A stretch of 64,000 nucleotides of DNA from a virus. This document shows positions 1 through 64,000 of this stretch, one piece after another. The position numbers and the translations under genes were made by a program. The DNA lies in IMG/VR virus record IMGVR_UViG_3300022744_000020, positions 124,001 to 188,000 of that record; one strand, written 5' to 3'. Position 1 is the first letter of the stretch; every line of letters begins with the position of its first letter. Below the pieces are notes generated by a model, which searched no databases, was not told the DNA's origin, and was given only the letters and a program-made list of their open reading frames with translations.

Positions 1-336
1 GAAAACTAAATCTTTCTGACGAACGGAAGTTCCCCAATTGTTCAGCACCTCTCCGTCGACTTCAAAGTAATAGCGAGCGCCTGGCTGAAAGGCCAGCTTC
101 AACACATAGTCTCGACCATTGTGGTCAAACATCTGTATCTTTCCACCGCATTCTTTGTCGTACCACTTGATGTTTGTTGGAGGATAAGGGGAAACTTCTC
201 CCAGCAATCTAGATTTTCCGGACCCGTTGGTTCCGAGTACGCACTGATTCTTTTTGCTTGGAGTAATAACGAATTTATTGATAGCGTTGAGATCAAAACG
301 CTTAAATCCAACGATCTCCATGTGTTTCAGTTTCAT
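1..336 (-). CDS. Rad50/SbcC/gp46-like ATPase, N-terminal part (runs off the window)
   Basis: Reading the reverse strand from the ATG at 334-336 gives 112 codons open to the window edge. The N-terminus has the layout of an SMC/Rad50 half-ABC ATPase: a beta strand (MEIVGFKRFDL), then a Walker A loop GTNGSGKS at about residues 36-43, followed by a segment rich in aromatic residues. The family (T4 gp46, SbcC, Rad50) pairs with an Mre11-type nuclease to resect DNA ends in phage recombination. A GGAG sequence lies 9 bases before the ATG. The coiled coil, signature motif and Walker B lie outside the window, so the assignment rests on the Walker A context. A RecF-like or other SMC-like ATPase is the main alternative. 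Confidence 0.75.
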   Translation of the reverse strand, partial: MKLKHMEIVGFKRFDLNAINKFVITPSKKNQCVLGTNGSGKSRLLGEVSPYPPTNIKWYDKECGGKIQMFDHNGRDYVLKLAFQPGARYYFEVDGEVLNNWGTSVRQKDLVF

Positions 337-404
337 TTTTTATTGCTCCAATTAGCACACAACCCATGTAGTGATATGCTTAATTTACACCATAAGAGGA
401 ATTT

Positions 405-1268
405 ATGCTGCCGGATGACCTTGCTTCCGCGTTGAGATTTTGGTCCGATGGCGTTGTTGCTCAGAATAAAAAACTGGGGTCCATGGTCATCGAAGTGATC
501 CCATTGGAGAAGACACCGTATCTTGATAAGGATCTGTCGGCTACGCCGACTGTCGCTAAGACCACGGGCAAAGATGCGTTTGGAGGAGAATACAGCGTAG
601 AAGCTGAGACTCGAGCAAGCATTCAAGCAACTTGGCTTCCTCTGGGGGGAAGCAACCGCATCACGGCACCAGATGTTCGTCGCGGAGAGCCGGTAAGTAT
701 TGTTCGCTTTGCGAATCAAGACAAATACTACTGGGTGACGACACTCTTAGGTCAAAAGCTGCGTAAGCTAGAGACGGTAATTTTCGCATTCAGCGGCACT
801 AAAGACGAGAACGCCGAGGTTAGCCCTGAAACGCACTATTTCCTAGAGATAAGCACCCACCGGGGACAGGTCACTTTTCATACGAGTAAAGCCAACGGAG
901 AGCCCTACTCGTATGATCTGCAAATTGATACAAAGAACGGAAAGTTTCATTTCCAAGACGACGTCTCTAATTCGGTCTACTTGAATTCGGCACAAGCTCG
1001 ACTCAAGATGAGGAATACGAATGGGGCGTTCTTTGACATGTTAGCGGATGACATTACGATATCCGCGCCAAACAGAATCACGGTTAATTGTAAAGAGTAC
1101 GTTTGCTCTGCCTCCAGCTCTTATCAGGTAACAACGCAAGCATATACCGTTTCCAGCGGAACGGTAGGCTACAATTCTAGCGGAGCTTTCAGTATTGGTG
1201 CCAATGGCTTCTCGGTCGAGGGTGGAAGCTACGCAACGATCATGTCGATGAACACTATTGTGGAGTAA
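405..1268 (+). CDS. Baseplate central spike-like protein (gp5/gpV type)
   Basis: The 287-residue protein probably forms the membrane-piercing spike under the baseplate. The middle has beta-rich sequence compatible with an OB-fold. The last 90 residues are a run of short Ser/Thr/Gly/Asn-rich strands (ITISAPNRITVN, YTVSSGTVGYNSSG) typical of the trimeric beta-helix of gp5 C-terminal domains and of P2 gpV. There is no lysozyme domain. The stop codon overlaps the start of the PAAR gene, and a spike followed by PAAR is the standard order in contractile systems. The start at 405 has AGAGGA a few bases upstream. The assignment is from architecture and neighbour, not from a decisive motif. Confidence 0.65.
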   Translation: MLPDDLASALRFWSDGVVAQNKKLGSMVIEVIPLEKTPYLDKDLSATPTVAKTTGKDAFGGEYSVEAETRASIQATWLPLGGSNRITAPDVRRGEPVSIVRFANQDKYYWVTTLLGQKLRKLETVIFAFSGTKDENAEVSPETHYFLEISTHRGQVTFHTSKANGEPYSYDLQIDTKNGKFHFQDDVSNSVYLNSAQARLKMRNTNGAFFDMLADDITISAPNRITVNCKEYVCSASSSYQVTTQAYTVSSGTVGYNSSGAFSIGANGFSVEGGSYATIMSMNTIVE

Positions 1269-1531
1269 TGATGGCCAGAAGAATCGCAGTCTTAGGGGAT
1301 ACGAGCAGCCATGGTGGCTCAGTTATTTCTGCCGGAGGTAAGTTTAGAATCGGTGGCAAATGGGTAGTGGTAGATGGTGACGCTCACGCATGTCCGAAAA
1401 GACATCACGGAATCACCCCGATTTCTGGAACTGGTTCCGTTAAGAGTGGTGGCCGACGAGCGGTAGTAGATGGCGATTCTGCGGCTTGTGGGGCCTCCAT
1501 TAACGCTAGTAGTAGCGTGGGTACCAAATAG
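1268..1531 (+). CDS. PAAR-domain spike tip protein
   Basis: The 87-residue protein is a PAAR repeat protein, the metal-bound cone that sharpens the tip of the tail spike. It shows two halves of the repeat: SSHGGSVISAGG with GDAHACPKRHHG, and GTGSVKSGGRRAVVDGDSAACG. Conserved His and Cys residues (HGG, CPKRHH, AACG) would bind the metal. The ATG overlaps the preceding spike stop codon (TAATGATGG), so the two are translationally coupled. Its length fits the family. A strong hairpin terminator follows at once. Confidence 0.9.
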   Translation: MMARRIAVLGDTSSHGGSVISAGGKFRIGGKWVVVDGDAHACPKRHHGITPISGTGSVKSGGRRAVVDGDSAACGASINASSSVGTK

Positions 1532-1536
1532 TCATT

Positions 1537-1579
1537 ATAATCCACCACAGGAGCCTTGAGGGGCCCTGTGGTGGATTAT
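1537..1579. terminator. Bidirectional hairpin terminator
   Basis: A perfect 15-bp inverted repeat (ATAATCCACCACAGG and its complement) with a 13-base loop lies between the convergent PAAR gene and the minus-strand gene that ends at 1589. Its symmetry suits termination in both directions. Confidence 0.8.
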
Positions 1580-1588
1580 GTGCTTGAT

Positions 1589-2824
1589 TTAATTGAAGTC
1601 TTTCCCAATCTCCAAAAAGCAAGCCCGAGAAAGCGTCGTGGCGCGTTGAGGATCTCTTGCGTCTGAATAGCTGATCAGGTTTTTCAAATTGGAACTGTGA
1701 TAAGCTCGCTTTTGATCGTAAGCATCTTTACACCAAAGGGTGTATTTCCCGAACTCGGAGGTTTTCCAATACTCAGGCATCCTCCCGCTTCCGGTCACGA
1801 TTGGCCATTTAGGATCTACCTGGGTGAGATACTGATTCGGGATCCCCACGTTGCGAAGATGGTGAGTGCACGAATACAGATGTTTGGCATTCACGATCAC
1901 GGCAAAAGACTGACTGAGCTTCAGGTACTTTGTCAAGAAAGCATCCGAAGTAATCTGAGCCATCGAAAACTGAGAGGGGTTGTGAGGGGAGCTGACCAAT
2001 CCCAACTCACTAAAGTCCAGGAACTGACTAGCCTCATACAGCCGATCGAGCAGTTGATAGTTCTGAACATCCCACGCAAAGGTGTTTGGAGAGACGCGTC
2101 GGATACTTGCAGAGTCCGGCAGAATCAAATACCCACCGATAACAAAGATCACTTGCTTGTCGCTCAGATCCCGATCGAAATGGATATACGTCGACAACGC
2201 CATCGGTTCAGGATTAGATCCCTTGACGATATTTTCATCTTGGATCTTCACGTACTCGATTTCTCCGACGTTGAAGAAAGAAAGAATCCCGCACTGATTC
2301 TGACCACATCTACGGTTGCTCTTCATAGCGTCTTTCACCACGACGCCATTAATTTTGTCTGTTCCGATATAGTGCCAAAATCCGTTAATTGACACCATGC
2401 AGTTCTTGACAAAAGACTCGTAGTCTGAAGGAGGTTGACTGCGCGTCAGCAAAAGGTCATCAAGAAGCTCTGCAGCTCCAGTAACTCCGTAAATAGGCGA
2501 GTACGGATAGGCGGTGTAGTTCACCGCGAATGCATCCGAGTAACGGCAAGTCTTTACTTCGAAATTGGGTTTGTCGCACGTGACCAAAGAAGACGACCCT
2601 AAATCGATCAGCAGCTCGTCAAAGCGCTTACCGTATTGAGAGTAAATCGGAAGGAATTGATTAACGTCGATAAATTCCGGGGTACTGTCGCCGTACTGTA
2701 CTTGAGCGTAGATAGCCCGAAATCGTTCGAACAACATTCTCACCGTAAAAGAATTTACGTCGATGGTTTGCCAACGTTGGTCAATACCGCGGAGAATGCC
2801 TTTGAGTTCCAGGAGACGATACAT
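1589..2824 (-). CDS. Unassigned virion-type protein, 411 residues
   Basis: I do not recognise a family. The sequence is soluble and mixed alpha/beta, with many aromatic residues and no signal peptide or membrane span. It is divergent from the gene at 2906 and convergent on the spike/PAAR pair, inside a block of virion genes, so a structural or tail-assembly role is likely. It contains a Cys pair (RRCGQNQCG, about residues 171-179) that could bind a metal. The start at 2824 leaves 81 bases to the divergent gene. Confidence 0.6.
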   Translation of the reverse strand: MYRLLELKGILRGIDQRWQTIDVNSFTVRMLFERFRAIYAQVQYGDSTPEFIDVNQFLPIYSQYGKRFDELLIDLGSSSLVTCDKPNFEVKTCRYSDAFAVNYTAYPYSPIYGVTGAAELLDDLLLTRSQPPSDYESFVKNCMVSINGFWHYIGTDKINGVVVKDAMKSNRRCGQNQCGILSFFNVGEIEYVKIQDENIVKGSNPEPMALSTYIHFDRDLSDKQVIFVIGGYLILPDSASIRRVSPNTFAWDVQNYQLLDRLYEASQFLDFSELGLVSSPHNPSQFSMAQITSDAFLTKYLKLSQSFAVIVNAKHLYSCTHHLRNVGIPNQYLTQVDPKWPIVTGSGRMPEYWKTSEFGKYTLWCKDAYDQKRAYHSSNLKNLISYSDARDPQRATTLSRACFLEIGKDFN

Positions 2825-2905
2825 GGCAGATGCCCTTTAAGAGAAAATTGGATTGGGTGGAAACGATCAAAATCCTATAGCCGACACTTACTTATAGGAC
2901 CCGTC

Positions 2906-3850
2906 ATGCCATTTAGTTATTCTTTTGATCAAACCGGGCAAGACCCGGCAAATAAAGTCACGGGAGAAACCCACATCATTACGGCGGTCAATCATCCTGA
3001 CTTTCATCTGATTGTCCCGACCTATGGTCCGTTCTTTGCCAACGACTCTTTCAAGGCATTTTACCGGGAAGCGGGAGGAGCCTCCCGACCACTGGCCGAA
3101 GGGGTTGATTTCCACTTCGGTCACGACTTTATCGAAGCTCGAGAATCTCTGAAGCTTCCTGTGTCGGCAAGCATCGTTTTGCTGAATCGGGATTTGGCCG
3201 GAGAAATCGTCACGAACTACCAGGCATTGGGTGGCAAATGGTCGATCAACCCTTTGGCTATTCAGCAAGCGCTGATTGACAAGCTTCGAAATCCTCGAGT
3301 GATTTCATACGAGCAGATCGCCAATCTGCCTGAACGCTTTCCGGTCATCAATCACCCACTGAACATTGAAGATGTTCATGGCATGGCTGAGATTCGGGAC
3401 ATGATTCTGAAGGTGGCTGAAGCCATCACGAACAAGGTTGTCAGTGGTTCCGGTACTCCGTTCAATCTGGAAGTCCGCCCTTTCACCAAAAAATCTATCG
3501 GATTGGGATCGGTGGTAAACGCTGGTTTTGCGTCGGATGAAACCAGTCGTCTTGGGGAGGCTCTGAACCTTTATTTGAATCCTCGTGGCGGACGACTGGT
3601 TGCTGAAAAGGTCGTCGCTCTGTTCTTTGACAAGTACCTCAAGGACACTTTTTCAAATGTTCCGCCGAGTGCCGGTACTTGGACCACGGGGCAGTACGTT
3701 TACTGTACCAATCCGACAGTGAAAGATTTTCCTCCCAGTCATCCGATGTACGGAGTGAAATATCGCGTCCGAGGATGGAAGAGACTCACCAATGGAAGCA
3801 CGCACGTTCTTGAAACTGATTGGATGACGGATCCGATGATTCTGATCTGA
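2906..3850 (+). CDS. Unassigned virion-type protein, 314 residues
   Basis: The open frame extends upstream to 2636, but that part overlaps the divergent minus-strand gene. ATG 2906 (MPFSYSFDQT), with a weak AGGAC ahead, is the sensible start. No family is recognised. The N-terminal half is rich in strands (THIITAVNHPDFHLIVPTYG) and the C-terminus (GQYVYCTNPTVKDFPP, GVKYRVRGWKRLTNG) looks like a small beta domain of the kind seen in tail and neck proteins. Position between spike and assembly genes supports a virion role. Confidence 0.6.
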   Translation: MPFSYSFDQTGQDPANKVTGETHIITAVNHPDFHLIVPTYGPFFANDSFKAFYREAGGASRPLAEGVDFHFGHDFIEARESLKLPVSASIVLLNRDLAGEIVTNYQALGGKWSINPLAIQQALIDKLRNPRVISYEQIANLPERFPVINHPLNIEDVHGMAEIRDMILKVAEAITNKVVSGSGTPFNLEVRPFTKKSIGLGSVVNAGFASDETSRLGEALNLYLNPRGGRLVAEKVVALFFDKYLKDTFSNVPPSAGTWTTGQYVYCTNPTVKDFPPSHPMYGVKYRVRGWKRLTNGSTHVLETDWMTDPMILI

Positions 3851-3856
3851 CAGCAG

Positions 3857-3899
3857 CATACCCCACCATCTAGGAGAACATCCTAGATGGTGGGGTATG
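3857..3899. terminator. Bidirectional hairpin terminator
   Basis: A 19-bp perfect inverted repeat (CATACCCCACCATCTAGGA and its complement) with a 5-base loop lies between the convergent genes that end at 3850 and 3906. Confidence 0.85.
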
Positions 3900-3905
3900 T
3901 GTGTT

Positions 3906-4433
3906 TCAAGCTGCTCGAAGTTTCTCTAATTCGGCATCTAACCTTTCTTTCTCTTCTTTGTCTTTCTTTATCGCATCTTGGAGCTTTCTTTGACCATATT
4001 GGATAATCAAAGAGACTTCAAGACTCGAGCGCTTTAGAAACTTATCTATATCCAGGCCCGTGAGGTCCTTGATTTTCAACTCGTCGTAAAGCTTCAGGAG
4101 AGAAGAAAAGCGATCGAAGGGGTCAGGGTTTTCACTGTCATGATACTCGATGCCGACCAGAGGTCTGGCGTAAGAATCCCCTAACTCCGCTTCTTTGATT
4201 GCTTGACCCACGTGATCAAAAACTCCGAAGTCTTGCTGATACGCCTCGGTCAGATAACGGTGTGCGGTTACGCGATCCTCCGCCACTACTGAATCTAAGA
4301 CGTATTGCAAGTAAGGTCTTGGGGTTTTATCCGGGTTCAACGGATCTTTCTTCCAAGGGTTCTCTTCGAAGTCTGGATCTAGTACATGGATCAGCGACGA
4401 CGAATTCGGGGAATCTTGCCTTCGAGCAGCGAG
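3906..4433 (-). CDS. Frameshift extension frame of the 4391-5824 gene (tail-assembly-chaperone-like)
   Basis: This minus-strand frame stays open from the slippery site at 4433-4439 down to the stop at 3906. It has no ATG near its beginning: the first usable initiator is a TTG at 4340 without a convincing ribosome binding site. It lies in the -1 frame relative to the gene that ends at 4391, and no stop intervenes, so a -1 slip would add 175 residues and give a fusion of about 639 residues. The C-terminal 50 residues are charged helix (KKDKEEKERLDAELEKLRAA). The arrangement is like lambda G/GT, where a shifted fraction recruits the tape measure. Independent expression from TTG 4340 (144 residues) is the alternative. 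Confidence 0.65.
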   Translation of the reverse strand, partial: LAARRQDSPNSSSLIHVLDPDFEENPWKKDPLNPDKTPRPYLQYVLDSVVAEDRVTAHRYLTEAYQQDFGVFDHVGQAIKEAELGDSYARPLVGIEYHDSENPDPFDRFSSLLKLYDELKIKDLTGLDIDKFLKRSSLEVSLIIQYGQRKLQDAIKKDKEEKERLDAELEKLRAA

Positions 4434-5824
4434 AAAAAAACCCGGTTCAGATCGATAGGAATGATGTTGGGGAACGCATCACCTTCCTTGGCGAGCTTCT
4501 GGGGTTTCTTGCACTCCGTGCAAGTGAATGTCCACGTACCCACTACCGCGACCAGGGAGTCATTCTTGAACTCCTTCATGGCCTTGAAATACATCTCTCG
4601 CAGATCGTCGTCGGCCGAGAGTCGCGGCAGCAGGGTTTCAGTGATCTGCTCACGATCCGTGACGCTGGCCTGCTTGAGAGCGATGCGTTCGACGAAATGA
4701 GAGAACTGACACATCGCGGTGGCTTGCGATTGCGTGTACAGGAAACCGTTGCGGCGCTCGATGCTCTCCACGACTGCGTTTCCATAGGCTTCCACCAGTG
4801 ACTCCACCCACTGGTTGCTTTCTTGGAAGTAGCGTTCCAGGTTGCTCGGGGCCAGGATGATCTGCAGACCGGTCTTGTCGTAGGTCAGAGTGTTGGCCGT
4901 GCGCACCTGGAATTCGTCCTGGTACGCCTTCAGATCCGCCGGAGTCATGCTGTTGGGAGCACGCTTCCACCAGTGACTGCGCTGCCATGGCGTGAAGCGA
5001 CTCCGATCGACGTGGATCTGATAAGCCATGTCTGCCGTGATCTTTTCCTCGTGAGTGCACTTCAGGGGATCCACGATGCAGTACCGGCGGTACTGGTATC
5101 CTCGCGGATAGATCACCGAGATCAGCGCCGCCTTCAGGAGAGGAAGATCGAAGACCGAGATGTATTTGGTGTACGACTCGCCAGCCGGAAGAGCCAGGGA
5201 GCTGGAGTGGATACAACGGCTGAGGATGAAGTTGACGATTGCTTCATCCACATAGGCCGTGTTCGAAGAGAAGGCCAGACCGTAGGTTTGACGACCCAGT
5301 TCGATTTTTTGATCGTGGATGACCCGGTACAGATCGACCACCTCACCTTCGTCTGGCGTACGCAGTCGAAGCCAGAAGCCCGAGTGCCACAGCGGAAAGG
5401 ACTTGGTGACGATGCTGCGCTGACCTTCCAGAATGAGGGAAGCCGCGATCTCCGGATTCACCGAGTCAGTACGCTTTCGCGTCGGCTCCGAAACACCGAT
5501 CTCTCCGTTTTCATGCTGGAGAGTTTTCGACCAGTCGGCGCCTTCGCGCTCCACCGCACCCACGAAGTCTTGCTCGTACGTCAGGATTTTGATGGACTCT
5601 TTGACCCCATCCATCCAACGCCGAGCGCTGTCACCCTTGAAGTCTTCGTTGGGGACACGGCTGGCGAAATCGTTGATCTGACTGTACGTGCCAGAAGGCA
5701 TCGCAATGTCTTCGAGGTACTCGACGAATTGGGTGTTCAGCACATGTCCCGGCTGGGGTTCAGGTGCTTGGTCGTAGTCGAACTCGTCGATCGGTTCTTG
5801 GCTGGGGTTCAGTTCTTCGCTCAT
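4391..5824 (-). CDS. Candidate tail assembly chaperone / baseplate assembly protein, 477 residues
   Basis: The first 35 residues are acidic and Pro-rich. The middle has a segment FPLWHSGFWLRLRTPDEGEV, then a long helical region. Near the C-terminus is FTCTECKKPQ followed by IPIDLNRVFFSLL: a CxxC element and an aromatic-rich tail that resemble, to my reading, the small hub/chaperone proteins of T4-like phages (gp26/gp51 type). That resemblance is inference. The ORF ends 14 codons after the slippery TTTTTTC, and the downstream -1 frame is open, which favours a chaperone with a shifted long form. Codons here are GC-rich. It follows the coiled-coil gene at 5847-6329 by 22 bases, so the two are probably one transcript. 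Confidence 0.6.
   Translation of the reverse strand: MSEELNPSQEPIDEFDYDQAPEPQPGHVLNTQFVEYLEDIAMPSGTYSQINDFASRVPNEDFKGDSARRWMDGVKESIKILTYEQDFVGAVEREGADWSKTLQHENGEIGVSEPTRKRTDSVNPEIAASLILEGQRSIVTKSFPLWHSGFWLRLRTPDEGEVVDLYRVIHDQKIELGRQTYGLAFSSNTAYVDEAIVNFILSRCIHSSSLALPAGESYTKYISVFDLPLLKAALISVIYPRGYQYRRYCIVDPLKCTHEEKITADMAYQIHVDRSRFTPWQRSHWWKRAPNSMTPADLKAYQDEFQVRTANTLTYDKTGLQIILAPSNLERYFQESNQWVESLVEAYGNAVVESIERRNGFLYTQSQATAMCQFSHFVERIALKQASVTDREQITETLLPRLSADDDLREMYFKAMKEFKNDSLVAVVGTWTFTCTECKKPQKLAKEGDAFPNIIPIDLNRVFFSLLEGKIPRIRRR
4433..4439 (-). other. Candidate -1 programmed frameshift site
   Basis: On the minus strand the 477-codon gene reads GTT TTT TTC here, so the heptamer T TTT TTC fits X XXY YYZ with both tRNAs able to re-pair after a one-base backward slip. 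It sits 14 codons before the zero-frame stop, and the -1 frame is then open for 175 codons. I see no strong stem-loop or pseudoknot just downstream. Confidence 0.65.
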
Positions 5825-5846
5825 GGAGTTGGTCCGAGTGGGTGGA

Positions 5847-6329
5847 TTAACGGGCCGTCATTTCGACGATCTGATCGTGCAGGGGAACCACGTTCTTTTG
5901 GAAATATTCGAACAGGATCATCGCGTTGGAGTACACCTCCATTGCTTTGGCGTTTTCTTCCAGGCCATTGACGAGGCCCGTGCGCCCTTGAACCTGAGAT
6001 TGGAGCTGTTGGTTCTGAAGGCGAAGCCGCTGGAAGTCCTGACTGATCGTGGTGACCAGGCGGGTGAGTTCAGCCACACTTTCATCCGTGCCGCCGGGAC
6101 ATCCGCGCTTGTGATATTCCGTCACGACGTGGCCGACGCTGGAAGCAGCCTCCTCCATCACGCCTTCGAATTGGGTCGTCACCGTGACGATGGTGGCCCA
6201 GTCGGTTTTCTGGTTATCGGGGATGTCGATCCCCGCTTCGCTCATGAAAGCATCGACTTGACCAAAAACGGTGTTTTCGTTCGGGTCCATTTGTCCGGTG
6301 GGGGAGACCGTGACGGAAATTTCAGACAT
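5847..6329 (-). CDS. Coiled-coil protein of the tail-assembly group, 160 residues
   Basis: No family recognised. The N-terminal 40 residues are polar. Residues of about 85-135 (ELTRLVTTISQDFQRLRLQN, then a Gln-rich run) predict a coiled coil, and the C-terminus is amphipathic helix. It is the first gene of a minus-strand group and lies 22 bases ahead of the candidate assembly chaperone. Its size and helical content suit a virion or assembly cofactor. The start has GGCTCACCC upstream rather than a clear Shine-Dalgarno, so a start a few codons later cannot be excluded. Confidence 0.6.
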   Translation of the reverse strand: MSEISVTVSPTGQMDPNENTVFGQVDAFMSEAGIDIPDNQKTDWATIVTVTTQFEGVMEEAASSVGHVVTEYHKRGCPGGTDESVAELTRLVTTISQDFQRLRLQNQQLQSQVQGRTGLVNGLEENAKAMEVYSNAMILFEYFQKNVVPLHDQIVEMTAR

Positions 6330-6485
6330 GGGTGAGCCTTTATGAATTCGTGGAAAGTGTCCGATTTTATGATGAGTCTAAAATTCGGCTACAAATGATT
6401 GTAGCCCTAGTTAAAAATACGCCGTTATTCTTAGGCCCTCGGTCAAGAATAGCTAGCCCAAAATAACCCAACTGTAGAGGTTTGC

Positions 6486-7343
6486 ATGCTGAGCAGCAAT
6501 GAAGTATTTACTCTTTTAGTCAAAACCTGCAACGACCACCGTCCGATGCTCTACCGTCGCATGGAGGGTATTTTTGAAAAATACAACGTAACCGCGTGGT
6601 TGGAAATCATCGATCTGGCAATCATGAACCGAGAAAACCTCTCAGGGTCTGAAATGGCCGGGCTGATTTTCGAACAGCTCTCGATGATTGCGGACGATCT
6701 GTTCCAGGTCCAAGGCGTCAATCTTAACTCGGACGCTGAGATTCCGCTTTCGATCAAAGCGGAAATGCTCGAGGGGATGAACGCAATCACGACCTACGAG
6801 GACAAGCTCACGATGATGCGCCTGATGGAGTCCGACTCTTCGCCTGAGGAAAAGTACGCCGAGGCTTTGAGTTTGGTTTGTGCGGTTGACGTTGGCACCA
6901 TGCTGAGCTATGTCGAGAGCGTGGAAGATCACTTCCCGACATTGGTTATCAATGCGCTTGCTTACGTTGAGGAGCAAGAGGCTCTCAAATCTTTCACGCC
7001 CATCATCGGTAGAATGAAGGACTTTATTTCTCGAGTGCTCAGTTTAGGCGATCACCCGCTGCTGAAGTATTTAGATCAGAACACCACCATCGGACTGGAG
7101 TTTTCTCAGTACGTGGAAATGGAGAAAGTCAATGGGTTGTTCTCCGGCGATTTGTTAGAAGATACTCCGGCGCGAGAGGCTGCCGTTTCTTTGGTTCTTT
7201 TGGCATGCTTGAGCAAAGACGGTTTCCAGAATCCTCAAGTCACAGTCCAAGACTATATCTTCAAGGAGTTCAAGGACACTCAGATTGCTACGAAGCTCTG
7301 CGTGTTCATGAATGAGGTTTTGGCTCAACTCAATCGTGGCTAA
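6486..7343 (+). CDS. Unknown protein encoded just ahead of the RNA polymerase fragment, 285 residues
   Basis: No recognised family. The protein is acidic and almost wholly helical (many Leu/Met/Glu repeats), with no membrane span. GTAGAGG lies upstream of ATG 6486. Only two bases separate its stop from the next start at 7346, so it is cotranslated with the beta-prime fragment. An accessory RNA polymerase subunit is possible, since the phiKZ non-virion enzyme has an extra subunit without cellular homologues, but nothing in this sequence proves it. Confidence 0.65.
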   Translation: MLSSNEVFTLLVKTCNDHRPMLYRRMEGIFEKYNVTAWLEIIDLAIMNRENLSGSEMAGLIFEQLSMIADDLFQVQGVNLNSDAEIPLSIKAEMLEGMNAITTYEDKLTMMRLMESDSSPEEKYAEALSLVCAVDVGTMLSYVESVEDHFPTLVINALAYVEEQEALKSFTPIIGRMKDFISRVLSLGDHPLLKYLDQNTTIGLEFSQYVEMEKVNGLFSGDLLEDTPAREAAVSLVLLACLSKDGFQNPQVTVQDYIFKEFKDTQIATKLCVFMNEVLAQLNRG

Positions 7344-7345
7344 TC

Positions 7346-8641
7346 ATGATCGTCGAAGAATACTTTATCAAAGCCTGCCAGGCGGGAATGTACCGCGTCG
7401 CTGATTGGGTTATCTCTGTATTCAGCATGACCTCTGGTGATCCCGAAGTCATTGAGCCTTACGCTCTGGTGTCCGATCCAACGGGGTATTATTATTTTGA
7501 CGAGAACCTGGTCAAACAAAAGATCGTCGGCTCTATCGCTACCAAACCTCTCTTGGAAGTGAATGAAGAGCTGATGATCAAGCCTGGGGACATTCCCAAT
7601 CTACAGCAGGAGATCCGGACGACTTACGGCAACCTACTGGGAAATTGGATTGTTCTTGTTTACGGACTTGGTTCTCGGATCCCCTACATCAACGACCGCA
7701 TCAACATCAAAGCGGTCGAAGACCAGATTCTCAAGCGGTTTGAATCTGATCCTGAAAACGAAGAGGACCGAGACCCCGAGAAGATTTATGTTTCGGACTA
7801 CCTCAACTACACCGACGGCGTTTTCTTCCTGACCGAAGTCACTCAAGTTTTCACGGTCGCCAACACGGAAAAGAACATCCTCCCTCCCGATGGGTTGAAA
7901 GAATATCGACAAAGCCTGCTGGACAAATACCGCAATGAGCTGGACAAGCCAGAAGTCGTCGCCATGATCGATCGATTGCTGATCGAGTTCGACGCCAGAT
8001 GGCGGGGCAATGACGAAGGCAATAAATTCCTAGATGTTTCTGGGAAGGCCGTGAAAATGGTTCGCCGTCAGAAGTTCCTGATGGTGGGCAATGTAGGCGG
8101 CCTCGGGGAAGTCAAGGGCAGTGGCGGGTTTGTTGGAAAGAGTCTTTACGAAGGGATTGATACAGACAACTGGGAAGCGCTCAACGACACCCTGCGTGGT
8201 GGCTCCTACGGTCGTGGTCAAGAAACCATGTTGTCGGGCGTGGACGTGAAGTGGTTGGAGCGTATCTCCTCTGGTGTTCGAGTCATTGACGGTTTTTGCG
8301 GCACCAAAGTTGGTAGGCCGATGACCATCACAAAGGCTTTGATCCCTAAGATCGTTGGCTTCAGTGAAATTACCGCGCAGGGGCAAACACCGATCGACAC
8401 CGAAGAGCAGGCTGGTACCTACTTGGGCAAGACCATCATGGTCAGCTCTCCGATGTTCTGTATCCAGGAGGGGATCGATCGTTGTGGTATTTGCATGGGT
8501 GCTCGTCTGAGAGCCGCTCCAGACGCGGCCTCAAAGTCCCTGTCAAACGAAGCCTCGATCATGATGAACATCTTCATGGCCAAGATGCACGGGACGGCGC
8601 TAGAGACCGTTCGGATGGATCCAGTCACCACGCTGTATTGA
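7346..8641 (+). CDS. RNA polymerase beta-prime subunit, central fragment ending at the trigger loop
   Basis: This 431-residue protein aligns by eye with E. coli beta-prime from just after the catalytic Asp loop to the trigger loop. TTYGNLLGNWIVLVYGLG (from 92) matches TTVGRAILWMIVPKGL. SLYEGID (about 270) and LRGGSYGRGQETMLSG (about 283) match the FREGLN and bridge-helix region. Cys318 (CGTKVG), Cys372, Cys380 and Cys383 (CIQEGIDRCGICMGARL) reproduce zinc site 2, including the CxxC ending. NEASIMMN...HGTALETVR then matches GEAIGVIA...PGTQLTMR, after which the ORF stops. The catalytic NADFDGD motif and everything beyond the trigger loop are absent, so partner subunits must be encoded elsewhere, as in phiKZ-type split polymerases. 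A degenerate homing-endonuclease gene starts 13 bases later. Confidence 0.85.
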   Translation: MIVEEYFIKACQAGMYRVADWVISVFSMTSGDPEVIEPYALVSDPTGYYYFDENLVKQKIVGSIATKPLLEVNEELMIKPGDIPNLQQEIRTTYGNLLGNWIVLVYGLGSRIPYINDRINIKAVEDQILKRFESDPENEEDRDPEKIYVSDYLNYTDGVFFLTEVTQVFTVANTEKNILPPDGLKEYRQSLLDKYRNELDKPEVVAMIDRLLIEFDARWRGNDEGNKFLDVSGKAVKMVRRQKFLMVGNVGGLGEVKGSGGFVGKSLYEGIDTDNWEALNDTLRGGSYGRGQETMLSGVDVKWLERISSGVRVIDGFCGTKVGRPMTITKALIPKIVGFSEITAQGQTPIDTEEQAGTYLGKTIMVSSPMFCIQEGIDRCGICMGARLRAAPDAASKSLSNEASIMMNIFMAKMHGTALETVRMDPVTTLY

Positions 8642-8653
8642 TCTCTCAACGAA

Positions 8654-9208
8654 ATGAGCAAATCTCACATTTACCAAGGTGTTGAGTACCTGGAGCTTGA
8701 TGAATATCCAGGCTATGCAATCTCGGCTTCGGCCGAGGTGCTAAATCTGAGAACACTCAAGCTCCAGAAAACGCACGTCAAAACCAGAGTAACAAAAGGA
8801 CAAGTCAAACCAGCGCATCACTTGGTTGCAATGACCATTTCCGGAAAGCGCTGCTGCGTTAGACTCGCCAGAATGTTCGCTTTAGCTTTCATTCCTCCAC
8901 CTAAAGAGTTGGAGAATAAACGACTTGAGGTCTCGTACTTAGATCCAAACAATCTTTTCCCCACAAAAGAGACGGTTGAGTGGGTTTTGGTGAGTGCCCG
9001 GAACAATACACGAATGTGTGAGGTTCTCGATTCCGAAACAAAATCGCGTAAGGTTTACGCCAGCATAAAAGAGATGTGCCGCGATCAAGGAATCAGTCAC
9101 CGCCAGCTTTATCCGCTACTGAGAGGTCACGAGAACGAGTGCCGTTTCTCTAGAGGAGTCAGGTCGATCATCGTACATCCGAGGGACAAGAAAATTCCCT
9201 TAAAATAA
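8654..9208 (+). CDS. Degenerate HNH homing-endonuclease-like protein (NUMOD4 - HNH - NUMOD1)
   Basis: Residues 13-36 (YLELDEYPGYAISASAEVLN) match the NUMOD4 element. Residues 70-118 follow the HNH_3 pattern (RLARMFALAFIPPP, then VEWVLVSARNN), but the expected NHIDG is VSYLDPNN, so the first catalytic His is Tyr. Residues 122-157 (EVLDSETKSRKVYASIKE to LRG) look like a NUMOD1 DNA-binding helix. Such proteins usually cut DNA to move themselves; this one has probably lost cleavage and kept DNA binding. It begins 13 bases after the truncated-looking polymerase gene, with no clear ribosome binding site, and its base composition is more AT-rich than its neighbours, which fits recent transfer. Confidence 0.7.
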   Translation: MSKSHIYQGVEYLELDEYPGYAISASAEVLNLRTLKLQKTHVKTRVTKGQVKPAHHLVAMTISGKRCCVRLARMFALAFIPPPKELENKRLEVSYLDPNNLFPTKETVEWVLVSARNNTRMCEVLDSETKSRKVYASIKEMCRDQGISHRQLYPLLRGHENECRFSRGVRSIIVHPRDKKIPLK

Positions 9209-9273
9209 TAATCCACTCGAATAGTCTGATTGACGAAAAGTCTATCCCATTAACATTGGAGAACACATCAACT

Positions 9274-10068
9274 ATGGCCACCGCCAAACGACGAGCTCCA
9301 TTCGTCACTGCCAACCCCAACGTCACGGCCGCACCAGTCGCAGCGCCCGCACCCAGCACCGAAGGATCGATCATGTCTGAAGAACCCCAAGCCGCAGTCG
9401 AAGAGACTGCACAACAACCGGCCGTTCCCGTGGAACTGACGATCGAAAAGATCGTTCTCGAACCCGAAGTGCAAGAACCCAAGGTCGAAGCCCAGGCCCC
9501 GGCGGAGGAGCCCAAGGTCGAAGTGGCTCCTCCCGCAGAACCGGAAGTTCCGGTGGAGAAGGCAGTCGATCTGAGCCCGTACACCCAGGGTCTCAAGCTC
9601 GATGAGGTTGCGATCAACGCCATCGAACAAGTCGTGGCACGAAAAGATTTCTCCGCCACTGCTCTGCTGTCCCAGATCCTCGACTACGCTCGCAAGATGG
9701 GGCGCAGTGGTGGCCTCAGCCCGGAACGCGCTGCACAGGAGCAAGCTGCACTGTATCGCACGCTGATCAACCTGATCCGTCTCGAAAATGGGGATTCGTA
9801 TCGCCGGCTGATCAATCTGACGGTCTACCTCTTCAAGATCCTGGGTCGCTCGGGTGATGTCTTCTGTGACACGATGGTGATGCGGTACACCGAGAACGTT
9901 CCGCTCGGTCATGGCGATCTGCGCGCCTGGGGAAACCTGATCAACCTGCTGCGCCTGTGTGCTGACGAATCGGATCGTGCCGTCCGCCGTCGCAGCTTCA
10001 GCATCGACCGTGCACTCGCGCATCTCACCGATGCAGATCGTGCTCGACTGAACACCGCGCTGATGTAA
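9274..10068 (+). CDS. Ala/Pro/Glu-rich N-terminal arm plus helical domain, 264 residues
   Basis: No recognised family. Residues 1-105 are low complexity (Ala, Pro, Glu, Val), with a basic start MATAKRRAPF, and look disordered. Residues 110-264 form a compact helical domain rich in Arg and Leu (YRTLINLIRL, YRRLINLTVYLFKILG). Codon use is GC-rich and regular, as in highly expressed genes. ATG 9274 is preferred to the in-frame TTG at 9256, which overlaps the GGAG. It lies between the homing-type gene and a strong terminator and may be an independent insertion or a displaced structural gene. Confidence 0.7.
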   Translation: MATAKRRAPFVTANPNVTAAPVAAPAPSTEGSIMSEEPQAAVEETAQQPAVPVELTIEKIVLEPEVQEPKVEAQAPAEEPKVEVAPPAEPEVPVEKAVDLSPYTQGLKLDEVAINAIEQVVARKDFSATALLSQILDYARKMGRSGGLSPERAAQEQAALYRTLINLIRLENGDSYRRLINLTVYLFKILGRSGDVFCDTMVMRYTENVPLGHGDLRAWGNLINLLRLCADESDRAVRRRSFSIDRALAHLTDADRARLNTALM

Positions 10069-10076
10069 ATCACGCA

Positions 10077-10120
10077 ATACACCCTACCTTCGGCCTAACG
10101 GTACCGAAGGTAGGGTGTAT
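10077..10120. terminator. Hairpin terminator
   Basis: A 17-bp perfect inverted repeat (ATACACCCTACCTTCGG and its complement) with a 10-base loop ends the preceding transcript. The promoter module for the small gene at 10226 starts at once after it. Confidence 0.85.
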
Positions 10121-10122
10121 GA

Positions 10123-10176
10123 TGTTAAAACCACATTCCAATTATTTTCAGTCACATATAACCAATGTGAATCGAG
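10123..10176 (+). promoter_or_regulatory. CATATA-type phage promoter module, copy A
   Basis: The block contains TGTTAAAACC, CCAATTATTTTCAGTCA, CACATATAACC and TGTGAATCGA in order. The same elements, in the same order, recur at 44140 and 44573. The CATATA core at 10154 lies 72 bases before the ATG of the small membrane protein at 10226. No bacterial -35/-10 pair is evident, so a phage polymerase is likely. Confidence 0.65.
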
Positions 10177-10225
10177 TACAAATCGTGTATTTGGTCACCA
10201 CCCTCCTGATAGAAGGATTTCCCCC

Positions 10226-10429
10226 ATGTTCGCTTCCCTCACCCCGACCCAGAAGAAAGTTGCCGTTGGCGTCGCCGTTGGCGTTGTTGCTGGTGCTGCT
10301 CTCTGGTTCTTCGGCAAGGACGCCGCCGAAGCGGTCAAGGGCATGATCGCCCCGGACGCTGAAGCGCCTCCGGCTGATGCCGCCCCGACCGAAACGCCCG
10401 CACCGGAAGCTCCCGCAGCTTCCGCGTAA
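10226..10429 (+). CDS. Small single-span membrane protein, 67 residues
   Basis: The ATG at 10226 follows AGAAGGA at 8 bases spacing. The product has a short basic N-terminus (TPTQKK), one hydrophobic span (about residues 12-29, VAVGVAVGVVAGAALWFF) and a disordered Ala/Pro/Glu tail. Topology is probably N-in. Function is unknown. It stands alone in a cassette between two terminators behind promoter copy A. Two similar tiny membrane proteins at 44677 and 44876 follow the same promoter type, which suggests early membrane-directed host-takeover factors. Confidence 0.75.
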   Translation: MFASLTPTQKKVAVGVAVGVVAGAALWFFGKDAAEAVKGMIAPDAEAPPADAAPTETPAPEAPAASA

Positions 10430-10430
10430 A

Positions 10431-10491
10431 GCATGAGCCCCAAGTGGGCTCATGCAAATAAGCCACCCTAGCAGGTGGCTTATTTTTTTTT
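10431..10491. terminator. Double hairpin terminator
   Basis: Two adjacent perfect hairpins, GCATGAGCCC/GGGCTCATGC at 10431-10455 and AAGCCACC/GGTGGCTT at 10460-10481, are followed by a run of ten T residues. They separate the small membrane gene from the convergent polymerase-like gene. Confidence 0.85.
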
Positions 10492-10493
10492 GT

Positions 10494-12173
10494 TCAGGCG
10501 TTCTCTCTGGCCAAGAGATAGTCCCGAAGAACTTCAAGAGTCGAGGGGAAGTTCAGCATTTCTTCACAGAACTGATTGGCGTTCACGTGACCACCACTGA
10601 GATTGATCGTATTTCTACGGACCACCTCATCCCGGTGGCCTTCCACCGAAATCAATTCCTTACGGGTTGTTCTCTTAGACGTACCCGCCACGTAGTCGTT
10701 CGTAGGGTATGCCCCCTCAACGTCCAGATCGGCTGAATTTGGCCGAATGTTCGTCCTCAAATTTGGATTCTCTTCGATGCATTGAAGACCATTGTCGAGA
10801 ATGTTTTCTGCTTCTAGTGCAGTAATCCAACCCTTAGGACTGACCGTGAGTTCATCGTCTTCCGTCTTGACCTCTGAGCCCGTGGTTCCGACCACTGCGT
10901 TCTTTTCTCTCAGCAAGAACACGTGGTGGCGATCAACCGTCCGACGCGGCTGCGAGGTCATCTTTGAGAAATCAGAGATAGCCGCAAACGTCGGAATGGA
11001 CAGTGCCAAATCCATCGTCTTCTGATCCATCAGGATCATGCCGTACGAGTCAAACAGGTGGTATGCAATGTAGTCCAGCGGAAGCTTAGACTGCATGAAT
11101 TTGTGCCAATCCAGGCCATCCAAATGCTCAGCTTGAGGATGTCTGATTTTACCGCGACCGATGGTTTTCTTCAGCAGGTGGTCAAGAGAATAGCTAGTCT
11201 CTTCTTTACCACCTTCACGAGCACGTCGGTATGCCCCACCCGAACACATCCAGTAAAATGTAGCAGGGCAGTCGACCGTGTGCCATCGATCAGTCCACTT
11301 ATATGTCATCACACGACCAGAAGCCGTGACCTTCTTAGCCGGGCCGATCTTGAATTGGAAACGACGACGATTCTTAGGAATGCTTGGATCGCAGAAAATA
11401 TCAGCGGGATCAACACCGGCTCGCTCACATGCGGCAATCATCTTCTCCATGTCGAAGAGAAGGTTGTGCGTCGCCACAAAGTCGGGCATCCACTCATGGA
11501 GTTTATTGACACACCTGCGAACGGCCTCGATCTCAGAGTCGACAATCTCGATCTCTAGCTTGACGTTGGCCTTCTTGAAATCCTCACCCAAATACTCATT
11601 AACCACCTTGTAGATCTTAGGCAAGGGATCCAGCATTCCCTGCAAGAAAGAAACATCTACCGCGCAATACATTTTGTCGTGCATGCAAACGTTCTGCATG
11701 AGGATTCGACCATGCCCGTGAATAACGTCAGTTTCTGTGTCTGATGCACAGTAGGTGTACGGCGTGAGAACATCATGCTTAGCTTTGTAATCTGCTTTGA
11801 TCAAGGCAGTGGAGCTAATGTCTGTGCCGAAGAGATACGGGCTGTTGTTGAGCTCTCTGAGCGATCCTCGGAACCAAGGGGTCTTCAAAGAGTTCGCCGC
11901 ATTACGAACCAAATCAGTTTGCGTCGTGCTGAACTCAACGCACTTGTCTTTCTCGATCCACTCTCTTTTTTGTTTGAACGTTCGGTGTCCTTGCTTGACT
12001 ACCCAGTAAGGTCTTTGATAGTCATAGACGATCTCTTTCTCAGGCACACGCGTACCGTCAGGTAAATGCCTTACCTTCTTCACAAAGTGCATGTCCCGAT
12101 GAACACCATCACCGGGGATGTGAAACGCAAATCTACACTCAACAGGAAGGTCGTTATTGGTTACTTCAGCCAT
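10494..12173 (-). CDS. B-family DNA polymerase-like protein: 3'-5' exonuclease domain and motif A only
   Basis: The 559-residue protein carries the three exonuclease motifs of family B: Exo I DTET at 145-148, Exo II N237..D241 in THNLLFDME, and Exo III YHLFD at 371-375. Polymerase motif A is seen as DLDVEGAYPTN from 482 (family DxxSLYPS). Only 69 residues follow, and neither motif B (KxxxNSxYG) nor motif C (DTD) is visible. The catalytic palm is thus incomplete: either the gene is split and the rest lies outside the window, or the phage family has a very divergent palm. No continuation is seen downstream before the terminator at 10431-10491. The exonuclease assignment is firm; polymerase activity of this product alone is doubtful. 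Confidence 0.75.
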   Translation of the reverse strand: MAEVTNNDLPVECRFAFHIPGDGVHRDMHFVKKVRHLPDGTRVPEKEIVYDYQRPYWVVKQGHRTFKQKREWIEKDKCVEFSTTQTDLVRNAANSLKTPWFRGSLRELNNSPYLFGTDISSTALIKADYKAKHDVLTPYTYCASDTETDVIHGHGRILMQNVCMHDKMYCAVDVSFLQGMLDPLPKIYKVVNEYLGEDFKKANVKLEIEIVDSEIEAVRRCVNKLHEWMPDFVATHNLLFDMEKMIAACERAGVDPADIFCDPSIPKNRRRFQFKIGPAKKVTASGRVMTYKWTDRWHTVDCPATFYWMCSGGAYRRAREGGKEETSYSLDHLLKKTIGRGKIRHPQAEHLDGLDWHKFMQSKLPLDYIAYHLFDSYGMILMDQKTMDLALSIPTFAAISDFSKMTSQPRRTVDRHHVFLLREKNAVVGTTGSEVKTEDDELTVSPKGWITALEAENILDNGLQCIEENPNLRTNIRPNSADLDVEGAYPTNDYVAGTSKRTTRKELISVEGHRDEVVRRNTINLSGGHVNANQFCEEMLNFPSTLEVLRDYLLARENA

Positions 12174-12263
12174 GGTGCTTGTTCGTTGTTGGTTAGAGGG
12201 TGTTTAGACTTGAATCTTTTGATTACTCTGAAGTCAGAAGTCAGACAGACGACTGTGTAGAGA

Positions 12264-13694
12264 ATGTTCGGGTCCCCTCACACGTTATTGTGTTTGTGGG
12301 TTATTTTTCTAGTCTTTCTTGGGTGTTCTGTGTATACTCTTCGTACTCTGGCTGCTTCGAATGAAGCCATTGCCTACCAAACCGATAGCTTCTTTCGCGC
12401 TCTGACTGAAGCTTTCCAAGACATTTATGCCAATAAAGGCAGCATCAGTAAGGACAAGTTGGAGTTCTTCAAGGACGACCGGGTTCAGAGACTGGCGCAA
12501 ATCATCGATACCTATACCAATCTCAAAGTGGATATGAAGGAGGGGGATTTTGCGTGTGTGCCCAATCGAATGGCGGATGGGAGTGTTATCGGGCCGAAGG
12601 ACGATAGATGGATCATGCAAATAGCAACTCGACTGGTTCCTTTCTTAGGGAAGAACGAAGCAGTCGAACAAATCAAAGCGATAGGTAAGAATTTCGTAGT
12701 GGGTCATGTGGATTTGAAAAATGCCAAAGTCCGAGGCGTGTTCTCCGAGATCATTTCTCTTCTTTTTTTCCCTCGAGATGCGCTAACTAGCGGATACTTC
12801 ACCCCAGAAGAATTAGCGGCCATTACTTTACACGAAGTGGGCCACCTCTTCACTCACATGGAGTACCTGGACCGGCTGATTGGAACCAACCAATCGATTG
12901 CTTGTCTGCTTCGTGTGCTCAACGACACCACTGACGATCAGGAACGTACGTTGATTTTCCACGAGTATGGCCGAGCCGTGGAGATGACCAAAGAAGACGA
13001 GGAAAAACTCGTAGGGGCCAAAGACCCCCTGACCATCACCATGATTGTGGCAAATCACTTCGAAGGAAAGATCAAGTCTGACTTCGGTCTCAGTGATTAC
13101 GACAGCGTGAATAGTGAGTTTTTGGCCGATCAGTTTTCTACGCGCTGTGGCGCTGGGGTTCACATCGTCACTGGGCTGGACAAGTTGATGAAGTCCACCT
13201 ACGGTGCTTACTACACGGATGGCGGTGTGGGAGAACACATTCCCCGGGCGTGGATTTTGCTGATTTTGGCGATGTGTGTCGGCATGTTGAAGATGGCTAT
13301 TTTCATTGTCGCCATGGCCAATTTCCCCATCATTGGCGGTTTGATTGCCATCATGCTGATGGTGTTCGGAGCGGACAATACCGATACATACGACCGGGCT
13401 CATGAGCGATTTGACCGAGTGCGGCAACAAAACACGGAACGACTGAAAGACCGTGGTCTCGCGCCAGAACTCCGAAACGTTCTGATTTCTCAAAACGAGA
13501 CCATTGACAAAATCAATGAAACTTGGCTGGATTCCAAGTTTGAAGCCGAACAGCCTGACTTCATTCAGGTTTTGGCAAAAATTATTCGTCCTAAGTATCG
13601 GGCCGAGAATGAATTCCGAATCTTGCAGATCCAACTGCAAGAGATCGCTTTCAATCGGATGTTCGACCGTGCTGCAAAGCTACGTCAGATTTAA
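12264..13694 (+). CDS. Membrane HExxH metallopeptidase-like protein (first of a tandem pair)
   Basis: The 476-residue protein has an N-terminal hydrophobic segment (about 7-26), then a soluble domain with a zinc-peptidase helix LHEVGH (His190-His194) and a downstream SEFLADQFSTRCG (Glu285), the third zinc ligand pattern of M48-like and related gluzincins. A hydrophobic stretch at about 328-370 probably forms one or two membrane spans, followed by a charged helical tail. It would act as a membrane-bound protease facing either cytoplasm or periplasm. Its stop is 12 bases ahead of a paralogue at 13707. Substrates are unknown. Confidence 0.7.
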   Translation: MFGSPHTLLCLWVIFLVFLGCSVYTLRTLAASNEAIAYQTDSFFRALTEAFQDIYANKGSISKDKLEFFKDDRVQRLAQIIDTYTNLKVDMKEGDFACVPNRMADGSVIGPKDDRWIMQIATRLVPFLGKNEAVEQIKAIGKNFVVGHVDLKNAKVRGVFSEIISLLFFPRDALTSGYFTPEELAAITLHEVGHLFTHMEYLDRLIGTNQSIACLLRVLNDTTDDQERTLIFHEYGRAVEMTKEDEEKLVGAKDPLTITMIVANHFEGKIKSDFGLSDYDSVNSEFLADQFSTRCGAGVHIVTGLDKLMKSTYGAYYTDGGVGEHIPRAWILLILAMCVGMLKMAIFIVAMANFPIIGGLIAIMLMVFGADNTDTYDRAHERFDRVRQQNTERLKDRGLAPELRNVLISQNETIDKINETWLDSKFEAEQPDFIQVLAKIIRPKYRAENEFRILQIQLQEIAFNRMFDRAAKLRQI

Positions 13695-13706
13695 AGAGAT
13701 ACAACC

Positions 13707-14999
13707 ATGTCGAACAAACTAAGTTTGGAAATGATCGCTTTTCAGGCCGATGCATTCCACCGAGAGCTGACGAAAAAGATTTCTCAGATTCGCCAAAGCC
13801 GCAGAGAAATCTTTGGCTTAGGTCGGGATTGGGCCACCCACAGCCTCTTCCAAGAAATTGAGAAAATGGTCAAAGAAAGATTCGGCATCTTTCTGATCGT
13901 CTCAGATAACGAACAGATGGGCCCAGCCATCACAATGCCGTATCTGAGTCGAGGACATGTCTTTCACGAAAAGAGAAGTCGTTGGAGCGTGGGAGATGAC
14001 GACAGTGAAAACTTCCGCAACAAAGATCAGCTTGTGAGCATCTTCCAGAAGCACCTTGCAGGCATCAATCAGAGAACAGCCTACGGAGAGATCGATTTCG
14101 AGAAAGCCAAGCTCACAGGGGTGTTTAACGACATCTGGAGCATCCTCTGGGTTCAGAAGTGGTTTGTCTTCCATCCCGATCTGACGGCGGCGGAAATCTC
14201 GGCGATTTGGCATCATGAGTTCGGTCACGTCTTCACCGGTTACGCTATGTTGGACCGAATGACCACGACCAACATGAACCTGAGTCTGCTCACGCATGCA
14301 CTGAATGGGGCCGATCAAAAATCCAAAGAGATTTGCCTCACTTACGCTTCCGAGGTTTTGGAGCTGGATGACAAGGCACGCGACAATCTGATGAAGAGTA
14401 AAACTTCGGAAGAAATGGCGTTGATCCTTTTCGATGCAGACGGGAAGAAAGCCAAATCAGAACTCGGTATCAGCCCGTATGACCTCAACGCCTGCGAGTG
14501 GCTGGCCGACCAATTTGCTACTCGTTGTGGTTGCGGCAAGGATCTGATCACGGGTTTGGACAAACTGATGAAGTTCAGCTCTGGGTCGTCTATGGCTGAA
14601 GACGTGACGGTTTTCCTGTTCCTCAGTTTTATCACCATGGGGATCGCCGTTCCGCTGTATATTTTCTCTTGGGTTGCCAAAATCCTGAGTTTTGACAAAC
14701 ACAAGGAAGAGTACGACCGAGACAAATCTCGAATGATTCGCGTCATGCGCGATCAGATCGAACTGCTCAAGAATCAGAATCTTCCTCCCGAGGTGCGAAA
14801 GTCTGCACTTCTGGCCATCGGTGAGATCAACAAGATCCAACAGGTCTATACCGACAACGTCGGTATTCTGGAATCCATTGCTTTGTTCTTGAGAAAAGAA
14901 TACCGCACCCAGAAAGACTTTGAAGTCTTGCAAAAATCACTGCATGATCTGGCAGCGAATGATCTCTTCGTGTCATCCGCTAAACTGAAATCTATCTGA
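13707..14999 (+). CDS. HExxH metallopeptidase-like protein (second of a tandem pair)
   Basis: This 430-residue paralogue of the preceding gene keeps the order of motifs: HHEFGH (zinc His170 and His174), CEWLADQFATRCG (Glu264), and a hydrophobic stretch near 295-325 (FLFLSFITMGIAVPLYIFSW). It lacks the N-terminal membrane segment of its neighbour, so its anchoring differs. Both proteins end with a related helical tail (EFRILQ / DFEVLQKSLHDLA). The pair looks like a tandem duplication with diverged topology. It could process phage or host envelope proteins; nothing in the sequence defines the target. Confidence 0.7.
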   Translation: MSNKLSLEMIAFQADAFHRELTKKISQIRQSRREIFGLGRDWATHSLFQEIEKMVKERFGIFLIVSDNEQMGPAITMPYLSRGHVFHEKRSRWSVGDDDSENFRNKDQLVSIFQKHLAGINQRTAYGEIDFEKAKLTGVFNDIWSILWVQKWFVFHPDLTAAEISAIWHHEFGHVFTGYAMLDRMTTTNMNLSLLTHALNGADQKSKEICLTYASEVLELDDKARDNLMKSKTSEEMALILFDADGKKAKSELGISPYDLNACEWLADQFATRCGCGKDLITGLDKLMKFSSGSSMAEDVTVFLFLSFITMGIAVPLYIFSWVAKILSFDKHKEEYDRDKSRMIRVMRDQIELLKNQNLPPEVRKSALLAIGEINKIQQVYTDNVGILESIALFLRKEYRTQKDFEVLQKSLHDLAANDLFVSSAKLKSI

Positions 15000-15009
15000 A
15001 AGCATCGCC

Positions 15010-15468
15010 ATGAACTTGAAAGTACAAGAATTTGCATCGTTCGTCCGTGAGAAGGTGAACTCGTCCGGCAATCAGCGTCAAGCCATTGCTGCAATTCTGG
15101 GTGTCTCCATCGGACTGTCCCTGAGTGTTCCGTCCTCCCAGACGGAACATATCCCTTCGGCCTGGGATCGCTCCCAGGCCAATGTCGCGGATCGATACAT
15201 CTCGGTCTTCAACGAAGCGGCACCGATGGACATCGATGTGGCCCGAGAAATTGCTCGGGCTATTTGGATGACCCGAGCCACCGCTGCACAACCGGAGTCG
15301 CTACTCATCGTGAGTCCAAAGGGCGAATCGTCCTTTATGGAAAAGCTGTTCGGATACGAACAGTACCTTGGCAAGAACTACCAGGACTACCTTGAAAACA
15401 ACAAGGAAATCTTCCTGGTTTGCATCAACCGCGCGCGCGGCCTGATTCCCACGCTCGACATTTCCTGA
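15010..15468 (+). CDS. Unknown protein with a hydrophobic segment, 152 residues
   Basis: No recognised family. Residues 24-41 (AIAAILGVSIGLSLSVPSS) are moderately hydrophobic and could be a membrane span or an uncleaved signal. The rest is soluble and mixed. It lies 10 bases after the second peptidase gene and 13 before the next gene, so it belongs to the same transcript. A substrate or partner of the peptidases is possible but unproven. Confidence 0.6.
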   Translation: MNLKVQEFASFVREKVNSSGNQRQAIAAILGVSIGLSLSVPSSQTEHIPSAWDRSQANVADRYISVFNEAAPMDIDVAREIARAIWMTRATAAQPESLLIVSPKGESSFMEKLFGYEQYLGKNYQDYLENNKEIFLVCINRARGLIPTLDIS

Positions 15469-15481
15469 GAAGGCACTCCAG

Positions 15482-15844
15482 ATGAGTTTGACTTCGATTG
15501 TTCGAATCTCCAAGCGTCCTTTCGTCAAGCGTCGCGATGACGGACTACTGGACGTCTCCGGACTGAGCAAAGCTCAGGTTCTCCAGACCCTCTACAACAG
15601 TTCTCGGGTAGACCCTGAGACCGTCGGAGTCCTGGTAGACAAGCCGCTCTCACTGGCTGAGGCCGAGCGATGCATCCAAGAGGCTGGAGATGATCTGGTG
15701 TTCTTGGTGTTGTTTACGAGATACGTGATGGCTGATCTCTCCGGGGATTTGCTTGATCCCAGCTCGTACGACGAAGCCAATGGACCCAATGCGGGTCGTC
15801 GAGCCATTGAATTGATTCGTCCTGCCGAAGTGGTTTGGAAGTAA
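15482..15844 (+). CDS. GLxKAxVL-type small phage protein, 120 residues
   Basis: The pattern SGLSKAQVLQTLYNSSR, then DKPLSLAEAERC, DLSGDLLDPSSYDEANG and AGRRAIELIR is a family that I recognise from many phages and plasmids as a short conserved hypothetical protein. Function is unknown. The first 20 residues are an extra basic arm. A diverged paralogue is at 49563-49949. It ends the 12.3-15.8 kb transcript at a strong hairpin. Confidence 0.65.
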   Translation: MSLTSIVRISKRPFVKRRDDGLLDVSGLSKAQVLQTLYNSSRVDPETVGVLVDKPLSLAEAERCIQEAGDDLVFLVLFTRYVMADLSGDLLDPSSYDEANGPNAGRRAIELIRPAEVVWK

Positions 15845-15853
15845 TCAAGCAAC

Positions 15854-15889
15854 ATACACCCACCCCCTATTCGCAGGGGGTGGGTGTAT
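15854..15889 (+). terminator. Hairpin terminator
   Basis: A 15-bp perfect inverted repeat (ATACACCCACCCCCT and its complement) with a 6-base loop, followed by T-rich sequence. Confidence 0.8.
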
Positions 15890-15972
15890 AGTTTATTCTT
15901 TTAGTTTTTCATCTTTTGGTACTGAGAATTTCCAAAGCTTTAACAAATTAAAAACTCCGGAGTGTCCCCATC

Positions 15973-16365
15973 ATGGCAAATGCAAAAGACCTGCTTCAAT
16001 CCAGTGAGGAAGTCATTGCCCACGCAATGCTTCAAATCGCTAAAGGCATTGAACAGACCGATCGACATCTGATCTCTGAGAAATTTGGCATCTTAAACGA
16101 CGATCGCGCCGCTCGTTTAATTGATGTACACCAGCGCGTTTTCCTGATGGAAAACGACAAACATTACTTCTGGTCCGACTGCGAACATTTCGGACGAAAA
16201 CAACTGGGAGAACACTACCACCTAGTCAAGAAAATCTTCCCCGAGGCGACCACCTACGAAGAAGGACTTGCATGGATTCAGAAAGAAAACGATAAGCGAA
16301 AGCACAAGGAAAGAATCGATTCAAACGAGGAGTTGGCACTTATCGTGTCCAGGAAGAAAAGGTGA
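15973..16365 (+). CDS. Unknown charged helical protein, 130 residues
   Basis: No family recognised. The protein is soluble, helical and ends in a strongly basic tail (SRKKR), which could bind nucleic acid. It is the first gene after a terminator, with an AT-rich leader of about 80 bases that should hold its promoter. I see no copy of the CATATA motif there. Confidence 0.6.
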   Translation: MANAKDLLQSSEEVIAHAMLQIAKGIEQTDRHLISEKFGILNDDRAARLIDVHQRVFLMENDKHYFWSDCEHFGRKQLGEHYHLVKKIFPEATTYEEGLAWIQKENDKRKHKERIDSNEELALIVSRKKR

Positions 16366-16432
16366 GGGAGAAGCGGTGTTCAAACCTTAGCTTTTCCCCA
16401 CCCCCGGACCTGAATGGAAAGTGCCTGCTCTT

Positions 16433-16828
16433 ATGGCCTTAACTCCTATTGTAGAAGTTGGAAACAAGATGTGTCAATGCGATGACTTCACCACGATCAA
16501 TGTTCCGGGGGGGATTGTCCTGCTCGTGGTGAACAATCAAGCTCTGTCGAATCCGGCCATTCGGCTGATGCTCGTCAACCACACGGTACTCCAAGTAACC
16601 GCCAACAGTACGGTCTTCATGAAAACGAAAATACCACCGAGCAAAACGGTGGTGTTGAATGCCCCCACCTTGACGGACAAGGTGGATTTGGCCCGATCAA
16701 ATTGTTGGTCTGATCGGCTGCGCAGTAAGTTCAAGTGCGGATGGACTGTACCAATCCTTGGCCTTTCGGCTTTGGTCCTGATAGAGTTCGCCAGACTGAT
16801 CGTTGAGGTGAGCCACCGTCACTTGTAA
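16433..16828 (+). CDS. Unknown protein with a C-terminal hydrophobic segment, about 131 residues
   Basis: No family recognised. The C-terminal segment VPILGLSALVLIEFARLIV is a likely membrane anchor. The middle is beta-rich (GGIVLLVVNNQ, LMLVNHTVLQVTANSTVFM). The start is uncertain: an in-frame GTG at 16421 abuts the GGAAA, so ATG 16433 is preferred. It converges on the large wedge-like gene across a terminator. Confidence 0.5.
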   Translation: MALTPIVEVGNKMCQCDDFTTINVPGGIVLLVVNNQALSNPAIRLMLVNHTVLQVTANSTVFMKTKIPPSKTVVLNAPTLTDKVDLARSNCWSDRLRSKFKCGWTVPILGLSALVLIEFARLIVEVSHRHL

Positions 16829-16833
16829 AAGTA

Positions 16834-16869
16834 GAGTACGAGCATGGCCTTTCGACCATGCTCGTACTC
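16834..16869. terminator. Bidirectional hairpin terminator
   Basis: A 14-bp perfect inverted repeat (GAGTACGAGCATGG and its complement) with an 8-base loop, between convergent genes. Confidence 0.85.
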
Positions 16870-16886
16870 CATGCTTTTCAAGTCAC

Positions 16887-19814
16887 TTAGACTTCGCTTC
16901 CGTGCCTGACGAAAGTAACAGTAATGTCTTCTTCGACCACAAGCAGACGATCGGATCTCATTGCCAATCGCTTACGAATAGAACATCTGGATTGCTCATC
17001 CAAAACCGTGAATGCCGGCTGATCCGTCGAGGCGACTACTCCAAGCCCGCTGATGTTCGCATCGATCACGTCAGTCGAGTAGCTCTCTAGAAGTTTGGCC
17101 TGCATTTGCGAGGCACTGACAACCGCCTTCTTGAGCTCCTGGTCAATCACTCGAATTGTTTTGGAGGTCAGTGCTTCCTTCAAAGACTCGTCCTGCATCG
17201 TAGAGGGAGGAACCGTCAATTTGATCTTGAGCGATTGTCCGGCATTGATGATGGCTCTCGAGTTGTCTGCCGAAATGACTGACAGGGTACCTGAATTGAC
17301 CCGAGGGTAGAAGAAGATCTTAGTTTGGTCAAGAAGCTTACCCTGATAAGAGGGCACTTCGTTGATGATCCACTCCAAAAGGAACTCGGCAATTCTCCGA
17401 CGATAGTCCACCACCGATGGAGCTGTGGCGAAGTGATAAACACCCTCCACCGTCATGATGTCGCAGAATCTTTGAATTTTTCGGTGCATTCCATTAACAA
17501 GCACCGGCTGATCATACTGGTCGTAGACCACGTCTCCCTTTGCGTGCTTGATCAGCGGTTTTCCGTCCGTTCCATATTTGACCTGTCCTTTGTAGTTGAC
17601 GATGTTGTATTGCAGCTTATCGTCCACGACAGAGAAAATTGATCCGGTCTGAGGATCTACGGCGTATTCGTCTTTTTCGTAAACATCAACGATGTCAGTG
17701 TCGTAGAGTTGGTATTCCAAGGACCCCAACGAAGAACGAGAAGCAGCCCACAGGAACTTCAACGGATCTCCAAATTTCAGGGTGATCTTTTCATGGGAGA
17801 TTCCTCGTGCTGAGAGACCCAGTTGAAAGTTACCCATCAGGTCATCGATTCCACTCTTCTTGAATCCCGCTGGCAATTCGGTCGTCGTGCCGAACACAAT
17901 GTCGAACTCTTGAGTCAAATCGCAAGAGATCAAGATGCCGCTTTGCTCATTGGTCAAAGAAGTCAGGTAGAGCTTGTCGTTGACATCGATATCGAAATTG
18001 CTGTCGATGTTGAAGATGAATGTACGCTCCCCGCCCGGTGCCATTCGAGACTGCACCCCATACAAGAACACCCGAGTATTCTTACTTTGCGATACAAACG
18101 AGAGCTGACAAAAAACCTCTTCGTCTGGAAGTTTTCTGTAATCGCTTCCGCTAGAAGTGATCAGACTGAGACTGTAGCCCGAGCTTGTACGAGTCAGCTC
18201 GTAACTTGGAGAGACACTAACCTGCAAGTGGGTGGTTGGGTTTTCCTCCACGAAATTCTTGCTAATCAGTTTCGGATTATCCAGGTAATATGGCCGAATC
18301 TCGAAAGCTTCATTTGTCGCGTCGAACACATACGCAAACGGGGAATAGCTGTACCGCCCTTCCGTGACGTGGCGGCATCGGCTAACAGAATCCATCGACA
18401 AGATCTTGCGATAGTTAGCTTTTGATACCGGGATGCTTACCCCATCCGTCGTCTGGTAGAGAGCCGAAGATTGCAGTGTGATTCGGTCCCCGTTGTCGTA
18501 CGCGTCTTGAGCCAGAGCCAACTCAGCCATCGTGGTGTTGATGGTGAGCATTTGGGAAGAGGCCGCGGTCAAAACCCGAACGTCAGAAGCCGTAGGCATG
18601 GGCTTCGTTGCCCAGTAGACGCGGTTGGTCAAACTGTCAACGTGCAGAACGACGCTGTAGCCTGCATCCGCCAGGTTTGCCTGCATCTGAACGGAAGTAA
18701 TCGGGAGATCTTGAACACCAGTAGAGCTGGATTTCACTCGGGTCTTGAGTTCTTGAAAGCTCAGAGATGATCTTCCACCAGATACTCTGGACTGGCTGTA
18801 GGTCACAACAGAGCTGAGTGACAGCGTTGCGGACACGTACTTATCGTAATCGTTCGAATCCGTGGAGTGCCAACCGACTTCGTATTGATCGATCGGATAT
18901 TCTCCCAGAGCGATGTCCAAAGGCCCCTTGGTCTGGTAGAGATCAATTCTCAACTTGCCAGAAACCAAACCTGAAGAAATGTAGACGATTGGAATACTTA
19001 CGCTGACTTGACCTGCCAAAACCTTGATAACTGCAGTCGCCGTCAATGGATCAAACAACTGCTGGTTGTGGGTGGTCAGAATTTCGGTCCAAGACAGATC
19101 GTCTTTCTGAAGGAAGCAGCGGATGTGGTAGAACTGATCCGTCAGGCTGACGGTCGTTTTCATCCCGGATGCCATGGAGATGTCCATGTACGACGTGCTG
19201 ATGAAGAACTGCTTCACTAGAACATCGAACGTAATCCACTGGATCCCAGCAGAATCCGTGACTTCCTTGAAAGGTAGGATGTTCGTTCCCAGCTTTTCCA
19301 GAGGAGACGGTTTGTCGTTGAGGTAGACAATCTGGTATCCGCCGTACGAAAACCTTCGGATCTCGATAGGGTACTGCAGACTGAAGGTAATGCCCGCGAT
19401 CTTGAAGTAACTGTTACGAGGAATAACGATTCGCTCGTAATCTTCGTTGGGGTCGTAGATGACGGCCTCGGCCAATTCATTTTTTGCAAACACCAACGTA
19501 AACATCGCCGAAGCTGGTGTCGAAAAACGATTGATGTAGTCTTTGTCCGACATGTGTCGGTATAAATCATCTTCTTCAACCGCACACAGAGCGTACATGG
19601 CTCTGGTGTTAGCGGCATTCTCCTGCATGAACGCGGCCACGTTGATGGCCGTGTTCTCTATGCCGTAAACGAAAGGATTGGTTGCCCCCACAATGTTAAT
19701 TTCACCATTGTGGATTCTTTCGGCGGCTCCAATCGCTGTTTGAAAAATGCGACCAGGGTTGTAACGATAGTCGAGAACCTCGCCCACGAGGTCGGAAACG
19801 GTCAGATCGCTCAC
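16887..19814 (-). CDS. Large baseplate-wedge-like protein (gp6/gpJ type), 975 residues
   Basis: A long soluble protein with a helical N-terminal part and extended beta-rich middle. The N-terminal region (YRYNPGRIFQTAI...ENTAINVAAFMQENAANTRAMY) and the overall size fit the gp6-like wedge proteins that join into the ring holding the contractile baseplate together. The C-terminal 150 residues (FLLEWIINEVPSYQGKLLDQ, PRVNSGTLSVI) recall the gp6/gpJ end domain. This is recognition by architecture, not by a single motif. Its start overlaps the stop of the upstream gene at 19811 by four bases, so they are translationally coupled. Confidence 0.55.
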   Translation of the reverse strand: MSDLTVSDLVGEVLDYRYNPGRIFQTAIGAAERIHNGEINIVGATNPFVYGIENTAINVAAFMQENAANTRAMYALCAVEEDDLYRHMSDKDYINRFSTPASAMFTLVFAKNELAEAVIYDPNEDYERIVIPRNSYFKIAGITFSLQYPIEIRRFSYGGYQIVYLNDKPSPLEKLGTNILPFKEVTDSAGIQWITFDVLVKQFFISTSYMDISMASGMKTTVSLTDQFYHIRCFLQKDDLSWTEILTTHNQQLFDPLTATAVIKVLAGQVSVSIPIVYISSGLVSGKLRIDLYQTKGPLDIALGEYPIDQYEVGWHSTDSNDYDKYVSATLSLSSVVTYSQSRVSGGRSSLSFQELKTRVKSSSTGVQDLPITSVQMQANLADAGYSVVLHVDSLTNRVYWATKPMPTASDVRVLTAASSQMLTINTTMAELALAQDAYDNGDRITLQSSALYQTTDGVSIPVSKANYRKILSMDSVSRCRHVTEGRYSYSPFAYVFDATNEAFEIRPYYLDNPKLISKNFVEENPTTHLQVSVSPSYELTRTSSGYSLSLITSSGSDYRKLPDEEVFCQLSFVSQSKNTRVFLYGVQSRMAPGGERTFIFNIDSNFDIDVNDKLYLTSLTNEQSGILISCDLTQEFDIVFGTTTELPAGFKKSGIDDLMGNFQLGLSARGISHEKITLKFGDPLKFLWAASRSSLGSLEYQLYDTDIVDVYEKDEYAVDPQTGSIFSVVDDKLQYNIVNYKGQVKYGTDGKPLIKHAKGDVVYDQYDQPVLVNGMHRKIQRFCDIMTVEGVYHFATAPSVVDYRRRIAEFLLEWIINEVPSYQGKLLDQTKIFFYPRVNSGTLSVISADNSRAIINAGQSLKIKLTVPPSTMQDESLKEALTSKTIRVIDQELKKAVVSASQMQAKLLESYSTDVIDANISGLGVVASTDQPAFTVLDEQSRCSIRKRLAMRSDRLLVVEEDITVTFVRHGSEV

Positions 19815-20872
19815 TTGAAAGCCTCCATCAGGTCTTTGAGATTGATAGCTTCACCGGACTCGCGAATGCGCTGAGTGGTGTTGGCATACTCAGATTTAGG
19901 AACAAACCATTTAAGTTCGTATGAATTTGGGTCAATGCGCGGATAGCCGCGATGCTTAAAGTAACTCAAGGCACCGATCGGAATTTCTTGCATTGAAGAT
20001 TCGATGTTTTCTACTCTCATCGATCGATTGAAAATCTGCACGGCCCGGTTGAACCAATGGATGATGATCGGATCGTCGTAGTAAACAGCGGTGGCTCGGA
20101 ATGGGATTTGAATCTCCTTGACTTCTTCAGCAAACAGCGACTGGTCGTCATAGTTGAAAATTGCCCCATAAGGGCTAGCCAAAGGAATTGCCGCTCCCAC
20201 GCAAGCGATGTGCTTAACAATCCGACGATCCTTATCCAGAGCGAGCCGGTAGTACCTCAGGTTGTAATCAATGATCTTCTTCACCCAGTAATCTGGATAG
20301 GGGAGAAGTTTTCCCTGGAACACCGCCGAAGCGTAAGAGCGCCAAATTCTAAACAGAAGCATGATCGGACTACCCACCGTGTTTCTGAAAGTGGCAGTCA
20401 TGTCATAATTACCGTAGAGGTTATTAGCCCCGTCAATAAACGTGTAAGATTCTTTCATTCTCCCAGGCTCGGAAGAATAAGTATCCGAGACCTCATCAGG
20501 CCACGGACTCAGGGATTTGAGTTGATTCGTAAGAATGGGAATAAATGGGCTGTTCGTGTCTACGAACGGGCAATGTAGAGCGTTGCGATTGAGTCTGGGA
20601 TCCAGATAGCAACGCACAATCCTCTGAATCGACGATTCATTTAACGTCAACAGCGGGTTAAACCGCCTATCTCCTCGGAGATTTTCCGAGGTTAGATTCA
20701 ACTGAGGTCTGGTGAAAAAAGTCAGACCTTGATTGATCTTTTCGCTCGGGACTAGGTTTGGTGTTCCTTGATGATTAATCCCGTAGAAGGTGTTTCCGAC
20801 GGCTCTCTCAATAGAGCCGATCGGAGTATGCCGGAATACGTCATCCAGGGACGTGTTAATTCTTTCACTCAC
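19811..20872 (-). CDS. Unassigned virion-type protein, 353 residues
   Basis: The N-terminus is polar. The centre (NYDMTATFRNTVGSPIMLLF, then SYASAVFQGKLLPYPDYWVK) looks like a tube or tail-terminator type beta fold, and the end is charged helix. It is probably part of the baseplate or tail tube junction because it is coupled to the wedge-like gene. AAGGAG lies at correct spacing before ATG 20872. Its start codon is only 12 bases from that of the divergent gene at 20885. Confidence 0.6.
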   Translation of the reverse strand: MSERINTSLDDVFRHTPIGSIERAVGNTFYGINHQGTPNLVPSEKINQGLTFFTRPQLNLTSENLRGDRRFNPLLTLNESSIQRIVRCYLDPRLNRNALHCPFVDTNSPFIPILTNQLKSLSPWPDEVSDTYSSEPGRMKESYTFIDGANNLYGNYDMTATFRNTVGSPIMLLFRIWRSYASAVFQGKLLPYPDYWVKKIIDYNLRYYRLALDKDRRIVKHIACVGAAIPLASPYGAIFNYDDQSLFAEEVKEIQIPFRATAVYYDDPIIIHWFNRAVQIFNRSMRVENIESSMQEIPIGALSYFKHRGYPRIDPNSYELKWFVPKSEYANTTQRIRESGEAINLKDLMEAFK

Positions 20873-20884
20873 GGAAAACTCCTT

Positions 20885-22102
20885 ATGAACCCAACTCTTG
20901 CAGCAGGCTCGGCCGAACTGGCCGCTGGTGGCCTGGATTTGATTGTCGACGTCGTGCAGCGGCTCAAGGCCGCTAGCTCACAAGTCTCTTACATCGATGT
21001 GGCTCGCCCGGCACGGGTAGAGCCCATCTTGCTCGTCGATGCGGATTGCATGAACTTGCCGTACCTGCCCGACGTCACTCAGACAATGCAGGCCCTCTTC
21101 ACCGGCTACTATCTCCAAGCAGTCTCAATGCTGACGTCGGTGGGGAAGATCTCGGTTGCTGGTAAGCTCAGTCAGCTCAACCCCAACCGCAACGATGACC
21201 CGTGGCTTGGCAACATGATGAATGTGCTGAGTCGAGGCTTCGAATCTCGCCTGGATCCGAACGCGCGGATGAGCATCGAACAATACAAGTTCAAGCTCCC
21301 GATGAGTTCACGAAAGCCTGGCCTGGAAAGCACGTTCACCGACGTGATGCAAACGGCCAAAACAGTTCAGGACACCATCAACGGACCGCAAACCTTCCAA
21401 GAAGGAATGGGCGGAAACATCGCTGTCGGCGGCAAGAATGGCAACAACATCGACTTGACGGAAAACGTTCCGCTTTCGATCGGTCGCATGTACGAAGTCT
21501 CGATGTCCGAAGATGGGAAAACGGCCTGCGTCAAAGTCGCCATCCGACTGCTGTCGACGATCACTCCGACCAGCGTCCTGACCAACATCTTCACCACGAC
21601 GAATCCGGACGACACCTCGTATGGCAAGCGTTGGGAAAAACTGATGGAGGGCCAAATCAGTTTCTGGAATGATTTCGTTCTGCACAAGGACCTGATGGCC
21701 AAGCGCCGTAAGACGCTGATCATGGACAAGTCGGGCGTCTACCAAGAAATCCTTCGTCGTCAGAGTTCCCATTATCGCTCCGGACTGGTCACCAAAAAGC
21801 CAAGCTTGGGTCAGGCTTCCAATCTGTGCATCATGAGTCTCGACACACTCGAGGCCATCGAATACAAAATGGGTGGGAAGATCAGTCAGTCGAAGATTCG
21901 AGACGAGCTCTTCAACGAGACTTCGATGATGATCATCGCTGTGATCGATGCCGGCTACGAGCGCGTGAAGTTCTATCACCGGGGGATCCCGATTGCTTCG
22001 GACTTCTCGATCACCGAGATCAAGAGCACGAACAAAGGAAGTGGTCCCGACGTGATGGAAATCATGAAGACCTTGGTCAGCGGTTCCGCCCCCACCCTTT
22101 AA
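20885..22102 (+). CDS. Unassigned virion-type protein, 405 residues
   Basis: The open frame reaches back to 20768, inside the divergent gene, so ATG 20885 (MNPTLAAGSAELAAGGLDLI) is chosen. The protein has a hydrophobic N-terminal helix, a central beta-rich region and a Lys/Arg-rich stretch (KDLMAKRRKTLIMDKSG). I do not recognise the family. It leads a run of virion-type genes up to the internal-protein array, which favours a structural role. Confidence 0.6.
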   Translation: MNPTLAAGSAELAAGGLDLIVDVVQRLKAASSQVSYIDVARPARVEPILLVDADCMNLPYLPDVTQTMQALFTGYYLQAVSMLTSVGKISVAGKLSQLNPNRNDDPWLGNMMNVLSRGFESRLDPNARMSIEQYKFKLPMSSRKPGLESTFTDVMQTAKTVQDTINGPQTFQEGMGGNIAVGGKNGNNIDLTENVPLSIGRMYEVSMSEDGKTACVKVAIRLLSTITPTSVLTNIFTTTNPDDTSYGKRWEKLMEGQISFWNDFVLHKDLMAKRRKTLIMDKSGVYQEILRRQSSHYRSGLVTKKPSLGQASNLCIMSLDTLEAIEYKMGGKISQSKIRDELFNETSMMIIAVIDAGYERVKFYHRGIPIASDFSITEIKSTNKGSGPDVMEIMKTLVSGSAPTL

Positions 22103-22124
22103 TCAATTCTCTTTGGACACAGTC

Positions 22125-23015
22125 ATGAATTTATTTTCTTACCTGAAGTCGCTGGTGCCGATCTTCAAGAAGAGCGAAATCGCTGAACGGATAGAATCCA
22201 TTCTGGAGCTGCTGGAGGAAAACACCATTCCTCCGTGGGAGACTGCCTCGACCAGTTTTGGCTCCGCGAAACTGAAGAATCCGGACGTCATCGAGCTGAC
22301 CAACATTCTGAAGTCAGTCGCTGGGTTCAAGCGTGATATCTACACCGAAGTCCACCTGTCTCTGGTGAACGCTGCTGAGATTCTCAAGCTGGTGCAAGAG
22401 TACACCGAGCGGATCTTCATGGAAAATGAAGCTTCGAACGCACTGACGTATGCAAAGGCCACCGCCATGCGTACGATCGACACCGCGGACTTCTGCAGTA
22501 ACTACGCCCGTCGACTGATCAACTACATTCTGTCGCAAGAATGCAAGGAACTCCTGGAAGATCCGGAATCCTCGCAACCCTCACCGGCGGAGATCAAGTG
22601 GCTCAACGATCATGCAATCGATGCAGCCTCGGGGTTCAAAGCACTGCGGGTTGACAAGAAGAAGTTCAAGGAGTATCTGGAAACGATGCCTGAAGCCATC
22701 GTTTCCGAGATGTCCGAAATCAGCCTGAAGGCCACGCTGGGGGTCAACAAGGTTGACCCAATGGGTTTCATCAACGTCAATACGCGCTGGTCTCCCGGAC
22801 ATCTGTACGCACTGTACAAGGCAGACAAAGACGCTCAGCAGTATCAGGCTGCCGTAGCCGAGTATCAGACGGCACTGATGCGAATCATGCAGTTGCAGAA
22901 ACTCAACGCCAAGCAGAACGATGCCGGCCTGGAGGCTGAGATCAAGCGTCAGCAGAACATCTCGACCCGCTACGCCAGCATGATTCGAGACATGGAGAAA
23001 GAATATGGTCTCTGA
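22125..23015 (+). CDS. Unassigned helical virion-type protein, 296 residues
   Basis: Almost wholly helical, with a possible coiled coil near the C-terminus (YQAAVAEYQTALMRIMQLQK). No family recognised. ATG 22125 is chosen over the in-frame start at 22113. It overlaps the next gene by 11 bases. Position between a virion gene and the proteolysed array suggests head or tail structure. Confidence 0.6.
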   Translation: MNLFSYLKSLVPIFKKSEIAERIESILELLEENTIPPWETASTSFGSAKLKNPDVIELTNILKSVAGFKRDIYTEVHLSLVNAAEILKLVQEYTERIFMENEASNALTYAKATAMRTIDTADFCSNYARRLINYILSQECKELLEDPESSQPSPAEIKWLNDHAIDAASGFKALRVDKKKFKEYLETMPEAIVSEMSEISLKATLGVNKVDPMGFINVNTRWSPGHLYALYKADKDAQQYQAAVAEYQTALMRIMQLQKLNAKQNDAGLEAEIKRQQNISTRYASMIRDMEKEYGL

Positions 23016-23592
23016 TCTCGAAATGAAGCTGTACCCTTCCGGGTTCTTTGGCGTGTCGTCTGTTCCTCAAACCGAGGAGAAGACCGACATGCAAAAGGCC
23101 GCCGAGATTGCCAACGGCAATCTCATCACGCGTGAGGTTTCTCTCACTTCGAGCATTGGGGTCAACGAATACTGGGAGAATTTCAGTGCTCGAAACGATG
23201 TTCGAAAGACTCTGGAGTTCAAAGAAGAGGTCGTTCTCCTCGGCCTGCGACTGATCCCCAACGTGAGTTTCAGTGATTGGGTTGAGATCCAAACCAAGAG
23301 CCCTTACTTCACGGACAACCACGCGCTGTACTTGATTGAGTTGTTCAAAGTCGCCAGGTATCAAACGCGACCAGCGCTGCTTCCTCAAAGTTGGATTGCG
23401 CTGTTGCGTGCGGGAATGGGAACTCCCAAGAAGGTTGATCGAAAGGAAATCTTGGTCAAAGCGTACCATAAGGACTACCGCGGTTTTGCTGACGGTAGCG
23501 AGAAGATGCATGACCTGATCTACTCGATCATCAGCGGCGCGGGGTTCTCTTCACTCCTGACCAACCTGAACATCCTTTACGGACATCGGTAA
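23005..23592 (+). CDS. Unassigned protein, 195 residues, coupled to its neighbour
   Basis: Soluble and mixed alpha/beta, no known motif. Its start lies inside the end of the preceding gene (GAATATGGTC), and it ends 22 bases before the first member of the internal-protein array. Function is unknown; genes in this position in large phages are often virion proteins. Confidence 0.6.
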   Translation: MVSDLEMKLYPSGFFGVSSVPQTEEKTDMQKAAEIANGNLITREVSLTSSIGVNEYWENFSARNDVRKTLEFKEEVVLLGLRLIPNVSFSDWVEIQTKSPYFTDNHALYLIELFKVARYQTRPALLPQSWIALLRAGMGTPKKVDRKEILVKAYHKDYRGFADGSEKMHDLIYSIISGAGFSSLLTNLNILYGHR

Positions 23593-23614
23593 TTCAACAA
23601 GCGAGGTTTTTATC

Positions 23615-25048
23615 GTGACTAAACTCTCGGTAAGTCCTCTTGCTTTGGCAATCGAGTCTTGTCAGAACGTAGCGAGCTCGGAGGGAAACTTCCGAGCCGT
23701 CGCCCTGCAAGAAGCCAACGCGAGAAAATCGCTAGAAGGAAGAGCAGCTCACCGGGAATCGGTGGGTTTGCTCTCTTCTATGCACGTCTATTTGACCAAA
23801 CACCCCGCAACGATGGAGGGGGTGGAGTCGCGCTTCATGGCGCACTTAGCTGCAACTAGCTTGATGCTCCCAGCCAAAGCCAAGCCCAGCAAAGCTTTGG
23901 AGTCGTTCGATAAACCCACCGTTGCCCTGGAGGGGATTCTGGATGGGGTTCGTGCCCTTGTTCAAGAAATCGAGGGAAGCATTGCGGGTGCTGCTGAAAA
24001 AATGGCGGATTATGTTCAGGAATCCGGCGAATGTGTGGAAGAGCTTGAGGCCCTTCTGTCGGAAATTTCCTCGTCACTCACGACTGCTCCGCTGGCTGAA
24101 CCTCGGCTCAAGTGTTTAAAGCCAGAAGGTTGGATGTCGAATCTTCTCTACAGCGGTGGTTTCTCCAACGGACTGAAGAAACAGCTTCGTGATCTCAAAG
24201 GGCTCAGTGGTGACTACATGGAGCTGACAAAAAGCAGCTCCGACAAACTACTGAAGTGGTTTGAGGAAAATCGAAGCGAGGGCATGTCTGCGTTCGATTC
24301 TCTCGTGGTCAGCTCGGATGATTTTGTGATTCCTGGTATGTGTGCCGATCCAAAGGTTCTCACCGAGATCAATGAGACCTCGGAGCTGGAACTTAGCCAG
24401 GAAGATCAAATCTTCTCGACGCAAGAGCTTCCTGGTGGTGTGCGTTTCCTGATCAAGTGCTCTCTCGGTCAGTTCTCGTCGATTGATGCGATTGATGAGA
24501 TCTCGAAGGTGACTTATTGGAAGGCAACTTCCAATAGTGAGAAGCTCAAGTTCCTGGAAGAGCAAATCAAACAGGAAGAGCATCAGGACTCGATCGACTG
24601 GATTCGTCAAAACGAAGCTCGTCTCGGAGTCAACGCGCAACTGGCTCTCAGCCTGCACCAGAAACTGCATGAGGAAGAAGACCAAGAGCCTCAAAGACCG
24701 CAAGTTGTCGCAGTGAACAACACTTCGCCAGTTGAGTTCAAGTGCCTGACCCCCGATGAGATTGCGAATGCCTTGGCTGAGGTGAAAACTATCTTGGAGG
24801 GCATTCGTTACTGGACGGACAATTCTCTTCGGGATCGTTGGCGTGCTGGGGGTATGAACCAAATCGTGTCAGAGACCCTGCGCAAGGATCTGGACTCGAC
24901 CGCTTCAAAACACTACATGCGCGCGTTTTGCTTCTCGGTAACTCGTATGTTGCTGAGACAGAACTTTGGTGTTCAGCCCTACGTTCTCAACACGCTTCGC
25001 TCCGTTTTGCTTTACTGCAAGAAAAGTGCGCGACTCCACTACCAATGA
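23615..25048 (+). CDS. Internal-protein array member 1, 477 residues
   Basis: It starts with GTG 23615 behind GCGAGG. The N-terminal 105 residues form a leader without the LTLN element of later members, ending at VALE106/GILDGVRALVQEIEG. That Glu-Gly junction before an amphipathic helix is the same as the putative processing site in the other array members. The remainder is helical and acidic (EEDQEPQRP linker near 370). By analogy with phiKZ inner-body and other prohead-protease substrates it is probably packed in the head and cut during maturation. It is the most divergent member, so its membership is less certain. Confidence 0.6.
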   Translation: MTKLSVSPLALAIESCQNVASSEGNFRAVALQEANARKSLEGRAAHRESVGLLSSMHVYLTKHPATMEGVESRFMAHLAATSLMLPAKAKPSKALESFDKPTVALEGILDGVRALVQEIEGSIAGAAEKMADYVQESGECVEELEALLSEISSSLTTAPLAEPRLKCLKPEGWMSNLLYSGGFSNGLKKQLRDLKGLSGDYMELTKSSSDKLLKWFEENRSEGMSAFDSLVVSSDDFVIPGMCADPKVLTEINETSELELSQEDQIFSTQELPGGVRFLIKCSLGQFSSIDAIDEISKVTYWKATSNSEKLKFLEEQIKQEEHQDSIDWIRQNEARLGVNAQLALSLHQKLHEEEDQEPQRPQVVAVNNTSPVEFKCLTPDEIANALAEVKTILEGIRYWTDNSLRDRWRAGGMNQIVSETLRKDLDSTASKHYMRAFCFSVTRMLLRQNFGVQPYVLNTLRSVLLYCKKSARLHYQ

Positions 25049-25062
25049 ATCGGAGATCACCC

Positions 25063-26304
25063 ATGTTAGAAATTCCTGAAATCGAAGAAGGTGAAGACGT
25101 TCTTCACCTGTCGCTTGGCGAAGACCGGATCGAGGCCGGCAATGAGGTCGTTGAAGCTGCTGCGGACGACCTCCAAGAAACTCAAAAACAAGTGGACATG
25201 GTCGCCTCCGCCCCGAAGGAAGAGGTCAACGCACTGGTTTTGAATCAGCTCAATATGGCGATCGTGTCTTTCAAACGAGGGTGCGATTACCCCGTATCTC
25301 GCCAAGAAGGCAAGCCCGATCTGAACAAAAGTCTGGAAGACTGGAAGCAGACCGCCAAGAAGGCCGCTGACGATATCTACGCCTGGATCAAAAACCTCCT
25401 GGTGAAGATGGCTGAATTTTTGAACAATCATTTCGATGAAGTTCGTCGACTGAAAGGTTCAGCGGCTTCGATGGTTGAAGCCGCCAAGAGTCGCCAACAC
25501 ATGTCCGCCAAGGATGGGAAAATCGTTGTTGAGGGTGTGCTCGAAGCCCTGTACCATCAAGGAGAGAAAAGCTATCCCGGATCGACCCAGGTCAACAAAT
25601 TTTACGGTCTTCATTGCGGAGATGTGAGTGCCTGGATGGAAAACTCTTTTCATCAAGCACGCTTCAATCTACTTGAGTCGGTGATCGAAGATCTACTCAC
25701 GTCGGAATCGGCGAGCATCAGCGATGAAGAGTTGTGGAAAAAGATCCTGCCGATTTTCTCGGCCCTTCCTCAAGTGAAAGTTCGAAGCCTGAACCAAAAG
25801 AATCTTGCCCCCGGTATGACGAGGTATGAACAGCCTCTGTTCTACGACGCGAAGTCGATCTATGTGGAATCGCCGACGGCACGCGATTCCACTGCAGCTC
25901 CGCTTCTGAAGTATCTGAAATTCGGCGTGATGCAAGACAGTGCGTACACCGGCCGAGTAAAGGCGCAGAAGAGTACGGATCCGGACGATAAGAGCTCGGC
26001 TTCTACGATCCCTGTGCTTCCCACGGATGAGATCCAGAGAGTCTGTACTCAAATGCAGGCTTATCTCGACGAATACAAAAACACCAAAGCCAGTCTCGGC
26101 AACCTGGAGAAGTTGGCTGATAAAGTGCGTTCGACGAAATATTCTGAACATAACACCTTTGGCCGACAAGGGTATATTCTCCTGATCCTCAACCGGATCG
26201 TGGGTGGATATGTGAGTTTGGAGAAACAGCTCCGAGCTTACGATACCAGAGTCGCTCGAGCCGTTCTGAAGTGGTGCGAGAAGTCTCTCCACCAATACGT
26301 TTAA
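25063..26304 (+). CDS. Internal-protein array member 2, 413 residues
   Basis: The open frame runs back into the previous gene; ATG 25063 behind CGGAG gives a product that starts with an acidic leader (MLEIPEIEEGEDVLHLSLGE). The putative cut is at SRQE82/G83, followed by a helix DWKQTAKKAADDIYAWIKNL that matches the amphipathic segment after the cut in members 7 to 9. The mature part is mixed, with Lys-rich loops. Probable role: protein packed inside the head and processed by the prohead protease. No enzymatic motif is visible. Confidence 0.65.
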   Translation: MLEIPEIEEGEDVLHLSLGEDRIEAGNEVVEAAADDLQETQKQVDMVASAPKEEVNALVLNQLNMAIVSFKRGCDYPVSRQEGKPDLNKSLEDWKQTAKKAADDIYAWIKNLLVKMAEFLNNHFDEVRRLKGSAASMVEAAKSRQHMSAKDGKIVVEGVLEALYHQGEKSYPGSTQVNKFYGLHCGDVSAWMENSFHQARFNLLESVIEDLLTSESASISDEELWKKILPIFSALPQVKVRSLNQKNLAPGMTRYEQPLFYDAKSIYVESPTARDSTAAPLLKYLKFGVMQDSAYTGRVKAQKSTDPDDKSSASTIPVLPTDEIQRVCTQMQAYLDEYKNTKASLGNLEKLADKVRSTKYSEHNTFGRQGYILLILNRIVGGYVSLEKQLRAYDTRVARAVLKWCEKSLHQYV

Positions 26305-26322
26305 TCTTTTCACGAGACCGCT

Positions 26323-27477
26323 ATGTACCTGACTCTCAATCAACTCAGCAATCAGCCGGAAGTCGATCCGATCGTGGAGCCTGAGGCTCCGGATACGACG
26401 GAGCTGGAGACGGAAGTCGTCCAGCAAGAAACCGACAACATCGCTGAAGGCACTGCCGAAGCTTCGATCGAGGAAGCCGAACAAACCACGGAACTGGTCG
26501 GTGATGTGGCCGACGTTCTGGAAGGGGCTCCTGAAGCCAACGAAACGGCCGTGGAGCTTGGCCAAGTCGTCACCGAATCCCTCGCTCTGCGTTTCGGTCA
26601 AAAGCCGCGTCGACTCGGCAATGAATCGAAGATGACCTCTGGGCAAAGAAAGTCCCTGGTCGTGGTGACCAGTCGCCAATTCAACAAGTCCATGCAGCGG
26701 CAGCTCGCTCTTTCTCAGGAAGGGTTGGTCGACAACGTCAAGCAAGGATTTGCTGAAATGTTCAGCAGCCGCGATGGCATCGTTGAGGCTGCTAAGGAGG
26801 CTGCCGGAAAACTGAGTGCGGGAACCAAAGAGGGTCCGATCAAGGGGGCTGGCTGGCTTCGTCGGATCACCGACAAGGAAAGTGGCCTGATCAAGCCCGC
26901 GGATATCGCAACCTATCTCGGGAAATACCATTCTCAGATCGCGGGCACTGGCATTGTTCAAATGCTGACTGAAGCCGCGACACTTGTCAAGGAGATTGGC
27001 GAAGCATTTCGCGGAACTGACTCGGCTCCGAATGAAGCTGCGTTGAAGAAGCTGGGCTCTTTCCTCGTGGTCAGCGAAAAGAGCATGATCAAGATCGAAA
27101 AGAATCTGAGCAAGCTCAATCAATCGCAACTGCTGCTGCGTGAGATGAACGCAGAAAAAGGCGGGGCTGAGATGGTTCTGGCATGTGACGCTGAGACCGG
27201 GAAGAAGATCGCTACGATGGTCTCGGAGCTGATGTCGGATGACAAACTGAAGAAGGCGCTTCAAGAGTTTGATAGCGTGGTCTCCGCCGAGGGCTTCAAG
27301 AACGCAATGAAGTCGATGGTCCAGATCAACATTGCCAACATCACGGCAAACAAGACGGTGTTCCGAGAACTCCCGAAGGTCATCAAGGGTCTGAAGTCTT
27401 CGGTCAAGAAGCTCGACAGCATGGCCAAGAAACGTTGCCTGGCAGCGACGAACTATCTGGAAGCCTCCGCCAAGTAA
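26323..27477 (+). CDS. Internal-protein array member 3, 384 residues
   Basis: It begins with the recurrent leader MYLTLNQLSNQPEVDP, then about 60 very acidic residues and a basic stretch. The putative processing site is ALSQE133/GLVDNVKQGFAEMF, very similar to member 4. The mature part is helical with many Lys and Ser residues and no membrane span. Expression is probably high: codons are regular and GC-ending. It lies 21 bases before member 4 in the same transcript. Confidence 0.75.
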   Translation: MYLTLNQLSNQPEVDPIVEPEAPDTTELETEVVQQETDNIAEGTAEASIEEAEQTTELVGDVADVLEGAPEANETAVELGQVVTESLALRFGQKPRRLGNESKMTSGQRKSLVVVTSRQFNKSMQRQLALSQEGLVDNVKQGFAEMFSSRDGIVEAAKEAAGKLSAGTKEGPIKGAGWLRRITDKESGLIKPADIATYLGKYHSQIAGTGIVQMLTEAATLVKEIGEAFRGTDSAPNEAALKKLGSFLVVSEKSMIKIEKNLSKLNQSQLLLREMNAEKGGAEMVLACDAETGKKIATMVSELMSDDKLKKALQEFDSVVSAEGFKNAMKSMVQINIANITANKTVFRELPKVIKGLKSSVKKLDSMAKKRCLAATNYLEASAK

Positions 27478-27498
27478 TTTCGGAAGAAGACAAAGATC

Positions 27499-28635
27499 AT
27501 GAAGCAACACTACCTCACCCTGAATCTGCTGAGTCAAGAACTCCAAGCGGAACCGGAAACTCCCGCTGAAGGCGAACTCGCCGCCGCTGAAACTAGCAAG
27601 ACGCTGGCTGAAGACGTAGCGGTCGACCGCGTGTTGACGGAAGCCACCACGATCGCCGACACCGCCGATGCTTCGGCGGATGTGTTGGAAGCGGCCGCTG
27701 AAGAAGACAAGCCTGGAGCTGATGAAGCAACCGTCGAGGTGGCTGAAAAAGCCCTGGAACACTTCCATCAGCGGGCCTTCCTTGGCCCTCGGAAGGCAAG
27801 CACCTACAACACCTCCACGCCGAAGGATCGCCGGGAGACAGCACTGAAACTGGGTGCTGAAATGCGCCAAGTCAGCAAAGCGGTGCGCGGACGAATCCGC
27901 AAGTTCAGCTTGGGTCAAGAAGGATTCATCTCGAACGTCAAGTGGAGGTTCAGCGACCTCTTTGCAAGCAAAGAGAGCGTGCTGAGCAAACTCCATGTCT
28001 ACTCGGATGCATTCGATCGTTCTGGGGCGCGAACCGAACCCATTCTGGAAGCGGCCTGGGCCAAGGACCTCAACATCGACGGCTCGGGAAAGATCACAAC
28101 GGAGGGAGTGATCAAGGTTGCCTCGAAGATCATCAAGGATCTGGACGAGAAAACATTGATCGAAGCGATCAAAAACGCCGCTTCGATGGTGGACAATGTC
28201 TCGAAGATGAACGCGAGCTGGAACCCCACTGACGAGATGCAGCAAAAGTTGCAGAAGTCGGTCATGGAAATGTCCGAGATCAACATGCGAATTCTGGCTG
28301 ATGCCAGCGCCATGCGTCGGGCCAATGTTCGCGTGATGGCTGAACCGGTGGATCCGGGCAAGAAAGACGAGCTGGTCAAGCTCGTGTCTGAACTGCTGGA
28401 AACCAAGCAACTCGATCAAGCAATCGCGGAACTCGACGCTTCCCTCGAACTGTACTACAGCACGAGTGGTGGCGTGACGGACGAGGAATCGCATCGGAAC
28501 ACCCGAGAGGATCTGATCATCTCGGATGCCGTGGCGATCACCAACAAGCTGTACGTGCTTGACGGGATTCTCCTGAGCTTCGCACATGCGGTGACTGGCT
28601 ACATTCAAGCCAGCACCAACGCCGACAGTCATTGA
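27499..28635 (+). CDS. Internal-protein array member 4, 378 residues
   Basis: Leader MKQHYLTLNLLSQELQAEP is followed by acidic residues 20-90 and a basic stretch up to the putative cut FSLGQE141/GFISNVKWRFSDLFAS. Members 3, 4 and 5 share the segment after the cut (G-[FL]-x-[SD]-N-V, then a Phe-rich helix), so they form a subgroup. A hairpin terminator follows. The product is likely a proteolysed internal head protein. Confidence 0.75.
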   Translation: MKQHYLTLNLLSQELQAEPETPAEGELAAAETSKTLAEDVAVDRVLTEATTIADTADASADVLEAAAEEDKPGADEATVEVAEKALEHFHQRAFLGPRKASTYNTSTPKDRRETALKLGAEMRQVSKAVRGRIRKFSLGQEGFISNVKWRFSDLFASKESVLSKLHVYSDAFDRSGARTEPILEAAWAKDLNIDGSGKITTEGVIKVASKIIKDLDEKTLIEAIKNAASMVDNVSKMNASWNPTDEMQQKLQKSVMEMSEINMRILADASAMRRANVRVMAEPVDPGKKDELVKLVSELLETKQLDQAIAELDASLELYYSTSGGVTDEESHRNTREDLIISDAVAITNKLYVLDGILLSFAHAVTGYIQASTNADSH

Positions 28636-28652
28636 TTGACACAAAGCTAGCG

Positions 28653-28684
28653 ACAAAGCAGGGGGCGTGAGCTCCCTGCTTTGT
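28653..28684 (+). terminator. Hairpin terminator within the array
   Basis: ACAAAGCAGGG and its complement flank a 10-base loop, followed by TATTATTTTG. It splits the array into two transcripts. Confidence 0.75.
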
Positions 28685-28732
28685 ATTATTTTGTGATTAC
28701 CCCACCAATTCTCCCTTCTGGACGGATCTTTT

Positions 28733-29863
28733 ATGCGCACGCCTCGACTTTTCCTATCGAACCTCAACTACGACACGATTCCTGATGAAGACCTTCAGGC
28801 CCAGGCTGATCTGGAGGAAGATTGCTGTCAAGAAGCATCGGTCGTCGTGGATGAACTGGAAGATGCGGCTCAGGTCACCGCTGGCGCTGAGCGCATCGAA
28901 GCAGCTCTGAACCAGAGCCATCCGCAAAACGTGGAGGCTGCCAACCTTGCAGAAATAGCAGCGGAAAATCTGTTTGTGCAGCTCGGAATGAGAAAAGCAC
29001 ACAAACCCAAATTGGGGATTGAGTCCTCGATTTATGCTCAAAAGAGCAGCGTGCTGAAGCAAACCGACCGGCTCAAGGCTCTGGCCTTTGGCAAGAAAAG
29101 TGCCGCACTGGAAGGGTTCTTCGACAACGTGGGTTATGAATGGTCGCAATTCTGGACCTCCCAATCTGGACTGGTGAAGAAGAAAAGCGAAGTCTCGAAC
29201 GAGTATGATCAGAAAGGACCTCATTCGGAACTCCTTAAAGATCGTCCGTATGGCCGGATTCTTCGGCCGTCTGGGAAGTCCAACATTTCTGGCGCCGATG
29301 TTCTGGACACGATCAAGCGTTACAACCGAATGCTGACCAGCAACAAGATTGTGGAGTCGCTGAAGGAGATCTCGACCCTCACGACCGAGCTGGCCAAAAA
29401 CGTGGCGGGATATACAGTCACCTCGCTGGATGAAGATCGCATCCGGCAAGCCAGTGCTCAAATCTTCAATCTCTACGAATCGATCACTTCGGAGATTGTC
29501 CCGATCGGGGATAAGAAGAACTGCGACATCGAGCCGCTCCAGGCGGACGTAAAGCCCGACATCATGAAGATGATCGATGAGATGTACTCCAGCGCCGGCA
29601 TCGATGGCCAGCTCCGAGACATTAGCCAAGCGGTGGGCTTGTATCGCAAGGTAGGTGTTCGCAAGGTCACAACCTGGAAATACAACGAAACGAACGAACA
29701 GTGGTATTCTGAGGTGACGGACGTGATCAAGTCTCAGCGCGCCGAACTGGCCGTTCAAGACATTGAAAGTCTCCTGGCTCGATTGCGCGTGATTGTTGGT
29801 ATGCGCTTCAGTGTTTGTTTTGCTGTGGTTCGCTACATGCAAGAATCGATTCGGAAGGATTGA
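28733..29863 (+). CDS. Internal-protein array member 5, 376 residues
   Basis: The leader (MRTPRLFLSNLNYDTIPDED) is a diverged LTLNxL element, followed by acidic residues including CC at 31-32. The putative cut is KKSAALE127/GFFDNVGYEWSQFW, close to members 3 and 4. The mature region is helical and ends in a more hydrophobic segment (VIVGMRFSVCFAVVRYMQES) that also resembles the ends of members 6 and 8. It starts the second transcript of the array after the terminator at 28653. Confidence 0.75.
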   Translation: MRTPRLFLSNLNYDTIPDEDLQAQADLEEDCCQEASVVVDELEDAAQVTAGAERIEAALNQSHPQNVEAANLAEIAAENLFVQLGMRKAHKPKLGIESSIYAQKSSVLKQTDRLKALAFGKKSAALEGFFDNVGYEWSQFWTSQSGLVKKKSEVSNEYDQKGPHSELLKDRPYGRILRPSGKSNISGADVLDTIKRYNRMLTSNKIVESLKEISTLTTELAKNVAGYTVTSLDEDRIRQASAQIFNLYESITSEIVPIGDKKNCDIEPLQADVKPDIMKMIDEMYSSAGIDGQLRDISQAVGLYRKVGVRKVTTWKYNETNEQWYSEVTDVIKSQRAELAVQDIESLLARLRVIVGMRFSVCFAVVRYMQESIRKD

Positions 29864-29865
29864 TC

Positions 29866-30051
29866 GTGTACTTCACTCTGAACATTCTATCGGAAGGGCT
29901 GGATACCCCTGACGAAGAGGAAGAAGACAAAGAGCCTGAGATGGTCAGTGCAATCACTCCGCTTGCTGTGGATGATGTTTTCAAGAACAGCAAAGACATT
30001 CGACTGACCAATGAAGTCATGGGCAACATTCTCAAGAAGGGGTCGCCGTGA
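29866..30051 (+). CDS. Detached leader ORF of array member 6, 61 residues
   Basis: GTG 29866 with GGAAGGA at good spacing opens a short ORF whose product begins VYFTLNILSEGLDTPDEEEE, i.e. the same LTLN leader plus acidic stretch as members 3, 4, 7, 8 and 9. It then stops after 61 codons. The next ORF starts at 30048 with a GTGA overlap. The leader of member 6 therefore appears to have been separated from its body by a frame change, with translational coupling keeping the two in step. The upstream frame of the body is open past the junction, so a frameshift fusion is possible but no good slippery heptamer is seen. Confidence 0.65.
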   Translation: MYFTLNILSEGLDTPDEEEEDKEPEMVSAITPLAVDDVFKNSKDIRLTNEVMGNILKKGSP

Positions 30052-31316
30052 AATCCCGATTCTCTAACATCGGTAAGGAAGAATTTACCGACAAAGCCGA
30101 ACCCATTCCTGACGATGGTCTGGGTTTGTCTCACCTCGAAGCGAAACTGGAATACGATCAGCTCAGCATGACCGTGATGTGCGTGCACGGGCTGAGTCAG
30201 GCCCAGGAGCAGCTTCGTCGGTCATCCCAGACGCAGATCCAACCCAGCATCCTCAATGGACTCAACAAGGCCGTCGAGGCCCTCCAATGGGGATTTGAGG
30301 ATTGCAAGTTCACACCACTCAAGTCAGACCTCGCTCTGGCAACCGAATCCATCGGGACGTTGATTGGAAAAGGGATTGATACCCTGATTCGAATCATCAA
30401 GAACATCTTGCGGATTGCATTCACTTTTTCTAAGCGCATTCTCTCCAAGCGTGAGTTGTTGGCTCAAAGAGCCACTGGGCTTAGAAAGAAACTGGAGGCA
30501 AAAATCTCCAGCGGTGAAACTACCCTCAGTGGAACTCCTCCGAACGTCGGTACTCTGCCTTTGTGGTTGATCGCCCTGAGTCGTGAAGACAAGACGATTG
30601 CCGGGAATGGATTGAGCAAAATCTACACCGACATTCTGGCGATCAACGATGAGATTCGCATGGGTCAGCTCAATGCTTTCTCGTACAAGACCGACAAGGC
30701 CATCATCGATCATTTCCAGGATGCTGTTAAGCAGGCAGAAGCACCGCTCAGCGACAAGGACCGCGAAGAGCTCAAGCGTTTCGAGGTTGTGACCATCCCC
30801 AACAAACTCGGGGTGGCGAGCGATACTGATTCAGCCGACGGCGTGAAAACCGTGGTGTCCAAAGAACTCAGTGGTGGGTTTTCAATCAAGGTCCAGAGCA
30901 AAGAGGTCAAAGATGTAGCTTCTCTGCCGCACGGTCTGTCACACTTCCAAGCACGACTGACCAAAGAAACCGAGCCGAAAATCACGACGGTAGACGACCT
31001 GGACATCGAGACGAAAGAAGCACTCCTGCTGATCATCTCTGTTGACCGCCGAATGACGGATCGCTCGGTGGTGACCTCCACCGAGCAGCTCGTTGACAAG
31101 GTGAAAAACCTCAACGAAAGAATCGATATCTGGGCGCGATACGCTAAGGCGGGCAGCGGCACAGATGACTCCAAGCTGAAGGAAGCGCAAAGCTTCATCT
31201 TTTCCTTGACCAAGGCGATGATGTCGAAATACGTCACCTTTGCGATGGATCTTCTGAAATACGAAGTTGATTTGGCTGTGGCCATCATCCAGTATCTGGA
31301 TCATCAACTCGCTTGA
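30048..31316 (+). CDS. Internal-protein array member 6 (body), 422 residues
   Basis: It starts with GTG 30048 overlapping the stop of the 61-residue leader ORF. The N-terminal 100 residues match the basic/helical section that precedes the cut in other members, and the putative site is LALATE100/SIGTLIGKGIDTLIR. The part after it is an amphipathic helix and then Lys-rich helical sequence. The C-terminus (ALAVAIIQYLDHQL type) resembles members 5 and 8. Without the leader it may depend on the separate peptide for packaging. Confidence 0.7.
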   Translation: MKSRFSNIGKEEFTDKAEPIPDDGLGLSHLEAKLEYDQLSMTVMCVHGLSQAQEQLRRSSQTQIQPSILNGLNKAVEALQWGFEDCKFTPLKSDLALATESIGTLIGKGIDTLIRIIKNILRIAFTFSKRILSKRELLAQRATGLRKKLEAKISSGETTLSGTPPNVGTLPLWLIALSREDKTIAGNGLSKIYTDILAINDEIRMGQLNAFSYKTDKAIIDHFQDAVKQAEAPLSDKDREELKRFEVVTIPNKLGVASDTDSADGVKTVVSKELSGGFSIKVQSKEVKDVASLPHGLSHFQARLTKETEPKITTVDDLDIETKEALLLIISVDRRMTDRSVVTSTEQLVDKVKNLNERIDIWARYAKAGSGTDDSKLKEAQSFIFSLTKAMMSKYVTFAMDLLKYEVDLAVAIIQYLDHQLA

Positions 31317-31342
31317 AACCTCTTTCCCTGAATGGATTCGTA

Positions 31343-32704
31343 ATGAGAAATCTTCTCCAAAACCTGCTGAGCGACCCGGTGATCGTTCCAGGATCTCCAC
31401 AGCCGACCCCGGCAGCGCCCGTGACTGAAGTTCCGGCGATTCCTGAAAATACCGGGACGGAGGTTCTGACGGACCAAACGCTGGAAGTCATGGCCACGGC
31501 TCCGATCGAAGACCCTTCGGTCGAAGTGAATGATGAAGTGCTTCAACTCGAAGCGTACCTGACGGGTCTGGAAGATTACCAATCCCGCTGCATCGGAATT
31601 GCCGGTCATCTCGGTCAGGCCACGAAGGTCAGCAAGCAAGTGATGGCCGGGCTGGAATCGGCAACGGTGAGTCTGACAGAATACTACGGCTTGAAGAAGC
31701 CGAAGATTTCCAAGGAAGGCTTCATGGCCACGGCCAAGGAAGTCGGAGGCAAGATTCGCCAAGTCATTCTGGAGCTGATCAAGAAAATCCAGGAAGCCTT
31801 CAAGGCGTTCTTCAGTAAGGAGAATTTTCTTCTGAAGAAACTCGAAGATTTGATCTATCGTTGCCGTCAGAAGAACCAAGAAGCTGAGGAGACGGGTGAG
31901 ATTTATTATCCGTTTTTCCTGTCGGTGGATGGTTCCCCGCTTGAAGGAACTGAACTGACGGCAAAGACTATGGAGTTCTTGGAAAACTCTACCAAAATCC
32001 TTGAAGCGCTGCTCAAGGATTGCGAGGATGTGACTTCCGAGAAACTTTTCAAAGAAATCGACGCGCAACCAGATCGGGAATCTCTGATCCAACTGCTGAC
32101 GCGAGTGGCTGACATCTGCAAAGATCCTCTGCAGCGTCCGGAACTGGATTGGAAGACCGCAGGGTCTGGTGAGTCGTATCCAAACCAAACCTACGTCGAT
32201 TTGAAATTGGGCGGGATGCGCGCATACATTCCGAACTATCCGAGCGAAAGCTCCGAAGAAATCGCAGAAGCTCTGATTGCGAAGAAGGCTGAATCGACCC
32301 CGGGCGATTCTTCAAAGCCCGCAAAAAACAAGGTTGTGGATTTCCAGGGCACGTGCGTGTTTGCAGAGACGACTGGTGGGAAAACCCTTTCGGCCAATCG
32401 CGACAACTACAAACAACAAGACATTCTGGAGATGCTGGAAGCACTCAAAGAGTTTCTCACCAGCAGTCCGTACAAGACCATCGAGAAGTTAGCAGAAAAT
32501 GCTTTCCATCAGGCTTATACGAACTACCAGCATTTCGACCAACATCGCAAGGAAGACAACAATGGCGCGGCCATTGACAAGTGCTATTTGGTGGCCAGAT
32601 CGGTGATTCTTCAACCGTCGATCAAACTGTTGAACTGCATGGAGCAAATCGAAAACGCAATGCTCGCACTATCCACCAGCTTTTTGCTGTCCCCCAAGAA
32701 CTAA
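31343..32704 (+). CDS. Internal-protein array member 7, 453 residues
   Basis: ATG 31343 (MRNLLQNLLSDPVIVPG) is preferred to the upstream frame start at 31313 because it aligns with the leaders of its paralogues. A Pro/Glu-rich acidic region (20-80) leads to a putative cut KISKE125/GFMATAKEVGGKIRQ. The following segment carries FKAFFSKENFLLKKLE, which matches the KFKELWKYLT and KFKEFIKFIT segments of members 8 and 9. Probable packaged and processed head protein; no enzyme motif seen. Confidence 0.75.
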   Translation: MRNLLQNLLSDPVIVPGSPQPTPAAPVTEVPAIPENTGTEVLTDQTLEVMATAPIEDPSVEVNDEVLQLEAYLTGLEDYQSRCIGIAGHLGQATKVSKQVMAGLESATVSLTEYYGLKKPKISKEGFMATAKEVGGKIRQVILELIKKIQEAFKAFFSKENFLLKKLEDLIYRCRQKNQEAEETGEIYYPFFLSVDGSPLEGTELTAKTMEFLENSTKILEALLKDCEDVTSEKLFKEIDAQPDRESLIQLLTRVADICKDPLQRPELDWKTAGSGESYPNQTYVDLKLGGMRAYIPNYPSESSEEIAEALIAKKAESTPGDSSKPAKNKVVDFQGTCVFAETTGGKTLSANRDNYKQQDILEMLEALKEFLTSSPYKTIEKLAENAFHQAYTNYQHFDQHRKEDNNGAAIDKCYLVARSVILQPSIKLLNCMEQIENAMLALSTSFLLSPKN

Positions 32705-32720
32705 ACGCGGAAAATAACCC

Positions 32721-34148
32721 ATGTATAACCTCAATCTCCTGAATCTCGCCGGCGTCACCGATCCTGAAACTCCTCCGGTCGCGCTTCCTCCGATGGAAGT
32801 GCAAGCCATCGAAGAACCGGACTACGGTCCCGTTGAACAAACCGTGACGGAAATGCACGCGGCTGGTCAGACCCTGGACAACAGCGAAGAAGCATCCGAC
32901 GTACTGCTGAGCGTGGCCTCCGCTTTGGAGCCGACCATTCAAGAAAGCCAGCCGGGCGTGACCGATGTGCACGCCATGGAGGCACTGATGTTGGCCGTTG
33001 CGCCTTTGAGGATCATGGCTGGCGCCAAGGCAAGATCCAGCCGGCTGGCGATTGAAAATTTCGGCGATCGCAGCCTGAGCTATCGCGAAACCAATCTGGC
33101 AATCGAAGATCTCAAGAGCGTGGCCATGGCCGCCAAAGACAAGATTGTCGAGGGCATTCAGTGGCTTATCGAGAAGTTCAAGGAATTCATCAAGTTCATC
33201 ACGGATGCAGATCATCGGCAGATGGAAAAGGCCAAGAAACTGTTGGAACAAGCCAAAACCCACGCTGAAATGAAGGGTGGTTTGGAGGTGAGTTTCTTCG
33301 ACGGCTTGAATTTCCTGCAGTTGGGGATGTCTCAAGAACCCTTGAAGCCGGGATCTGCAGGTAAGCTCATCTCGACGTGGGCAGCCAATTTCAGTCTGAT
33401 CGAGAATCTGGTCGATACGAAAGACATGATCGATCGAATGAAGAAGATCGAAAGTCTGAAGGGAGACGAAGTCCAAGACAGCGCATACGACCTGGTTCGG
33501 CAATGCGTCAGTTTCAACATTGAAGGACTCAAGCACATCGAACGCGCTCCGGGCGTGCCTGAAGGATACACCATGTTTGTGGCGCCCATGATCATGGGTA
33601 AGCGACTGGCTGCAGTGGTTCCCAGCAACGCCGAAGGCGAGGAGTTCTGGAATGGGATCTCGCATGCCGGGATCTATCCGGTGATCATGTCGGGCGATGC
33701 CGCCATCGTTCGAGATGCCATGAAGAACAGTGAGGGATTCTTGTCTCTGGACAATAGCGAGTGTGTCTCGCTTACCCAAGCGGCAATCATGCACATCACT
33801 GCACGCCTGAATACGCGAAAAGCGTATGACGAGCTGGTTCGCGGCGTCGAGGAAATGAAGAATCACATCCTGAGTCTGCAGAAAAAACCGACCACCGAAG
33901 AGGAGTCCAAAGACAACAACAAGGCAAAGAGCATTGTTGGGCGCGTCGGTAAGGCTTTGTCGAAAACCGCTCTGTCCGGAATGTCGACCATTCAGAGCCT
34001 GAGCGCAAAACAGTGCGCTGTGGTTCTCAAGGTTGTGGCGGCTTCATTGCACGCCAATGGGCAAAAAGATGATGGCGAGCGGCAGCAGAATTCTAAGAAT
34101 GTGACGCCTCCGCCGGCGGGTGGTCAGAGCGTTCCGCTGCTGAACTAA
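32721..34148 (+). CDS. Internal-protein array member 8, 475 residues
   Basis: Leader MYNLNLLNLAGVTDPETPP, acidic stretch, then a putative cut RLAIE112/NFGDRSLS. Downstream it shares with member 9 the block LKSVAMAAKDKIVEGIQWLI followed by EKFKEFIKFITDADHRQMEK and KAKKLLEQAK. Members 8 and 9 are the closest pair and probably the newest duplication. The end carries a linker of Lys/Asp/Asn and a Pro/Gly tail (PPPAGGQSVPLLN). Confidence 0.78.
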   Translation: MYNLNLLNLAGVTDPETPPVALPPMEVQAIEEPDYGPVEQTVTEMHAAGQTLDNSEEASDVLLSVASALEPTIQESQPGVTDVHAMEALMLAVAPLRIMAGAKARSSRLAIENFGDRSLSYRETNLAIEDLKSVAMAAKDKIVEGIQWLIEKFKEFIKFITDADHRQMEKAKKLLEQAKTHAEMKGGLEVSFFDGLNFLQLGMSQEPLKPGSAGKLISTWAANFSLIENLVDTKDMIDRMKKIESLKGDEVQDSAYDLVRQCVSFNIEGLKHIERAPGVPEGYTMFVAPMIMGKRLAAVVPSNAEGEEFWNGISHAGIYPVIMSGDAAIVRDAMKNSEGFLSLDNSECVSLTQAAIMHITARLNTRKAYDELVRGVEEMKNHILSLQKKPTTEEESKDNNKAKSIVGRVGKALSKTALSGMSTIQSLSAKQCAVVLKVVAASLHANGQKDDGERQQNSKNVTPPPAGGQSVPLLN

Positions 34149-34161
34149 GCACATTCTTTGG

Positions 34162-34193
34162 TGACGCCCTGAACGTACGATAGACGGGCGTCA
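34162..34193 (+). terminator. Hairpin terminator between array members 8 and 9
   Basis: TGACGCCC and its complement GGGCGTCA surround a 16-base loop, followed by TTTTCTTTGTTTTG. Confidence 0.65.
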
Positions 34194-34226
34194 TTTTCTT
34201 TGTTTTGTTTTCTCCGGAGAATTTTC

Positions 34227-35738
34227 ATGTACCGTGGACTCACCCTGAACCTGCTGGCCAACGAACCCGAAATCGACCCGGTCGATCCGGCCCCGTCGGA
34301 AGAAGTCGTCGAAACGATGGCCGAAGAACCGGATCTGGCGCCGGTCGAAACCGTCGAAGCCCAAACCGACGCCGTCGAAGGCGTGCTGGATGATGGCCTG
34401 GCTGCCGCCGACAATCTCGACGATGTGGCCGAAAACCTGGAAGAAGCTTCGCAGGAAGAAAATCCTCAGATCAGCCCGGCCGCCATGGAAGCGCTGTTGG
34501 TCGCCCTGGAGCCGACGCGCCGTCGTGCCGGTGCCCCGGCACGCGCACTGAAGCTGGGCAAGGAAAGCTTCTCGGGCAAGAAGACCGCAGCCGAGCACAA
34601 GATCGCGCTGCATCTGGCTGCTGAAAACCTGAAGGACGTGGCCAGCAAGGGTCGTGATCTGGTGGTCGCTGGCATTCGTGCCATCATCGAGAAGTTCAAG
34701 GAACTCTGGAAGTACCTGACCGACCAAGATGAGCGTCTGCTGGTCAAGGCCAAGAAGCTGCTCGAATCCGCCAAGGCCGGTGGCACGGCTCCGGGTGGCA
34801 AGGATGTCGACTATGGCGACAAGGGCGAGCTGATGAAGGCGACGGCCGGTGTCGGCGCTGTGGCCAAGGCTGCTGAAATCATCAAGGCTTGGGAAGACCA
34901 AGCCAAGATGGCCGGTTCGCTGTGTTCGCACAACAGCGTGACCGCCGCACTGGCGAAATTCCTCCAGGAAATGAACGCCAACAAGAACGTGCTGGCCAAG
35001 CCGGGCGAGTTCGTCGAGGAAGACGCCAAGAAGATCTACGAGGCTCTGGCTGAAGTCAAGACCTTCGACGTGTCGAGTCTGACCAAGGCAGGCGATGCAC
35101 AACTGGCTGGTCGCAAACTGGGCAAGTTCTGTGAAGGCTTCGTCTCCGCACCGTTCCTGGGTCAACAGCTCCTGGTCATCACCATGAATGGCGAATCCGC
35201 CACCCCGGAAACCCAGGGTGAGTTCGATTCCTGCCTGAGCATGTGTGGCATCTTCCGTGTCGACGTGAAGAAGGAAAAGGCCGATGGCAAGGGCAAATCG
35301 CTGTCGAACCAAGACACCGCCGCTCTGGCTCAGGCTGCCGTCAAGCACACCGAAGAGCGTATCAAGTCGCGCGAACTGGTGAATGCCGTGGACAAGAGCC
35401 TGGAATCCATCGTGACGCTGATGGAGTCCATCATCAAGGAAGCCATGGCTGCCGACATCAACGAAGCTGGCAAGAACGCCACTACGGCGATGGATGCGAT
35501 CAAGGGCGGTGCCGCGGCCAGTCAGAAGGCTTCGAAACTGCTTTCGACCGTCAAGTCGAACGCCAAGTCGATCGCCTCCTCGGCCACGCGCGCTCTGGGC
35601 GCTGTTCGCTCGCTGGATGCCAAGATGACCTCGGCCGTGCTGGACATCTGCGCCACCAGCCTGAACGCCAACAAGGGTGAAGGTGGTGCTGCCGCCCTGC
35701 CGGCTCCTGGAGCCGCTCCGGCTGCCGCTGCCGCGTAA
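34227..35738 (+). CDS. Internal-protein array member 9, 503 residues, strongly codon-biased
   Basis: ATG 34227 behind CCGGAGA gives leader MYRGLTLNLLANEPEIDP, acidic residues 20-80, and a putative cut KLGKE113/SFSGKKTAAEHK. Residues 130-175 match member 8 (EKFKELWKYLTDQDERLLVK). The end is a long Ala-rich tail with a final Pro/Ala/Gly segment. Codon use is the most biased in the window (GGC, CTG, AAG, GTC dominate), which argues for very high expression, as expected for the most abundant internal protein. Alternatives are a scaffold or a decoration protein, but the shared leader ties it to the array. Confidence 0.78.
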   Translation: MYRGLTLNLLANEPEIDPVDPAPSEEVVETMAEEPDLAPVETVEAQTDAVEGVLDDGLAAADNLDDVAENLEEASQEENPQISPAAMEALLVALEPTRRRAGAPARALKLGKESFSGKKTAAEHKIALHLAAENLKDVASKGRDLVVAGIRAIIEKFKELWKYLTDQDERLLVKAKKLLESAKAGGTAPGGKDVDYGDKGELMKATAGVGAVAKAAEIIKAWEDQAKMAGSLCSHNSVTAALAKFLQEMNANKNVLAKPGEFVEEDAKKIYEALAEVKTFDVSSLTKAGDAQLAGRKLGKFCEGFVSAPFLGQQLLVITMNGESATPETQGEFDSCLSMCGIFRVDVKKEKADGKGKSLSNQDTAALAQAAVKHTEERIKSRELVNAVDKSLESIVTLMESIIKEAMAADINEAGKNATTAMDAIKGGAAASQKASKLLSTVKSNAKSIASSATRALGAVRSLDAKMTSAVLDICATSLNANKGEGGAAALPAPGAAPAAAAA

Positions 35739-35759
35739 TCGCTGAATAAGCGATCCATG

Positions 35760-35793
35760 TAGGACACCCGGAGGGCAACCTCCGGGTGTCCTA
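35760..35793 (+). terminator. Hairpin terminator with GCAA tetraloop
   Basis: A perfect 15-bp stem (TAGGACACCCGGAGG and its complement) is closed by a GCAA loop. It ends the internal-protein array. Confidence 0.85.
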
Positions 35794-35845
35794 TGTATGC
35801 CGCATATGCCCGGCATTTTGTGTAATGAAAGTTCAGGAGAAACAA

Positions 35846-37369
35846 ATGCCGAGAATCTACAAACCCACCCCTTCGATAAATCAAACGGTTGATCGTCCTA
35901 TTATTCTTCAGGTCGTGAAGAACCTGATGAAAGACATCGGAATTTCGGATCAGACCAAAATCAACTTCTTTGGCACTCAAGGACAAGCTGCTCTTGAAGG
36001 TGCAATCTCTACAAATGGAGAACACAATCGCTGGCCATATGACGAACGAATCACAATAGAGTCCACGGTTCAGGTCGATGAGACGGCTCCGTTCGACGTG
36101 ATCCGTGATCCTTTAGAGGGAACGAATTACTTTGATGATCAGTCCGTCGGCATCCACATTTACCCCGTGGTGCGTTTGCATAAATGCACACTGAGTTTCA
36201 AGTACCGGGCACTCGACCAACATCAAGCCAAGGCTTGGAGAAACGAAATGTCCACGAGAGTTACCCAACTCCGGGATTTGTTTTTGCACGAATCAGATTT
36301 CCAGGTCAAGATACCCGATACCTTTTTGGGCGTGCTTATTCATTTGCACGATTTGATTGAGGCGACGGCTGGATATGGCTACAGTTTCAATGATTACTTT
36401 ACTCGGCACTTAAGAGAGTGCGTGAGTTTACAAACCGACGAAGCCGGGGAAAATGGGGCGTGGATTGCCACTGAGCGCCTGATTCGAATCCAAGGGTATT
36501 TTGAATTCGCCCCAGAGCCCGACGTGGAAACACGAGAAAGCGATCACGATAATCATTCGGTTACCTTGAATTATCATTTCTACTACGATCGGGTTATCGA
36601 GGTGGGAATGCAGTATCCGATCATGGTCCATAATCAGTTCATCGATGAGCGTCTGATTCCGAAGCCTCAGGATATCTACCGACTCGAAAACCAACCAAGA
36701 CAGTATCGTCGAACAGGGTTTGCTTATGCGAACCTGGAGTCCGATCAAAGACTGCTAAAGGTCCTTCCGAACGAGGCTGTTGTTATTCCAGACTTTGATG
36801 ATTGGAGACCACCGATCAAGGTTCCCAACTACATCAAGATTGCGCAGCTCCTCCTATGCATTACTCCAACTGATCGTCGCAGTCTTCTGGATCTCAAAGA
36901 CCTCGGGGATGTTCGATTAGACGAAAATCTGATGAGTTATTTGAGGTTGGTGGGAGATCAATGTGTCACAAACGAGGCGTGTCTCTATGAGTTCGTTCTT
37001 TATGAGAACGGAACCGGAGTGCCTCAGGGTGTTTTGAAGATCGATCCAGATCTGAATCTCTACGCTTCGGAAGATTTGGATTTGAGAAAGACCTACCGGA
37101 TCGCGCTTTACGTTTGCGTGAACCCCTCGACGCTGAGGCCGGCTATTTTTGATCAAATCAAAAACCATCCCAAAATGCGGGATTTCTATGTTCGTGTGGC
37201 GAACTCGGCGCTGCGTGGAATGACCCGTGGGGATCTTCCCAATACTCGGTTGAGTGCGGTAGATTTGGGTAAGCTCTATGGGTCGGTGGATCCAAGAGCA
37301 GTGAAAGCCAACGATCCTTTTTATCTGCGTGACGTGGTCACCAATTTCAACCATCTTGGGAAAATCTAA
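35846..37369 (+). CDS. Baseplate/virion-type protein, 507 residues
   Basis: The open frame begins at 35786 inside the terminator, but ATG 35846 (MPRIYKPTPSINQ) with AGGAGA at correct spacing is the start. Soluble, mixed alpha/beta, no known motif. It is the first of four genes whose stop and start codons touch or overlap (37369/37372, 38868/38865, 39497/39497), so they are translated as a unit and probably build one subassembly of the tail or baseplate. Confidence 0.65.
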   Translation: MPRIYKPTPSINQTVDRPIILQVVKNLMKDIGISDQTKINFFGTQGQAALEGAISTNGEHNRWPYDERITIESTVQVDETAPFDVIRDPLEGTNYFDDQSVGIHIYPVVRLHKCTLSFKYRALDQHQAKAWRNEMSTRVTQLRDLFLHESDFQVKIPDTFLGVLIHLHDLIEATAGYGYSFNDYFTRHLRECVSLQTDEAGENGAWIATERLIRIQGYFEFAPEPDVETRESDHDNHSVTLNYHFYYDRVIEVGMQYPIMVHNQFIDERLIPKPQDIYRLENQPRQYRRTGFAYANLESDQRLLKVLPNEAVVIPDFDDWRPPIKVPNYIKIAQLLLCITPTDRRSLLDLKDLGDVRLDENLMSYLRLVGDQCVTNEACLYEFVLYENGTGVPQGVLKIDPDLNLYASEDLDLRKTYRIALYVCVNPSTLRPAIFDQIKNHPKMRDFYVRVANSALRGMTRGDLPNTRLSAVDLGKLYGSVDPRAVKANDPFYLRDVVTNFNHLGKI

Positions 37370-37371
37370 TC

Positions 37372-38868
37372 ATGCCTTTAGCAAAAATCAATCGGACGGG
37401 TTCTGGAATCATTAAAGCGGATCCGTTGGTGGTCACCGATGCCAATGAACATAAAACTACCAAGATCAGCCACCCTCACGAGGTAAGTCTGGTAGATCAA
37501 ACGTGGACTTCGCTGCTGAACATCATCAAGCATCGGGCCGGGGCTTCTTGGCAACCTCTAGGTTACTACAACCAAAGGTTGACTCGGGACTCCGAAGTAC
37601 AGGGTGTGGCTGCTAGTCTGGATCCGACTTTCCAGTCCTACATCAAAATCGTCAATCCGGAGCTGAAGGTTTCGAGCCCACTGTCCGCGAATTTTGATAA
37701 CGAGACAAAAACTACCACATATTCCGGAACGGCTACCCTCATGGGTTTTGTTCCGAATATCGGGGATTTCTTCAGTGCGGATACTGGGGAATCAGTCATC
37801 TCTTTGTTCCGAGTGACTGAGGTTTCTCAACCATCGATTCTGAGGGAAACCGTCTACGAAATCAACTACAGTCTGGACACTCAGGATCGTCAAAAATTCG
37901 ACGATCTGGAAAAGAAGACGGTTCGGGTTTATCACTACGTTGAAGATTTTCTCAATTACGGAACTTCTCCGCTTGTTCTGCCGCAGGATTATCAGAACCT
38001 GGTGAGTCTGCACGCTGCGCTACCTAAGTGGATTGCCCGATATCTCAAGTGGTTTTTCAGTCAAGAGTACACCACGCTTTTGGTTCCCGATCAACCGCTT
38101 GAGACCTACGATCCATTCATAGTCCAGTTCTTCAGATTCATCACCTCGAGTAGTCGTGCTCCTGAACTTCAGAGACTGAGGGCCCTCAACGTCGATGAAG
38201 ATACGAATGCAACTTCTGACTCTATCTGGACCGCACTGATAAACCGAGACGAAGAACATCTGAAGTATGCCTTTACTCAGTATTGCTTGATTTCGGCTGC
38301 GTCCTTTGCTGACCAAGCTGAGTACAACTCTATTCGCTACAGCGGCTTGAGTTGGGTGGTGTACCCGGTGGATAACGTCAAGAACGTCGATAAGAATAAT
38401 TCGGCTAAGTACGTGGTCAAAATAAACTCGGGCATTCTGAGCCCGAGCAAAAAAGAAATGGTTTCGACCCCATACACCCCTCAGGTGACTTGGGATCCGG
38501 GAGTAGAAGAAGAATCTGATCCGGAAGTGAATGCGGTGGATCCTTACTCGGGCAGTCCTGTGTCGGCGAAGAAAAGATTTGACGACACAGTGGACATCAA
38601 CCTGAAAGCGATATCAACCAACATCACGGACGTGGTCACGCCAATCGGTAAGAGCGCCAGTTATGTCTTCAGTGAGGCTTTCTATCAAAACACGATTGGA
38701 CAGTCTGTTATTGAGCGACTGGTAAGGCAGTACCTGCGTGGGCAGAAAGTCGATCACAAGACCATTACGGCGGTTCTAGGTACCGTTGACCAGTGGGGGA
38801 TGGCTGAGCGTTTCTACTATCTTCCGATTTTGTTTCTGATGATTCAAAACGCACTGAAAGGCGCATGA
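37372..38868 (+). CDS. Baseplate/virion-type protein, 498 residues
   Basis: The product is beta-rich in its first half and helical near the C-terminus (SVIERLVRQYLRGQKVDH). A disordered acidic linker (EEESDPEVNAVDPYSGSP) lies near 375-395. It shares no motif I can name, but its size and coupling to both neighbours place it in the same structural unit. The start is two bases after the preceding stop. Confidence 0.65.
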   Translation: MPLAKINRTGSGIIKADPLVVTDANEHKTTKISHPHEVSLVDQTWTSLLNIIKHRAGASWQPLGYYNQRLTRDSEVQGVAASLDPTFQSYIKIVNPELKVSSPLSANFDNETKTTTYSGTATLMGFVPNIGDFFSADTGESVISLFRVTEVSQPSILRETVYEINYSLDTQDRQKFDDLEKKTVRVYHYVEDFLNYGTSPLVLPQDYQNLVSLHAALPKWIARYLKWFFSQEYTTLLVPDQPLETYDPFIVQFFRFITSSSRAPELQRLRALNVDEDTNATSDSIWTALINRDEEHLKYAFTQYCLISAASFADQAEYNSIRYSGLSWVVYPVDNVKNVDKNNSAKYVVKINSGILSPSKKEMVSTPYTPQVTWDPGVEEESDPEVNAVDPYSGSPVSAKKRFDDTVDINLKAISTNITDVVTPIGKSASYVFSEAFYQNTIGQSVIERLVRQYLRGQKVDHKTITAVLGTVDQWGMAERFYYLPILFLMIQNALKGA

Positions 38869-39497
38869 TGTTTCACACCAAACCGATCTCCCCGACGCAG
38901 AAAAAGATTCAAGATCTTGAGCACGTCCTGAAGAATCGACTCTACCTGGTCAATGTCAACGAGATCAGCGACATGTCGATGTATCAAATTCGAACGTTTG
39001 GGGTGAGAGTCAACCAACTCAACTCCAGAGACAAGTCGCACAAAACTCGGATCAAGACCCGTTATGCCACCATCGTGCAAATGGTGGATTACTTCACGCG
39101 AGGCGTAGATTTCAGTCTGGACAATCCCTCGAACAGCAAGGAGATCTACGACTTGCTGGTTCAAATGCTTCAAGCTTGGCGAGATCACATGGGCTCAAGC
39201 GTCAATCAGGGATCGTTTCCTGTGGATCTTTTGGTTTCGATGGATGCCATGGCGTCCAAAGTGTTTGGGTATGCCTGTGCGTTTACTCCCCAGGAACGCG
39301 AGGAGAGTTCTTTGGCACAGAAGATCCTGGGCGGATCTTTCAATTCCCAGACTTTCCAGAAGGTAAAACCAGAGATCACCAAAGAAGAAACGGCGAAGAG
39401 AGCACACCGCTCAATGGCGGAAACCTTTACCAAAAACCGAAGGTTCTTCAGCATGAGTACGTTGACCAGCTCTACCTTGCCGAAAGTAGGTGAGTGA
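38865..39497 (+). CDS. Small virion-assembly-type protein, 210 residues
   Basis: Helical, basic in the middle, no motif recognised. It begins within the stop of the previous gene (ATGATG; either ATG may be used) and ends in a TGATG overlap with the next. In such a tightly packed unit a small helical member is often an adaptor or chaperone for its neighbours. Confidence 0.6.
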   Translation: MMFHTKPISPTQKKIQDLEHVLKNRLYLVNVNEISDMSMYQIRTFGVRVNQLNSRDKSHKTRIKTRYATIVQMVDYFTRGVDFSLDNPSNSKEIYDLLVQMLQAWRDHMGSSVNQGSFPVDLLVSMDAMASKVFGYACAFTPQEREESSLAQKILGGSFNSQTFQKVKPEITKEETAKRAHRSMAETFTKNRRFFSMSTLTSSTLPKVGE

Positions 39498-40867
39498 TGG
39501 AAGATCTTCCGGAATTTGAGATCGAGCAGAGTCCTCTGTACGACGAGTTCATTGACGTGCAGACGAAGTGCCCGAAGGAGAGTCAAAACACATGGCAAGC
39601 CACGTTCCATTTGGGTCAAACCAACACCGAATATCATCCGATCAGTGTGGAGTCGGTTACTTTCAAGCGCGATTACGCCAGTGGATTTGCAGATGAGGTC
39701 ATGCTTATCTGCATGATCCCTTACGGAAAGTACAGTCAAAAAATCTGGCCGAATCGAGACAAGCTAGAGGTCACACTGACGAAGTATCGCTTGAAGGAAA
39801 ACTCCACTGAAATCGATTGGGATGCCGACGTACAAACTGAGCGGTACGGAGTTAAACTCATTGAAGAGCATCCAATTGCGGATATGGCAGATCACGAGGC
39901 AAAGGACGAGTACGCTCTTGACCTGATGTCTCCGCTGCTGCCGATCAAGTTTCAAATCTTCAACAAGAGCGACGAACGTATTCGACAAATTGAGATCGGT
40001 GGGCCCTGGAGAAAGGTAAAATTGGATGTCTTGATGAAGTTGGTGCTGACTCACGAGTCCGGAAAGCTTCTGATTGACAACAAAAAAATAGTAGAGGGGG
40101 TGCAAATGCACCCCATCGGAAATCCAAAAACGTACGAGCAAGTAATTATCCCCCACGGTCTGAGGTTGGTAGATCTGGCTGGTTGGTTGCATAAAGAGCA
40201 TGGTGTTTATCAAGCAGGGATAGGATCCTACGTTCAAAACAAGAACTGGTACATCTATCCACTCTACGACACTAACGTTTATCCAACGCGGAAGAAGACC
40301 CTGACGCTGGTGTTGTTGCCGAGTAAGAAGTTCAGTGAGCTTGAACGAACCTACATGGTGCGTGGAGATACGGTCAAGATTCTTTGTGTTTCGGATAGAA
40401 ACTTCAAAGGCGACACACAGATGAACGAAGCCATTGACGGTGGTGGTGTTCGCTTTACTGAAGCCGATTCTTTCATGGGGAATTTTGGTGAGACAAAAGG
40501 AAACAAGTTTGTTGTCAATCGAAAGAAAAACAACAATGAGTTCTTGTCGAATCAGAATACGCTGAGTACACCGTATGCTCCGGTGAGTGAGAACAACATC
40601 ACGGCCAATCCCTTTGTTCACTATACCGATCTGGCCAAGAGAAAGGGCGGGTTGCTGAGAACCATTTGGCAAAACAGCGAGCCTCGGCTGCTGGAGCCTG
40701 GGATGGCAGTGAAAATACTTTACATGCATGGTCCTGATGTAAAGCAAGCTTACGGGGTTTTGGTAGTGGCTAACCACATGACGGTAAAGGTCGGTGATGT
40801 TTCAATGAAGAAACACATGACTCATTCGGAACTTTGGTTCTTCACGAACATGAAGATCCGAGAATAA
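39497..40867 (+). CDS. Candidate baseplate hub protein (gp27/gpD-like), 456 residues
   Basis: ATG 39497 overlaps the preceding stop. The order of segments - an N-terminal beta domain, a central helix-plus-strand block with HGLRLVDLAGWLHKEHGVYQ and GSYVQNKNWYIYPLYD, then LTLVLLPSKKFSELERTYMV and a late beta barrel (GMAVKILYMHGPDVKQAYG) - resembles the two-barrel hub proteins (T4 gp27, P2 gpD) that carry the spike. This is inference from pattern. It ends the four-gene unit at a strong bidirectional terminator. Confidence 0.5.
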   Translation: MEDLPEFEIEQSPLYDEFIDVQTKCPKESQNTWQATFHLGQTNTEYHPISVESVTFKRDYASGFADEVMLICMIPYGKYSQKIWPNRDKLEVTLTKYRLKENSTEIDWDADVQTERYGVKLIEEHPIADMADHEAKDEYALDLMSPLLPIKFQIFNKSDERIRQIEIGGPWRKVKLDVLMKLVLTHESGKLLIDNKKIVEGVQMHPIGNPKTYEQVIIPHGLRLVDLAGWLHKEHGVYQAGIGSYVQNKNWYIYPLYDTNVYPTRKKTLTLVLLPSKKFSELERTYMVRGDTVKILCVSDRNFKGDTQMNEAIDGGGVRFTEADSFMGNFGETKGNKFVVNRKKNNNEFLSNQNTLSTPYAPVSENNITANPFVHYTDLAKRKGGLLRTIWQNSEPRLLEPGMAVKILYMHGPDVKQAYGVLVVANHMTVKVGDVSMKKHMTHSELWFFTNMKIRE

Positions 40868-40874
40868 GTCACGA

Positions 40875-40920
40875 ATACCACCCACCACACAGGTATCAAA
40901 GCCTGTGTGGTGGGTGGTAT
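40875..40920. terminator. Bidirectional hairpin terminator
   Basis: A perfect 19-bp stem (ATACCACCCACCACACAGG and its complement) with an 8-base loop lies between the convergent hub-like and thymidylate kinase genes. Confidence 0.88.
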
Positions 40921-40930
40921 GTTGGGGCAA

Positions 40931-41593
40931 TTACATCGGCTTGAGCGTGAGATCAAACATGATCGCTTGCTTGGCCTTTTCCAGGACCGTGGCCTGATCC
41001 TGGTTAGCGTCGATCATGACCATTCTCGAGTTTTCTCGCGCCTTCTCACGATAGTACCATTGACGGTACAGTTCGTTCGGAGTGATCTTGTTGCTGAAAT
41101 GCTTGTCATCCAGCGGGGTCTTACCACGGGACTCGGCACGCTGCTTGGAAACCGAAGGAAGAACATCCAGAAACAGAATCAGATCAGGTGTGCAATCGAT
41201 GTAGCCGACAACCTTGTCGACATTTTCGATGAGCTCTTCCTGCTTGCCCATGATGCCCTGGTAGACCTCCATGCTCGGGCGGTAACGATCAGCCACCACG
41301 ATCTTTCCTTGTTGGAGAGCAGGTCGAATAACGGTAGAAGTGGTCTGAATGCGGTCAGCGATGAACAACAGCGTCTGAGCCGACGGGTGCAGTGCGGCTC
41401 CAGTAGCTTCGACTTTGTTTTGACTGATCAGGTCACGAATCTGCGGCACGCACGGCTGAAACAGCCCAACAACTGGACGCACTTGGATTTGCTCCAACCA
41501 GTCTTTGAGTTGTCGGGAGAGCGTTGTCTTGCCAGAGCCGTCGGCCCCTTCGACGACAAAGAAGAAACTGCGGGGTTCGGGTTCTTTATTCAT
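40931..41593 (-). CDS. tmk: Thymidylate kinase (dTMP kinase)
   Basis: It phosphorylates dTMP to dTDP, the step after thymidylate synthase. Taking ATG 41593, the P-loop EGADGSGKTT is at 15-24, and the DRY motif (VVADRYRPS) at 102-104 matches the dTMP kinase base- and phosphate-binding loop. A lid-like segment with Arg (SRGKTPLDDKH) follows the EGQ/DV helix (FLDVLPSVSKQRAESRGK). Length (220 residues) is normal. The start overlaps the stop of the upstream gene by 8 bases; an in-frame start at 41632 would add 13 residues. Together with thyA at 62749 and nrdA at 63855 it supplies dTTP for phage replication. Confidence 0.9.
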   Translation of the reverse strand: MNKEPEPRSFFFVVEGADGSGKTTLSRQLKDWLEQIQVRPVVGLFQPCVPQIRDLISQNKVEATGAALHPSAQTLLFIADRIQTTSTVIRPALQQGKIVVADRYRPSMEVYQGIMGKQEELIENVDKVVGYIDCTPDLILFLDVLPSVSKQRAESRGKTPLDDKHFSNKITPNELYRQWYYREKARENSRMVMIDANQDQATVLEKAKQAIMFDLTLKPM

Positions 41594-42566
41594 TTTCAGA
41601 ATTGGTGGTGGTGATTGGGGATCCGCGATCAAGGTACTTGATCATCCAGGGGTCAAGCTGTGCGTATTGGTTTGGCACGTAGCCGTTGATTCTCAAAATC
41701 GTGAAAGTTGCCAGCGCTTTGGCATGTCGTGTGTCAATGAGCATATTTGCTGCGTCAACACTCAGTCCGATTGTTCTCAAGATCTGGCCATGAAGCTCTA
41801 GCCATGGCCAAGCAATGACATCAAAGGACAGACTGTTCAGAAGGGTTTCTGACCATTCCAAATACAAACTCAGGGTTTGCTTTTCCTCTTGAGTCCATTC
41901 TGATTCGATCTCTTCTTTCTCTCCCCATTTTTCGAGAAAGTCGGCCTTTGCTCGACCTATGGAGATGCCAGAATGGCTCGTATAGGCGATATAACTGCAG
42001 ATGAGTGAGATTGTCTGCTCGTCCCAAATAAACACGCCAGGAGGGCAATAGTGGCCGTAGATGAACCCGCGCAACATGAGCATTCTTCTTCGAATGAGCA
42101 GACTCGCGTTTCTGTCGGGGGTCAGTGGCTCTGAACGACAGTCTTGCAAATAAGCCAAACCCAGTCGAACAAATTCTGAGGCGCTACAGTACCCCACCCG
42201 CTTCATGACCTCCAGGGTATCGAATTCCTTCTTCCAAACATTCAAGCTGGAGGAATAAGACTTAATCTTGAGCTCGTAAATCTGACAGAACGGGGCTTTA
42301 TCTATTCGGCACCAACCGTTACGAGCTTCCACAATGCTGGGCGGATATGGGAAGAAGTCCAGCGCATCCCGGTCCAACGGAATCATGGATGCTGAGGTCG
42401 GCTGAGGTTCCGGTATCGGGGTGGGTTCTATTTTTGGAGTAAAGACTTTGTTCTTTTTCTTTTCTTGATGATCGTTGTACCAAGCAAAGGTCATCTCAAC
42501 GAGCACCCAAGCTACAACTAAAGAAAACAAAATCATGGAAGAAGGATCTGATTCCGAGGAATTCAT
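41586..42566 (-). CDS. Unknown membrane-anchored protein, 326 residues
   Basis: An N-terminal hydrophobic segment (about 10-29, MILFSLVVAWVLVEMTFAWY) is followed by a Lys-rich patch and a Pro-rich linker (PKIEPTPIPEPQP), then a soluble helical domain rich in Trp and Cys. Topology is likely N-out, C-in, given the KKK patch after the span. No family recognised. It is cotranscribed with the kinase. Confidence 0.65.
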   Translation of the reverse strand: MNSSESDPSSMILFSLVVAWVLVEMTFAWYNDHQEKKKNKVFTPKIEPTPIPEPQPTSASMIPLDRDALDFFPYPPSIVEARNGWCRIDKAPFCQIYELKIKSYSSSLNVWKKEFDTLEVMKRVGYCSASEFVRLGLAYLQDCRSEPLTPDRNASLLIRRRMLMLRGFIYGHYCPPGVFIWDEQTISLICSYIAYTSHSGISIGRAKADFLEKWGEKEEIESEWTQEEKQTLSLYLEWSETLLNSLSFDVIAWPWLELHGQILRTIGLSVDAANMLIDTRHAKALATFTILRINGYVPNQYAQLDPWMIKYLDRGSPITTTNSENE

Positions 42567-42648
42567 TTCGTATTTCTCAACTTTTGAGTGACTAAAACAT
42601 AAGCCTTAGTCGTATTTTTATCTTACAGTCAGGACGTTTGCCCTAACC

Positions 42649-43167
42649 ATGAACTCAGACATTTTACTCTTTCCAACCACACATCTGGATGAAGAGCCTA
42701 GCACGCCTAATTATGGCGATTGGGGAACTAATTGGTCATCTGATTTGCGATACGCACTCTCCAGAATACAGGTCCCATTGAGGTACATGTATTTCGGGGT
42801 AAAGAAAACAATTGCTGAAGTCAACGCTGCTGCTCTTTTCGAAGAGATTCTTATTCGCAGAGGACTGCCAGTAATTGTGGTTCCCTTCAATACCCACTTC
42901 ACTCAGTACAAACTGAACTGGGATAGCGGCCTGTTGTTTGAGCTGTGTACTTCTGCACTGCAGGTATTGAGACCACTGGCCACTAATCCCCGGATGGAAT
43001 TTGAATACTTCTACGTCAGTGGTACGAGCATTGCTGAGGACGATTCACTCACAGCCGAGTACGCTGAGAGGATCATGGAGACAATTGAATCCATACAACC
43101 TATACCTGAAGCGATGAAAACTTTAGAGGATCTACTCAAGGACATGCAATGGGTCTTGAGTAACTGA
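42649..43167 (+). CDS. Unknown protein, 172 residues
   Basis: Acidic, soluble, mixed alpha/beta; no motif known to me. The start has no Shine-Dalgarno; the leader is A/C-rich (GCCCTAACCATG), like several other genes in this half of the window. It is divergent from the membrane-anchored gene at 42566 and ends at a hairpin terminator. Confidence 0.6.
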   Translation: MNSDILLFPTTHLDEEPSTPNYGDWGTNWSSDLRYALSRIQVPLRYMYFGVKKTIAEVNAAALFEEILIRRGLPVIVVPFNTHFTQYKLNWDSGLLFELCTSALQVLRPLATNPRMEFEYFYVSGTSIAEDDSLTAEYAERIMETIESIQPIPEAMKTLEDLLKDMQWVLSN

Positions 43168-43183
43168 CGTAGAAATCTGCATC

Positions 43184-43224
43184 ATTCCTACACCACTCCC
43201 TAATCGGGATTGTGGTGTAGGAAT
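43184..43224 (+). terminator. Hairpin terminator
   Basis: ATTCCTACACCAC and its complement, with an internal loop containing CCC/GGG that extends the stem. It precedes promoter copy D. Confidence 0.75.
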
Positions 43225-43348
43225 TTGTATGTCTGAATACTTCTAAAACGAATTAGAAGGGGCGTAGAAGGCGATAAAATCAAACCAGACTACACTCGTC
43301 GGTACCGGGTATTTTAAATCGCTTAAAAAGGATTTAAGAAATTTTTGG

Positions 43349-43375
43349 GCATATATCACCTGTGTGGATCGAACT
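43349..43375 (+). promoter_or_regulatory. CATATA-type phage promoter, copy D
   Basis: GCATATATCACC followed by TGTGTGGATCGAAC matches the core and downstream box of the other copies. The core lies 65 bases before ATG 43415. Confidence 0.55.
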
Positions 43376-43414
43376 ATTTCTGACCGATCTAACACATCCG
43401 AAAAAGGACGACGC

Positions 43415-43729
43415 ATGCTTGAGAAAATCGATAGCGCGGTGATGTACCGCAAATGTGGACAGCCTGGGGAAACCTTCTTTGTCTATCTCCTGGGACCCTT
43501 TGGTTTTATCTATGCCACCTACGAAGGAGAATCCGGAACCGAGCCGGTTCACCCAGAATGTCCTTTGTGGCCTAATCAAACCGATGCCGCCGGGCTGGAA
43601 AGTGCCAAAGCACTGATCAAGAAGTGGTTGGGATTGGACCTTGGAGAAGAAACGAAAAGCGTCGGCCTTTCGAGCCCTCCTGCTTTACCTCGCTCGTACG
43701 CAAGCCTCTTGAGGAGGGAAGTGAGATGA
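43415..43729 (+). CDS. Unknown small protein, 104 residues
   Basis: The start chosen is ATG 43415 behind AAAAAGGA; an in-frame start 51 bases upstream lies inside the promoter region. The first half (FFVYLLGPFGFIYATYEGES) may form a small beta sheet. The C-terminus is Ser/Pro/Arg-rich. No known family. It overlaps the next gene by an ATGA junction, so the two are coupled. Confidence 0.65.
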   Translation: MLEKIDSAVMYRKCGQPGETFFVYLLGPFGFIYATYEGESGTEPVHPECPLWPNQTDAAGLESAKALIKKWLGLDLGEETKSVGLSSPPALPRSYASLLRREVR

Positions 43730-44085
43730 TCTTTGACGCACAAGCGGCAATCAATGCACTGATCGACCACCCGTACCATGAGGTAAATGTCGAGGATCTC
43801 CCGACCAGTAACGAAGCCTGGGACGAGCGCATGGCTAGGCGAGAAAAACTCGGGGAGGAGTTCCACGTAGAACTCAACAAAATTCCTCGCAAGGGACTGA
43901 TCTCCATGACTCGAATCCTTCGGCCAGGGATCAAATACAGCGATCGGATACTGGTTAAGTTCGGACGACAATGGCTTCGAAGTCAGTTGACGCGAAGTCT
44001 GTGCTTTCATGGCTACCACAAAGCCTTGGATCATTCCTTGCAGGTCACTCGCGCTTTGCAAAAGCCTCAGGAACAAGAGCACTGA
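43726..44085 (+). CDS. Unknown small protein, 119 residues
   Basis: ATG 43726 overlaps the stop of the previous gene. The product is helical and basic in its second half (GRQWLRSQLTRSLCFHGYHK). No family recognised. It ends the copy D cassette; a T-tract terminator follows. Confidence 0.65.
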   Translation: MIFDAQAAINALIDHPYHEVNVEDLPTSNEAWDERMARREKLGEEFHVELNKIPRKGLISMTRILRPGIKYSDRILVKFGRQWLRSQLTRSLCFHGYHKALDHSLQVTRALQKPQEQEH

Positions 44086-44110
44086 AACACTCGAACAACG
44101 CCGTCAAAAC

Positions 44111-44140
44111 AGGGAGCTTCACGCTCCCTTTTCTTTTTTG
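44111..44140 (+). terminator. Hairpin terminator
   Basis: AGGGAGC and its complement with a TTCAC loop, followed by TTTTCTTTTTTG. Confidence 0.8.
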
Positions 44141-44196
44141 TTAGCGGAACATTCCAAATTTCTTTAATCACATATAACCAGTGTGAATCGAAGACA
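44140..44196 (+). promoter_or_regulatory. CATATA-type phage promoter module, copy B
   Basis: GTTAGCGGAACATTCCAAAT, then TCACATATAACCAGTGTGAATCGAAGAC in pieces identical or nearly identical to copies A and C. The core is 72 bases before ATG 44242. Confidence 0.65.
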
Positions 44197-44241
44197 ATCA
44201 CGTCTTGCGATAACTCCCGAAAAAGGGAATTAGGAGCCACT

Positions 44242-44523
44242 ATGATCCTCGTCACCACCTTCGCTCGCGTTCTGACTGAGTCTCTCCTGTTCACGAACCG
44301 CGCGGTTCGCGGGATCAGTGAGTACGAGGCCATGACCGAGTTGTGCCACGCTGCACAGCCCGGGGGGCCGGAATCTGTAACGCTGATCGGACTCCGCCCG
44401 GATGATCTGATCCGGGAGGCGGATACGGTATTCACCGAGGTGGAAGGGTTCAGCCCTCACCTCGTGGGATACTCCAAGATCTACCTCAAGCCTGAGGAAG
44501 GTCCTTGGATCGTGCTGTCCTGA
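44242..44523 (+). CDS. Unknown small protein, 93 residues
   Basis: ATG 44242 follows TTAGGAG at good spacing. It has a helical N-terminus, a middle with GLRPDDLIREADTVFTEVEG and a C-terminal strand. No family known. It is alone between the terminator at 44111 and the one at 44537, behind promoter copy B. Confidence 0.65.
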   Translation: MILVTTFARVLTESLLFTNRAVRGISEYEAMTELCHAAQPGGPESVTLIGLRPDDLIREADTVFTEVEGFSPHLVGYSKIYLKPEEGPWIVLS

Positions 44524-44536
44524 AAGGGACAGCACG

Positions 44537-44566
44537 GAAAAGACAGCAGTAGCGTCTTTTCTTTTT
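44537..44566 (+). terminator. Hairpin terminator
   Basis: GAAAAGAC and GTCTTTTC with a 9-base loop, then TTTTTATT. Confidence 0.7.
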
Positions 44567-44572
44567 ATTCTG

Positions 44573-44627
44573 TTAAAACCGCACTCCAATTATTTTCAGT
44601 CATATATCCTCTCCATGAATCGAAGAC
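44573..44627 (+). promoter_or_regulatory. CATATA-type phage promoter module, copy C
   Basis: It has TGTTAAAACC, CCAATTATTTTCAGTCA, CATATATCC and GAATCGAAGACC. Over 35 bases upstream of the core it differs from copy A at only a few positions. The core is 76 bases before ATG 44677. Confidence 0.65.
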
Positions 44628-44676
44628 CTATCAGTCTTCTACTACTTTCCCTAACGGATAACCTGAGGAATTCGAG

Positions 44677-44820
44677 ATGTCTGAGCAACAAATCAAAAAG
44701 AAAAGCACCGTCTGGGGTGGGGCCTTCTGTGCTGTGATCGGTGCAGCAATGGTTGCGCTCGCTACCGTGAAGCTGGTGGCTGTCGCCAAAGAAGGATCCT
44801 CCACTAACGAGGCTCAGTAA
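44677..44820 (+). CDS. Small single-span membrane protein, 47 residues
   Basis: ATG 44677 opens a 47-codon ORF. It has a short polar, basic N-terminus (SEQQIKKKS), one hydrophobic span (about 14-36, WGGAFCAVIGAAMVALATVK) and a short polar tail. Upstream is CTGAGGAA. Its layout matches those at 10226 and 44876: basic head, one span, acidic/polar tail. It is the first gene behind promoter copy C. Confidence 0.65.
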   Translation: MSEQQIKKKSTVWGGAFCAVIGAAMVALATVKLVAVAKEGSSTNEAQ

Positions 44821-44875
44821 GCTCTCCGAGCTTTATTACCAATTGATACTCCCGGTCAAGGGAAAGGAATTTGAA

Positions 44876-45025
44876 ATGTTCGGTACTGCTGTGCGTGTTG
44901 TGCTTTGGGGTCTGGTCCTTGTTCAAGGAGCCCAACTGGTCGTTGGTGGTGTTCAAGCGGCTGCAAAGGGCATGAAGCTGCCCGATGAAGAACCCACCCA
45001 AGACGACGAACTCAATCAAGACTGA
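44876..45025 (+). CDS. Small single-span membrane protein, 49 residues
   Basis: ATG 44876 (MFGTAVRVVLWGLVLVQGA) with AAAGGA upstream is the start; the in-frame ATG at 44843 lacks a binding site and adds 11 polar residues. One hydrophobic span is followed by a Lys and then a strongly acidic tail (LPDEEPTQDDELNQD). Function unknown. It is probably cotranscribed with its neighbours. Confidence 0.65.
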   Translation: MFGTAVRVVLWGLVLVQGAQLVVGGVQAAAKGMKLPDEEPTQDDELNQD

Positions 45026-45061
45026 CTCTCTACCAACTCACTCCTGAAGAAAGGAACTCTC

Positions 45062-45289
45062 ATGATCCGCAATTCCGCTGTCACCCGTCCTGCAGCACTC
45101 AACCGGAAAAACCGCAAGGCCGCCAAGATCCGCGAGCGCAATACCGACGCCTGGGTCAAGGACCGCAAGGCTACCCGCGCCGCGGTGCTAGCCATCCAGG
45201 CAGCCCGACAAGGCAAGCCCGACAGCCACCCCTTCACCGACTCCGAGATGGAGATCACATCGAAGTACATCAACCAGTGCAAGGCGTAA
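45062..45289 (+). CDS. Small highly basic protein, 75 residues
   Basis: ATG 45062 follows AAGGA. The product is rich in Arg, Lys and Ala (NRKNRKAAKIRERNTD, KDRKATRAAVLAIQAARQG) and predicted helical. It could bind nucleic acid or act on a host DNA- or RNA-binding complex; no family recognised. It ends the copy C cassette. Confidence 0.65.
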   Translation: MIRNSAVTRPAALNRKNRKAAKIRERNTDAWVKDRKATRAAVLAIQAARQGKPDSHPFTDSEMEITSKYINQCKA

Positions 45290-45307
45290 CAGCCCGCACT
45301 GGTTGGG

Positions 45308-45336
45308 AAAGAAAGGCTTGGATAGCTTTCTTTTTT
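45308..45336 (+). terminator. Hairpin terminator
   Basis: AAAGAAAG and CTTTCTTT with a 10-base loop, followed by TTTTG. Confidence 0.6.
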
Positions 45337-45339
45337 GTT

Positions 45340-45889
45340 AAGATAAAAAACCTCGTTTTTTAAAAGGGTCCCTTCCCCCCTTTCCTCTTTCTCTTTCTCT
45401 TCCTTTCTTCCTCTCTCTTCCTTCTCCTCTTATAGGTTCCCTTTGGAAACCCTCCTTGATCTCCTCAACCATCTCTCTCTATCTATCTATCTCTATCTCT
45501 ATCTCCTTACCCCCCTACCCCCCAAAAGATATAGATAAACAAAGAAAAAAGAAAAATAAACAAAAAGAAAAAAGAGTTCGAACGAAGGTTCGAAAGGGAT
45601 AAAGACCAAGTATTTTCTTATAAGTTATATGTAATGTTGATTAAAATAGATAAAAAAGAAACACATTGTAGGATTTTATTTGTAAAATAAGAATTTGTGA
45701 GTAAAAAGAAAATCATGTCTTAGGCTTTTGGTTTTGTAAGGATGATGGATGTGGTTAGGGTAGGAAATACTAAACTTGTGTGGCCAAGCTCTGCTTGGCT
45801 TAATCCTCAGGAGATCTTGAGTACGCGCGTGGGCGGCGCGTTTTTATGATGTTGATGCATCGAGTAAGATTTTTAAAGGAGAGTAAGCA
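45340..45889. other. Gene-free region with strand-asymmetric pyrimidine/purine tracts
   Basis: About 550 bases without a convincing gene. 45361-45510 is nearly pure pyrimidine on the plus strand (repeats of TTTCTC, CTCTT, TATC), then 45533-45575 is nearly pure purine with rare T. A perfect hairpin TTCGAAC/GAAG/GTTCGAA lies at 45577-45594. Further on are AT-rich sequence (45600-45720), a perfect hairpin GCCAAGC/TCT/GCTTGGC at 45783-45799, and a short GC hairpin (CGCGC...GCGCG) followed by TTTTT near 45826-45846. A 35-codon ORF from 45742 is possible but weak. The last feature may be a terminator ahead of the gene at 45890. Confidence 0.6.
45471..45506. repeat. TATC/TCTC microsatellite-like tract
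   Basis: A run of ATCTCTCTCTATCTATCTAT and CTCTATCTCTATCTCC. It sits within the pyrimidine tract; an AGATATAGAT purine counterpart at 45537 could pair with it. Confidence 0.6.
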
Positions 45890-46240
45890 ATGAAACGCAA
45901 CAGAACCTTAGGGGACTGCAGAGTTTTGGTGAGTAGAGCAGACGCAGAGAACTTCATGAGCATTACACATTCCCCAACAATGAACTCTTGGGCTAGTCTG
46001 AGTCTAAGAGCTGGAGAAGTAGTGGTGTCAGTAGAGCCTCCTTTGGCTGATTTAATCTTTATCAAGCAAGACTTGAGTTGGATCGTCCGAAGCATGGAGG
46101 ACGGCTCTAGGTTGATTTCATTTGCCAGTGACGGGGAGCTATGCTGCGGCTACTGGGTGAGCCAGATTTTAGTGAAGCCGGATGTAGCCAGGTTTGTTCG
46201 TCCTAATGAACGCTTTTTAGGACATACATCATCCACGTGA
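45890..46240 (+). CDS. Unknown small protein, 116 residues
   Basis: ATG 45890 follows AAAGGAGA, one of the strongest ribosome binding sites in the region. The protein is mixed alpha/beta, with several Cys and Ser residues. No family known. It is the first gene after the gene-free region, 23 bases ahead of a trio of paralogues. Confidence 0.65.
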   Translation: MKRNRTLGDCRVLVSRADAENFMSITHSPTMNSWASLSLRAGEVVVSVEPPLADLIFIKQDLSWIVRSMEDGSRLISFASDGELCCGYWVSQILVKPDVARFVRPNERFLGHTSST

Positions 46241-46263
46241 CAAGTACCTAACGGAGTAAATTA

Positions 46264-46683
46264 GTGAGTACACTGCTTAACCCAGCCGAGCTGAGTGAGA
46301 TTGCGTTCTTTCACCCGGTGAGCAGCAAGGTATGGCTGATGGATGCCACCGAGCAAGAAAAGGAACATTACCGAAGATTCAAGGCGTGTCCTTGGGGGTG
46401 TGTGAAAAGGCTGTTTCCTTTACCGGACGGACAGCTATCAACCAAACTCATCACAATTAATTCTTTCGGGAGCAAGAATCGATTGGGCATGCACGATTAC
46501 TTGATATTCGGCTACGACAACCACGCATGTCCTCCCGGAGTATTCCGCCCGACGGTAAGCGGCTACGCTGCTGTGGGTAAAAGCACATCCCTGTTAGAAA
46601 TCTGGCGTCACAAACCGTACGCGGTAGAGCAAATGCTCAAAGATCTTGTCTCCGTGCACTATCAAATCTGCCCTGAACTCTGA
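46264..46683 (+). CDS. NPWGC-family paralogue 1, 139 residues
   Basis: It starts at GTG 46264 behind CGGAG. Along with the next two genes it shares an order of motifs: LLNPAELSEIAFF, then FKACPWGCVKRL, TINSFGSKNR, YLIFGYDNHACPPGVFRP, and a C-terminal helix with EIWRHKP and MLKDLVSVHY. The family is unknown to me. The three genes are a tandem triplication and probably dosage- or specificity-related. The CPWGC element (residues about 42-46) is the most conserved. Confidence 0.7.
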   Translation: MSTLLNPAELSEIAFFHPVSSKVWLMDATEQEKEHYRRFKACPWGCVKRLFPLPDGQLSTKLITINSFGSKNRLGMHDYLIFGYDNHACPPGVFRPTVSGYAAVGKSTSLLEIWRHKPYAVEQMLKDLVSVHYQICPEL

Positions 46684-46692
46684 GGAAGCACC

Positions 46693-47064
46693 ATGACCTA
46701 CACCCTACTCACCCCGGAAGAACTTCGTGACATTGACTTCTACGTCCCTTCCTTGGAAGATCCTGAATTGAATCCTGCACGACTGAAGTGTGCCGAGAAG
46801 TTCAAGACCAACCCCTGGGGCTGCGTCAAGTTCGTTGACCGCAAGTCCGGAAAGACGAAGTTCTTGTCGGTCGATTCGTTCAGCAGCAAAACCCCTGGCC
46901 GCACCAACGTGGTTGTCTACGGGTTCGAAGAACTGGACGGTCAGTACAACCCGATTGCGTTGGGAATTCTGACCCACGATGCCATTCGCACATTGACTGA
47001 AGTCTGGGAGAAAGATCCTTCTTCGGTTCGGTTCCTGGTGAAGTGCCTCTCGACGCTTTACTGA
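46693..47064 (+). CDS. NPWGC-family paralogue 2, 123 residues
   Basis: It has LLTPEELRDIDFY, FKTNPWGCVKFV, SVDSFSSKTPG, VVYGFEELDGQYNPIALG and a C-terminal helix (EVWEKDPSSVRFLVKCLSTLY). The segment GYDNHAC of paralogue 1 is here GFEELDG. The start is preceded by AGGAAG. It is coupled with its neighbours by short gaps of 9 and 19 bases. Confidence 0.7.
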   Translation: MTYTLLTPEELRDIDFYVPSLEDPELNPARLKCAEKFKTNPWGCVKFVDRKSGKTKFLSVDSFSSKTPGRTNVVVYGFEELDGQYNPIALGILTHDAIRTLTEVWEKDPSSVRFLVKCLSTLY

Positions 47065-47083
47065 AGCATCCAAGGAGTTAGAC

Positions 47084-47491
47084 GTGCCGCCTAAATTCAT
47101 CAAGCTTCTCACACCGCAAGAAATCCAAGCGATGGGGTTCAATAAAGACAGATCCCATCAGATTCTCCCCGATTTGGCCGCTCATTATCAGCGATTCTCT
47201 ACAAACCCGTGGGGTTGTGCGCTGATCGAGGTGGACGATCGCGGCGTTGTTGGAAACAAGGTAAACAAATATCTCAGCATCGACACAGTTGCACGCGGGG
47301 ACGATGGGGTTCTGCATTGGCTGGTTTACGGTTACGATGACTTTGGATGTCAAGAAGGAGAATATCGCCCCATTACGGTATTGGAAGCACCCGCTTACGC
47401 GGAAATACTTCAGCTCTATCAAGAGCATCCAAAGCTTTTGACGAACCTGTTAGAAACCCTCCATTTGAACCTTGGCCAGATCTTTCTTTGA
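47084..47491 (+). CDS. NPWGC-family paralogue 3, 135 residues
   Basis: GTG 47084 is the start, with AAGGAG upstream. It has LLTPQEIQAMGFN, FSTNPWGCALIEV, SIDTVARGDDG, YGYDDFGCQEGEYRPI and the C-terminal helix LYQEHPKLLTNLLETL. Closest to paralogue 1 in the GYD...C segment. Function unknown. Confidence 0.7.
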   Translation: MPPKFIKLLTPQEIQAMGFNKDRSHQILPDLAAHYQRFSTNPWGCALIEVDDRGVVGNKVNKYLSIDTVARGDDGVLHWLVYGYDDFGCQEGEYRPITVLEAPAYAEILQLYQEHPKLLTNLLETLHLNLGQIFL

Positions 47492-47501
47492 TCGCTCAAT
47501 C

Positions 47502-47864
47502 ATGATTCCTTCCAACTCCCCCATTCTCTTTGGTTCTCTGCTGCGTACGCTGGAGAACATGGATCCTGATGCTGAAATACAGCACCTGGCATTTCCCCAC
47601 AGTTACCGTGGCTACCATGAAGACCTGGCTCTCGAGCTGATTCCGGGTGAGCGCATGCTCGCCAAGAATCTCCATGTGGTTCTGAAAAACTTCTACGCCG
47701 AACTGATCGACGGAGAGATGCCAGGACACAAAGGAGGATCGCATGAATTCTCCTACAAGAGCCGCGTCTGGGTGGTTTACGAAATGGGACAACTTGCGTC
47801 CTATGCTTTTCTGGGGTTCAACCCTGACGGAGACGTGCTTTTCTCGGAGGTTGAGATTAGCTGA
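47502..47864 (+). CDS. Conserved phage protein of the SYRGYxxDLAL type, 120 residues
   Basis: ATG 47502 (MIPSNSPILFGSLLRTL) is chosen; the open frame begins 30 bases earlier without a binding site. The pattern LRTLENMDPDAEIQHLAF, then SYRGYHEDLALEL, GHKGGSHEFSYKSRVWVV and a final strand is a short conserved protein that I recognise from many phages of Gram-negative hosts. Its function is unknown. Confidence 0.65.
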   Translation: MIPSNSPILFGSLLRTLENMDPDAEIQHLAFPHSYRGYHEDLALELIPGERMLAKNLHVVLKNFYAELIDGEMPGHKGGSHEFSYKSRVWVVYEMGQLASYAFLGFNPDGDVLFSEVEIS

Positions 47865-47960
47865 AGAATACCAATCCATCACCAGTAGGAGTCCCCACGA
47901 AAACAAAGAACTAAAATCTTCACCCGTCCTTAAACCAACCGATCCAACAGCGAAACCATC

Positions 47961-49004
47961 ATGACCAATCCGACCACCCCCATTGTATCCACCAACGAAC
48001 GCGTGCACTTCCTTGAAGGCTTTCAAGACATTCTCGCTAATCCTCCGACGACGGGCAGTCTCGTTCGGACCTGGGTTCCGGCCGGCGACAAAAGCGAGAA
48101 CATCGTCGCCCGGTGCAGTAACGGCCTGCTTTTGTCGTTGTCGTTCCTTCATCGAAACGATTTCACGGCGACCATACTGAACCGACCCGAAGACGTCTTG
48201 CCCAAGACGATCTCCGGCTGCGTTCGCCTGATCAGCGTCCAGTATGTGATCGAGGTCAGCTCGTCTGCTGCCGATGAACCACAACTGGTGGCACTGCCGA
48301 CCGCACTCCCCGGACAGGCCGCAGAGGTGTTTGACGAGTACCTGAGTCGAAATGCACATGTGCTCAACCGCGTTGCTTTGGTCGGCCGAATCTTCGAAGT
48401 GATGTTTCACGAATTTGAGACGAATGTCAACTGGGAGGTCAAGAAAAAGAAAGACATTCCGGAACATGTGCTTCCGTGCCTTCCCGAATCCTGGGATCGC
48501 GTGGTGATCATGTACGAGACCCGGCAGGTTGATCCGTTTGCTACAAGTCTTGAAAAGAGGCCCTACTTCCTGCGCTTCTCTTTTCCAGGAATTTTCGGGA
48601 CCCACGTCTGTCGCATCTTGAACGGTCGCCGCATGGAAGAGTTGGTGCAAACCGTCGGCTTTCACCCGCCGCCGAGGGTGAGCACCCTCCAGATCTCGCC
48701 ATTCTGGATTCTGCCCCGCCGCCCGATCCAGTCTCTCACGATCTCCTACGACTCGACTGAAGCGGGGAAGGAGGATTCCGGAATTTGGGTTCAGTCCAAC
48801 GAGCAACCCAAACGGATCAATTTCCATTTCCTGGAGATCCGCGCACCCAAAGAAGTCAACGTCTGGGTGGGAGCGATAGAGGATTACTGGGGAGAGAAAA
48901 TAATCCCGGATGGTCTCTGCTTCGCCCTGCGTAACCCCACGGCGGAAGACTTCACTCAAACTGCCCTCGCTATGGAGATCGACGTCGAAATCAAAGAGGT
49001 TTAA
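47961..49004 (+). CDS. Unknown protein, 347 residues
   Basis: Soluble, beta-rich, with short aromatic segments (FHPPPRVSTLQISPFWILPR). No family recognised. The leader is A/C-rich (CCAACAGCGAAACCATC) without a Shine-Dalgarno. A long open frame also exists on the opposite strand (47496-48959), but it lacks a binding site and covers three plus-strand genes, so I treat it as a by-product of codon bias. Confidence 0.65.
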   Translation: MTNPTTPIVSTNERVHFLEGFQDILANPPTTGSLVRTWVPAGDKSENIVARCSNGLLLSLSFLHRNDFTATILNRPEDVLPKTISGCVRLISVQYVIEVSSSAADEPQLVALPTALPGQAAEVFDEYLSRNAHVLNRVALVGRIFEVMFHEFETNVNWEVKKKKDIPEHVLPCLPESWDRVVIMYETRQVDPFATSLEKRPYFLRFSFPGIFGTHVCRILNGRRMEELVQTVGFHPPPRVSTLQISPFWILPRRPIQSLTISYDSTEAGKEDSGIWVQSNEQPKRINFHFLEIRAPKEVNVWVGAIEDYWGEKIIPDGLCFALRNPTAEDFTQTALAMEIDVEIKEV

Positions 49005-49041
49005 GACCTAGAAAAATTACATATGTTCTGTGGAGGAGTGC

Positions 49042-49317
49042 GTGCATCTCTTCGATCGCCTTAGTCTGTCTTCATTGAGTCGCCACATGGTTGCGCCGGC
49101 CCTTCATTGGGCGGCCACGGCAGTTACCAATCGCGCCTCGGAGCTACCCATCATCCCGGTTTTCCTGATCGCCGCTCAACGCCTGCCGAATGTCTCCCGG
49201 CGTCGCGTTGTCCGATCGGTATCGGCGCAAAAGCTGATGGACGGCCCAGCCGCATGGTCCAACCTGATCGATGGATTGGCCTTAATCCCGGGAGGGAATT
49301 TGGTCGAAACTTCTTGA
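49042..49317 (+). CDS. Possible small protein, 91 residues
   Basis: GTG 49042 has TGGAGG five bases upstream. The product is rich in Arg, Leu and Ala, without recognisable domains, and is unlike its neighbours in composition (more hydrophobic and basic). It may be a real accessory gene or a chance open frame in the 400 bases between 49005 and the terminator at 49418. Confidence 0.35.
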   Translation: MHLFDRLSLSSLSRHMVAPALHWAATAVTNRASELPIIPVFLIAAQRLPNVSRRRVVRSVSAQKLMDGPAAWSNLIDGLALIPGGNLVETS

Positions 49318-49417
49318 GATCGGCGATTCGTGCTCGACAGTCTGACGTTCGGATCTCTGGCGACATTGCCACTAGAGGTTCCGTCGAAGTTCGCTCTCCT
49401 CCACACCCCTTTTAAAG

Positions 49418-49458
49418 ACACCCCCAACACTACGTGTAATGCGTAGTGTTGGGGGTGT
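49418..49458 (+). terminator. Hairpin terminator
   Basis: A perfect 17-bp stem (ACACCCCCAACACTACG and its complement) with a 7-base loop. Confidence 0.85.
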
Positions 49459-49562
49459 TGTATGTTCGACCTTATTTATTTACAAGGTTAAGACATAAAA
49501 GTGGATGACTCAAGCCTTACTTCCATTTAACGAGTTGTCCCATCAAGAAAAGGATCCTACAC

Positions 49563-49949
49563 ATGAGCACCGTCAATATCGCTGGTCTGGACAAAGCTGA
49601 ACTCCTGATGCGCGCCTTCAACGCATCCAAACAACAAGGTCTCGGCCTGGCTGACCCGCTCGGTCGGCAAGACATGACGATCGATCAGGCTCGCGCCATC
49701 GCCACGCAGGGACCAATGGTGTATGACTACCTGCACGGTCGAGTCTTGAAGATCGATATCTCTGGCAATGAGGTCCGAACGTACGCGTACAACCGCGACG
49801 TTGGTCTGGGCGCATTGGAAAAGATCGTCGATGACATGCGCTCTGGTGTCGTGGCCCCTCCGCCGAAACTCGATCGTGAACCTCTCGAGTTCGATGCCGA
49901 GAAGTTCGCCCGCGAAAACCCCATCGAGATCCGGCCTCTGTGGAAATAA
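49563..49949 (+). CDS. GLxKAxLL-type small phage protein, 128 residues
   Basis: It carries AGLDKAELLMRAFNASKQQG, DPLGRQDMTIDQARA, YDYLHGRVLKIDISGNEV and YNRDVGLGALEKI, the full pattern of a small conserved phage/plasmid family of unknown function. A diverged copy is at 15482-15844. AAGGA lies 9 bases before the ATG. It stands alone between two terminators. Confidence 0.75.
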   Translation: MSTVNIAGLDKAELLMRAFNASKQQGLGLADPLGRQDMTIDQARAIATQGPMVYDYLHGRVLKIDISGNEVRTYAYNRDVGLGALEKIVDDMRSGVVAPPPKLDREPLEFDAEKFARENPIEIRPLWK

Positions 49950-50047
49950 GTCTAAACCAATAAATAAATAATCCAAACCCCATCCTGTGACAAAGGGCGC
50001 TGGTGGTGTGGAATCCATTCGAGTCATGTCGCTGTTGGTTTAAGTTA

Positions 50048-50090
50048 ACGCCCTTAGCACTCTTGTGCTAAGGGCGTCTTTTTATTTTTT
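50048..50090 (+). terminator. Hairpin terminator
   Basis: A perfect 13-bp stem (ACGCCCTTAGCAC and its complement) with a TCTT loop, then CTTTTTATTTTTTT. Confidence 0.88.
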
Positions 50091-50103
50091 TGTCAAATAA
50101 AAC

Positions 50104-50134
50104 ATAGCCATATATCATCCAGGTAGTAGAGAAC
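50104..50134 (+). promoter_or_regulatory. CATATA-type phage promoter, copy E
   Basis: GCCATATATCATCCAGGTAG followed by TAGAGAAC. The core matches copies C, D and F; the downstream box is closer to copy F (GAGTAGAG) than to copies A-C. The start codon is 56 bases on. Confidence 0.5.
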
Positions 50135-50164
50135 CCAAGAACAATTTAAGTCTAACCAAACAAC

Positions 50165-50842
50165 ATGCCACCCCTCCTGACTTTCCTAAAGAAATCCATC
50201 ATTGCTCTGCACCGACTCCATCAGGATGGCGTTTGGGATTGGGAGCAAAAGGTCATTCCCCCCGAGCATCCTTCCGGATTATTGCAAGAACAGATCCACA
50301 CGAAGCTATTGCTGAGAATGGCGGAGCTGATCAAGGAGAAGGTTGATTGTACCTCCTGCGTCTACCAAATGCTCTCAGAGCACGACTCTAGTCGTCTGGG
50401 GGTAGCAGACTACTCAGAGATTGAAAAATGCCTTGGTCGTCGTTTAAAGAAACCTGAAAATGGGCGATCTGGAGATTTTACGTTTCACCACCGAATAGAC
50501 TTATTCGTTGTAGCGAATGAATCTCGAACGATTGACCCCTACGAATTCCAGCAGTCGGCAAAGCGGTCAATCGATGTCATCAATGCCGCCCTGGCGAGAT
50601 TGGCCCAACCGATCCCATGGCTGTCCTTGACCCAGACGTTGAAGTTCAAGCAGTATCGACCTAAAGGGCCTCAAAATCCATTCGAGCTGTACTACGAGTT
50701 GTTTTTTAGCGGGGTCATCCTAGACCCTGGCCTTTCTGAAGCCAAGGCCGATGAGCTTCGTAGAACCATGATCCGTGCAGGTCACGGCGATTTGAAGGTA
50801 CCAACCTATACGGGTGGTTGGTTAGACCTTCGAGATCTTTAA
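50165..50842 (+). CDS. Unknown protein, 225 residues
   Basis: Soluble, mixed alpha/beta with a helical N-terminal half. No family recognised. The leader (CTAACCAAACAACATG) is A/C-rich with no Shine-Dalgarno. It starts a run of closely spaced plus-strand genes that reaches the terminator at 56528, probably one long transcript from copy E. Confidence 0.65.
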   Translation: MPPLLTFLKKSIIALHRLHQDGVWDWEQKVIPPEHPSGLLQEQIHTKLLLRMAELIKEKVDCTSCVYQMLSEHDSSRLGVADYSEIEKCLGRRLKKPENGRSGDFTFHHRIDLFVVANESRTIDPYEFQQSAKRSIDVINAALARLAQPIPWLSLTQTLKFKQYRPKGPQNPFELYYELFFSGVILDPGLSEAKADELRRTMIRAGHGDLKVPTYTGGWLDLRDL

Positions 50843-50864
50843 TACCCGAACACTGGAGTCACCC

Positions 50865-51482
50865 ATGTTGATCATTTCTCACCGTGTAGCCGATGCCGAC
50901 GTCACCTCCATCGGCTATCGGTACGATCCTGAAAAGGATATCCGCTACATGATCTTTGGACAAACACAACAAATCGGTTGTACGATGTATCTGGTCTATG
51001 ACCGCGACACGATGGAGTTGGAGCAGTATTTCAGTCTCCGTCCAGGTATCGTGGTTAACGAGTTGCTGTTTTCCGGACCAAAGGAGCGCTGGTTTAACTC
51101 CGAGCACTTCATTCGGTCTTTCAAGGTAAAACTTCTCAAGATGACTGAGTCCGCCCCGAAGACGATCGAAGAGGGAGAAGAATCTCCCGACGCAATATCT
51201 GGACAATGGAACGAAGCCACCTTTCAAACTTACCTGAAAGAAATGACGTCTCCTCCAGTGCGAAATTGGAAAATCGGTTTTGAATCTTCAGGCAATAAAG
51301 ATCCTTACGAGTTGCTGCAGATCAGTTATAGCGCATTCCCGCTTCACCTTGACAAAAATGGAGAATTGAAGGGATTAGTTAAAGAATCCCACGATTTTGA
51401 GTTGTTTGTGTACCTTACTTGTCGTCTGCGTTCAGACGACCGTGCTAAAAGAATAAAGGCTTCTGGCCTCGTCGTTGTTTAA
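50865..51482 (+). CDS. Unknown protein, 205 residues
   Basis: Beta-rich N-terminal half (YMIFGQTQQIGCTMYLVYDR), a disordered acidic linker near 105-120 (PKTIEEGEESPDA), and a second beta-rich part. No family known. CGGTG-type upstream sequence is weak (ACACTGGAGTCACCC with GGAG at good spacing). It belongs to the 50-56 kb gene run. Confidence 0.65.
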   Translation: MLIISHRVADADVTSIGYRYDPEKDIRYMIFGQTQQIGCTMYLVYDRDTMELEQYFSLRPGIVVNELLFSGPKERWFNSEHFIRSFKVKLLKMTESAPKTIEEGEESPDAISGQWNEATFQTYLKEMTSPPVRNWKIGFESSGNKDPYELLQISYSAFPLHLDKNGELKGLVKESHDFELFVYLTCRLRSDDRAKRIKASGLVVV

Positions 51483-51502
51483 TTCCACCCGGAGAAATAC
51501 CC

Positions 51503-52186
51503 ATGAAAAACATCCTCGCATTCTCGACCTACCTGGCTTCTCAAATCGAAGAAGGCCAACGAACCAACACGGAGTCGGTCGCCAATGCGGTTATTCTGCA
51601 AAACCAGGATGTGGCCCGGAAAGCAGTACATCGCTTCATTGAAGTTGTGAATCTATTTATCGAGAATCCTCAAAACAAAGCGTGGGTATCTGGAGCCAGT
51701 ACGCTTTTCACGACTGAAAGAGATCCTGAAATCAGAAACCCGTACCTTCCGGATGGTCAAGAAGAAACGACCGATAACCCGGTCATGGCGATGTCGTTCG
51801 TCATTAAGTTCAAGACTGTGCATGCCCATGAACTGGTGAAGAAATCCCAGTTCCGTGGGAGTTACGCTATTCAGGATCGATTCATTCAAATACTGATGAC
51901 GATTCTGATCAAGTATCTGTCCATCACGAAAAATCAAACTCGTCGTGATTATGGTCAAATCCAAGGGAAATACCAATACCAACAAACACAGGAAGAGGGT
52001 GGAGAGGTTGTTCTCAAGGTTCTCTACCTTTTCGATACTCCTTCGTTCTACCGGCTCTGCCGGATCGATGTCCCGACATCGCCGCTGGACGTTATCGAAG
52101 AAGAAATTCGCGAGACCGGATTCAGCCTGTCAGTGGAAGCGATAACGGAGTTTGAAACCCGATACAAAGCCAAGAGCTTCATCTGA
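51503..52186 (+). CDS. Unknown protein, 227 residues
   Basis: CCGGAGA is upstream of ATG 51503. The N-terminus is helical (LASQIEEGQRTNTESVANAV), the C-terminal half is mixed. The general plan (helical start, beta-rich end, size) is like the two genes before it, but I see no convincing sequence match. Function unknown. Confidence 0.65.
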   Translation: MKNILAFSTYLASQIEEGQRTNTESVANAVILQNQDVARKAVHRFIEVVNLFIENPQNKAWVSGASTLFTTERDPEIRNPYLPDGQEETTDNPVMAMSFVIKFKTVHAHELVKKSQFRGSYAIQDRFIQILMTILIKYLSITKNQTRRDYGQIQGKYQYQQTQEEGGEVVLKVLYLFDTPSFYRLCRIDVPTSPLDVIEEEIRETGFSLSVEAITEFETRYKAKSFI

Positions 52187-52209
52187 CCACCCCCTTTATT
52201 GGTGACGAC

Positions 52210-52875
52210 ATGACTATCGACAAACCCTCCGAAGACTCCAATCCGTTCCCGGGCGTGCTTAAAAGCGTGATTCGGGATGCTGTCGATCTCCAGCAACCAA
52301 CGCTGAAATTCCCCCGCTTTACCGGAAAGCCTCGAATTGAAAACAAAGACGGTTGTTGGATGCCGTACCAAACTGACCCCGTTTTCCTCGCACACCTGAA
52401 AGAACAAAAGGAAGAATATGCCCTTGACGTTTGGGGTTGTCCTGAGGATGGGCCCGAGAAATTCAACGGCACCTACTGGTTCGATACGGCAGATGAGCTG
52501 TGGTTGTATAAAGAGAAACTCTCAGCACTTCAGACAGGTGCCAGCTCTGCCTCCTTTGGTCGTGCAGTGAGGGCGAAAACCTTGGTCGAAGCGACCATGA
52601 AGTTACCCACCGGGGAAGAGTACGTCGTACACGAGGAAATTGGTTACGCATATCCTCCCGATGTCGCTCGTTACATGTACGTTGACGGCAACTACGGCTG
52701 TGACTGCAATCGCAGCATCAAACTGAGGAGAATGGGGGTGGATATCCCCGAACACGACTGCGGAGAAGTGATCGCCACGACCAAGGTGCGCGTATTTCTC
52801 GACTGGGGCGACGGTAAGAAGTTCGAGGTTCAAGGTCTTGAAAAAGGCGACATATATCCCGGCGAAGTAGGCTAA
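52210..52875 (+). CDS. Unknown protein with NYGCDCNR motif, 221 residues
   Basis: The C-terminal part holds YMYVDGNYGCDCNRSIKL followed by DIPEHDCGE, giving three Cys and a His in a short span: a likely metal site in a pattern that recurs in small phage proteins of unknown function. The N-terminal half is polar with a WGCPEDGPEKFNG segment. No enzymatic motif known to me. Confidence 0.6.
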   Translation: MTIDKPSEDSNPFPGVLKSVIRDAVDLQQPTLKFPRFTGKPRIENKDGCWMPYQTDPVFLAHLKEQKEEYALDVWGCPEDGPEKFNGTYWFDTADELWLYKEKLSALQTGASSASFGRAVRAKTLVEATMKLPTGEEYVVHEEIGYAYPPDVARYMYVDGNYGCDCNRSIKLRRMGVDIPEHDCGEVIATTKVRVFLDWGDGKKFEVQGLEKGDIYPGEVG

Positions 52876-52893
52876 GCGAAGTAAGAGGAAAAG

Positions 52894-53511
52894 ATGTCTG
52901 ATTTGAAACTTGAAGGTCCGGAAGGGGCCCAGAAAATCCCCCTGATGGAAAAGCATCATGTCGATGATTGGGTAGCCATGGTGCTCAATCGTTACGATTT
53001 GAGGCAAACTGAAGAACAAGCACAGGAGAAAGCTGCCGCGGCGTGGTTCTGGATCTTTGGTGCATCCCAAACGGTCCAGCCAGCTTTCCTGTCGGTGTTT
53101 TCAGTGAAGTGCCTACCGACGCTCACCTGCCAGTACCGGGGGCAACTCCACCGAGTGACCGGAAGTTCTCGACTCGGTGACGTGTGGCTCACAGAAGACC
53201 TCAGTCAGTCGGAAGGATATACCAAGAGGGTCAGCATCATCGACTGTTTCGACTGGAAGATTGTCCGAGAGTTGGTCAATCTGGAAGACATTCTCAGCCC
53301 TGAGGAGTGTGACTTCGTCCAAAGAGTGTCGAATTATTCCGGAGGAAAAATCCATGAGTGTTTCCACTATCCTTCGGAAGAAGAAACCATCTGCCTGTGG
53401 AGGCGACCAGAGGAGATGGGGCTGATCAAATGCGTGGGCAGCTACAAGTGGGTCGCCACGCCAAAACTCCGCCAACAGTATCAAATGGTCAATAACGAAC
53501 CTAAGCCCTAA
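52894..53511 (+). CDS. Unknown protein, 205 residues
   Basis: AAGAGGAA precedes ATG 52894. Soluble, mixed alpha/beta, with no known motif. It lies 18 bases after the preceding gene and 9 before the next. The end (LRQQYQMVNNEPKP) is polar. Confidence 0.6.
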   Translation: MSDLKLEGPEGAQKIPLMEKHHVDDWVAMVLNRYDLRQTEEQAQEKAAAAWFWIFGASQTVQPAFLSVFSVKCLPTLTCQYRGQLHRVTGSSRLGDVWLTEDLSQSEGYTKRVSIIDCFDWKIVRELVNLEDILSPEECDFVQRVSNYSGGKIHECFHYPSEEETICLWRRPEEMGLIKCVGSYKWVATPKLRQQYQMVNNEPKP

Positions 53512-53520
53512 GGAGCAACC

Positions 53521-54150
53521 ATGAGTAACGACGAGCGGATGCATCCGCCCGTTACCCACATCAAACTGGGTAACGGTGAGAAGATCAACTACGAGAAGAC
53601 GATCGCTGAAGCAGAAATTCAAAAAGCGTCAAACCTTCCGGATTTACTGAAGATCGTCCAGGATTATAACCGGGAGAAAAATCCAGCGATCATCTTCGTC
53701 ACCTCTCCAACGGGATCTCCGCTGGATACGGAATACTGGACGGTTCGAGGGAGCGCAGGTAGGCTGTCAGCGACGCATGCGGACGAGCCTTTAAACTTTA
53801 TTCACGTCACTCGACAGCCTCCTGGCGATCAAGAACAACTTCGTTTGAAGATTCTGAAAACCAGAAGCCACAACGCTTTTAGGATTGTAGATATGCCTTT
53901 CCAACTCTGGGAACCCGAACGTCTTCGATACGAAGATTTGAGAGTCGATATGACGGAAGTTCGTATCGAAGACTTCGAAAAGAAACGACGAGAGAGGGTC
54001 TCAAAAGCGCATCTGAAAAAGAATGGCGCAGCCAGACTCCAAGCCTTCTCCAAAGAGAATCCGCTGAAAACGGAACTTCTGAAGAAAAGCCCCTTCCTCA
54101 CCCGAGAGCAAAAGAATGTCATTTATGAAAAATCCACCCCCCGCCGCTAA
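53521..54150 (+). CDS. Unknown protein with basic C-terminal tail, 209 residues
   Basis: The body is mixed alpha/beta. The C-terminal 50 residues are strongly basic and contain ARLQAFSKENPLKTELLKKSPF, a diverged form of the tail seen in the next two genes (PLAFLKDK, KKAEL, NPF). ACGAAGGAGCAACC provides a good binding site (AAGGAG). The end overlaps the next gene by 35 bases. Confidence 0.65.
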   Translation: MSNDERMHPPVTHIKLGNGEKINYEKTIAEAEIQKASNLPDLLKIVQDYNREKNPAIIFVTSPTGSPLDTEYWTVRGSAGRLSATHADEPLNFIHVTRQPPGDQEQLRLKILKTRSHNAFRIVDMPFQLWEPERLRYEDLRVDMTEVRIEDFEKKRRERVSKAHLKKNGAARLQAFSKENPLKTELLKKSPFLTREQKNVIYEKSTPRR

Positions 54151-54949
54151 CACTCCTTCGGAGGAAACCTTTAACGGTGGAGTCGCTACCCCCATACCTG
54201 GGGATTTGAATTACGAAGCTGCTATTCAGGGTTTGGAGCAATACCTGGAAGCCAAAGTCTCGAGCGCTATGTCCGAAAAGGAAGGCCCGGCGAGGGAAGC
54301 GCCCGCTGAAACGGACGTAGATCTGGAACTGCACGAACGTCAGAGAAAAGCACTCCAGGAAACGCTAGAGCGTTTTCATCGAAATGCCACGATTGGAGCG
54401 TTCAGCACTTCTCGTAGTTTTCGAATCACGGATATTGAGAGTGGTTCGGAAGAACTTCAAAAACTGATCGAATCATTCGGGGACGACACAAACCCCAACA
54501 ACCGGTCGGTTATTTATGGCCTCGCCACTGGAAGGTTCGGTGACGGAAAAACTCGGATGACTCAAATGTTGATAGATCAAGCTATCGAAAGAATCAAAGA
54601 ACACCAGGTAGGGCCGAAACTACCGAAACATCTCCCTCAGACGTTCATCTTTTCTGACGTCGGTCCCGCGGGAGGACTCCGTCGAGCGTTACTTCGGATG
54701 GGGCCGTCACCGGAAATCGAGGTTCTTTCTTCGAGTCATTTAAATTTCCCAGAGAGCGATTGGAAATTTTCGTGGCACAACCCATCGGTGACGAAACAAA
54801 AGAAACAAAAGAAACAGAAGTTGGCTGTGGCGCAGCCTTACTCAAAGCAAGCCAAGAAGAGCCCATTGGCGTTCTTGAAGGACAAGATGGAAAAGAAAGC
54901 CGAGCTCTTGGGTTCCAACCCATTCATGAAAAAGAAGGATGTATCATGA
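54116..54949 (+). CDS. Unknown protein with a P-loop-like sequence and shared basic tail, 277 residues
   Basis: The sequence GRFGDGKTRM (about residues 142-151) fits GxxxxGKT, and a hydrophobic strand with acidic end (TFIFSDVGP) could be a Walker B, so it may be a P-loop NTPase; the match is weak. The tail PYSKQAKKSPLAFLKDK, KKAEL, NPFMKK repeats almost exactly in the next gene. The start lies inside the end of the preceding gene; ATG 54125 is an alternative. Confidence 0.6.
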   Translation: MSFMKNPPPAANTPSEETFNGGVATPIPGDLNYEAAIQGLEQYLEAKVSSAMSEKEGPAREAPAETDVDLELHERQRKALQETLERFHRNATIGAFSTSRSFRITDIESGSEELQKLIESFGDDTNPNNRSVIYGLATGRFGDGKTRMTQMLIDQAIERIKEHQVGPKLPKHLPQTFIFSDVGPAGGLRRALLRMGPSPEIEVLSSSHLNFPESDWKFSWHNPSVTKQKKQKKQKLAVAQPYSKQAKKSPLAFLKDKMEKKAELLGSNPFMKKKDVS

Positions 54950-55506
54950 CCAGCGACTCAAAAGTCACGATAATGAACTGGTTCTCTTCGAGTGATTACC
55001 AACCTACGCCAGATCCAGCCCTTCCGTCGGACTTCATCAAAGATGGAGTGCTGGACATTTACTCGGTGGCAACGCGCCAGGCATTAGTAAAAATCCTCGA
55101 ACTGAGGAATGGTTCAAGGACAGAGCCGACCGTTGAGATCAACCAGGTTATCCAATCGCTCTTGAAAGGCAGTGGGAAGTCTGAACTCAGCAAAGAGCTT
55201 TGGCTGGAGCATTGCAAAATTCACGGGACATCACCAGAGAACGTACTGGTGATTGATTCCTTGGCGGCTCACGCGGAAGCTTATCCATTCGCTTGTACCT
55301 ACCCTGATATGGAGATCCTGAATGATCCCATTGATGAGTGGACCGACCTTGAAGCACAAGAACGAGAAAGAGTCGAGAACCTGGTTTCAAAACCTTACTC
55401 CAAGAACGCCAAGAAAAACCCGCTTGCTTTCTTGAAGGACAAAGCCAACAAAAAAGCTGAACTGGTACGGAAAAATCCCTTCTTCAAAAACACCGGAGTC
55501 AAGTAA
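54946..55506 (+). CDS. Unknown protein with shared basic tail, 186 residues
   Basis: ATG 54946 forms an ATGA overlap with the previous stop; the open frame extends further back but is shadowed by that gene. The body is acidic and helical; the last 38 residues (PYSKNAKKNPLAFLKDK, KKAEL, NPFFKN) match the tail of its neighbour. The bodies of the two proteins do not match, so the tail is a movable module. Confidence 0.65.
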   Translation: MTSDSKVTIMNWFSSSDYQPTPDPALPSDFIKDGVLDIYSVATRQALVKILELRNGSRTEPTVEINQVIQSLLKGSGKSELSKELWLEHCKIHGTSPENVLVIDSLAAHAEAYPFACTYPDMEILNDPIDEWTDLEAQERERVENLVSKPYSKNAKKNPLAFLKDKANKKAELVRKNPFFKNTGVK

Positions 55507-55926
55507 ATGACGAATCGCTTCCATTTGAAACCTTCCAGCTTTGTGGTCCGCGTGAAACGACCTGAGGGAGAAGAGCTTCGAATCCCAGGTTCCTTCGATG
55601 GGAAGACTCCCAAGGCTGAGAAGCCGGTAAAGGTCGTTCGAATGGGGATTGTTCAACCGCCCCATTCTGGCGCACCCTCGGAGCTTCCGGCACCGAAAGA
55701 CAAACCTCCAGCGGTTACGCGAATTGCCCCAGGGAATAAGTGGGAGTCACCAGGCCCTTGGGCAAGGTGGCTGACCACCGATCAGGCCGTTGCCATACTG
55801 AAGGCCGCCATCGAGAAACTGGAGAATGCCGAGGCTCCTCTCTACGTCACTGATTTGTTTGGTGAAGAAGGGCTGACTGAAGAAAATCCACTGCCCAATC
55901 CCCCATTCAACTGGAGGCAATTGTGA
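55507..55926 (+). CDS. Unknown protein, 139 residues
   Basis: It starts directly after the previous stop. A basic N-terminus, Pro-rich middle (PPHSGAPSELPAPKDKPP) and a helical C-terminal part. No family recognised. It ends in a GTGA overlap with the next gene. Confidence 0.6.
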   Translation: MTNRFHLKPSSFVVRVKRPEGEELRIPGSFDGKTPKAEKPVKVVRMGIVQPPHSGAPSELPAPKDKPPAVTRIAPGNKWESPGPWARWLTTDQAVAILKAAIEKLENAEAPLYVTDLFGEEGLTEENPLPNPPFNWRQL

Positions 55927-56189
55927 CTCTCGATGAATTCATTGAACAAAACAAACTGCGGGTGTATCGAACGTTCACGCGTCCGGCTGACAATCGGTCT
56001 TTTCACTTCCGCATTCTCCATGCGGAAGTTCTACACGAAGGTCTTCTAAAGGGATTGTTTGGAGAGGGTAAAACGCCGAAATCTGCTGAGGCTGACTACG
56101 TCGAAAAGATCAAAGGAAAAACGATTGTACTGGAGGCTTATTCCAACCTTCGGCAAGAAATCCAAGTCCCATTGGATCTGACCATTTAA
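55923..56189 (+). CDS. Unknown small protein, 88 residues
   Basis: GTG 55923 overlaps the preceding stop (GTGA), with GGAGGCAATT as a strong binding site. The product has a short beta-rich fold (LRVYRTFTRPADNRSFHFRI). No family recognised. Confidence 0.6.
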   Translation: MTLDEFIEQNKLRVYRTFTRPADNRSFHFRILHAEVLHEGLLKGLFGEGKTPKSAEADYVEKIKGKTIVLEAYSNLRQEIQVPLDLTI

Positions 56190-56208
56190 CCAACAATGAA
56201 CAAGCACC

Positions 56209-56520
56209 ATGGCAACTCAAGACCTTCTCCTGAAAATCATTGCACGATGCAAGGCTTCTGTAACTCTTACAGTTAACGACTACATCTGCTCGCATCAATC
56301 GGTTGCAGAAGAGATTGAAACCTACCTCAGCACGGGTCCGGATAGACTCTCGTCTTTCCTCGAGGGTCAGAAAACCATCGAAGAGTGTATCGAAAAAGAC
56401 ACCCTCATCTGTTTGGATTTCTATCCCGATACGCCCGGAGGTTTTTACACGATCTACCATTGGGATCTTGAAGCGATCTTGAAGGAAGCCTGTGAAATTC
56501 TAGGGATTCCCTTGGAATAA
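56209..56520 (+). CDS. Unknown small protein, 103 residues
   Basis: Mixed alpha/beta and acidic. The leader (TTAACCAACAATGAACAAGC, then ACC) is A/C-rich without a Shine-Dalgarno. It is the last gene of the long run that began at 50165 and ends at a strong terminator. Confidence 0.6.
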   Translation: MATQDLLLKIIARCKASVTLTVNDYICSHQSVAEEIETYLSTGPDRLSSFLEGQKTIEECIEKDTLICLDFYPDTPGGFYTIYHWDLEAILKEACEILGIPLE

Positions 56521-56527
56521 ACCAACA

Positions 56528-56570
56528 CCCCCGCCCTAAAAGGGCGGGGGGTAAATCTTTATTCTTTTTT
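56528..56570 (+). terminator. Hairpin terminator
   Basis: CCCCCGCCCT and AGGGCGGGGG with a 3-base loop, followed by TAAATCTTTATTCTTTTTT. Confidence 0.88.
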
Positions 56571-56603
56571 CAAATCGTCTGCCTAAAACAGAAACCAACC
56601 AAC

Positions 56604-57881
56604 ATGGACATTTCAGCAATCTTTGATTCTCTATCTGGCTGGATAGAGAAATACAACACCCTGATGGGCAATAACGGCTTCCTTGCCGCAACTCTAGCGG
56701 GAGGACTCATGTACGCACTGTCTTGGATTTTCGAAAGACTGTGCGCAACTGTCAATTGGCTCTTCCGGTTCAGTGTGATTCAACTCACCCTGCAATACGA
56801 CGGAGATCAATCGAATCAAGTCAACTACGCCATCTTTCTCCGGTGGGTTCAACCCAAACTACTGAGTGCCTTTTCTCGGATCGCAACAGTGCGAACAAAG
56901 AAAAGAGACTGGTACACCGACGAAGATAGTGAGCCAGGACAACGATTTCTGTCGGTGTCTCAAGGGCTTCATTTCTTCTTTTACGAGAAGCGACTCTTCT
57001 GGATATTCCTAAGCATCAACGATACTCTCGCCACCGAAACCAACAAAGAAGCCATTAACGTTTACAGTTTCGGCTTTGATACGTCTGTTTTCAAGCGGAT
57101 GGTGATGGAGGTTTTCCCAGCTAAAGTGGACGAAGGAAAGCTCAAAGTTTTTTCTATGTCGACCGGCATCGGGAAAGACGAGATCGGAGACGACATCTGG
57201 TCCAGTAAGGAATATCCTCCTCGTTTGCTTGATTCGGTAGCGATGCCTGACGCTACCCGGAAGCAATTAGAAGATTCAATGGAAAGATTCCTGAGTATGC
57301 GGGAGTGGTACACGAGGAACGGAATCCCATACAAGCTGGGTATTTGTTTCTATGGTCCTCCCGGTACCGGAAAAAGCTCGATCTCTCGGGCGATAGCGCA
57401 TCACCTCAAGCGCAATCTTTATTGCATCAACCTCAGCGAAGTTTCCAACCTGGCCTTCACTGCCCTGCTTCGAAACATTCCTCCAAAGTCGGTGGTGCTG
57501 TTTGAAGACGTGGACACCAACACGAACCTCCACTGCCGCACCTACGGTCACAAAGAGGACGACAAGAAGGTAGGTCTGGGAACTGTTCTCAACGGAATCG
57601 ATGGTGCAGAGGTTCTGGATGATCTCGTGCTCATCTTTAATACCAACGCGTATGAAGTGCTTGACCCAGCCTTTCGCCGCGCCGGGCGTTTTGATTTACC
57701 GCTGTATATCGGCAACCTCAATGCAGAGCTGGTAAAGAAGCGGATGCATTACTGCTATGGAGAGGAAGCCCTGGCAATCGATCTGCCAGAAGGGTTTGAG
57801 ATAAACGGATCCGAACTCCAGAGGATCATCAACGAAAATCCATTGGATGCAAAAGCCGCCATTCTTCGCTTGACAGCATAA
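56604..57881 (+). CDS. BCS1-like membrane-anchored AAA ATPase
   Basis: The 425-residue protein has an N-terminal hydrophobic region (about 24-60), a middle domain rich in strands (residues 80-220, YSFGFDTSVFKRMVMEVFP) and a classical AAA module: Walker A GPPGTGKS at 251-258, Walker B VVLFEDVD at 297-304, sensor 1 IFNTN at about 343, and an arginine-finger region RRAGRFDLP at 358-366. The order span - specific domain - AAA core with VxLFEDVD is that of BCS1-type translocases, which move folded proteins across membranes. The start has an A/C-rich leader (ACCAACCAACATG). It stands between two terminators as a single-gene unit. Confidence 0.85.
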   Translation: MDISAIFDSLSGWIEKYNTLMGNNGFLAATLAGGLMYALSWIFERLCATVNWLFRFSVIQLTLQYDGDQSNQVNYAIFLRWVQPKLLSAFSRIATVRTKKRDWYTDEDSEPGQRFLSVSQGLHFFFYEKRLFWIFLSINDTLATETNKEAINVYSFGFDTSVFKRMVMEVFPAKVDEGKLKVFSMSTGIGKDEIGDDIWSSKEYPPRLLDSVAMPDATRKQLEDSMERFLSMREWYTRNGIPYKLGICFYGPPGTGKSSISRAIAHHLKRNLYCINLSEVSNLAFTALLRNIPPKSVVLFEDVDTNTNLHCRTYGHKEDDKKVGLGTVLNGIDGAEVLDDLVLIFNTNAYEVLDPAFRRAGRFDLPLYIGNLNAELVKKRMHYCYGEEALAIDLPEGFEINGSELQRIINENPLDAKAAILRLTA

Positions 57882-57889
57882 GCACCCAT

Positions 57890-57930
57890 GGGGTGAGCAC
57901 TTGCGTGCTCACCCCTTAGTTATTTTTTTG
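57890..57930 (+). terminator. Hairpin terminator
   Basis: A perfect 11-bp stem (GGGGTGAGCAC and its complement) with TTGC loop, then TTAGTTATTTTTTT. Confidence 0.88.
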
Positions 57931-57941
57931 GATGCGACATA

Positions 57942-58481
57942 ATGGCAAACTCAGGCGATGGATTCACCGACAACGGCGTTATCAAGTTCAGTATCAATTT
58001 CCCCCCAAACGAGGAACGCAAGGATACTCCTTTGTTCACCAGAACAAGAAAAATCTTATCCAAAGACATCGGAGGTAGATGCTATGTTTGCAATCGAACA
58101 GCCAAGGAGTCTGGTTCTGCACTAGAAGCGCACCATCATCCGATCATGCGAGCTTTCATGCCGATCGTGGATTGGGAGAGGTTCTCCAAAGAAGCAAAAG
58201 CTGGTATTTGGGGTGCTCGTATTGCGTCCTTTGACTGGTCTAAGTTCGATCCGAACAACCCTGTAACCTTTGTAGACGACATGCGTTACAACGGGATGCT
58301 TCTCTGCGTTGATCACCACCGCACCGCAAATCAGGGCATCCATAATTTGCCGTACCCTCTGTTCATCGCCCAGAAATATGCGAAAGAAGGATACGTCTTC
58401 AGTGGCAATGAAGTGATTGTTCGAGGTCACGATACCGCCGCCCAACAAACGCTGACGGATATTGGTTTGTCCAAAATTTAA
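57942..58481 (+). CDS. HNH-like zinc-binding protein, 179 residues
   Basis: It has a CxxC knuckle (CYVCNR, Cys47 and Cys50), LEAHHHPI (His64-66), and a second element MLLCVDHHRTANQGIHNLPY (Cys122, His125, His126), i.e. the order of an HNH/treble-clef fold. This type, ending in GIHNLPYPLFIAQKY, occurs in many phages as an unannotated protein. It could be a nuclease or a DNA-binding protein; the double HH pairs keep catalysis possible. There is no clear Shine-Dalgarno. It is a single gene after a terminator. Confidence 0.7.
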   Translation: MANSGDGFTDNGVIKFSINFPPNEERKDTPLFTRTRKILSKDIGGRCYVCNRTAKESGSALEAHHHPIMRAFMPIVDWERFSKEAKAGIWGARIASFDWSKFDPNNPVTFVDDMRYNGMLLCVDHHRTANQGIHNLPYPLFIAQKYAKEGYVFSGNEVIVRGHDTAAQQTLTDIGLSKI

Positions 58482-58579
58482 TAGCGGTACATTATCAATC
58501 TGATTCGGAGCCATACTCCCAATCCGTCGTAAATCTTCAAGACGAAAAACTGAAGAAATCACGTTCAGAAGGATCCATC

Positions 58580-59197
58580 ATGCGTTTTCTCTCACTCTTC
58601 CGTCCGATCTGGATGGCAGCGATCTTCAGTCTGGCTGCGCTCTTCATCCCGATGAGTTCTCAGGCCCAGACCAATCACGGCTTCACCGTCACCCTCAACG
58701 GCGACTGGTATCTCCAAGTGGGGGATGTCCTGAATCAGAGTGATCCCGGAATCTCCATCGTCGGCCTGGAATACGGAACCGGTCCATTCCGTGAGGGTGG
58801 GGCTATTTTCCAGCACTTCACGGGCAACGCCACCGAACTCCAACCCTTCCCTGGCTACTCGGACTACTACGGTCTCAATCAGTGGGGCTTCAGCCCGGTT
58901 GCTCCTGGCGATCGTTTCTACTTCTCGGGTTTGGACCTGGACATTCTGCAACCGGGACTGATCCCGGATGGAAACTACATCGACACTGCCGGAGGCACCA
59001 TGCGCGATGCCTACGTGGAAGTGTTGTTCTCGGACGGCTTCTACAAACGGCTGAGTCTGAACAGCACGCCCTGGCTGCAAACGCAGATCCTGCAGTTCAC
59101 CGAACAGGTGAGCCCCGTGCCTGAGCCGAGCGAGGCCACGATGCTGATCCTGGGTCTGGCGATGCTCGGAGTGCATCGCCGTCGACAGAAGCGTTGA
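58580..59197 (+). CDS. Secreted PEP-CTERM sorting protein, 205 residues
   Basis: A signal peptide (residues 1-29: MRFLSLFRP, hydrophobic core, cleavage after SSQAQ) is followed by a beta-rich Gly/Tyr/Phe domain and a C-terminal sorting signal: VPEPS at 180-184, hydrophobic segment MLILGLAMLG, then HRRRQKR at the end. That is the PEP-CTERM tripartite motif, which host exosortase recognises and removes as it delivers the protein to the cell surface. AGAAGGA gives a good binding site before ATG 58580. The domain between resembles no family I know. Such a gene is not expected in a lytic phage; it may be captured from the host and used to alter the cell surface. Confidence 0.85.
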   Translation: MRFLSLFRPIWMAAIFSLAALFIPMSSQAQTNHGFTVTLNGDWYLQVGDVLNQSDPGISIVGLEYGTGPFREGGAIFQHFTGNATELQPFPGYSDYYGLNQWGFSPVAPGDRFYFSGLDLDILQPGLIPDGNYIDTAGGTMRDAYVEVLFSDGFYKRLSLNSTPWLQTQILQFTEQVSPVPEPSEATMLILGLAMLGVHRRRQKR

Positions 59198-59220
59198 TCG
59201 CTGACGACTGAAGTCTGAAT

Positions 59221-59252
59221 CAGAGTCCAAGCCGTAATCGGCTTGGACTCTG
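59221..59252 (+). terminator. Hairpin terminator with TAAT loop
   Basis: A perfect 14-bp stem (CAGAGTCCAAGCCG and its complement), followed by TATCTATTTTATTTT. Confidence 0.88.
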
Positions 59253-59265
59253 TATCTATTTTATT

Positions 59266-59294
59266 TTGGTCATATATACTCCCACTGAGTAGAG
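59266..59294 (+). promoter_or_regulatory. CATATA-type phage promoter, copy F
   Basis: TTGGTCATATATACTCCCAC then TGAGTAGAG. The core and the TAGAG element match copy E; the core is 66 bases before ATG 59337. Confidence 0.5.
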
Positions 59295-59336
59295 CTAATT
59301 CGCTCTTACCGAGAACCCTCCTGTTAAGGAATTGAT

Positions 59337-59843
59337 ATGGCACGAGTAGAATGGTGGTTTGGGCGACCTGTGTTTTTCGGCGATCACGTGCGCAACGCAT
59401 ATTGCGGAAACGCAAGATTGATGGGTGAAGATTTCGGAGTCCCGGCCCTGAAGGAAATTTCCTCAGTTTGGGACCAATTCAAAGCCCCTGACTTCATGAA
59501 CTTCTTAGAGGAGATCTATGTTTTCATTGGCAAGAATCTCGAGGAGAAGCTTTCCCCGAATCAGCTCTATGCGGCAATCGCTCATGAGCTAGGACATTAC
59601 GAGTTCAGGCACTGCTTTAAACCCCCTAGGGATATGTCAGAGCGTCTGGCCCAGGAAATGGAGGCTGATCAATTCGCCATTTCTTTAGGTGCCGACCCCG
59701 AAAGCTTACTGGAAGTGATCGCTCTGATAAACGCGGAAGAGATTAAAGAGCTTTCAAAGACCAAGACTCCAGCCGAGATCGGCAAAATCTTGGACCAACA
59801 TTACAAGGACATGGGTCCCAGATACTTGGCTTTGTCCAAGTAA
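59337..59843 (+). CDS. Small soluble HExxH metallopeptidase-like protein, 168 residues
   Basis: AIAHELGHYEFRH gives zinc ligands His83 and His87 and catalytic Glu84; EMEADQFA (Glu109) follows as the third ligand in the M48-like arrangement. There is no signal or membrane span, so the protein should be cytoplasmic. It is a compact version of the catalytic region of the tandem pair at 12264 and 13707, which share the ADQF element. TAAGGA lies before the ATG. It is the only gene behind promoter copy F. Confidence 0.75.
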   Translation: MARVEWWFGRPVFFGDHVRNAYCGNARLMGEDFGVPALKEISSVWDQFKAPDFMNFLEEIYVFIGKNLEEKLSPNQLYAAIAHELGHYEFRHCFKPPRDMSERLAQEMEADQFAISLGADPESLLEVIALINAEEIKELSKTKTPAEIGKILDQHYKDMGPRYLALSK

Positions 59844-59872
59844 GAAAAGGGGTAACCCCTTTTCTTTTTAGT
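59843..59872 (+). terminator. Hairpin terminator
   Basis: AGAAAAGGGG and CCCCTTTTCT with a TAA loop, then TTTTTAG. The stem begins two bases after the stop codon begins. Confidence 0.8.
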
Positions 59873-59896
59873 ATTAATTGAGTCTTAATAACAGCT

Positions 59897-59938
59897 TTAG
59901 CTAAAACACTTCCTTTTCTTAGGAGGCGTTTTAGCTAA
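59897..59938. repeat. 11-bp inverted repeat ahead of gene 59973
   Basis: TTAGCTAAAAC and GTTTTAGCTAA flank a 20-base segment that contains TTAGGAGG. It may act as an operator or leader structure for the gene at 59973; it lacks a T tract. Confidence 0.5.
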
Positions 59939-59972
59939 GGTACTTATTTGTCTACTCCCTCAGTCAACCACC

Positions 59973-60407
59973 ATGTCATCTTTGCATCGACTTCACTTGG
60001 AAGAAAATCAGCTCGTCTTAGCCGGCGTCTTTTGTTTGAAAACCAAACTGCCCAGGTCTTTGGGTTGGGAATGGTTGAAGACCAAAAGAGGTCATCGGTT
60101 TAGTGTCTATCTCTCAGAGGGAGCCACCCATGCTTTATCTCTGTCCGATTTACACGCCATCAAGAGCGCCCTCTACCCTCTGATCACCCCTGAGGTCGGA
60201 GATGCTCTGGAGATCAATCGCTTAGGATCCATCGAAGCCGTTGAGCAAGAACACAGGGAGAATAACCTAAGTCGCACAGACTTGATAGCCATGACGGTGG
60301 AGACCACTGATTTACTGAGTGTGTTCTACCCCAAAATAAAGAGAGCTATCCGCTGTGCTGAGATTAACGAAAGGTGTCGGGACAATGTTATCCCTGGCGC
60401 AGATTGA
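59973..60407 (+). CDS. Unknown protein, 144 residues
   Basis: Mixed alpha/beta, no family recognised. The start has an A/C-rich leader (GTCAACCACCATG) and no Shine-Dalgarno within normal distance. Its end overlaps the start of the next gene by 23 bases. It lies downstream of the inverted repeat at 59897. Confidence 0.6.
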   Translation: MSSLHRLHLEENQLVLAGVFCLKTKLPRSLGWEWLKTKRGHRFSVYLSEGATHALSLSDLHAIKSALYPLITPEVGDALEINRLGSIEAVEQEHRENNLSRTDLIAMTVETTDLLSVFYPKIKRAIRCAEINERCRDNVIPGAD

Positions 60408-60657
60408 AAACATCAGACTGCAAATGGCAACCTCCTTCCCGGAAGTTACGGTGGAGGTGCGCAAAGATCACAATCTCATCTGTATCCATTGTGACGATTC
60501 GAGGGTCATCCCGCGATTGAGTCGGCAATTGGTTTACTTGCTTACAGGTACTGGTTATAACGCTAGCAATTACTGCGTCTTCCCAAACCTTTTGAGCCAG
60601 TCTCGGAAAGTGACTTACCGTTTGACCAAGACCCCACAGGGTCAAAAATCAAAATGA
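60385..60657 (+). CDS. Unknown small protein, 90 residues
   Basis: ATG 60385 is preferred to the in-frame start at 60355 because AAAGGTG lies at suitable distance. The product has a helical start, short strands (VTVEVRKDHNLICIHCDD) and a basic C-terminus. No family known. It ends at the hairpin that starts at 60658. Confidence 0.6.
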   Translation: MLSLAQIENIRLQMATSFPEVTVEVRKDHNLICIHCDDSRVIPRLSRQLVYLLTGTGYNASNYCVFPNLLSQSRKVTYRLTKTPQGQKSK

Positions 60658-60692
60658 TTTAACTACTGGGGCCAAAAGCTCCAGTAGTTAAA
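60658..60692 (+). terminator. Hairpin terminator
   Basis: TTTAACTACTGG and its complement, with a GC-rich inner part (GGGCCAAAAGCTCC), followed by TATGTTTTTTG. Confidence 0.8.
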
Positions 60693-60737
60693 TATGTTTT
60701 TTGTTCTATCGAATAGTACAACACCAGAGCACCGAAG

Positions 60738-61409
60738 ATGATCTTCATTTATCGCATCGAACATTGGAAGACTTCGACCGATCCGAGGTCTTTTGAAGCG
60801 GAACACAAAGCTAGAAGGTGCCTGAGTTCTGAGTATTTCGACCTGGGTCCTCGAACGAAAGAGTTCTTTAAAAAGCCCAGTAAGCGAATTAAAATCGGGT
60901 ACAAGTCACTCGACTACCTCAAGGGTCTGATCGTGGACCAGACGGGCTTTGAGAGGGCGGGGTTGGTCATTCGGGGGTATTATTTAAACCCAGTCCTCGC
61001 TGAAGACCAGATGGTTTTGTTCAGTAGCATCAAGGCTGATCAAACAAAGGACATGTGGCCATGCCGGCCTTCGGTCATGAACAAACACAAACCTTTTCCA
61101 ATCGCTGAAAAGGTTTATTGCGGTCGCCCGAGTATTTGGGGAAACCCATTCCCGGTAGAGTCCGCACCGCTGAATATCAAGAGCGCTAGAGACTGGAGCT
61201 GCGATGAATTCGATGCGTACCTGGTAAAGAATCAGACTTTAATTAATCGAGCAAGACTTAAGCTTCGCAACCTAAGTCCAGAATGTTGGTGTTTTCCGGC
61301 CAGGTGCCATTGCAATACGCTGCTTCGTGTAGCCAATTGCCGGGCGTTTATTCCCAATTTGTTTCTAAGGCTGCTTCCAGAAAATTCTGACGATACATTG
61401 TCAGAATGA
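60738..61409 (+). CDS. DUF4326 C-terminal domain protein, 223 residues
   Basis: Residues 127-139 (YCGRPSIWGNPFP) and the Cys-rich end (CWCFPARCHCNTLLR, 183-197) match the DUF4326 pattern, in which a GRPSxWGNPF strand is followed by LxCWCxPxxCHGDxL. Here CHGD is CHCN, an unusual change. The N-terminal 110 residues are an extra basic, helical region that is not part of DUF4326. DUF4326 has no proven role; it is common in phages and could be a nucleic acid-processing enzyme. The start at 60738 has no strong binding site. Confidence 0.7.
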   Translation: MIFIYRIEHWKTSTDPRSFEAEHKARRCLSSEYFDLGPRTKEFFKKPSKRIKIGYKSLDYLKGLIVDQTGFERAGLVIRGYYLNPVLAEDQMVLFSSIKADQTKDMWPCRPSVMNKHKPFPIAEKVYCGRPSIWGNPFPVESAPLNIKSARDWSCDEFDAYLVKNQTLINRARLKLRNLSPECWCFPARCHCNTLLRVANCRAFIPNLFLRLLPENSDDTLSE

Positions 61410-61439
61410 ATTAACCACCATTGCCCTTAGGAGAGTCCC

Positions 61440-61814
61440 ATGCTGAACCCAAAAATCCGAACCGTCATTCTCCGATTGACGGGAACGAAAGGTACATACG
61501 TGAATGCGCATGGAAAGATTTCGCGTGCGTCCTTCTTTGTCATTTATCAAAGGGAGGAGGAGCTTTACGTTTGCCCCGCATTGGTGGTGATGCCATTTGC
61601 ATTGTCCCCCATCGAAGTTCGAGGTGAGACCATTCAGTTGTCCACGGACACGATTGGGGGTGTCGTGCCCAAAATTCCAAGTCATGTCGATCTGGGCTCA
61701 AGCCGCGAGGCTCTCTTTTGGAGAATTGAAAACTTCAATAACGCCCAAACACAACAGCAGCGCAAGATCGTAGCGTTGTTTGAAGCATCTTCCGGCGCGA
61801 TTTATATCGTCTAA
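61440..61814 (+). CDS. Unknown protein, 124 residues
   Basis: TTAGGAGAGTCCC provides the binding site. Beta-rich N-terminal half (TVILRLTGTKGTYVNAHGK), short helix near the end. No family recognised. It ends 31 bases before the next start. Confidence 0.65.
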   Translation: MLNPKIRTVILRLTGTKGTYVNAHGKISRASFFVIYQREEELYVCPALVVMPFALSPIEVRGETIQLSTDTIGGVVPKIPSHVDLGSSREALFWRIENFNNAQTQQQRKIVALFEASSGAIYIV

Positions 61815-61845
61815 GTACCGAACCATCCTGATAAAAGGAACTCAC

Positions 61846-62175
61846 GTGTCTGCTATTTCCAACGCCACCGAAATCATCACCACCGCGACCACTTGGTCGT
61901 ATTGGCAAGTCGACGAACGCCGAGAAGCTTTGACGCTTCAAGGACAAAAAGGAACCTTGGTGGTTTATAGCCATCAGCATGACTGGTCTGAAGTTAATCC
62001 GAATTGGATAACTCCCGACAATGGAGCCTTTCCTACCTGTGTGGTTGGCAAGTCTTTGTTTTCGGAAGGAAGCGAAGCGGAAAAACACGCCAGGCGTTGC
62101 GGATATCAAGTCCAGGTAGAACCTCAAGATTTGGCATCGGTCAAGGCGCAAGCGATGGAATGGTTGAAAATCTGA
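61846..62175 (+). CDS. Paralogous small protein 1, 109 residues
   Basis: GTG 61846 behind AAAAGGAA is chosen; the open frame reaches back into the previous gene. It shares with the next gene the order LVVYSHQHDWSEVNPNWI (LVVYRNGHAVSEIDPDWL), LFSEGSEAEKHARRCG (LYEEGSSQEMQAKKQG) and a C-terminal AMEWLKI (AKRWLRF). Function unknown. The stop overlaps the next start by one base. Confidence 0.65.
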   Translation: MSAISNATEIITTATTWSYWQVDERREALTLQGQKGTLVVYSHQHDWSEVNPNWITPDNGAFPTCVVGKSLFSEGSEAEKHARRCGYQVQVEPQDLASVKAQAMEWLKI

Positions 62176-62546
62176 TGTCTTCTATCATCTTACCACACAC
62201 GATCATTGACACAAGGGACGATCGTCGCAATCGTGCGATGTATCTGATCGATACCATGAGCCGGTGGAAGAGAAACCCACTCGTGAGAACCCTGGATAGT
62301 TTGGCCATTCTGAGTAGCTTTGGGGTGCTCGTCGTCTATCGAAACGGTCACGCCGTTTCAGAGATCGATCCTGACTGGCTATCTGAAGATCATCCTATCT
62401 GGTCCGATCAACATGTAGGGATGTACCTCTACGAGGAAGGAAGCTCCCAGGAAATGCAAGCCAAGAAACAAGGAAAGCCACTGACAATTCTTCGCAGTGA
62501 TGCAATGGCGATCCAAGAAGAAGCCAAGCGCTGGCTGCGATTCTGA
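62175..62546 (+). CDS. Paralogous small protein 2, 123 residues
   Basis: ATG 62175 overlaps the stop of its paralogue (TGATG). The open frame extends further upstream but is in shadow. It keeps GVLVVYRNGHAVSEIDPDWL and the C-terminal helix, with a different N-terminal 40 residues (basic, MSRWKRNPLVR). The pair arose by tandem duplication. A TTCG-loop terminator follows. Confidence 0.65.
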   Translation: MSSIILPHTIIDTRDDRRNRAMYLIDTMSRWKRNPLVRTLDSLAILSSFGVLVVYRNGHAVSEIDPDWLSEDHPIWSDQHVGMYLYEEGSSQEMQAKKQGKPLTILRSDAMAIQEEAKRWLRF

Positions 62547-62567
62547 TCTCGTTTGAATTGCAACGAT

Positions 62568-62595
62568 GGGGCTTCGGCCCCGCTTTTTTTTTTTT
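62568..62595 (+). terminator. Hairpin terminator with UUCG tetraloop
   Basis: GGGGC-TTCG-GCCCC followed by CGC and twelve T residues. Confidence 0.9.
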
Positions 62596-62607
62596 GACAT
62601 AAAAAGA

Positions 62608-62652
62608 TCCGGGTGAGCCGAAGCCCACCCGGAGTTCGTCCACCCAGACGAA
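62608..62652 (+). promoter_or_regulatory. Two tandem hairpins in the thyA leader
   Basis: TCCGGGTG and CACCCGGA form the first stem (62608-62633). TTCGTC and GACGAA form a second (62635-62652), just ahead of an A tract and the AAAGGAG of the short leader ORF. Either operators or a leader RNA structure. Confidence 0.5.
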
Positions 62653-62665
62653 AAAAAGGAGATCG

Positions 62666-62716
62666 ATGCTCACTCGATTCATTCCATACGATTATGAAAA
62701 AATACTCCAGTTCTAA
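62666..62716 (+). CDS. Possible 16-residue leader peptide upstream of thyA
   Basis: AAAGGAGA, the strongest ribosome binding site in this region, precedes ATG 62666. The ORF encodes MLTRFIPYDYEKILQF and stops at 62716, 32 bases before thyA, which itself has no Shine-Dalgarno. A leader peptide that couples or attenuates thyA translation is possible; a chance ORF cannot be excluded. Confidence 0.4.
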   Translation: MLTRFIPYDYEKILQF

Positions 62717-62748
62717 AATCAAGTGTCAGACAACCAACCCCTTTGATC

Positions 62749-63747
62749 ATGGAACAATACCTCGACATTCTTCGACACATCCGAGAAAACGGCAAGCCTT
62801 CACCGGATCGAACTGGAACGGGCCGTACTCGAATCTTCGGCAGCATGCAGCGCTACAACCTACAAGACGGGTTCCCGATACTCACCTCGAAACAAACGAT
62901 GTTCAAGGGAGCCATCGCTGAACTCCTTTGGTTTCTGGAGGGTTCAACCAACGTCAATCGACTCAAAGAGATTGCTGGCGGCAACTTGAAATTTTGGGAT
63001 CGGTGGGCAACCGAAACGGGTGATCTGGGCCCGATCTACGGTACTCAATGGACTCGCTTTTCCTCCATCGTTCACGATGGAAACGGCGAGGCCCATTTCA
63101 AAAAGATCAATCAGATCGATGAGCTGATCAAGAATCTCAACGAGCGTCCTTTCTCGGCGCGACACATCGTCACGGCCTGGAATCCGGCGGACTTGCCGGA
63201 TGAATCCAAGAGCCCTCAGGAAAATGTCCGTGACGGAAAGATGGCGTTGGCAGCCTGTCATTGCCTCTTTCAGTTCTTTGTGGCTGAGGCAGACGGAGAT
63301 TCCCGACTTCGCCATCTGAGCGCGATGTATCCGAATGGTTTGGAGATCAGCGATCGCCAATACGATCTGTCGAACGAGCCCGGACTGCATCGCCTGTGTG
63401 ACGACTATCAGGTACCGAAGCTTCAACTGTCGTGTTTGTTGTTCCAGCGCAGCTCCGACAAATTCGTCGGAGAGCCGGTGAACATCGTCAGTTATTCCCT
63501 CCTGACGCACATGGTGGCTCAGGTCACTGGAATGATTGTGGGGGATTTCGTCCACATGGGTGGTGATGTCCATATCTATCACGATCAGCTTGAAGGGGTC
63601 GACGAACTGCTGAGCCGAACCCCTGGAAAACTTCCCAAGCTGAAGCTCAATCAGGGTGTGAAATCTCTGAAAGATTTCAAGATGGAGGACTTTGAGTTGG
63701 TGGGCTACGATCCCCAGCCGGCAATTGCGGCGCCTGTTTCGGTTTAA
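62749..63747 (+). CDS. thyA: Thymidylate synthase
   Basis: It methylates dUMP with methylene-tetrahydrofolate to dTMP. Motifs in order: SPDRTGTGR (dUMP phosphate Arg), FPILTSKQTMFKGAIAELLW, FWDRWA, LGPIYGTQW, catalytic Cys170 in AACHCLFQFFV, LSCLLFQRSSD, EPVNIVSYSLLTHMVA, and HIYHDQLEGV. Usual proteins have PPCH at the catalytic Cys; here it is AACH. A segment of about 50 residues between FFV and LQLSC is much longer than in the bacterial enzyme. ATG 62749 is used; the open frame includes a TTG two codons earlier. No Shine-Dalgarno is present. Confidence 0.93.
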   Translation: MEQYLDILRHIRENGKPSPDRTGTGRTRIFGSMQRYNLQDGFPILTSKQTMFKGAIAELLWFLEGSTNVNRLKEIAGGNLKFWDRWATETGDLGPIYGTQWTRFSSIVHDGNGEAHFKKINQIDELIKNLNERPFSARHIVTAWNPADLPDESKSPQENVRDGKMALAACHCLFQFFVAEADGDSRLRHLSAMYPNGLEISDRQYDLSNEPGLHRLCDDYQVPKLQLSCLLFQRSSDKFVGEPVNIVSYSLLTHMVAQVTGMIVGDFVHMGGDVHIYHDQLEGVDELLSRTPGKLPKLKLNQGVKSLKDFKMEDFELVGYDPQPAIAAPVSV

Positions 63748-63760
63748 CCGAATAGGATGT

Positions 63761-63790
63761 AAGAAGTGCGGTTTCGATCGCACTTCTTAT
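63761..63790 (+). terminator. Hairpin between thyA and nrdA
   Basis: TAAGAAGTGCG and its complement CGCACTTCTTA with an 8-base loop. It may terminate the thyA transcript, although the T tract is short. Confidence 0.65.
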
Positions 63791-63854
63791 GCTGGCTACA
63801 GATAAGTCCCGGCCCAAATTCCCCTCCATTTCTTTTCCTCTTTCCTCCAACACC

Positions 63855-64000
63855 ATGCTAAAAATAGCGATTAAGCGCGACGGTACCCACGAAGCGGCTC
63901 AGCCTCACAAGCTCCACAACTGGGTCCAATGGGGCGCCGGTGAGCTTCTCGGTGATCGGATTGACTGGTCCGGCATTTGCATGGACACCACCGCTCGTCT
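63855..64000 (+). CDS. nrdA: Ribonucleotide reductase large subunit, start (runs off the window)
   Basis: ATG 63855 opens a frame with 48 codons before the window ends. The product begins IAIKRDGTHEAAQPHKLHNW, then WGAGELLGDRIDWSGICM, the N-terminal pattern of the class Ia reductase alpha subunit or its ATP cone (KRDG..E....KL..W....L...VDWS). It would reduce NDPs to dNDPs, working with tmk and thyA. No Shine-Dalgarno precedes it; the leader is a pyrimidine-rich tract ending CCAACACC. The catalytic part lies outside the window. Confidence 0.75.
   Translation, partial: MLKIAIKRDGTHEAAQPHKLHNWVQWGAGELLGDRIDWSGICMDTTAR

Follow-up and report, generated by a model that had tools for sequence, protein, structure and literature searches.

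Why should a giant bacteriophage encode a protein with a PEP-CTERM tail, the tag by which an exosortase directs proteins to the surface of certain biofilm-forming Gram-negative bacteria? The question is raised by an open reading frame in a 270,383-base virus record, of which positions 124001-188000 were analysed (64,000 nucleotides, hereafter the window; coordinates refer to the window unless another record is named). Here we argue, with somewhat more confidence than doubt, that the frame encodes a bacterial-type PEP-CTERM surface protein which serves as accessory cargo of a phiKZ-like phage and makes use of the exosortase of its host.

The gene and the phage that carries it

The carrier is a giant phiKZ-like phage of 270 kb. 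Its record encodes a phiKZ-type RNA polymerase subunit (phrog_2962, E=2e-105) and a large protein of the phage family phrog_3248, a family of unassigned function (E=3e-282). Judged by the polymerase subunit, the closest cultured relative found is Burkholderia phage FLC9 (36.6% identity), and the best relative in IMG/VR shares 40% identity. Phage genes flank the PEP-CTERM frame on both sides and extend past the right end of the window, where thymidylate synthase, ribonucleotide reductase and phrog_9995 are encoded, so that chimerism of the contig is unlikely. Together with the polymerase subunit and the phage structural genes, this upholds the assignment to a phage made in an earlier note on this DNA. 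The whole record contains a single PEP-CTERM gene; searches of its 270 kb gave no exosortase and, unlike in bacterial exosortase systems, no EPS genes.

The gene is located on the + strand at 58580..59197 and encodes 205 aa from an ATG start codon, 5' of which a ribosome-binding site, AGAAGGA, was read from the sequence (58567..58573, +). The product consists of MRFLSLFRPIWMAAIFSLAALFIPMSSQA, followed by a body of 148 residues, followed by SPVPEPSEATMLILGLAMLGVHRRRQKR. Residues 1-29 (58580..58666, +) form a putative signal peptide, assigned by hydropathy, with a helix at residues 8-22 in the structure model; the body comprises residues 30-177 (58667..59110, +), and the tail residues 180-205 (59117..59194, +), with VPEPS, a hydrophobic stretch and HRRRQKR. 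A terminator-like hairpin (59221..59252, +), with a T-rich stretch after its 14 pairs, starts 24 bases past the end of the gene. The upstream neighbour is an HNH endonuclease of the phage family phrog_8048 (57942..58481, +; PHROGs match), and no terminator-like site is listed between the two genes; the downstream neighbour is an M48-like metalloprotease with a HELGH motif (phrog_87, 59337..59843, +; profile match). An antisense frame at 58592-59230 was dismissed, because the family match, the ribosome-binding site, the terminator and all neighbours are on the + strand.

Upstream signals were inspected as well. Sigma-54 sites precede some bacterial PEP-CTERM genes, and none that was convincing was found upstream of the phage gene. 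An upstream element shared by positions 58513 and 59276, ATACTCCC, barely exceeds chance. The heptamer CATATAT, present at 43350, 50109, 52851 and 59271, 14 to 66 bases 5' of four + strand frames, could belong to a promoter of the phage, its count in the window being close to chance.

Several other features of the window were recorded. An AAA ATPase with a BCS1-like N-terminus (PF08740, phrog_7485), common to many jumbo phages, is encoded at 56604-57881. Seven or eight consecutive frames of 376 to 512 aa and similar layout at 23615-35738, of which the one tested had no PHROG match, are probably paralogous internal head proteins, and two adjacent related frames at 12264-14999, with HExxH motifs (LHEVGHLF, HHEFGHVF) and hydrophobic spans, are probably membrane metalloproteases. 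Three small consecutive frames at 46264-47491 have a common NPWGC motif and are apparently tandem paralogues.

Tail class and body of the protein

The C-terminus had been described in the earlier note as an intact VPEPS - hydrophobic - RRR tail of the PEP-CTERM class, and the curated models confirm this at the exact C-terminus. For TIGR02595 (cut-off 16) the score was 17.9 bits when the protein was scanned and 20.7 bits (E=3.2e-4) when the whole record was, and PF07589 scored 23.2 bits (cut-off 20.7). The match covers residues 180-204 of 205, leaving one residue before the stop codon. The variant tail models PEPxxWA and VPLPA scored under their cut-offs, as did the longer PEP-CTERM subfamily models, which matched the tail only.

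Members of the class are recognized by a PEP motif, a membrane helix and a basic cluster at the extreme C-terminus, combined with a signal peptide and no other span (Haft 2006, PMC1569441). In the phage protein the PEP motif is followed by the helix and by the basic cluster, less than 10 residues from the C-terminus. The protein starts with MRFLSLFRP, a hydrophobic run and SSQAQ, which is signal-peptide-like as judged by hydropathy, and cleavage would be expected after AQA or nearby. Hydropathy gave no hydrophobic span besides the predicted signal peptide and the tail helix, and the signal peptide proposed earlier thus stands as a prediction. A beta-rich domain, also proposed, fits a single-sequence AlphaFold2 model, but this model is very poor (pLDDT 40) and the domain is not established.

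Bacterial PEP-CTERM proteins have bodies with little Cys, few basic residues and elevated Ser, Thr and Asn, and for most of these bodies there is no homologue (Haft 2006, PMC1569441). The body of the phage protein contains 0% Cys, 2.7% Arg and 0.7% Lys, the latter compared to 6.3% in the phage's other proteins of the window; the Lys content of the protein is lower than that of every other phage protein compared. Thr amounts to 7.4 vs 5.7%, Asn to 4.7 vs 4.4% and Ser to 5.4 vs 7.2%.

The chance level of such a tail was estimated from 150 third-order Markov shuffles of the window, using ORFs of at least 80 residues. Among 40,725 shuffled ORFs a PEP-hydrophobic-basic end occurred once, and never together with a signal-like start, compared to exactly one ORF in the real window, in which both are present. 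Sequence of phiKZ-like relatives totalling 273 kb contains no such tail.

Homologues of the body were not found in viral contigs, genome contigs, INPHARED phages, 49 phiKZ-like relatives or the PDB, and PHROGs holds no family for the protein. Among 399 Pseudomonadota genomes there were matches to the tail only, and 399 genomes of one bacterial order yielded no convincing homologue of the body; those of the searches that used short exact seeds overlook distant relatives. The exact tail VPEPSEATM gave two matches in genome contigs, both judged to be due to chance, and a search for synteny in viral contigs, with the neighbouring genes as anchors and 8-mer seeds, gave no relatives. The gene is known from one copy, and its body, with neither a homologue nor a reliable model, indicates no activity.

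Similar tails in other viruses and the host exosortase

The earlier note had called such a protein unexpected on a phage. This is true of its own clade, as a similar tail was found in one of 52 phiKZ-like relatives searched: FLC9 and FLC6 gave no PEP-CTERM match, and across 50 further phiKZ-like records TIGR02595 matched once. The exception, a 194,866-base phiKZ-like record (L183), encodes at 6967-7722 a secreted matrixin (M10) metalloprotease (PF00413, E=1e-24) with a signal peptide and a VSEP tail of 16.6 bits (TIGR02595 cut-off 16). Being nearly absent from phiKZ-like relatives, the tail does not answer a conserved need of the clade. Beside the matrixin gene there are a lipoprotein-like ORF without PHROG match and a coiled-coil membrane ORF, which are spanin-like.

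The expectation does not extend to viral contigs at large, where such tails recur. Pattern scans of IMG/VR for VPEPSxxxLLxxG and VPEPTxxxLLxxG returned 61 and 23 ORFs, respectively, with the motif near the C-terminus, corresponding to approximately 80 C-terminal PEP tails; a small number of the 61 are questionable, and some contigs occur more than once. Terminase_6N was detected in 13 of 31 PEP-tail records tested (ten above cut-off), among them one of 228 kb with two PEP-CTERM genes. The bodies are diverse, among them a C39-like peptidase and a PATR-repeat protein, and conserved viral PEP-CTERM families have dN/dS values of 0.08-0.39 between contigs. A conserved family of large PEP-CTERM proteins (approximately 600 to 900 aa, with a PATR repeat in one member) is shared by five contigs (L012, L027, L046, L064 and L072), four of which have a terminase match, and its dN/dS is likewise 0.08-0.39. 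In some cases, e.g. L038 and L078 beside integrase-like genes, the viral PEP-CTERM locus may lie in host DNA that flanks a provirus, and such loci were not counted as proof. The novelty lies in the viral setting of PEP-CTERM proteins and its recurrence, as no description of phage PEP-CTERM proteins was found in the literature searched, mainly open-access journal papers.

No exosortase was found in the viral contigs with two seed motifs, both derived from one bacterial order and not exhaustive. Within one sampled bacterial order, not necessarily that of the host, the enzyme is present in 57 of 150 genomes. Recurrent viral tags and no viral exosortase found suggest that some phages rely on the sorting enzyme of the host. 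The dependence on an exosortase-bearing host stated in the earlier note is therefore a sound inference, drawn from the record and the viral contigs alike; the actual host may lack the enzyme.

Possible role and known systems

As surface cargo, the protein would be exported by Sec during infection, and its C-terminal helix would anchor it in the inner membrane with the PEP motif at the periplasmic face, in accordance with the published PEP-CTERM model (PMC1569441). The host exosortase would act at the motif and the body would end up on the outer surface or in the exopolysaccharide, where it would most likely alter the surface of the infected cell, e.g. by masking a receptor against further phage or by changing bound EPS, and this would presumably benefit the phage. 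The earlier note had considered a block of adsorption of competing phage, altered exopolysaccharide or flocs, or shielding of the infected cell as roles that the protein might have. We favour this reading because of the tail, which exceeds curated cut-offs at the exact C-terminus and has a low chance rate, and the class-like composition; because of the phage genes on both sides and the record without exosortase; because of the L183 matrixin tail, the viral recurrence, the terminases (13/31) and the dN/dS of 0.08-0.39; and because in Aquincola a PEP-CTERM protein turns soluble EPS into bound EPS (PMC9850573). To the right of the window, at record positions 197,155-198,897 (L248:9155-10897), the phage also encodes a 580-aa lipoprotein with the lipobox LSACGGG and a Pro/Thr-rich linker. 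Over residues 85-579 it shares 30% identity (E=3e-36) with a protein from a sampled bacterial genome, to which its body is related; the phage collection contains no match. This bacterial-type lipoprotein supports the idea of a phage that equips the envelope of its host.

The composition of the gene raises the question of its origin. Its GC content is 58.4%, compared to approximately 48% in the flanks, an island which suggests acquisition, and one could imagine a host PEP-CTERM gene captured recently, perhaps with the adjoining HNH endonuclease, and carried as a neutral passenger of no benefit to the phage. The neighbouring HNH gene and the failure to find the gene in the relatives searched are consistent with this account. 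It is nevertheless unlikely: neither the reading frame nor the ribosome-binding site nor the terminator is disrupted, the gene ranks seventh of 59 in how well its codon use fits the phage, and purifying selection acts on other viral PEP-CTERM families. Because the gene agrees with the phage in codon choice and is equalled in GC content by a few other phage genes, recent capture, a possibility that the earlier note wished to see checked, is not shown; nor was a host homologue of the body found.

It is more doubtful still that the protein is an ordinary membrane-anchored periplasmic protein, e.g. for lysis, in which the PEP motif is incidental. Some anchored periplasmic proteins do consist of a signal peptide and a C-terminal helix, and a 96,442-base viral contig (L065) contains a PEP-like ORF of 60 aa, with a lipobox and a VPEPS tail, that resembles a small unimolecular spanin and whose end scores as PEP-CTERM. 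The phage protein, however, contains no Cys and hence not the lipobox cysteine that follows the signal sequence of outer-membrane or unimolecular spanins, its Lys content sets it apart from every other phage protein compared, and its tail passes the curated models at the exact C-terminus with a very low chance rate. Moreover, the signal-peptide SLT transglycosylase of this phage, encoded near record position 238,000 and followed by a second SLT-like frame, is approximately 55 kb distant, so that the PEP-CTERM gene is not part of that region.

Alternatively, the main effect could be that of a decoy: the protein would occupy the exosortase in competition with the PEP-CTERM substrates of the host, and fewer host surface proteins, which may be receptors or EPS anchors, would be displayed, the body being dispensable. 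This would agree with viral substrates found without exosortase, with very diverse viral bodies that have the tail alone in common, and with the high GC3 and strong terminator of the gene. It is very improbable, with a weight close to that of an ordinary anchor, given that the body forms an intact domain of some length and that enzyme domains in other viral members (matrixin, C39-like peptidase) suggest that bodies matter.

The surface-cargo reading may have a wider counterpart. We tentatively consider, as a possibility that we hold to be less than even, that phages in general exploit the host exosortase. Many unrelated ones would carry PEP-CTERM substrates (orphan bodies, proteases, repeat proteins) and leave the enzyme to the host, the substrates serving either to reshape the surface or EPS of infected cells or as competitors of host substrates. 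If so, the present phage would be a phiKZ-like example of a wider, undescribed strategy. PEP-CTERM proteins have so far been studied as floc, biofilm and EPS factors of bacteria. If lytic phages deploy their own, bacteria with an exosortase in activated sludge, freshwater and soil would be subject to phage control at an unrecognised point, on the cell surface. The tail would then serve as a computable clue to host range, the host being expected to carry an exosortase, and the conserved viral PEP-CTERM families make the idea directly testable.

Compared to the bacterial substrates of the PEP-CTERM/exosortase (EpsH) system (TIGR02595, PF07589; PMC1569441), the phage protein has the same signal-like start, PEP motif, hydrophobic stretch and basic end, the same extreme C-terminal position, low Cys and basic residues, and an orphan body. 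Unlike them, it is phage-encoded and present in a single copy, in a record without exosortase, EPS genes or convincing sigma-54 site, and its Ser and Asn are not raised. The PepA-type floc-associated PEP-CTERM proteins of Zoogloea and Aquincola (PMC9850573; NF033554) are alike in tail type; NF033554 matches the tail only, at 20.1 bits (cut-off 80), and the bodies are not similar. The L183 matrixin shares the broad phage clade, the signal peptide and a PEP-CTERM-like tail, and differs in its metalloprotease body and VSEP tail, the two bodies being dissimilar. Known phage surface and superinfection-exclusion proteins, e.g. T5 Llp, are anchored as lipoproteins or by plain membrane anchoring. They are likewise encoded by the phage and, if our proposal is right, share with the present protein a destination in the envelope of the infected cell, in which case use of the host exosortase would be a new route to it.
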